A stretch of 21,716 nucleotides of DNA from a virus. The stretch spans positions 1 through 21,716 of IMG/VR virus record IMGVR_UViG_3300042569_002277. The stretch is one strand, 5' to 3'. The first letter of the stretch is position 1, and the number at the start of each line of letters is the position of its first letter. Positions 1 to 21,716 of this stretch are shown here, piece after piece. Position numbers and translations under genes: made by a program. The notes under the pieces are model-generated. The model was not told the origin of the DNA. It saw nothing but the letters and a program-made list of their open reading frames with translations, and made no database searches.

Positions 1-2
1 AT

Positions 3-110
3 CGTGATAGATTACGTGCGCAAAGAGAATTTGTGTTGAATGATTATCCTGCCATAATGGAACTGCGTTTTATTCGTGACTGCAAACAACTCAATAACTT
101 AAACTGGTGA
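3..110 (+). CDS. Possible 3' end of a plus-strand gene (partial)
   Basis: An open frame runs from the left edge to a TGA at 108-110 and gives 35 residues ending in KQLNNLNW. The start lies outside the window. It is the only plus-strand frame here not shadowed by a minus-strand gene, and the minus strand of 1-90 holds no gene start with a usable ribosome site. The peptide is charged and looks like a real C-terminus, but 35 open codons can occur by chance. If real, it converges on the neighbouring minus-strand gene with about 20 bases of overlap. I do not recognise the family. Confidence 0.4.
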   Translation, partial: RDRLRAQREFVLNDYPAIMELRFIRDCKQLNNLNW

Positions 111-450
111 TGAACCGTTGCATGTCTCCATGCAGTGTGGCCATCATGGCTTCGCGACTGCCAAACATCACCAGTTTGTTTAGTTTGCGATTGTTTACCA
201 TGTAGTAGGGACAAGTCATGCGACGATCCAGGGCCAGCAAGTTCTTGGGAGTCAGCAACTTCTCTGGCAAATCAAATGTGTAACTGCTGAGTTCCAGCAG
301 ATTCTCAAACACATAAAAGCCTTCGTAGGTGAGTCTCAAGCCACTATCATCTCTAATGTTCTGCCACCATGTGACCATGGCTTCTTCAAGAGGCGGTGAA
401 TCAGGATAACGTGTTATCAGTTCCTGTGTAAGAGTGAGTTTATTGAGCAT
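91..450 (-). CDS. Conserved hypothetical phage protein, 119 aa
   Basis: A soluble protein of unknown function with no signal peptide or membrane segment. The N-terminal part has an acidic, proline-bearing stretch (RYPDSPPLEEAMVTWWQNIR), followed by a Leu-rich middle and a C-terminal segment with MFGSREAMMATLHGD. This layout resembles a small protein I associate with marine T4-like phages, recalled rather than searched. It is the last gene of the minus-strand block and its start overlaps the end of the upstream gene by 11 bases, which implies co-translation. The ribosome site is weak. No catalytic motif is visible. Confidence 0.75.
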   Translation of the reverse strand: MLNKLTLTQELITRYPDSPPLEEAMVTWWQNIRDDSGLRLTYEGFYVFENLLELSSYTFDLPEKLLTPKNLLALDRRMTCPYYMVNNRKLNKLVMFGSREAMMATLHGDMQRFITSLSY

Positions 451-736
451 TGGGATAGATCTTATCCCCTTGTGTTAACAGCACAACTGAGAACTTGTCT
501 GTTCTAAATTGTGTGTTGAGTTTGCGAGCCAAGTTGATGGCATGTCCAGGGTTGGAAAACGATACTTTTTTGTATTTAGGACCAGGAAATTGTGTGAGCA
601 GGTTGCTGGTCTTTAGGTTGATGGGCTTGGAGTCAAAGAACACCGCCCAGACACCTTCTGAGGCCAGCACTTGTTCTGTCTTGTAGGTTTGTTTGTTGGT
701 GTGCTCAATCAGCACTGTTGGCTTTGGTCTTGACAT
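440..736 (-). CDS. Conserved hypothetical protein, 98 aa
   Basis: A small basic protein of unknown function, predicted cytoplasmic. The sequence reads as a compact alpha/beta domain, with the central segment EGVWAVFFDSKPINLKTSN and a Lys-rich second half. The ATG at 734-736 is preceded by GGAG about 8 bases upstream. A late-promoter-like octamer (752-759) lies just before it, so this gene and the 119-aa gene below it could form a late-expressed pair. It is separated from the upstream gene by 30 bases. Similar short proteins occur in marine T4-like phages, by memory. Nothing indicates a biochemical role. Confidence 0.75.
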   Translation of the reverse strand: MSRPKPTVLIEHTNKQTYKTEQVLASEGVWAVFFDSKPINLKTSNLLTQFPGPKYKKVSFSNPGHAINLARKLNTQFRTDKFSVVLLTQGDKIYPNAQ

Positions 737-751
737 ATCGAACTCCGCAGT

Positions 752-759
752 TATTTATG
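752..759 (-). promoter_or_regulatory. Candidate T4-type late promoter (CATAAATA)
   Basis: The minus strand reads CATAAATA, 7 of 8 bases of the T4 late consensus TATAAATA. It lies in the 30-base gap before the 98-aa gene, and transcription would start about 9 bases before the ATG, just ahead of its GGAG. I saw no other 7-of-8 match of this placement in a gap of the window. Octamers this short also occur by chance. Confidence 0.35.
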
Positions 760-766
760 CCAATAA

Positions 767-979
767 CTATGCACTTTTAAAACTACCTCCAGTTATTTGC
801 ACTTCTACTATTTCTGCACCACGTGCCTGCTGTTCACGCAATTGTTCCAGTGTAAGCAACAATTTGGTTATGTCTGCGTGTAAGTCTTTGGCATCACGCA
901 TGGGCATCATGAAGTCTTTTTGCCCACGTGCTTCATGTGCTTTGACACTATCCACAAATCGGTGTATATGCAGACTCAT
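767..979 (-). CDS. Conserved small coiled-coil-like phage protein, 70 aa
   Basis: A 70-residue soluble protein. The first half has the motif MSLHIHRFVDSV followed by DFMMPMRDAKDLHAD, and the middle (about residues 35-53) is a Leu-heptad helix (ITKLLLTLEQLREQQA) likely to form a coiled coil. The C-terminus is a short beta-like tail. I recognise the MSLHIHRFVD...DFMMPM..A.DLHADITKLL pattern from T4-like cyanophage genomes, where it has no assigned function. Its ATG overlaps the stop of the MazG-like gene by 4 bases, so the two are probably translationally coupled. Confidence 0.8.
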   Translation of the reverse strand: MSLHIHRFVDSVKAHEARGQKDFMMPMRDAKDLHADITKLLLTLEQLREQQARGAEIVEVQITGGSFKSA

Positions 980-1338
980 TTTCTACGCAGGAACGGTACC
1001 ATGTTAGGAGCCACCCAACCCACAGGTTTCAAAACTTTGCCATCTTCACGCTTGCGCACCTTGCCAGTTTCACGATCAATCTTGTTGAAGTTGGTGGCCA
1101 TGACTTCTTTCCATGCACCTTCAGCATCAAAGCCGGCTGAGTGAATAGCACCGATTGTGACCACAAGGATGTCAATTAGCGCATCCAGTTCTGCTTCCAT
1201 GTCATGTGCTTCTTGAAGTTCGCGGAATTCTTCCGCAATCAAACTCTTATACATAGTGTACTGAGATTCATTCATTGCGTCCACTGACTGGTCGCATGCT
1301 CGCATGAATTTTTCTTGATCACGAAAGGGATTTGTCAC
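976..1338 (-). CDS. MazG-like / phosphoribosyl-ATP pyrophosphohydrolase-like NTP pyrophosphatase
   Basis: An all-alpha NTP pyrophosphohydrolase of the MazG/PRA-PH superfamily, expected to hydrolyse a nucleoside triphosphate to the monophosphate and pyrophosphate. The metal-binding signature is visible: EEFRE (E36, E37, E40) on one helix and E50/D52...D56 in ELDALID on the next, followed by the typical VTIGAIHSAGFD. The C-terminal segment (NFNKID, then REDGKVLKP) is typical of phage-type single-domain members. Length (120 aa) fits one domain. The start is GTG at 1336-1338, chosen because a perfect AGGAGG lies 6 bases upstream. It begins inside the tail of the 149-aa gene. Possible roles are nucleotide-pool cleaning or (p)ppGpp modulation; the substrate is unknown. 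Confidence 0.85.
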   Translation of the reverse strand: MTNPFRDQEKFMRACDQSVDAMNESQYTMYKSLIAEEFRELQEAHDMEAELDALIDILVVTIGAIHSAGFDAEGAWKEVMATNFNKIDRETGKVRKREDGKVLKPVGWVAPNMVPFLRRK

Positions 1339-1768
1339 GTGCTGCCTCCTGAGTATGAAATGGTCCTTGATATTGATAGCGTTCTAACACAATTAATTTT
1401 GGGTTGCGAATCAGTTTCCAACTACGATGTTGTTTCACAGCATACCAACCTGCGGCATACCATGACTTGGATTTGTTTTCTTTGGTGAACAGTGGTAACC
1501 GGTGTTTGACGTCCCACATGGGGTTGAATGCTCTACAACCTGTTTCAAATCCATGCACTTGGTCTGGCGCGGGCTTTGTGATTTTTTCAGGTGGTGCAAA
1601 TTCAATGTTGGCTCGCTTGCGCACCATGGGAATGGTTTTGAACTTGCCTACTTGATCATTGATGCGCACAGTGTAGCCGTCATCCTCAGCTTCAACTACG
1701 CCGACCTTGCGGTCATTCTGCTTCAAGATCCAATACTTTTTATCCACTATGGGTTTGGCTTCGATCAT
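1319..1768 (-). CDS. Conserved hypothetical phage protein, 149 aa
   Basis: A basic, aromatic-rich soluble protein. The N-terminal half (about residues 10-55) looks like a small beta-barrel (YWILKQNDRKVGVVEAEDDG, then YTVRIND). A linker with paired prolines follows, then a C-terminal domain with SKSWYAAGWYAVKQ and LIVLERYQYQGPF. This two-part layout matches a family I associate with T4-like cyanophages and SAR11 phages, function unknown. The ATG has AAGGAG 6 bases upstream, located inside the end of the exonuclease gene (29-base overlap). A nucleic-acid-binding role is possible from the charge but is not demonstrated. Confidence 0.75.
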   Translation of the reverse strand: MIEAKPIVDKKYWILKQNDRKVGVVEAEDDGYTVRINDQVGKFKTIPMVRKRANIEFAPPEKITKPAPDQVHGFETGCRAFNPMWDVKHRLPLFTKENKSKSWYAAGWYAVKQHRSWKLIRNPKLIVLERYQYQGPFHTQEAARDKSLS

Positions 1769-2798
1769 CTAATACTCCTTTGTATGTTTGATTCAACCAG
1801 CGACCAATGGCATCTGCATAGTCACTGAGTTTGGTGAGTTCGTACTTGCCACAGAATCTTAGGAAGTGTGCACCTACCATGCCCACATCTCTATGGCTAA
1901 TCTGCTCACGTATGGCTTCGTCTACCACAGCTTTGATCGCATCGGGCTGTGCTGTGAGATCAATCAGGGTGCGGTTGCGTTCATAATCTTCTAGCACCTT
2001 GTGTTCTGCCTGCTCATGATCCATCCAACGTTGCAACATGAGATTGTTCCATGCATAGCCACGACGGTCACGATCTTCAAATGCTTCCGTCAGTCCCACT
2101 TGATTCTTTGTGCCTTTTACTCTCACACCAGGATAGGCTGAGAACACATTGTCACCGGGGTCGCCTCGCATGCACTTCAAGAACAACACCCATTTCTGAT
2201 AATCAAGAGGTGGTACAAAATTAGCGTCGGCTTTGCCAACCTTGATCTTGCTGTTGCTTTCAATAGTGAATGCCAAGTTTTTGCCTTTTGCGTCTGTAAC
2301 ACCAGCAACACTGAACAAGTGATCGTTGATACCATTGTACAATTTTACATTGGGTGCAATCAACTGCACAAAGTCAGAATCTGAACTGACAATAACGTGT
2401 TCGTCTTGGGGGTGTAAAGCAATCCAACGTGCAATGATGTCATCTGCTTCTGCTGTGGCACAACGAACAACACTACAATTGGTTTTTGTAGACAAGTATT
2501 TAGTCAGCTCATCATAGGTTTCCCAGAACAGCTTGTCCTCTTCTGCTTCTGACTCGCTCATTTGCCCACGTGCCACGGCACGATTGGCTTTGTAGGGCTT
2601 GTAGTGATCTTTGCGCCAGCTACGACCTTCCAGTGCGAATACCACATGATCAGCGCCCAAATCACGTGCCACTTTGTTTGCACTCATTAACGTTAAGTGC
2701 AGGGCAAAACCCAGTTTGGTCCATGTGTCTGCGGCACGGTGCGCATGGTGTCGCGCACGGAAAAACATGTTGGAAGTATCAATCAGTAGATAGCGCAT
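1740..2798 (-). CDS. 5'-3' exonuclease, FEN / T4 RNase H family
   Basis: A structure-specific 5'-nuclease, comparable to T4 RNase H, that removes RNA primers and 5' flaps during phage DNA replication. Metal-site acidic residues appear in the family order: D7 (LLIDTSN), E117/D119/D120 (AEADDIIA), D140/D142 (SSDSDFV) and D213/D216 (RGDPGDN, start of the helix-hairpin-helix region). The arch segment WRKDHYKPYKANR (61-73) is the usual basic helix. Length (352 aa) is slightly above T4 RNase H. Several Cys and a long 150-205 insertion are unremarkable. It sits between an SGNH-like gene (20-base overlap) and a conserved small gene, with only a weak ribosome site, so expression probably depends on the upstream gene. 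Confidence 0.92.
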   Translation of the reverse strand: MRYLLIDTSNMFFRARHHAHRAADTWTKLGFALHLTLMSANKVARDLGADHVVFALEGRSWRKDHYKPYKANRAVARGQMSESEAEEDKLFWETYDELTKYLSTKTNCSVVRCATAEADDIIARWIALHPQDEHVIVSSDSDFVQLIAPNVKLYNGINDHLFSVAGVTDAKGKNLAFTIESNSKIKVGKADANFVPPLDYQKWVLFLKCMRGDPGDNVFSAYPGVRVKGTKNQVGLTEAFEDRDRRGYAWNNLMLQRWMDHEQAEHKVLEDYERNRTLIDLTAQPDAIKAVVDEAIREQISHRDVGMVGAHFLRFCGKYELTKLSDYADAIGRWLNQTYKGVLDDRSQTHSG

Positions 2799-3501
2799 TT
2801 GTGTTCACCAAGTTGTTTTGCTTGATGTATTGTAACACATAGTTGGCCCAAAAGCAATGGCCTTTGGCATCAAAATGGTATGAATTTGGGGTGACCCACT
2901 CAAAACCGTTGCTGATCAACACAGAGTTATAACTCAATTCACGATCATATGGACCAATGTAGTTTTTACCAAAATCTCGTTTGTTGGGGATATCACTGAA
3001 TGTGCTCCAGCCATTGTAAAACAAATGTGTTATTTTTCGGTCTAGCAGTTCAACATGCAAGTCCCAGATTTTTTTGTACCATTCTTGAGTCTTTGCCCAA
3101 TAGTCATGATTGGTCACATATTCCTTGTAACGCAAGTGCAAATCTGTTGGAACCCAGTCTGTACCAGATGCGTTGACTTGATACCAAGTTCCATTGTGCA
3201 ACCACTCTTCTCGTTCCCAGGTTGTCCATTGTATTACAACAACGGTGTTAGATAAATCAGTTTGTGAATTCAGCCATTGCCGAGTGGTGCGTAATATACG
3301 ATCATTGCTGGACCCAGATTCTGCATCACATACTAGATCTGCGCCCAGTTGTTCAGCAAGTTGAGTACACCAACTGGCCGCTAGATTTGCAGGATGCGGA
3401 CGGCGATCTATTCCTGCCCGGCCATCATCCTTTGCAAAACAATTAGGTACCACTGCTTCTGCGGCCGCAGTGTGACTGCAACCATTGGCGTACAAGATCA
3501 T
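2779..3501 (-). CDS. SGNH/GDSL hydrolase-like protein, 240 aa
   Basis: A protein with an SGNH-hydrolase pattern. Block I is NGCSHT with the presumed nucleophile S9. Block II-like ESGSSNDRI (61-69) supplies Gly and Asn. A beta strand VVVIQWTTWERE follows, and the C-terminal DAKGH pair gives D211 and H215, the usual Asp-His dyad. SGNH enzymes are esterases or acetyl-esterases acting on lipids, peptidoglycan or polysaccharides; in glycan clusters they often add or remove O-acetyl groups. There is no signal peptide, so it acts in the cytoplasm. The start overlaps the cytidylyltransferase stop by 4 bases (ATGA). It is one of four SGNH-type proteins in the window. The substrate is not readable. Confidence 0.75.
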   Translation of the reverse strand: MILYANGCSHTAAAEAVVPNCFAKDDGRAGIDRRPHPANLAASWCTQLAEQLGADLVCDAESGSSNDRILRTTRQWLNSQTDLSNTVVVIQWTTWEREEWLHNGTWYQVNASGTDWVPTDLHLRYKEYVTNHDYWAKTQEWYKKIWDLHVELLDRKITHLFYNGWSTFSDIPNKRDFGKNYIGPYDRELSYNSVLISNGFEWVTPNSYHFDAKGHCFWANYVLQYIKQNNLVNTNALSTD

Positions 3502-3974
3502 GGAGTAGACAGTATTTTGTGACTTTCCGCTGCCACCACACGTCTGCGCAGGCTGCTACTGGAGAAAGAATGATCACGACCGTTGAATACAATATCAATA
3601 CCGCGATCATAGCATTCGTCCCTGCCGGAGAAATTCTTCTCTTCGTATTCCACACCAAGGATACGAACATCCAAAGGCAGGATCAACAACAAGTCCACCA
3701 AGTCTTGTTCAGTTTGGTAAACCACAACTTCATCCACATAACGACAAGCCGCAAGTTGGATCTGTCGTTCCACAATGCTTTGTATTGGCGAGTTTTTGGT
3801 TTCAGGTCTGTCAATAGTGGGGTCAGTTTGCAGGCCACAGATCAAATAGTCGCAATGATTTCGAGCCTCACTCAGCATGGCAATATGACCAGCGTGTAGC
3901 ATGTCAAATGTGCTGAAAGTGATACCAATCTTTTTGCCCTGGGCTTTGAGTTCTTTGATGTGATTAAAAATCAT
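3498..3974 (-). CDS. Cytidylyltransferase-like nucleotidyltransferase (TagD/RfaE-C type)
   Basis: A small Rossmann-type nucleotidyltransferase. The nucleotide-binding HAGH motif (27-30, in TFSTFDMLHAGH) and the C-terminal SSSSLRRR (138-145, equivalent to ISTS-x-[LI]-R) are the two hallmarks of the cytidylyltransferase superfamily. Members activate glycerol-3-phosphate, ethanolamine phosphate, sugar-1-phosphates or cofactors with CTP or ATP. The length (158 aa) suits a single-domain TagD-like enzyme. The fairly relaxed middle (DEVVVYQTEQDLVDLL) does not fix the substrate. The ATG directly follows the preceding stop (TAAATG), with GGAG 9 bases upstream. Its neighbours, an SGNH protein and glycan genes further upstream, suggest it makes an activated precursor for decoration; that is inference. 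Confidence 0.8.
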   Translation of the reverse strand: MIFNHIKELKAQGKKIGITFSTFDMLHAGHIAMLSEARNHCDYLICGLQTDPTIDRPETKNSPIQSIVERQIQLAACRYVDEVVVYQTEQDLVDLLLILPLDVRILGVEYEEKNFSGRDECYDRGIDIVFNGRDHSFSSSSLRRRVVAAESHKILSTP

Positions 3975-4397
3975 TTAACTGATCTCCGTGCGTCCGTCGC
4001 CAATGTCTCGAGTGTGTACATAACCACTTACTGAGTTGCGCATGGCTTGGTCCTGTTCCCATGTTTCCATCACAACGTGTCTGCAGACATTTTGGAACCA
4101 ACGATCCACAATGTCTGAGTCTGCGTCTGTGGGCTTCATCATGTAGCCGGCCTTGACCAGGCGAGCAATGAATATTTCATTCCAGTCCAATTCAAATGCA
4201 CCTTGGTGCAAGTTGTTGGGATCAATGTCCATGGTCACAATAGCCACATACGGCTCGTTGTTTTCTGTGGCCTTTTGCTTGGCAGACTTTTCAGGTGCCT
4301 TGGGCACACGGATAACTTTTTCTTTTTCCTCTTTAATAGGAGGCGTTTTCTTTTTTGTTAACCAATCCCACATTTCAAATGCTCCATCTAGTATCAT
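3975..4397 (-). CDS. Conserved hypothetical phage protein, 140 (or 132) aa
   Basis: A protein with a Lys-rich N-terminus (WLTKKKTPP...) and a folded part from about residue 45 (EPYVAIVTMDIDPNNL, then GAFELDWNEIFIARLVKAGY), ending in a helix and HTRDIGDG. No enzyme motif is visible; the pattern recalls a small conserved protein of marine T4-like phages. Two starts are possible. The ATG at 4395-4397 overlaps the queE stop as ATGA. The ATG at 4371-4373 (MWDWLTKKK) has GGAG 8 bases upstream. The longer form fits the overlap habit of this genome and the shorter one has the better ribosome site; I cannot decide between them. Confidence 0.75.
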   Translation of the reverse strand: MILDGAFEMWDWLTKKKTPPIKEEKEKVIRVPKAPEKSAKQKATENNEPYVAIVTMDIDPNNLHQGAFELDWNEIFIARLVKAGYMMKPTDADSDIVDRWFQNVCRHVVMETWEQDQAMRNSVSGYVHTRDIGDGRTEIS

Positions 4398-5239
4398 TTA
4401 CCCCACCCGTTGCCCCAAAGGTCAACGTGTAATCGTGGACTGTACCAGTAGCCACGTTTGAGTGCTTCGTCAGCAACATTGATCCTGTTGCCATCATATA
4501 CCGAAACAACACCGCCCACAGGCATCACAAACACAGGGCCACCAAATTCACGCAAGCGATATTCATCCACCGCCCGATCCAGTTCATCAAAGTCTGAGAT
4601 CTTTTCCACAACAAACTTGAGATAGGTCACACCATATGTTTCATAGTCCCAGACCACGTCAGGCTTGATGGCATCCTCCCATGACTCACCTGACACTGAT
4701 AGTTTAGGGCTAACACTAAAGGTAATCTCACCAAACCAGTTGCGCAAGTAATCTTTAAAGTCTCGACTCAAGTCCTGAGTACCATTGGTTTCGAATGTGA
4801 TGTGTCGCAGTCCACGTTCGTGTAACACATCCAACAGTTCGGGATAGGCACGTTGCCAACCTAACAGCGGCTCGCCTCCGGTAATAACCAAATGCACAGG
4901 ATTGCCATTGGGTTGCAGCCAGTTGCCATTGGGTAACAGTGCTGTCATTTTGTCCACAAGTTCTTCCACTGTGTATGTGGGACTCAAGTGTTTGAAGTCA
5001 GGATGCCATGACGCATAACTGTCACAGCCTGTGTTCACCAATGGCAGTTCTTCAAATGTTTTGTACAATTCCACAGTCTTGGCCACTTCATCTGCTTCCG
5101 TGCTCCGCTCTCCTGGTTTGCAACCAAACCCTGAACAGGTAAAGTTACAACCAAACATGCGTAAAAATACACTGGGCACACCAACATAGCGTCCTTCGCC
5201 TTGTGCTGAATAAAATAATTCTGATACTTTGAGTTTCAT
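4394..5239 (-). CDS. queE: 7-carboxy-7-deazaguanine synthase, QueE (phage-type)
   Basis: A radical SAM enzyme that converts 6-carboxy-tetrahydropterin to 7-carboxy-7-deazaguanine in preQ0 synthesis. The start FYSAQGEG (9-16) and GVPSVFLRMFGCNFTC are typical QueE. TGGEP (120-124) binds SAM, and FETNGT and SVSPKLS follow in family order. The Cys signature is split: C31-x3-C35 is present, but F38 stands where the third Cys should be, while GCDSYASW (C72) matches the usual third-Cys context CDS-x-x-x-W. About 36 residues separate C35 from C72. An extra Cys (C40) lies nearby. Length is 281 aa versus roughly 210-250 for bacterial QueE, explained by this insert. It is coupled by 4-base overlaps on both sides. 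folE and queD lie upstream in the window. Confidence 0.93.
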   Translation of the reverse strand: MKLKVSELFYSAQGEGRYVGVPSVFLRMFGCNFTCSGFGCKPGERSTEADEVAKTVELYKTFEELPLVNTGCDSYASWHPDFKHLSPTYTVEELVDKMTALLPNGNWLQPNGNPVHLVITGGEPLLGWQRAYPELLDVLHERGLRHITFETNGTQDLSRDFKDYLRNWFGEITFSVSPKLSVSGESWEDAIKPDVVWDYETYGVTYLKFVVEKISDFDELDRAVDEYRLREFGGPVFVMPVGGVVSVYDGNRINVADEALKRGYWYSPRLHVDLWGNGWGK

Positions 5240-5940
5240 AGTCTTGTTACCTTTGTCATTCCTGTCTTCTTAGGATCTTTATTTAGATTAATACTTTGTT
5301 CATGCATTTTAACACGAGTTTCTGTTTTTGTCACCCAACCTGGTAATACTGCATCCAAATAGGCCAAATGCTCTTCAGGACTGGGGTGTGGATCTGCGCC
5401 AGGCTTGGGCCAGTTGTTTACGAACACAGTTTTATCATAGCCTGGTAATATACTGTCTAATACATTGCTGTACAATCGCATGGCATCTCTGTGCAAACTG
5501 ACGTCATCATCAGGTGCAGGTCGTGCCATGAGTTCTACCATGCTGAGAAAACGCCAGGTCAGCCCCGGGCGATTTTCCAAAAGTGTTTTTACTGCCTTGA
5601 TGTATGCCAAGTCTCTGATCAAATACCCTCGTTCATCATAATGATCCTTTAGATACTTAGGTTCGTATATAGGGCAGTTGAAAATATTGCCCAGGGTATG
5701 CCAACGCCCTGAAACATAACGATCATCTCGGTTGAAATCTGTCCAGCATACTATAACAGTGTCGCCAGCACCAAACTGATGCCGCTGATCTGCCTCCATC
5801 ACACTGTTGAAGATGTAGTGATTGCCACCACCGGCTTGGCCCCAATTTTCAAAGTAGTCAAACTCTGGTGCCAAACAATCTGCCCAAGTACTCCAACGAT
5901 AGTTGGTAAAACTGCATCCAAATGCAAACAGTCTTGACAT
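5236..5940 (-). CDS. SGNH/GDSL hydrolase-like protein, about 234 aa
   Basis: A second SGNH-type protein. Block I is AFGCSFT (S10 from the ATG), block II is NWGQAGGGNHYI with Gly and Asn, the third strand is VIVCWTDFNRDD, and the C-terminal DPHPSPEEH carries an Asp-His pair. Beyond about residue 200 it has a basic tail. There is no signal peptide. The start is best taken as ATG 5938-5940, giving TGATG with the B12-radical SAM stop; a GTG one codon earlier (5943) is possible. It lies between the B12-radical SAM gene and queE. It resembles the 240-aa SGNH protein at 2779-3501 in block I and in having an aromatic third strand, so the two may be distant paralogs. The substrate is unknown. Confidence 0.75.
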   Translation of the reverse strand: MSRLFAFGCSFTNYRWSTWADCLAPEFDYFENWGQAGGGNHYIFNSVMEADQRHQFGAGDTVIVCWTDFNRDDRYVSGRWHTLGNIFNCPIYEPKYLKDHYDERGYLIRDLAYIKAVKTLLENRPGLTWRFLSMVELMARPAPDDDVSLHRDAMRLYSNVLDSILPGYDKTVFVNNWPKPGADPHPSPEEHLAYLDAVLPGWVTKTETRVKMHEQSINLNKDPKKTGMTKVTRL

Positions 5941-7946
5941 CACGCCACTAGTTGTTTTTTCTTTACTGAAAAACTGCCTTGTGCTTTGGCAGCACCTGCA
6001 CCTCGGCGTGCACCTTTGGAGTCTCCGCCACTGACGCGATCCACTGTGGCTTTACCAAAGTTTCTACGCCTTGCAAAGTAAAACAACTCCAAGAATCTAT
6101 TGAAACTCATGGTCTTGTCCTCAGGAAAGTCCAAGCGGTACACAGTTTTATTTTCTGTTAGTGGTCGATTGAAACTTAAATATTCCCAGATGTTGAAGTC
6201 CAACTCCAGGTTCATGGGATATTGATTTCTATCATCATATTTGATATAGTAACTTCTCTGCAGTTTCATCAAGCTAGCCAGTAGATTGGCCGGCAAGTTG
6301 TAACGTTCTAGGAACTGTTCCAGATGATCATACAGTTGCTCAACTTGATTTTCCTGGTGCATGTTCATGGACGTGCGATGTATAATGTTCCAGCCATGAA
6401 TTTCTACGCCAATCTTGGGATGATTGATACGGCCAGTCATCATCCAGTTGTTGAAATACATACGAGCTTCTGCTTCTTCTTTCTTTACCCAGTCATTGGT
6501 CATAAAGTGTGCAAACAATTCTTCGTAGTAGTCGTTGTAACTAATACCTAGATACTTGTGGATAAAACGTGCAACCAAGGTGGCAAAGCCGTTGATATGA
6601 AACGTGGTCTGGAACCAACTAAAGATCTGTGCATCCAACATCACTGGAGTGGGCATGTCCTTGGTGCCTGTGATAACGTCAATGCTTTCTTCAATGTGTT
6701 CCACACTATAGCTGCCAGCAAAGTAATCTGTCACAGGTTGGCTGGTGATCTTGAACAGTTTTTTCTGCAACAGGTTCATTTCAGCATTTTCCAACAACTG
6801 TGCTTGGAATGTTGTGATGCCAGTGTGCTGATTCAATTCGTACAAGGCATAGAAGTTTTTCTTCCATGTCTCAAGTGTTTCGCCAGGCAGGCCCAGGATC
6901 AATTCTGTGTATGCAGGAATATTGCGTTGGTCACACAGCTCAAACACTTCGTTGAGTTTGTTCATTTCCATGTTCTTGCGACGAATGTTTTCCAACACAT
7001 CATGGTCCAGACTCTGTACACTCAGTGTGAGACCTTGGTTAAACCCCCGAGCATCCAACAGTTTTTTCACAATGTCGATCACTTCTTTCTTTTGGTTCTT
7101 GGCCCATGCTACACTGAATGTTCTTGGTGAGCCAAACTTTTCCTGCATCTCAATAATTTTGTCAGCTATCATGCCATCACGTTCAGGATACATACCAAAG
7201 TTGGCATCAGTGATTGAGATCCAATCAAAGTTGCGGCGAGCCATCCATTCTAGTTCAGCAAACACACGTTCCAGTTCAAATTTCTTAACCTTGTTGTAGG
7301 TCAAACTACCCCAGTCGCAAAAGGTGCAAGCATAAGGACAACCACGATTGGTTTCCAAAGTACCTTGCCAGGTCACTTCGGGATGGTCTGCAATCATTTG
7401 ATCAAATATGCCCGACAAATACGGACTGGGTACCTGGTCCAAGGTATCAATGCGTTCGGCATCTTGTGTTTTTACAGCAACACCGTTGCGATTGATCAAC
7501 AGTCCAGGCACTGACTCCCAGTCGCCTTGTTCAAAATGTTCTAACACTCGCTTGAATGTTATTTCGCCTTCATAACAGATAACCAGATCCATGAATGGTT
7601 CTTTGACAAAAAGATCAGGATCTGTGATGGCTACTTCGGGACCACCAAACACTGTCAACACACCGGGATTGATTTCCTTGATACGTCGAGCCAGCGCATA
7701 ATTGTAGCGATGATTCCACACGTATGTACTGAACGTGACCATGTTGTTTTGCGCCAATCGTTGTGCCAACGGTTCTAACGCATCTCTACGCCATATCCAC
7801 TCAGTCACTGAAAAATTATCACGCACCCAGGGATCCTGCAGTGAATAACTCCATACTACACCTGCTGAATAAGGCAAGTAGTATGCGTTGAATTCTTTTG
7901 GCCCTTGTTGAAAGTTGGGCTGAACAAAGGCTATTTTATATGTCAT
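5940..7946 (-). CDS. B12-binding radical SAM protein, 668 aa
   Basis: A large radical SAM enzyme with an N-terminal cobalamin-binding domain (about 1-145: SVTEWIW, STYVWNHRYNYALARRIK, VFGGPEVAI, ICYEGEITF) and a radical SAM barrel. Cluster ligands are C203-x3-C207-x2-C210 in NRGCPYACTFCDWGS, followed by ITDANFGM, LSVQSLD and ELILGLPGET, all typical. B12-type radical SAM enzymes mostly methylate unactivated carbon or phosphorus, or rearrange substrates. The roughly 260 residues after about 400 form an aromatic, substrate-specific region, and the last 30 are Gly/Ala/Lys-rich. The DxHxxG cobalamin motif is absent, as in many relatives. The gene sits between a GT-A glycosyltransferase (12-base gap) and an SGNH gene, which suggests sugar or lipid modification (inference). 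Confidence 0.88.
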   Translation of the reverse strand: MTYKIAFVQPNFQQGPKEFNAYYLPYSAGVVWSYSLQDPWVRDNFSVTEWIWRRDALEPLAQRLAQNNMVTFSTYVWNHRYNYALARRIKEINPGVLTVFGGPEVAITDPDLFVKEPFMDLVICYEGEITFKRVLEHFEQGDWESVPGLLINRNGVAVKTQDAERIDTLDQVPSPYLSGIFDQMIADHPEVTWQGTLETNRGCPYACTFCDWGSLTYNKVKKFELERVFAELEWMARRNFDWISITDANFGMYPERDGMIADKIIEMQEKFGSPRTFSVAWAKNQKKEVIDIVKKLLDARGFNQGLTLSVQSLDHDVLENIRRKNMEMNKLNEVFELCDQRNIPAYTELILGLPGETLETWKKNFYALYELNQHTGITTFQAQLLENAEMNLLQKKLFKITSQPVTDYFAGSYSVEHIEESIDVITGTKDMPTPVMLDAQIFSWFQTTFHINGFATLVARFIHKYLGISYNDYYEELFAHFMTNDWVKKEEAEARMYFNNWMMTGRINHPKIGVEIHGWNIIHRTSMNMHQENQVEQLYDHLEQFLERYNLPANLLASLMKLQRSYYIKYDDRNQYPMNLELDFNIWEYLSFNRPLTENKTVYRLDFPEDKTMSFNRFLELFYFARRRNFGKATVDRVSGGDSKGARRGAGAAKAQGSFSVKKKQLVA

Positions 7947-7958
7947 CCTGTATTTAAG

Positions 7959-8792
7959 TCATTTAGCAAAGTGCCGGTGCGGATTGTCAAATTGTACCAT
8001 TTGCTTATTGACATCATTCTGGGCTAGTTTTTCCCAAGGATCCTGTGTGCCTTTAAAAATGTTTTGAAAGAATTCAGTGCTAATACCTTGATTGTGCATG
8101 TATGTGGCCAACTTAGCACAGTCTTGATGCCTTAATTCAATTTGTGTTCGACTGTGAAAATCTGCTTCGTCAAATGGGCGTCCTTCTAGTGATGCACGTT
8201 CACGGAATGTGTCATCATTGTTGTTGCCTGTGATGTCAGCACGGTCATGCAACACCCAAACAGGTATGCGTTCCCAGATATCCAGCATGTAGGCCTGTTG
8301 ACTGAGCCAGCCATCTTGTACTGAATGCGGTGAGATATAACCCAGCAGTTCATACCATTTACGTGGCAGGATAGGGAAGATACTGTAGGGATGATCCAGG
8401 TGAGTATGAAATGCCAGCAGTTTGAACTGACCTTCACGGTTCATGATCTCTGTGTCCCAACCTTGTGTTTCCATCACAGCATCATCGTTCCAGATCATTA
8501 GCCAGCGAGCATCTGTGTGTTCAGCCATCTTGTTGTTGTAGATGTGCAGCCTATGATAGCCTTGACGTTCAAACTGCATGGCAGTGTACGTGAGTTCTTG
8601 TTCGTCCAACCACGGTTGTAGTTCCGTCTTGAAGTATTCAGTGCCTGCCGTATCATCGTCGTCAAACGCAAACATCAACTGCAAACGTTCTGGATGATCT
8701 GCAAATTTGATCAGGCTGCGAACACTGCGACCAAGGCTTTCGGTGCGGCCTCGAGTGGCCAATAACATGGCAATATCATACTCAGGTGTCAT
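7959..8792 (-). CDS. GT-A fold glycosyltransferase-like protein, 277 aa
   Basis: A putative glycosyltransferase of the GT2-like GT-A class. The N-terminal strand and loop IAMLLATRGRTESLGRSVRSL is the nucleotide-sugar entry typical of GT2 enzymes (usually P-T-R-x-R). FAFDDDDTAG follows, then WNDDAVM (101-107) with an Asp-Asp pair in the place of the metal-binding DxD. The second half (WYELLGYISPHSVQDGWLSQQ) resembles the acceptor side of such enzymes. There is no transmembrane helix, so it is soluble. Its ATG overlaps the queD stop by 4 bases (ATGA), so it may be expressed with queD from the candidate promoter at 9341-9369. It probably transfers a sugar in the cytoplasm; donor and acceptor are unknown. 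Confidence 0.75.
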   Translation of the reverse strand: MTPEYDIAMLLATRGRTESLGRSVRSLIKFADHPERLQLMFAFDDDDTAGTEYFKTELQPWLDEQELTYTAMQFERQGYHRLHIYNNKMAEHTDARWLMIWNDDAVMETQGWDTEIMNREGQFKLLAFHTHLDHPYSIFPILPRKWYELLGYISPHSVQDGWLSQQAYMLDIWERIPVWVLHDRADITGNNNDDTFRERASLEGRPFDEADFHSRTQIELRHQDCAKLATYMHNQGISTEFFQNIFKGTQDPWEKLAQNDVNKQMVQFDNPHRHFAK

Positions 8793-9322
8793 GCAAACAA
8801 GTCCTCATTCCATTCTCTATGACCTTCGCGGAAAGCCATGTTAGCCTGTGTCTCACGTACTTCTACACGATAGCACCAAAGACGTTCGGCTTCTCCAGCA
8901 CCCCACATGTCAGGAATGTAAACACCGTTGACATACCGGTACAATTGATCTGCCAATCCTTCACAGCCCAATTTAGGCAGGATGGTTAATTTAGCAAGAT
9001 TACGGCGTTGCATTTCCTGGTAGAACTCCAGTTCAGGATCGTCTTCTGCCACCAGCAGGGTATGATCAAATTGGCTTTCCAACACTGACTTGAGTTCTTT
9101 GAGACCGCCATAATCAGCAGCCCAGTTACGTGCGTCCAAGTTGTCTGTTCCAAAGTAGAACTTCATTGAAAATGAATAGCCGTGAATCAAATTGCAATGA
9201 CTGTCTGCCCGCCACTGACGATATGCACATGGAAATGCATCGTGGTACTCTTTTGTACTGGTGTATTTGTATTGTCTTGCTGACATCCAACGGTGACCTA
9301 CTTCGTATTGATCTTGTGACAT
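8789..9322 (-). CDS. queD: QueD-like 6-carboxy-tetrahydropterin synthase (variant zinc motif)
   Basis: A T-fold enzyme that would turn 7,8-dihydroneopterin triphosphate into 6-carboxy-tetrahydropterin, the step between FolE and QueE. Family landmarks are HCNLIHG (C43 is the catalytic Cys position), NWAADYGGLKELKS (as in DFxxLK), FDHTLLV (Asp-His pair), GCEGLADQLY and a C-terminal VRETQAN (acidic pterin anchor). The usual ligands FxAxH and HGH are altered to FPCAY (Y34) and HGY (Y49), leaving H42 and H47. I recall this SHC...HGY form in cyanophage and alphaproteobacterial homologs, so it is probably a real subfamily. The ATG has AGGAG 9 bases upstream. The gene has its own candidate promoter. 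Confidence 0.85.
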   Translation of the reverse strand: MSQDQYEVGHRWMSARQYKYTSTKEYHDAFPCAYRQWRADSHCNLIHGYSFSMKFYFGTDNLDARNWAADYGGLKELKSVLESQFDHTLLVAEDDPELEFYQEMQRRNLAKLTILPKLGCEGLADQLYRYVNGVYIPDMWGAGEAERLWCYRVEVRETQANMAFREGHREWNEDLFA

Positions 9323-9331
9323 GCTTTATCT

Positions 9332-9353
9332 CCTATGTTAATTTTAGCATAGG
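9332..9353 (-). repeat. 6-base inverted repeat over the queD promoter and ribosome site
   Basis: CCTATG (9332-9337) and CATAGG (9348-9353) are perfect inverted copies around a 10-base A+T-rich centre. The centre contains the candidate -10 (9341-9346), and the proximal arm contributes AGG of the AGGAG ribosome site. As DNA it could be an operator. As RNA from an upstream start it could hide the ribosome site. A stem of only six bases may be accidental. Confidence 0.3.
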
Positions 9354-9369
9354 CAGCAGAATTTGTATA
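9341..9369 (-). promoter_or_regulatory. Candidate sigma70-like promoter for queD
   Basis: On the minus strand the -35 is TATACA (9364-9369), followed by a 17-base spacer and the -10 TAAAAT (9341-9346). The spacer ends in TGC, giving an extended -10. Transcription would start near 9334, so the leader is very short and begins just ahead of AGGAG. The -35 matches 4 of 6 and the -10 matches 5 of 6. It lies in the largest gap of the window (about 80 bases), which holds nothing else I can identify except the inverted repeat. Confidence 0.4.
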
Positions 9370-9402
9370 GCGGGATGATGCTCAAAGGCCGCTGAATTGT
9401 AC

Positions 9403-9807
9403 TTATGTTGGTTGTTGATAGCCACCAGCTTTATAGTTGGCCTGTCCAAAGATCACTCCGCGAACGCCACCCACAGGATCAGCACAGTCGCCTGATCGTC
9501 TGGGAATCAAATGCACATGTGGATACATCACAGTTTGTCCAGCGGCTGTGCCCATGTTGATACCTATGTTGAATGCGTCACATTCACCAGCATCGACCAT
9601 TCTACGACCTTCACGCATGGCTGTTTCAAAACAGTCTTGGATCACAGCATCTGTATTGTGTTTGGGCACAAACAACAAATGTCCACGAGTGACAGGATAT
9701 CTATCACGAAACACTGCAACATGAAAGTCAGTCAAGTGGTTGACTGCTAGGTCCCAGGGTGCAACTTTTGCTTGTTGTGCCTGTTCTAATGTTTCGTACT
9801 TGATCAC
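9403..9807 (-). CDS. HIT-family nucleotide hydrolase-like protein, 134 aa
   Basis: A histidine-triad protein, a family that hydrolyses or transfers nucleoside monophosphates (AMP-lysine, Ap4A and similar). The body TRGHLLFVPKHNTD (40-53), the Gly-rich GINMGTAAGQTV (82-93) and the signature YPHVHLIPRR (95-104) are all in place. In the canonical HxHxHxx the first His is Tyr here (Y95). The second His, the usual nucleophile (H97), and the third (H99) are kept. The tail with DPVGGVRGVIF is a known feature of phage and bacterial members of this branch. Length is typical. The start overlaps the acidic 215-aa protein's stop by 4 bases. Its role in infection is unknown. Confidence 0.88.
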   Translation of the reverse strand: MIKYETLEQAQQAKVAPWDLAVNHLTDFHVAVFRDRYPVTRGHLLFVPKHNTDAVIQDCFETAMREGRRMVDAGECDAFNIGINMGTAAGQTVMYPHVHLIPRRSGDCADPVGGVRGVIFGQANYKAGGYQQPT

Positions 9808-10451
9808 TTATTGGGATCCTCAGCAAGTCCGCGCCACTGTTGAATACTGTCCTCACTCCACTTTTGCCCGTCCCAGTCTGCATAAGTTGGAAATGGCCAG
9901 TGTGGAATTTTGTCGTCGGTAATTTGGTAGCGACCTTCACGCACAGGATTAACATCTGATGGGAACCATTCAGTCAGTGGTGGTTCAAGTTTGTCAAGTT
10001 CTACAGCCGGATCCCATTCTGGTTCAGGAATGACATTGCCATCGGCATCCAACACCGAGAACTCTTCACCGGTGTCTCGGTTCACCAACTTCAGCGGACC
10101 TTGAAAATGGTACTCGGTATCATCGTTTGACCAGCCCAGTTCTTCCATGCCTTCGTACCAGTTTTCGTCCCAGGCTGCTTCAATCTGTTCACGTTCCTCT
10201 GCTGACACAGAATCTGGGTATTCCCAATTGCCCCAGCAACCATCATCCAAGCTGTCCAGTTCCCAGTCATAGTCTGCTAGTTCATAGCCGTCTGGGTTGC
10301 GCAAGTCAATGTCGGGCTGCTCGTCGCTTTCACAGTAGAAAGTGCCCCAACGATAGCCTTCAATTTTCTTGATGGTAACGCCATTCTTGTACCACAGTTG
10401 TACTTCGATGGCGTTCTTTTTGTATTCAGTTGATAGTTCCCACGTTGCCAT
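9804..10451 (-). CDS. Acidic Trp-rich conserved phage protein, 215 aa
   Basis: A strongly acidic protein with many Trp and Tyr. It has an N-terminal beta-like part (residues 1-60; WELSTEYKKNAIEVQLWYKN, then GYRWGTFYCESDE), then a region of Asp/Glu/Trp clusters (DYDWELDSLDDGCWGNWEYP, helix EEREQIEAAWDENWYEG, GWSNDDTEYHFQGPLKL) and a Pro-rich C-terminus (FPTYADWDGQKWSEDSIQQW). The layout recalls an uncharacterised protein of marine T4-like phages. The acidity could suit DNA mimicry or binding to a basic partner, but this is only a thought. The ATG has AAGGAG 6 bases upstream. It sits directly upstream of the HIT gene and 2 bases after the Bax-inhibitor-like stop. Confidence 0.72.
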   Translation of the reverse strand: MATWELSTEYKKNAIEVQLWYKNGVTIKKIEGYRWGTFYCESDEQPDIDLRNPDGYELADYDWELDSLDDGCWGNWEYPDSVSAEEREQIEAAWDENWYEGMEELGWSNDDTEYHFQGPLKLVNRDTGEEFSVLDADGNVIPEPEWDPAVELDKLEPPLTEWFPSDVNPVREGRYQITDDKIPHWPFPTYADWDGQKWSEDSIQQWRGLAEDPNK

Positions 10452-10453
10452 GA

Positions 10454-11152
10454 TTACTCCTTTCTACCACCAAACAATTGTAGTAGATTCAAAAACAAGT
10501 TGATAAAGTCCATGTACAAGGTCAATGCACCACGTACTTCTGCACTGTCACTGGTCTCCACACTGAGTTCTTCGCGAATCTTTTGTGTGTCATAGGCAGT
10601 AAGTCCCAGGAAGATTATGATAGCCAATGCACTGATAACCATTTGCATTACAGTTGATCCAATAAAGATGTTCACAATGCTGGCAATGATGATGGCGATC
10701 AAGCCCACAAACATGAACCGGCCCACACTGTCAAGGCTGCGTCGGGTAAAATAGCCATAGCCACTCATCACACCAAACAAAATGGCTGCGCCCATGAATG
10801 CACTCACAATTGATCCCATGGTAAACACTGCAAAGATCATGCTAAAACTCAAGCCCATCAAGGCAGCAAATCCGTGTAAGCACAACTGTGCTGTGGATTT
10901 TGTAGGGTTATTGGCCAACACATAACTCACACCAAATATGGCTGCCAAGGGTGCAAAGATCACAATCCATTTCAACACGCCAGTGAAAAAGAATTGCAAC
11001 AGTTCTGGTGTGGTACCAATCCAATAACTGATCAGCATACTGACCAGAACAGCCAAGCTCATGTGTCCATACACACGACCCATGGCCGAATTAATTTCTT
11101 CTGCTGAACGATAGTTTATAACATCGTTGTCATTGTAGTTTGCGCCAAACAT
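10454..11152 (-). CDS. Bax inhibitor-1 / YccA-like membrane protein
   Basis: A seven-helix integral membrane protein of the BI-1 (TMBIM) family. Hydrophobic segments fall roughly at 30-47, 58-80, 88-112, 115-133, 146-164, 168-186 and a short re-entrant C-terminal one at 211-227. The family's paired acidic residues, which form the pH sensor in bacterial YetJ, appear as D188 (AYDTQKI) and D215 (YMDFINLFLNLLQLFG). Length (232 aa) is normal. Bacterial members are calcium-leak channels or interact with the FtsH/HflKC protease system; for a phage, changing host membrane ion flow or protease quality control is plausible but unproven. The ATG has GGAG 5 bases upstream. It follows a 63-aa gene by 9 bases. 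Confidence 0.9.
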   Translation of the reverse strand: MFGANYNDNDVINYRSAEEINSAMGRVYGHMSLAVLVSMLISYWIGTTPELLQFFFTGVLKWIVIFAPLAAIFGVSYVLANNPTKSTAQLCLHGFAALMGLSFSMIFAVFTMGSIVSAFMGAAILFGVMSGYGYFTRRSLDSVGRFMFVGLIAIIIASIVNIFIGSTVMQMVISALAIIIFLGLTAYDTQKIREELSVETSDSAEVRGALTLYMDFINLFLNLLQLFGGRKE

Positions 11153-11161
11153 AACGTCTCC

Positions 11162-11353
11162 TTAAGTATCAATTTCCATTGAGTTCCACTCTTTGACCAC
11201 GTCAAGCATTTCTGCTTCTGTGTTACAAAGAATCTTGGCACTTTTCCAATCGTTTTCGTCATCACGTCCGCCCACTTCCACCATGAAACCGTTGTCGTAA
11301 CGATTGATGGTGATTGATTCATTTACTTTGCTTAGTTTGGTTAATTTTGCCAT
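11162..11353 (-). CDS. Conserved small phage protein, 63 aa
   Basis: A small soluble protein with the layout of a short beta sheet and a C-terminal helix: SITINRYDNGFMVEVGGRD, then WKSAKILCNTEAEMLDVVKEW. This pattern is familiar from T4-like cyanophages, with no function assigned. The ATG at 11351-11353 has AAGGAAAA 5-9 bases upstream. It lies between the Bax-inhibitor-like gene and the 37-aa gene with about 10-base gaps on each side, all in one minus-strand run from the folE promoter. Confidence 0.78.
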   Translation of the reverse strand: MAKLTKLSKVNESITINRYDNGFMVEVGGRDDENDWKSAKILCNTEAEMLDVVKEWNSMEIDT

Positions 11354-11363
11354 GACTTTTCCT

Positions 11364-11477
11364 TTAAGTTAATTCTACCACTCTATATTGGCTAGCAGGA
11401 TAGTGTTCCTGCAACCACTCCAACAACCCTGGTTCCCAAGGCAGTCGAATCTCGCCTGTGATGTTTGTGATAATCAT
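11364..11477 (-). CDS. Small predicted protein, 37 aa, coupled to folE
   Basis: A short frame reads MIITNITGEIRLPWEPGLLE, continues WLQEHYPASQYRVVELT, and stops at TAA 11364-11366. Its ATG (11475-11477) overlaps the folE stop as ATGA, the junction seen throughout this genome, and the next gene starts 10 bases after its stop, so it fills what would otherwise be a 120-base gap. The composition is protein-like: a beta strand, a Trp-Glu-Pro turn, an amphipathic helix (LLEWLQEHY) and a second strand. There is no strong ribosome site, so translation probably depends on ribosomes ending folE. Function unknown. Confidence 0.65.
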   Translation of the reverse strand: MIITNITGEIRLPWEPGLLEWLQEHYPASQYRVVELT

Positions 11478-12169
11478 CTTGGTGCAAACTCCTGTTGTAG
11501 CTTGATATTGTCCATGAACTCTTTTTTCACACTGTCATCGTCTTTGAACGCACCACGCAACACAGTGGTTTGTGTTAGGCTGGAGTGTGCCATGATGCCG
11601 CGATTCTCACAGCATCCATGCACTGCTTGAATGTAAACGCCCACATCTTTGGATGCAGTTGCTGCCATGATCTCATTGGCTATGTCAATGCACAGTTCTT
11701 CCTGTAGTGTACCACGACGGGCACACCATTGTGCAATGCGGGTGTACTTACTAAGACCAATCAGTTTCTCTGCCGCAATAATGCCAATATAAGCAACCCC
11801 AGCAACGGGTTGGTGATGATGACTACACATACTACGAAGTTCACTGCGAACCACGAGCATGCCTTCGTAACGGTCTGCTGAATCATTTGGAAACGCTGTG
11901 CAATCTGGTGCTGGTTCATATCTTCCTGCCATTATTTCGTTGAAATACATTTTAGCAAGACGTCTTGCTGTGCCCTTTGAGTTAGGATCGTTTTCTCTAT
12001 CAATCAGCAGTGCATCCAACACACCCTCAAAAGCCACAGTGGCTTCGTCAATGAGTTTTTCTTTGATGGCATCACTCATATAATCGCTGATGTTGTCGCC
12101 GGCCCAGAAGCGGCGGCCTCGGGCAGTCATTTGTTCTCTAAGTACTTGTGATAGATTCTTTTCTTGCAT
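11474..12169 (-). CDS. folE: GTP cyclohydrolase I
   Basis: The enzyme converts GTP to 7,8-dihydroneopterin triphosphate, the first step of both folate and 7-deazaguanine synthesis. The catalytic half is complete: CSHHHQPVAG (zinc ligands C115, H118), IGLSKYTRIAQWCARR, LQEELCIDIANEI and HGCCENRG (third zinc ligand C186). The N-terminal helices with KGTARRLAKMYFNEI are also usual. The length (231 aa) matches homologs. With queD and queE in the window the product most likely feeds preQ0-type base synthesis rather than folate. The ATG has GGAG 6 bases upstream and lies close behind a good promoter (12187-12215). It is coupled to the 37-aa gene. Confidence 0.95.
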   Translation of the reverse strand: MQEKNLSQVLREQMTARGRRFWAGDNISDYMSDAIKEKLIDEATVAFEGVLDALLIDRENDPNSKGTARRLAKMYFNEIMAGRYEPAPDCTAFPNDSADRYEGMLVVRSELRSMCSHHHQPVAGVAYIGIIAAEKLIGLSKYTRIAQWCARRGTLQEELCIDIANEIMAATASKDVGVYIQAVHGCCENRGIMAHSSLTQTTVLRGAFKDDDSVKKEFMDNIKLQQEFAPR

Positions 12170-12186
12170 TGTTACTCCAGTGTGTG

Positions 12187-12215
12187 ATTGTACACTATTT
12201 AGATCTTGCAGTCAA
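12187..12215 (-). promoter_or_regulatory. Sigma70-like promoter upstream of folE
   Basis: On the minus strand TTGACT (12210-12215) and TACAAT (12187-12192) are separated by exactly 17 bases; each matches 5 of 6 consensus bases. The predicted start near 12180 gives a leader of about 11 bases containing GGAG. The -35 overlaps the stop codon of the upstream glycosyltransferase-like gene. This is the best host-type promoter in the window and suggests early expression of folE and the genes after it by unmodified host polymerase. Confidence 0.65.
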
Positions 12216-13243
12216 GTGGTTGAATAATCAAACTCTAATATAGCATTGAAAACCTGTCGTCTGTTTGTTCGAAAGTACTCATGCAGCAGTTCAAAGTTGG
12301 CTGCTAATCTTGGTTGCAGTTGTTGACGCAGTGCTTGACAATCTGCCAAACTGTATTGATCATTGAGTTGGCTGATTAGATCAAATACGGATTGATGTCT
12401 TTGGGTTTCATCCAGTATGGCATCATATTGGTGACCACCAAGTATGTCATCAAACGTATCAAACCCCAATTCCCTGACATGTTTGACCAATCCTGGCACA
12501 CCATACCATATGGGAATCTGACGTTGCATTATGGCCTTCCAAGTCTTTTCAGTAAGAAACACACTGCGCCATTGTCTCGTATTGCCGCAGTATTCAGTTT
12601 GACTACTGGTTTCAGCTGCGATATTGAACAAACAAGAATGAAATTGGAAATTGCTGATATCAAACTCTCGCACTCGATCTGTCAACACACCGTCTACTAA
12701 CAATGGCAAATCTACACCTACTACGTCACAATACTGATCAAGCCCGCCTTGGACACCACTGCCAAAACTCAATCTAACTGTGTCTAGTCCGATGTTGTCC
12801 AAAAAGAAACGTGCAAGTCGGGCTCGGTTCAGTGTGGGCCTGCGTAACAAACATAAAAACTTGCGATCAAGAGCAATGTCAAAGTTGTAGTCAAGTTGAT
12901 CTAACCGGTACTCACTGCGATTGATCAACCATGTAGTGAAACAAACTGCAGGATAACGCAATTGATCAACATTTATGTGTGCATTGAACAACACCATGAA
13001 TCGGTCTGGATGTGTTTGCAATAGTATATCAGTCAATGGCTCGATGTCGTCTGGCCCAAATCCCTCATCCAGGAATGACAGTATAATTTTGCTTTGAGCA
13101 AACTCTTCAACAGTGATACCACTGCGAGTGCAATCCTTCACAATTTGGCTTGCACAATAATCCGGTGTATGCATTTTTTCCGTCTGGAAATGCGAAGCAC
13201 CGTAATGCAACATACCTGGCCTATTACGAATTATGCAACTCAT
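12212..13243 (-). CDS. Glycosyltransferase-like protein, TEKTWK family, 343 aa
   Basis: A probable GT-B type transferase. Its clearest block is FLTEKTWKAIMQRQIPIWYG (229-248), then HVRELGFDTFDD (255-266). The TEK...P...G arrangement recalls the nucleotide-sugar site of GT10 fucosyltransferases and similar enzymes. An upstream block KFLCLLRRPTLNRARL (128-143) is typical of the same group. The 348-aa protein at 15846-16892 shares both blocks, so they are paralogs or relatives. The N-terminal half (KIILSFLDEGFGPDDIEPL, RFMVLFNAH) is consistent with a Rossmann-like domain. There is no membrane segment. Its start overlaps the compact DegT-like gene by 4 bases. The sugar and acceptor are unknown. 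Confidence 0.7.
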   Translation of the reverse strand: MSCIIRNRPGMLHYGASHFQTEKMHTPDYCASQIVKDCTRSGITVEEFAQSKIILSFLDEGFGPDDIEPLTDILLQTHPDRFMVLFNAHINVDQLRYPAVCFTTWLINRSEYRLDQLDYNFDIALDRKFLCLLRRPTLNRARLARFFLDNIGLDTVRLSFGSGVQGGLDQYCDVVGVDLPLLVDGVLTDRVREFDISNFQFHSCLFNIAAETSSQTEYCGNTRQWRSVFLTEKTWKAIMQRQIPIWYGVPGLVKHVRELGFDTFDDILGGHQYDAILDETQRHQSVFDLISQLNDQYSLADCQALRQQLQPRLAANFELLHEYFRTNRRQVFNAILEFDYSTT

Positions 13244-13833
13244 TCAACAATGCGTATTTGTCTGCAATCTGGATAAACAACCGCACGTGGCGGTTGACTG
13301 ATGTAATCTCTCAACAGTTCTAGTCCACGTTCAGCTTCTTCAATGGTAGGTCGGTAATGATAGCCCACGCGGAATTCTTGCTGTGCTACCCAAGGGCTTA
13401 CAATTAGATCACGCCCGTCATATCGCATGCGCAATAAGGTTTGGTATGCAGCCTCATCATCCAACAATATGGCACCACCACGACCGATGGCCAAAGGTTT
13501 GTCATGTCCAAAGCTCACGCATTGCATTTGTCCAGCACGATACATGTTGGATTCTAGCCTACGAGCACTATCCCAAATGCGTGTTTTAAGAATTTGATAC
13601 TCTCCTACCCAACGTTGCCATTCATGGTCCAGATATTGATATCTAATGCCCAGCTTGTGCATGAGCATCGGTATACTCAAGTAAGTGTACGGTGTAAATG
13701 TACACTCTCGAATCTGATCATATCGCAAACACAGTTCAATGGCATGAGTGCAACAATCAGTCATGATTGCACGTGGTGCACCTGTGAATTCAGCCAGTGC
13801 AGTTTCAAATTTTAATATGGTATCAAAGCTCAT
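13240..13833 (-). CDS. Compact DegT/DnrJ/EryC1/StrS-type PLP protein, 197 aa
   Basis: It resembles the sugar aminotransferase family (fold type I PLP), here in very short form. The opening FETALAEFTGAPRAIMTDCC matches the family's FE..LA.Y.GA..A..V.SGT. WDSARRL holds the PLP-ring Asp (D88), and CVSFGHDKPLAIGRGGAIL holds the presumed Schiff-base Lys (K112), with the normal 24-residue Asp-Lys spacing. Family members run about 360-400 aa. Here roughly 40 residues are missing before D88 and the C-terminal domain is nearly absent. The frame is intact and coupled on both sides by ATGA overlaps, so it is not a simple broken fragment. It may be an aminotransferase, an isomerase or a non-catalytic relative. 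Confidence 0.7.
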   Translation of the reverse strand: MSFDTILKFETALAEFTGAPRAIMTDCCTHAIELCLRYDQIRECTFTPYTYLSIPMLMHKLGIRYQYLDHEWQRWVGEYQILKTRIWDSARRLESNMYRAGQMQCVSFGHDKPLAIGRGGAILLDDEAAYQTLLRMRYDGRDLIVSPWVAQQEFRVGYHYRPTIEEAERGLELLRDYISQPPRAVVYPDCRQIRIVE

Positions 13834-14189
13834 TGACTTAAATGGTCCTTTTTAACTTCTCTTATATTGCAACCAAGTTTTTCGGCCATGGAGTTTTTCA
13901 ATGCAACACGCCGGTTGTTCCAGTCGCGTATTTTAATAGCACGTCGGCCTATTTCTTCTAATGATAAATTTGCTTCTGTCCCTCTTTTGAGGTCTGCTTC
14001 CAGTGACCATATTTCTGAATGTATGTCATACAAGTGAAGCAAATCAAAAGTAATAGATTCAGTATCGAATTGATCCAGTTGAGTTTTATAGAATTCTAAT
14101 TCGGCAGCATTAGATCCAGTCTTGTCAAATTTTAATTTGGCAATACTGTATCGGTCTACCAATTCAATCACAGGAAAAATAATAGTCAT
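13830..14189 (-). CDS. Small helical protein of glycan-type clusters, 119 aa
   Basis: An all-helical, charged protein: VIELVDRYSIAKLKFDKTGS at the start, a central LYDIHSEIWSLEADLKRG, then EIGRRAIKIRDWNNRRVALK. The IWxLE...IxIRDxNxxRV pattern resembles small uncharacterised proteins that travel with LPS or capsule genes (DUF6165/DUF4254-like, by memory). No catalytic residues can be assigned. It is visibly A+T-rich compared with the housekeeping-like genes of the window. It lies between an SGNH-like gene and the compact DegT-like gene, coupled to both by 4-base overlaps, so it probably assists the same pathway. Confidence 0.65.
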   Translation of the reverse strand: MTIIFPVIELVDRYSIAKLKFDKTGSNAAELEFYKTQLDQFDTESITFDLLHLYDIHSEIWSLEADLKRGTEANLSLEEIGRRAIKIRDWNNRRVALKNSMAEKLGCNIREVKKDHLSQ

Positions 14190-14842
14190 AGTTGATTGTA
14201 CAAATGATCAGCCCAAGCAACATGTCCTGCTGAATTAAAATGTAAGTTTGTATTGCTGATGTTTAATTGACGTTCAATTATGAAATCTAACGCAAAATTG
14301 CTACTATTTAATGTTAGGCCAGCAACGCTTTCCTTACTCAAAAAGAAAGCAATGCACTTGGCTGGACATGTATATTTTACACTGTCATGATAACTTTGTA
14401 AATTGTACATTTGCTCGTACTCAGAATAGTAATTTTCAAACCATGTGTCATAAAATTCTTTACCACTAGGTACAGGTTTTGATTGTGGTACCCAATAATT
14501 TTTTGTAATGTTTTTAAAATTTTTATTTCTAAAAAATTTTTGAGTAGGTGTTGTGTACACATGCCCCGTGCCAATAGCATCAACATGTTTGGTATTATTT
14601 TGGTCAAAAACAAACGATTTTCTTGAAGGGTGACTCCATCCCACAACACACAAGTCTTGGGATTGAATGTATTTCTTATTTTCTAAGTAACATGAGTATA
14701 TAAAGAAATTATCAGCCGCTGATGCTGCAAAGTTTTTTACATCGGCACCAAGTCTGTTACCCAACAATGATGGCCAACCTTGATGGTCATTGTCAAGGTC
14801 AAATGGCAAACTTAGACTATCACCAAACACCCATAGTGTCAT
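14186..14842 (-). CDS. SGNH-like protein with altered catalytic Asp, 218 aa
   Basis: A third SGNH-type protein. Block I is WVFGDSLSLPF with S9, the middle has the NFAASAADNFFIYS stretch (block II-like, Ala in place of the usual Gly) and strand LCVVGWSHPSRKSF. The C-terminal block reads HFNSAGHVAWADH, with N203 where the family normally has Asp and H207 kept. The enzyme may therefore work with a Ser-His dyad, or be inactive or binding-only. No signal peptide is seen. The gene is A+T-rich. It follows the SPASM radical SAM gene by a 4-base overlap and precedes the small helical protein, inside the glycan island. It could remove or add an acyl group; the substrate is unknown. Confidence 0.68.
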   Translation of the reverse strand: MTLWVFGDSLSLPFDLDNDHQGWPSLLGNRLGADVKNFAASAADNFFIYSCYLENKKYIQSQDLCVVGWSHPSRKSFVFDQNNTKHVDAIGTGHVYTTPTQKFFRNKNFKNITKNYWVPQSKPVPSGKEFYDTWFENYYSEYEQMYNLQSYHDSVKYTCPAKCIAFFLSKESVAGLTLNSSNFALDFIIERQLNISNTNLHFNSAGHVAWADHLYNQL

Positions 14843-15867
14843 ACAAACAACGTCTCCAAAGTTTCTGGATTATCCAGTGCTTTTTGTATTTGAATGTTGC
14901 TGATGTTAGGTCGACATGGTTGACAAAACTCAACTCTTGTGCGATGATAAATTTCATAGTGTCGGGTGTTCAACCACGAATCTCTAAAGTCTCCTGTATC
15001 CCAATTTGCAAGTTCAAATTGTGGATTGCCTTTGCCCTCACAACACACATACACTTTACCGTCAGCACAAAACACTGGGAATTGAAACATCTGATGGCAT
15101 TTTTTGTAATTGCGTGGTAGTGTTTTATTTGTGTTAACATGATATGGAACCTGATATTGATCACTTAACTTGGCTATCAACGCAATAGTTTCTTCAGTGA
15201 TCAAATATGCCTGGTTGTTGACAATAACTGGACGAAAATAAATTTTACGACCGCCTACACGTTTAACCAACACAAATAAATCATTCATGGCTTCAACGTT
15301 GTCATTCAAGGGATTGAGCAAACATTTGAAGTCTACGTTAACTCCTACATTGATCAAGTTTTGTGCATTTTCAATCACTTGATCAAACAAACTTTCTCGT
15401 GTAAGACTGCGCCGAATGGTTTCATACAAGTCCTTGGTACCAGAATCTATGTCTATTCCAATCCAGGAAATTTTACGCAATTTGTCAATCGACACATTGT
15501 CAAGCAAACAATTCAAGTTGCTGCCATTGGTAGTAATACTGGTTAAAAACCCCAGATCAATAGTGTGTTCAATTACACTTTCATAGTTGGTTAATACAGT
15601 TGGCTCTCCACCGCCGGGATAGGTAATAGTATGCAGACTTCCATAACTGCGTGGACTGTGTTCTCGCCAAGAGACCAGTTGATCTAATAGGGCAATGTAT
15701 TCTGTATACTTTTTTTGCACAGGGTACGCACGACGAAACTCAGCTGAATTACAATAATAACAATCTTGATTGCACACATTGGTCAGATCAATGTCTACCT
15801 GAGCAGGTATAATCTTCATTGTATTTTGATTCTGCATCCAATGTGCTATTTCAGCGTGGTTATACAT
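14839..15867 (-). CDS. Radical SAM protein with SPASM-type C-terminus, 342 aa
   Basis: A radical SAM enzyme with cluster ligands C32-x3-C36-x2-C39 (NVCNQDCYYC) and SAM-binding YPGGGEPTV (83-91). ITTNGS and a mid-barrel DFKCLLNPL follow. The C-terminal part has C257, C267, C275/C276 and FCQPC (C315, C318), arranged as in SPASM/twitch auxiliary Fe-S domains. Such enzymes modify peptides, act as dehydrogenases on sugars (as in aminoglycoside pathways) or mature other proteins. The context, SGNH and glycosyltransferase-like genes, favours a sugar or small-molecule substrate (inference). The ATG has a weak ribosome site and overlaps the upstream gene by 22 bases. Confidence 0.85.
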   Translation of the reverse strand: MYNHAEIAHWMQNQNTMKIIPAQVDIDLTNVCNQDCYYCNSAEFRRAYPVQKKYTEYIALLDQLVSWREHSPRSYGSLHTITYPGGGEPTVLTNYESVIEHTIDLGFLTSITTNGSNLNCLLDNVSIDKLRKISWIGIDIDSGTKDLYETIRRSLTRESLFDQVIENAQNLINVGVNVDFKCLLNPLNDNVEAMNDLFVLVKRVGGRKIYFRPVIVNNQAYLITEETIALIAKLSDQYQVPYHVNTNKTLPRNYKKCHQMFQFPVFCADGKVYVCCEGKGNPQFELANWDTGDFRDSWLNTRHYEIYHRTRVEFCQPCRPNISNIQIQKALDNPETLETLFV

Positions 15868-16892
15868 GTTACAAGATTATTTTGATATTCAGTACCAAAT
15901 TCACCATTGAAAAATTTTTTACTATTAGATGTTCTACGTTGTTCAGTATCTTTATATATGGATTCAAGATCTTGTGATAACAATTTGTCAAGCACTTGGT
16001 GTATTTTTTTTATACGTATCTGCCAATCAGGCTCATTATCGTAGTGGGCATGATTAACAATGTCATCGAATGTATCTACGCCCGAGCTTCTTAGGTGTGC
16101 CACAGCATTTCGATGTCCTACAATTAGAAATAATTGTGCGCTGGCCACAGGCTTCCAGGTTTTTTCAGTGACAAATGTATTTGACATATCAGTCTCAGTA
16201 ACCAAGTGAATGTAACTGTCGGTGCATGCTGGATGGGTGATATCCCAATCGGCTCTAATTTTATTTTCTTGATCTAACTGATCTCGATTTGGTAATTGAT
16301 GTTTAATTGATTCCCACTGTTGCGCAATCTCATCAGGTAAGTCTGTGCGCATTTGCATTTCATGTGGATCATCTAATTCTGGTTGAGAGTGCAAAGTACA
16401 CAAATAGTCATCAAAATCAGCACGTGATTTCAGTAACAAATAATTGTAAACTCTGTGCCACCTCAAGGTACCATTTAAGCATGATAGTTTATATTTTTTA
16501 CGCAGGTGGGTAGTTGTCGGTTTTTGAAATTGATACTTGACTAAATGATAATGTGCAGGGCGGTATAGCAATTTTGGGCGAGATTTGTGCTGAGTAATGT
16601 CATGAGTTAACATAACAAAATTTATCTCCAATTGTTCAAACACATTGTAAAGGGGGTAATGCCCCATTCGTTCTTTGCTGAAATCCGCAATTACCAATGA
16701 ATATTTTTTTAATTCTGATAGTTGTTTTAAAATTTCCTTAGATGAATACCCTGCATCATCGGAAGGATATGGAAAAAAACTAAAATAAAAAATTGTTTTA
16801 TCACCAATATTATAAACTCTTCCTTGATCAATGCTAATATCTGAATCGGCCAACTTGGCCATGACATACAACAACCGGTCAAGTTCGGTCAT
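15846..16892 (-). CDS. Glycosyltransferase-like protein, TEKTWK family, 348 aa
   Basis: A relative of the 343-aa protein at 12212-13243. Shared blocks are FVTEKTWKPVASAQLFLIVG (240-259) and HLRSSGVDTFDDI (266-278), preceded by KYKLSCLNGTLRWHRVYNYL (133-152), where the usual family pattern is a strand followed by N-R-x-x-R-x-H-R. The N-terminus (ISIDQGRVYNIGDKTIFYFS, LVIADFSKERMG) suggests a Rossmann-like domain. No transmembrane helix is visible. The gene is clearly A+T-rich. It overlaps the GalE stop by 4 bases. A GT-B transfer reaction is likely, but the match is to a loosely defined family, so the activity is inferred. Confidence 0.7.
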   Translation of the reverse strand: MTELDRLLYVMAKLADSDISIDQGRVYNIGDKTIFYFSFFPYPSDDAGYSSKEILKQLSELKKYSLVIADFSKERMGHYPLYNVFEQLEINFVMLTHDITQHKSRPKLLYRPAHYHLVKYQFQKPTTTHLRKKYKLSCLNGTLRWHRVYNYLLLKSRADFDDYLCTLHSQPELDDPHEMQMRTDLPDEIAQQWESIKHQLPNRDQLDQENKIRADWDITHPACTDSYIHLVTETDMSNTFVTEKTWKPVASAQLFLIVGHRNAVAHLRSSGVDTFDDIVNHAHYDNEPDWQIRIKKIHQVLDKLLSQDLESIYKDTEQRRTSNSKKFFNGEFGTEYQNNLVTCITTLK

Positions 16893-17842
16893 CTAGAATA
16901 CCATGCCCAGGCATGCTGAATCATGTCATCCAAGGTGTAATGGAGCCAAGCACCTGCTACCAAGCCAAATTTGGCAGCACTGGCTGTAAGCTGCGGCGGA
17001 TCTCCTGGTCTGGCTGCACCCATAACAACTTTTAATTTCTTTCCAGTCACACGTTCAGCAGCGGCAATGATTTCTCGATTGCTGACGCCGTTGTTGCTGC
17101 CCAGGTTGTATACTCCTGGGGGAACATCATGATAGATTGCTAGACTGTGTGCTCGTGCTATGTCATTCACATGCACATAATCACGAACACAAGAGCCATC
17201 TGGAGTTGGAAAGTCTACACCATTCAGTGTGAATTCCGCATCATCTCTAATGGCTTCCAGTACTCTGGCAATGATGTGTGTGGCACCGGGTTCTTGTCCA
17301 TGCCGTGCCTGAGGATCAGCACCGCAGGCATTGAAGTAACGAAAACTCACATAATTGAGGCCATAGGCACGATGGTATGATTCCAGCATCATGTCCACCA
17401 TGAGTTTGCTTTGTCCATATGGTGACACGGGCTCAGCTGGATCAACTTCGTGTATGGGTAGCATCACAGGCTCACCATAGGTGGCTGCACTGCTTGAGTA
17501 CACAAACTTGGTTTTTGGCAGTGCTTTTCGAATCAGTGTCAATAATTCAAAAGTTTTGACCACATTGTTTTCGTAGTACTCAGCAGGATTGGCTATGCTA
17601 GGTCCAACAAGACTGGTGCCAGCACAGTGTACCACAGCATCAGGTCGTTCTAGTACAATGGCACTGAGTGCATGTGTGCTGGCAAAATCTTCCTGTATAA
17701 ATCTATCACACACACCAGTAAGGTGTAAGGGCAAGGGCCGGCGATCAATACCAATCACACGTTCTCCTGCATCTTTTAGCATCAATGCAGTTTGGCCACC
17801 AATGTAGCCCGAAACACCTGTTATCACTGTGATTTTTTTCAT
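16889..17842 (-). CDS. galE: UDP-glucose 4-epimerase
   Basis: An extended short-chain dehydrogenase that interconverts UDP-glucose and UDP-galactose (or the N-acetyl forms), supplying donors for glycosyltransferases. The NAD site is GVSGYIGG (9-16, GxxGxxG). The active site is SSSAATYGEP with S118 and YGQSK with Y142 and K146. FRYFNACGADP (sugar-nucleotide loop), RDYVHVNDIARAH and YNLGSNNGVSNREI are all textbook GalE. Length is 317 aa, slightly short of about 338 because of a trimmed C-terminus. It is less A+T-rich than its two neighbours. The start overlaps the methyltransferase stop by 4 bases. Confidence 0.93.
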   Translation of the reverse strand: MKKITVITGVSGYIGGQTALMLKDAGERVIGIDRRPLPLHLTGVCDRFIQEDFASTHALSAIVLERPDAVVHCAGTSLVGPSIANPAEYYENNVVKTFELLTLIRKALPKTKFVYSSSAATYGEPVMLPIHEVDPAEPVSPYGQSKLMVDMMLESYHRAYGLNYVSFRYFNACGADPQARHGQEPGATHIIARVLEAIRDDAEFTLNGVDFPTPDGSCVRDYVHVNDIARAHSLAIYHDVPPGVYNLGSNNGVSNREIIAAAERVTGKKLKVVMGAARPGDPPQLTASAAKFGLVAGAWLHYTLDDMIQHAWAWYSR

Positions 17843-18525
17843 TTTTCAAAAATTAATCTTATATTTCCATTGATAATTTCATCAACACAATCATTTATTA
17901 GTACTTCTACCAGTAAAAAATTTATTGTTAGATTATTCAAAACGGTTTTTACATATTGTGTCAATTGTTCCGGAGTTGGCGAATTAGAAGAAAACAATGT
18001 CTGAAGATCTTGTGCGCTAGTGTTTTCTACCATTCTCATTGCATTAAAAGTTATAAAACCCCTGCCACCTGGTTTGACAACATTATAAAATTCTAAAATT
18101 CTTTTTTCAAACTCTATCAATGATACAAAATGCACTGCATTTATTGAAAATACAGATTCGTAGGTATCTGTGTGCCCTTTGCTAAAATCAGAGTCAAAAA
18201 AATCAAATTCGTCTGCCAGATGATTATTTGGCGTTGGATCTATTCCGTGTATATTGGGGATTAGTTTTTTAAATAAATTGGCACCACATCCAATATCTAC
18301 TATAACTTTGGGGGTTTTTTCCAACAAAAATTCCAAGTAATACAATGAAGCGGCATAGAACACACTAAACATTGCTCGATGTCTCGGAGTCAAATTACTA
18401 TCTATAATATACTCACTGGTATAGGAAAAACTACATTCAACCTGTTTGCCAAATGCTGTGTGTATTTTTTCTTCCCAATACTGCCCAGATTTTTCTTTAA
18501 AGATAGCTTCATTGTATGAATTCAC
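17839..18525 (-). CDS. SAM-dependent methyltransferase-like protein, 228 aa
   Basis: A class I methyltransferase by pattern. Motif I is VIVDIGCGANLF (75-85), an acidic residue follows at GIDPTP (D96), and VFSINAVHFVSLIEFE and NVVKPGGRGFITF give motifs IV and post-IV. The N-terminal 70 residues are a helical cap; the C-terminal 50 include an odd Leu/Asn-rich segment. The gene starts at GTG (18523-18525), overlapping the upstream stop as GTGA; no nearby ATG would keep the N-terminus. It is A+T-rich. Such enzymes in glycan islands often methylate sugar hydroxyls or lipid heads; the acceptor here is unknown. Confidence 0.75.
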   Translation of the reverse strand: MNSYNEAIFKEKSGQYWEEKIHTAFGKQVECSFSYTSEYIIDSNLTPRHRAMFSVFYAASLYYLEFLLEKTPKVIVDIGCGANLFKKLIPNIHGIDPTPNNHLADEFDFFDSDFSKGHTDTYESVFSINAVHFVSLIEFEKRILEFYNVVKPGGRGFITFNAMRMVENTSAQDLQTLFSSNSPTPEQLTQYVKTVLNNLTINFLLVEVLINDCVDEIINGNIRLIFEK

Positions 18526-19724
18526 AATTCAACCTTTGTCACATGGTATTTGGCTTCAGCCACGTGGTCACGATATCTCGCACCCGCCCTATTCCAATGC
18601 TCGCCCGCACCAGTGAGAATATCAACAATACGATCAACAGTGCCATTGTTCCAGTCAGATATGAGACCCATGTTGTGATGTGGTTCTCGCAGGAGATTTT
18701 GCATCTTGTGATATGCATCATCAATGCTCCACGGAACGTACAATCTGTTGGGATCGTTGGCAAAAGTTTCGGGGAATGACCGGTATGCTGGATATAGCAC
18801 ATTGCAACCAAGAGTGTCAGCCTCACTAACTGTATTGCTGACCCAATCTTGGAGAGCACAGTTGAACAAAACTCTAGTGTTGTTGAGATGAGCATAGTAT
18901 TCGTTCTTGGTGATGTTGTCGTAGATTTTTAACTTGCCGGCCGCTTCCATAGCCCTGGCACGTGTCACATACTCTGGGTTGTTGCTACGCAGTGGGCCAC
19001 CTGAGTAGATTGCAAACTCACAAGGCTCAGATGTAAGTTCGCCATACATTTCAATAAGGTCCATGAAGAAGCCAGGTTGCTTTTCTTGATCAAAACGTGC
19101 GGCAAAGCCCACACGGCGCGGACGATCTGCAAATGGTCGGATGTTGGCACTGCCGCCAATGCGTTCTAACACTTCCTCTTTGCCAAATGCAAGTCCACTG
19201 ATGTTGTAGATTGGAGCAGTCCACCCGGCAATACGCATGTGTGCAACCATCTCTTCGTTTGTGGCCAACACGCCTGTGACAAACTGGTTAACCATGCGCT
19301 CATATGTGCTCATCCAGCCTGCCATGCCCCACACATGCACAAAATCATCAGGGTCAATGGCCTGTGCCAAACAGCGTACATAGATTCTAGGACGCTGTTC
19401 TGGGGGAATCTGGTCCATGATGTATGGCAAACTCTCAATGCCCGGTTGAAACATGTCTTCAAAGTAGATGACATCTTCCGCAGTGACTTCACCATTCTTC
19501 ATCAGCTGAACCAAGTTCATCATTTGGCTCATGCTAAAGTAACTGCGACCATGTGCATCCAGCACTTGCCCAACACTGATGCTTTGTGTGTTGTCAATAG
19601 TGGTACCGGGCACGTAGACCACATCCAGGCCACGGCGTTCAAACACACGCCGATTCCATTCAGTTAGTTGTAGAGTGTATCTTGCTTCATACGACTCCAA
19701 GCCCATGTAGTACAGCTTTCTCAT
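18522..19724 (-). CDS. GT-B glycosyltransferase (family 4-like), 400 aa
   Basis: A putative glycosyltransferase of the GT-B, Glycos_transf_1 type. The C-terminal domain shows RVGFAARFDQEKQPGFFMDL, the KLKIYDNITKNEYYAHLNNT strand and helix, and CALQDWVSNTVSEADTLGCN, where the E of SEADTLG takes the usual place of the nucleotide-sugar-binding Glu. The N-terminal half has alternating strands (LDVVYVPGT, RIYVRCLAQ, GVLATNEEMVAHMR). It resembles a glycosyltransferase I recall from T4-like cyanophages. The ATG has AAGGA 8 bases upstream and follows a consensus extended -10 promoter, so it may start its own transcript. It is followed without a gap by the methyltransferase and galE. Confidence 0.82.
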   Translation of the reverse strand: MRKLYYMGLESYEARYTLQLTEWNRRVFERRGLDVVYVPGTTIDNTQSISVGQVLDAHGRSYFSMSQMMNLVQLMKNGEVTAEDVIYFEDMFQPGIESLPYIMDQIPPEQRPRIYVRCLAQAIDPDDFVHVWGMAGWMSTYERMVNQFVTGVLATNEEMVAHMRIAGWTAPIYNISGLAFGKEEVLERIGGSANIRPFADRPRRVGFAARFDQEKQPGFFMDLIEMYGELTSEPCEFAIYSGGPLRSNNPEYVTRARAMEAAGKLKIYDNITKNEYYAHLNNTRVLFNCALQDWVSNTVSEADTLGCNVLYPAYRSFPETFANDPNRLYVPWSIDDAYHKMQNLLREPHHNMGLISDWNNGTVDRIVDILTGAGEHWNRAGARYRDHVAEAKYHVTKVEL

Positions 19725-19744
19725 TTAATGTTCCTTAAACATCT

Positions 19745-19753
19745 ATTATAACA
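19745..19753 (-). promoter_or_regulatory. Extended -10 promoter (TGTTATAAT)
   Basis: On the minus strand the 31-base gap contains TGTTATAAT, a perfect sigma70 extended -10 (TGnTATAAT). Transcription would start near 19738, about 14 bases before the glycosyltransferase ATG, with AAGGA in the leader. There is no convincing -35 at 16-18 bases, which an extended -10 can do without. Confidence 0.6.
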
Positions 19754-19755
19754 GA

Positions 19756-20733
19756 TTAATTAATAAAACCTAGTTCATTTATCTTGGAAATAACCAAATT
19801 AGCATATATTTTATGCGTTTCTGGTCCAGGATGCAGTTTGTCGTTTCCAAGATCGTGCCACCCGTCTTGAAAGTCTGTGCCAAATTTACCATGATAAAAA
19901 ACAAAATTTTTATATTTTGACATAGCCAACGATAATTCTATATTAGCATGAATTCCGACTAATATTAATTTTGCGCCGACCTTGTTACAAAAATTAATGA
20001 CTTGTTCTATTGCTGATATGCACTCGTAAATTCTAGTATCAGAATCAAATTGTAAAATATTCAATTCTGGAAATTTATCACTATTTTCTTTTAAATTTTT
20101 GGTATACACATGATAAACTTTTTTGCAATTAAACATAGTAATTCTATGGTAAGTACTTACACCAAATACAACAACATCATCCTTTTGTATGTCAGATCGA
20201 AGAATTTGACTAGCCGACCATAAAACTGAAGCTCCGGGATAAGCTAGTACACTAACAGGAAGATTTAACTTGTTAGATAAAAGATTGGCATATCTTTCAT
20301 GAATAGCGACCCCTGCTCCAAAAGTAGTACTACATCCAGCAACCCATAACTGAGTAGCATTACTTTTTCTCTGTTCTTCGACTGATAAATGTATCGGAAC
20401 AGATAATACTTCATTTATTTTAATATTATTTAGATTTGCTGCTATGCCAAGGTAATGTTCAGTAAGCCAAGCCAATGAATATCGATCCTCAGTTGTTTTT
20501 CCATCACTCCAGTTAGTTGGTGGAAAGTAAGTTATTTCTGTTGCAGACATCAATAACCGAAAAAAAGATTGTACTCCGTCTAAGTCCCCCAGACTGGTAT
20601 ACACAGTATTGACATGAGGGTCTGATACATTTTCCTGGGTTATTAAATATGCAGTTGAATCATTTTGCAATGCATATTTACTAAGATAAGTGCCAGTATC
20701 GCCTACCAATAGATGGAGTCTATGCTTTCTCAT
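19756..20733 (-). CDS. SGNH hydrolase-like protein with extra N-terminal domain, 325 aa
   Basis: A two-part protein. Residues 1-125 form an unrecognised domain starting LHLLVGDTGTYLSKYAL and containing a GDLDGVQSFFRLLM stretch. From about 128 there is an SGNH domain: WVAGCSTTFG (S135), AYPGASVLWSASQI, VVVFGVSTYHR and the C-terminal NDKLHPGPETH (D298, H301), the intact Asp-His pair. No signal peptide. The gene is markedly A+T-rich. It ends 31 bases before the GT-B gene's start and begins inside the stop of the 74-aa gene (4-base overlap). Alternatives are a lipase-like or acyltransferase role; a sugar O-acetyl function fits the neighbourhood. Confidence 0.75.
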   Translation of the reverse strand: MRKHRLHLLVGDTGTYLSKYALQNDSTAYLITQENVSDPHVNTVYTSLGDLDGVQSFFRLLMSATEITYFPPTNWSDGKTTEDRYSLAWLTEHYLGIAANLNNIKINEVLSVPIHLSVEEQRKSNATQLWVAGCSTTFGAGVAIHERYANLLSNKLNLPVSVLAYPGASVLWSASQILRSDIQKDDVVVFGVSTYHRITMFNCKKVYHVYTKNLKENSDKFPELNILQFDSDTRIYECISAIEQVINFCNKVGAKLILVGIHANIELSLAMSKYKNFVFYHGKFGTDFQDGWHDLGNDKLHPGPETHKIYANLVISKINELGFIN

Positions 20734-20954
20734 GTGCGGTGGCCTGCAAAGCGACGAGTGTCCTCATCCCACATGTTCTTGGCATACTTGCCAGCATGCC
20801 ACTTGCTGAACTGCTGCCAGGCATAAGTTTTAAAATTGTATAGATCCGCTTCGTTATAGCGGTATCCATAGTCCTGACAGAACTCTTGGAATATTTCTAA
20901 GTCTTCAAAAATCTCTGTAACTTTGGGGTTGGGTTTGAATGTGGGTCTTGCCAT
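20730..20954 (-). CDS. Conserved small phage protein, 74 aa
   Basis: A small soluble protein: MARPTFKPNPKVTEIFEDLE, then EFCQDYGYRYNEADLYNFKT and a basic tail KYAKNMWDED. This pattern matches a conserved small protein of marine T4-like phages that I remember, function unknown. The ATG at 20952-20954 is the start because AAGGAG lies 6 bases upstream. An upstream TTG at 20975 in the same frame would put that ribosome site inside the gene and is rejected. It begins 10 bases after the stop of the upstream gene and ends in a 4-base overlap with the two-part SGNH gene. Confidence 0.8.
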   Translation of the reverse strand: MARPTFKPNPKVTEIFEDLEIFQEFCQDYGYRYNEADLYNFKTYAWQQFSKWHAGKYAKNMWDEDTRRFAGHRT

Positions 20955-20964
20955 GTTGTTCTCC

Positions 20965-21408
20965 TTAGATGACAATGTTGTTGAGAGGTCTAGTGATTTC
21001 GTATCGGATCAGGGCACCGTTTTCTCCGTCTTCAGAGACTTCGATCCACACTGCTCGGTTGGGATAGCGACTTGCTATTTGTATATATAGGTCGTCTGCC
21101 ATCATCTCACAACTTTTGTAGTCTAGTTGAAGGGTGTTGTCTCGGTAGAGGTTTTCCAGCCAGCGTTTGAATTGGATGAATTCAATGTCGCGATCATTGT
21201 GTACAACATCAGCCCACACCCGGAAATGAAAGATGTGACGATGAGGATTAGCAAGAAACGAAACATCATATTCATCACCTGTGGCCAGTGCGGGATCTGT
21301 GGCAGCCGCAGGATATCTGTGCATGCCTTCTTTTTGAAACGTGACCCAAATTTTTCTTTGTGCATGTTGCATTACTCGGTCTACCACTTCACGTTGTTCT
21401 TGGTTCAT
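20965..21408 (-). CDS. Conserved phage protein, possible divergent QueD-like T-fold, 147 aa
   Basis: No family is certain, but the order of elements imitates 6-pyruvoyl-tetrahydropterin synthase/QueD. WVTFQKEGMHRYP (H30) occupies the FxAxH strand, NPHRHIFHFRV (H56, H58) the HGHNY strand, IEFIQFKRWLENLY the DFxxLK helix, and DYKSCEMMADDLYIQIASRYP the PTxENxA helix. VWIEVSEDGENGALIRYE takes the place of the final xVxETxxxxAxY strand. This could be a zinc protein or a non-enzymatic T-fold. The catalytic Cys of QueD before the HxH is absent. Similar proteins are familiar from T4-like cyanophages. The ATG overlaps the upstream stop by 4 bases. Function unknown. Confidence 0.72.
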   Translation of the reverse strand: MNQEQREVVDRVMQHAQRKIWVTFQKEGMHRYPAAATDPALATGDEYDVSFLANPHRHIFHFRVWADVVHNDRDIEFIQFKRWLENLYRDNTLQLDYKSCEMMADDLYIQIASRYPNRAVWIEVSEDGENGALIRYEITRPLNNIVI

Positions 21409-21710
21409 GATTTCAAACTTTCAAATGTTACAATCTTGCCCAAGGCATCACCAAGATTTTCATCTGGATGTACAATGTGCAGTTCGCAGTGATGTTGGTC
21501 TTTGCGTTCGTCGTATCTGTTGATCTCTACCAGTACACCGCCATTGGCACGATACACAACAAAGTTCATTCTGTGTCGGCTGCTGCCAATGCTGGGCCGA
21601 TCTTCACTTATAGAAATACCAGTTTGTAATCTATCTATTGATGATATTGTTTCATTGCGATTTCTAATGCGTTTGGCACGTTGCAATATCCAGTTGTCAA
21701 GCCATTTCAT
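21405..21710 (-). CDS. Conserved small phage protein, 101 aa
   Basis: A basic N-terminus (residues 1-20: MKWLDNWILQRAKRIRNRNE) leads into a beta-rich domain: HRMNFVVYRANGGVLVEINR, then DQHHCELHIVHPDENLG and a helix DALGKIVTFESLKS. It resembles a small conserved protein of T4-like cyanophages whose second half begins MRFTVYKANGG (recalled, not searched). The ATG at 21708-21710 is six bases from the window edge, so its ribosome site and promoter are outside. It is the first gene visible of the coupled run that continues with the possible T-fold protein. No function assigned. Confidence 0.78.
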   Translation of the reverse strand: MKWLDNWILQRAKRIRNRNETISSIDRLQTGISISEDRPSIGSSRHRMNFVVYRANGGVLVEINRYDERKDQHHCELHIVHPDENLGDALGKIVTFESLKS

Positions 21711-21716
21711 AATTTA

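Follow-up and report, generated by a model that had tools for sequence, protein, structure and literature searches.

The DNA analyzed here (the window, 21,716 nucleotides of the IMG/VR virus record IMGVR_UViG_3300042569_002277) carries an island of glycan genes that, on balance, appears to be the sugar arm of an operon for 7-deazaguanine hypermodification of DNA, with a GT-B glycosyltransferase as the predicted base glycosyltransferase. This reading draws on gene content and order, co-occurrence, conserved catalytic residues and the predicted folds of two proteins, and from these we infer the action of the GT-B on DNA, the acceptor atom, the identity of the sugar and the role of each optional gene. 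A preliminary description of the window had named the virion, the DNA and the host envelope as possible targets; module comparison favors DNA for at least the GT-B, since folE, queD and queE belong to the same module.

Gene arrangement of the window

All open reading frames of the preliminary description were recovered at the same coordinates on the minus strand, where all features given below lie. The nine genes from the GT-B (18522..19724) to the second TEKTWK transferase (12212..13243) overlap at all eight junctions, by 4 or 22 bases; the tightly coupled run described earlier is real, and folE starts 42 bases past the end of this run. A contig join, considered earlier as a source of the arrangement, was not borne out: locus L003 keeps the order of the window from the GT-B to HIT, with extra genes and at 49–95% identity, and L009, from a different sample, is 100% identical to the window from the second TEKTWK transferase through exo. 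The same arrangement is found again in dozens of viral contigs, many of them from uncultured freshwater phages. With this viral recurrence, and with no relative of the SPASM-like radical SAM enzyme of the island found in a collection of 84,980 genomes of bacterial and archaeal species, searched at the sensitivity applied here, the homologs are not all bacterial chromosomal genes.

The optional island genes include stretches of low G+C content (35–37% vs 44–46%). A megablast comparison of the window to GenBank phages returned no match. The earlier label "T4-like" is tentatively supported by way of relatives, as Gp23 was found in 8 of 16 large related contigs and not in the window fragment itself. 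No psbA was found in the 16 related contigs, which thus lend no support to a cyanophage host.

7-Deazaguanine genes

FolE (GTP cyclohydrolase I, 11474..12169; PF01227), QueD (6-carboxytetrahydropterin synthase, 8789..9322; phrog_2389, PF01242) and QueE (7-carboxy-7-deazaguanine synthase, 4394..5239; phrog_2076, 1e-52) are encoded in one cluster in the window, as in phage 7-deazaguanine DNA modification systems. Together these enzymes make 7-carboxy-7-deazaguanine; QueC, needed only for preQ0-derived bases, gave no call in the window and one weak call among 16 relatives. A gene for a DpdA-like (DNA-guanine-transglycosylase-like) protein lies just upstream in 14 of the 16 large related contigs and is absent from the window, which ends before the dpdA position of the relatives is reached. 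By comparison, the module order is DpdA - p147 - GT-B - (GalE - PLP) - folE - queD - GT-A - queE, and the folE-queD block, first regarded as a spacer within the island, is with queE part of the same module.

Co-occurrence was counted in 82 non-redundant loci extending from DpdA to queE, pooled over all scans from among the matches listed (hereafter, the 82 listed loci), with gene detection by profiles to which the same clade contributed part of the sequences. GT-B, p147 and folE were each located inside the DpdA-queE interval in 81 of the 82 listed loci. Scans with sugar genes were biased towards the clade, and the DpdA-based scan was not selected on sugar genes; among the matches listed in the latter, loci whose downstream flank measured 8 kb or more contained GT-B and p147 in 36 of 36 cases and folE in 35 of 36. 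The GT-B and DpdA scans each returned at least about 600 stretches; the proposed enzyme pair is common and is present in cultured phages.

The DpdA of the relatives (family DpdA531) had no Pfam, PHROG or PDB match in profile searches, and its assignment as a putative transglycosylase rests on an invariant DSGGFQ signature, a moderate profile match (probability 88%) to a second TGT family, and its neighborhood. The CxCxxC-H zinc motif expected of tRNA TGTs is missing from both families. The second family extends to KVP40-like Vibrio phages, and we take phage nt-1 to be a relative of KVP40. A DpdA2 has been described from Vibrio phage nt-1, the DNA of which contains 7-deazaguanines (PMC6884629).

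The GT-B and p147 pair

The GT-B matched PF13692 weakly (15.3 bits against a cut-off of 27, E 0.024). Residues R210, K215 and E301 are invariant over six lineages, and the acidic pair takes the form D293-x7-E301 in the near family and E-x7-E in Paride; the protein thus has both the donor-site Arg/Lys and the E-x7-E type acidic pair of GT4-type enzymes. These residues and the co-occurrence with DpdA-queE suggest a 7-deazaguanine-DNA glycosyltransferase. The constant partner of DpdA and the GT-B, p147 (20965..21408; phrog_17812), lies inside 81 of the 82 listed loci and is a small QueD-like protein (probability 91%, E 1e-6 against the QueD profile, in small alignments). The small protein p81 (20730..20975), often between p147 and GT-B, was present in 48 of the 82 listed loci.

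The pair was also found, without the rest of the island, in the folE/queE clusters of five other phage lineages, mostly beside a transglycosylase belonging to one of two different families. Gene orders are DpdA-GT-p147-..-queE in Paride (Paride/PA5oct lineage), queD-folE-TGT-GT-p147-queE in ACP17, folE-GT-TGT-p147-queE in Xanthomonas phage X1, queE-queD-folE-TGT-p147-GT in BUCT-ZZ01 (GT-B at 66%) and p147-GT-folE-queE in Phosso; p147 neighbors folE/queD/queE genes in all five, and also occurs in phiST, Rhizobium phage I1_18, Bakedbeans and Ahp1. The complete genome of BUCT-ZZ01 encodes no thymidylate-synthase-family (PF00303) protein, which argues against a hydroxymethyl-pyrimidine acceptor in that phage. 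A glycosyltransferase of PhiXhv-12 (24%), with deacetylase and GlmS-like genes beside it and no transglycosylase annotated nearby, was treated as a negative outgroup.

Sugar genes

Of the earlier gene labels, methyltransferase, GalE, radical SAM and DegT/PLP were confirmed by HMM scores over cut-off, and GT-B received the weak Pfam score given above. The GalE-type UDP-hexose 4-epimerase (16889..17842; TIGR01179 276.3 bits, cut-off 262.3; PF01370 181 bits) is present in 50 of the 82 listed DpdA-queE loci, and the compact, 197-aa DegT-family PLP sugar aminotransferase (13240..13833; PF01041 52.6 bits, cut-off 19.8) in 53. These 53 listed loci carry GT-B in all cases, GalE in 46 and GT-A in 40, and other genes turn over. 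Most freshwater loci retain GalE and the PLP enzyme in the interval from GT-B to folE, and the link of these two genes to the module is found only within one clade.

The Pfam score and the catalytic Asp and Lys (D88 and K112, both invariant across 24 sequences) place the PLP enzyme with the DegT/DnrJ/EryC1/StrS aminotransferases; at 197 aa it is not the full-length two-domain chain of ~360–400 aa. Its model (pLDDT 91.5) aligned to sugar aminotransferases at Z 16–18 across ~188 residues. It is predicted to share the large-domain fold and catalytic residues of GDP-perosamine synthase, ArnB and WlaRG, but differs from these 360–440-aa enzymes in length, such that about half of each reference chain was matched. 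Compact PLP enzymes were found on none of the plasmids searched. They also occur in S-SCSM2R, Flavobacterium phage immuto, SAR11 and Prochlorococcus genomes, within glycan clusters that have no DpdA in their vicinity.

TEKTWK transferase 1 (15846..16892; invariants E233, E243 and K244) is predicted from its model (pLDDT 88.6) to have a GT-B fold; scores were tied (Z 11.2–10.6) among T4 BGT/AGT, EXT2 and GT10 FucT, and the fold comparison does not single out one family. TEKTWK proteins have no Pfam family, and their profile gave nothing useful against PDB sequences (E 1.3). The optional TEKTWK transferase 2 has relatives in L003–L008 at 76–88%; TEKTWK transferases were present in 13 of the 82 listed loci. 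The remaining sugar genes encode a GT-A-like glycosyltransferase, often beside queD (7959..8792; phrog_14945), an optional SAM methyltransferase (17839..18525; PF08241 22.1 bits, cut-off 21.2) with relatives in two loci only, and an HldE-C-like nucleotidyltransferase (3498..3974; phrog_7878, 4e-30; rfaE_dom_II 81.9 bits, below the cut-off of 181.5), one of which lies upstream of DpdA in marine relatives.

Radical SAM and SGNH-like proteins

The optional SPASM/twitch-like radical SAM enzyme (14839..15867; PF04055 53.3 bits, cut-off 29.5) has a CxxxCxxC motif and a C-terminal Cys that are invariant in 23 sequences, and scored below the NCBIfam cut-offs for viperin (57.8 vs 180 bits) and N-twitch (41.5 vs 170 bits). 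It was found in 15 of the 82 listed loci, with one match (23%) in phage records. With it travels a small DUF6165-like protein (13830..14189; 12 of the 82 listed loci), assigned by alignment; this is the "small helical protein" of the earlier account, and 10 of 22 relatives matched PF19662 weakly (best E 0.011). The optional B12-dependent radical SAM enzyme (5940..7946; 24 of the 82 listed loci) most resembles KedN5-type C-methyltransferases, yet over its N-terminal half only and at 259.6 bits against a cut-off of 700 (NF033712).

Labels of SGNH type were based on motifs seen by eye, and no Pfam or NCBIfam SGNH or GDSL match was found; one so labeled (2779-3501) proved to be a DUF6071 protein (36.0 bits, cut-off 27). 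Three are retained here as SGNH-like: the poorly conserved protein 1 (19756..20733), with almost no relatives among the fetched loci, and the optional proteins 2 (14186..14842), with relatives in a minority of loci, and 3 (5236..5943), in 20 of the 82 listed loci.

Proposed pathway and alternatives

In the proposed pathway, FolE, QueD and QueE would supply 7-carboxy-7-deazaguanine, which, or a derivative of which, the DpdA-like transglycosylase would exchange for guanine in DNA; the GT-B would then place a hexose on the modified base, which the QueD-like p147 would adjust. UDP-hexose would come from GalE, a keto-sugar would be aminated by the 197-aa PLP enzyme, and the glycan would be extended or edited by the GT-A, TEKTWK transferases, radical SAM enzymes, methyltransferase and SGNH-like proteins. 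That the product is a DNA 7-deazaguanine bearing an amino sugar or short oligosaccharide, built by the DpdA-linked GT-B with GalE and the aminotransferase and diversified between relatives by interchangeable genes for radical SAM, TEKTWK, methyltransferase and SGNH-like proteins, is put forward more tentatively, as a possible outcome. Variation of the GT-A, TEKTWK, radical SAM, methyltransferase and SGNH-like genes between phages would be in keeping with a role in diversifying a coat that protects from host nucleases. Should p147 be DpdL, a 7-carboxy-7-deazaguanine decarboxylase, the carboxyl group as the obvious acceptor would be gone, which counts against the proposed reading.

Glycosyltransferase, GalE, PLP, radical SAM and SGNH-like genes are also classes typical of surface-glycan loci, and the island could instead decorate tail fibres or host polysaccharide, sharing a transcript with the 7-deazaguanine genes for timing only. 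In phages with no DpdA close by (L070–L078), TEKTWK genes and the radical SAM/DUF6165 pair do adjoin structural genes, and the pair may thus be used for a different glycan; host compact PLP enzymes adjoin a GDP-mannose-dehydratase-like gene and a formyltransferase. Similar clusters of polymorphic glycosyltransferases, nucleotidyltransferases and epimerases in T4-like phages, including cyanophages, were read as surface-polysaccharide genes in a jumbo-phage survey (PMC7824862); the run described here, unlike those, lies between dpdA and queE. A surface glycan leaves unexplained the tie of GT-B to DpdA, p147, folE and queE in 81 of the 82 listed loci and five other lineages, and is considered rather unlikely. 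Alternatively, the GT-B, with p147, could belong to the DNA module and the PLP/radical SAM/TEKTWK/SGNH cassette be an unrelated glycan at an insertion hot spot. Such a split agrees with the strong variation of the optional genes, some of low G+C content, and with 24 of the listed loci that have p147-GTB-folE without any cassette gene, but is made improbable by the retention, in most freshwater loci, of GalE and PLP at their place between GT-B and folE and by the translational coupling of the whole run.

Action of the GT-B on a different base of DNA, for instance a hydroxymethylated pyrimidine in the manner of the T4 glucosyltransferases, is very improbable. In its favor is the TEKTWK model, which resembles T4 BGT/AGT as well as other GT-B enzymes (tied at Z ~11); against it, the constant partner is a transglycosylase, and BUCT-ZZ01 lacks a PF00303 protein. 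Just as little weight is given to modification of tRNA rather than DNA by the transglycosylase and glycosyltransferase, yielding a glycosylated queuosine-like base; the X1 and Menderavirus genes are annotated as queuine tRNA-ribosyltransferase, but both TGT families lack the zinc motif and the second reaches KVP40-like phages, presumed relatives of nt-1 with its modified DNA.

Relation to known systems

Thymidine hypermodification in phages M6 and Vi01 employs PLP and radical SAM enzymes on hydroxymethyl-uracil; DNA hypermodification here would likewise use PLP and radical SAM enzymes, on another base. In phage 7-deazaguanine DNA modification, DpdA or DpdA2 occurs with FolE, QueD, QueE and QueC (Hutinet 2019, PMC6884629). 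The present operon likewise combines folE, queD and queE with, in relatives, a DSGG[FL]Q transglycosylase, and departs from that system in having QueC in only 1 of 16 relatives and in the GT-B, GalE, sugar aminotransferase and further glycosyltransferases inside the operon. Like the T4 alpha and beta DNA glucosyltransferases, the phage GT-B is proposed to act after replication and to glycosylate a modified DNA base; it differs from them in its proposed acceptor (7-deazaguanine vs hydroxymethylcytosine), GT4-type motifs and transglycosylase partner. The literature searched contained no earlier account of a glycosylated 7-deazaguanine in DNA.

If the sugar-arm reading is true, phages would attach sugars to purines, and not to pyrimidines alone, by way of base exchange. 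Even if only the association holds, the folE-queD-queE block is to be read as a module component, and the GT-B and p147 families, annotated mostly as hypothetical, gain a function-bearing context.

Gene order and recurrence of the island

The window is an IMG/VR virus fragment of 21,716 bases, and a search of GenBank phages with it returned no near match. All the genes named in the preliminary description were found, all on the minus strand. The eight junctions from the GT4-type glycosyltransferase GT-B (18522-19724) to the candidate transferase TEKTWK-2 (12212-13243) are overlaps of 4 or 22 bases, and 42 bases separate TEKTWK-2 from folE. Family searches bore out the labels methyltransferase, GalE, radical SAM and DegT-type PLP enzyme and gave a weak Pfam match for GT-B; the SGNH labels correspond to motifs only, and the TEKTWK proteins matched no Pfam family. 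When TEKTWK-2 and the radical SAM protein served as queries, over 30 viral contigs, with lengths up to 374 kb, showed the same gene order; a broader radical SAM scan gave 69 loci. The concern that the run might be an assembly join is refuted, because contig L003 repeats the order from GT-B to HIT and contig L009, from a different sample, is 100% identical to the window from TEKTWK-2 to exo. A T4-type capsid protein, Gp23, is encoded in 8 of 16 large relatives.

G+C content is 35-37% in the optional genes (window 13501-16500 and 19501-20500) versus 44-46% in the flanks, which suggests recent exchange of these genes. A phage-encoded Bax1-I (TMBIM) membrane protein (window 10454-11152) is also present in several relatives.

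A putative transglycosylase beside the island in relatives

In relatives, a 531-aa protein with the transglycosylase signature DSGGFQ lies upstream of p147 (20965-21408, minus strand); the window stops just short of its gene. This DpdA-like protein is present in 14 of the 16 large relatives, and in contig L004, whose GT-B is 92% identical, its gene lies ~0.5 kb upstream of p101. It had no match in Pfam, PHROG or PDB, and profile comparison related its family to a second transglycosylase family (probability 88%, E 3e-6); the tRNA-TGT zinc motif was found in neither. The second family is annotated as queuine tRNA-ribosyltransferase in phage X1 and extends to KVP40-like Vibrio phages, nt-1 being a KVP40 relative. 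The DNA of Vibrio phage nt-1, the phage for which DpdA2 was defined, contains 7-deazaguanines (PMC6884629).

Loci were collected with the DpdA family, with no selection on sugar genes. Among the matches listed, 36 loci had at least 8 kb downstream, and these held p147 and GT-B in every case (36/36 each), folE in 35 and queE in 28. A second count covered 82 non-redundant loci running from DpdA to queE, again among the matches listed; the interval contained p147, GT-B and folE in 81/82 each, PLP in 53, GalE and queD in 50 each, GT-A in 41, B12 radical SAM in 24, radical SAM in 15 and TEKTWK in 13. The 53 PLP-bearing loci among these listed matches all carried GT-B, with GalE in 46 and GT-A in 40. 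The genes of the island therefore fall into three groups: p147, GT-B and folE are constant; GalE, PLP, queD and GT-A are frequent; and the TEKTWK, SGNH-like, methyltransferase and B12 radical SAM genes, as well as radical SAM together with the DUF6165-like protein, are exchangeable. PLP-less loci of the DpdA scan, labelled marine-type for their mutual resemblance and not for habitat, often have, on the upstream side of DpdA, a GalE-like gene and one for an HldE-like nucleotidyltransferase. In two loci without the compact PLP enzyme (L021:12560-13480 and L029:13113-14018), a 306-aa protein with no Pfam match occupies the PLP slot and, judged by eye, could be another PLP enzyme.

The GT-B/p147 pair in other phage lineages

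The pair lies inside folE/queD/queE clusters of Paride and PA5oct, ACP17, Xanthomonas phage X1, BUCT-ZZ01 and Phosso, accompanied across these lineages by two distinct transglycosylase families; the DpdA gene of Phosso lies at a separate genome position, away from the pair. Because p147 adjoins folE without GT-B in phiST, Rhizobium I1_18, Bakedbeans and Ahp1, p147 is probably a member of the base pathway and GT-B an added step. By profile match p147 resembles QueD, and Cui is said to have described in 2023 a QueD-like decarboxylase of phiST, named DpdL. The passages of a jumbo-phage survey that note the deazaguanine system in PA5oct do not mention the glycosyltransferase there (PMC7824862). 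Menderavirus Ps15 has a myo-inositol-1-phosphate synthase gene between folE and queC/TGT/queE (PMC9025141), a further sugar-type gene within a 7-deazaguanine cluster.

Features of the enzymes

Across six lineages GT-B keeps R210, K215, E301 and an N-terminal motif E-x2-E-x-RYT. TEKTWK-1 (15846-16892), in which E233, E243 and K244 are invariant, is predicted from its model to be a GT-B enzyme. The PLP enzyme (13240-13833, 197 aa) retains D88 and K112 in 24 sequences, and its model (pLDDT 91.5) matched WlaRG, GDP-perosamine synthase and ArnB with Z of 16-18 over ~188 residues. Mini DegT relatives of this enzyme occur in SAR11 and Prochlorococcus single-cell genomes (L040-L049), often within a cassette that runs cupin-like protein, methyltransferase or formyltransferase, PLP, GDP-mannose-dehydratase-like gene; this neighbourhood is consistent with amino-sugar synthesis.

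In Synechococcus phage S-SCSM2R (L038) a radical SAM gene directly follows the compact PLP gene, in a region that also encodes glycosyltransferases and 2OG oxygenases. A further gene there carries the annotation inosamine amidinotransferase, and both it and L004:12878-13939 (relatives in L006-L008) match phrog_25854. BMP-like lipoprotein genes, identified by eye, lie near radical SAM in L073, L087 and L090, phages of other backbones.

Proposed function

The chief rival to a DNA modification is that the island makes a virion or surface glycan. It gains support from L070-L078, phages with no DpdA close by, where the radical SAM/DUF6165 pair adjoins structural genes, and loses support from the tie between GT-B and DpdA in lineages without the remainder of the island. 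A hydroxymethyl-pyrimidine acceptor is disfavoured in BUCT-ZZ01, since this phage has GT-B and a search of it for a thymidylate-synthase-family protein found none. QueC is nearly absent among relatives, which favours a base in the 7-carboxy or decarboxylated form over preQ0. A literature search with limited journal coverage found no report of a glycosyltransferase tied to DpdA or of glycosylated 7-deazaguanine in DNA. We infer DNA as the target, as we do the acceptor atom and the sugar. In the proposed DNA modification, FolE, QueD and QueE with p147 and DpdA would place a 7-deazaguanine in DNA, and GT-B would glycosylate it with a sugar supplied via GalE. The PLP enzyme would contribute an amino sugar in the window's clade, and the optional genes may diversify the glycan.
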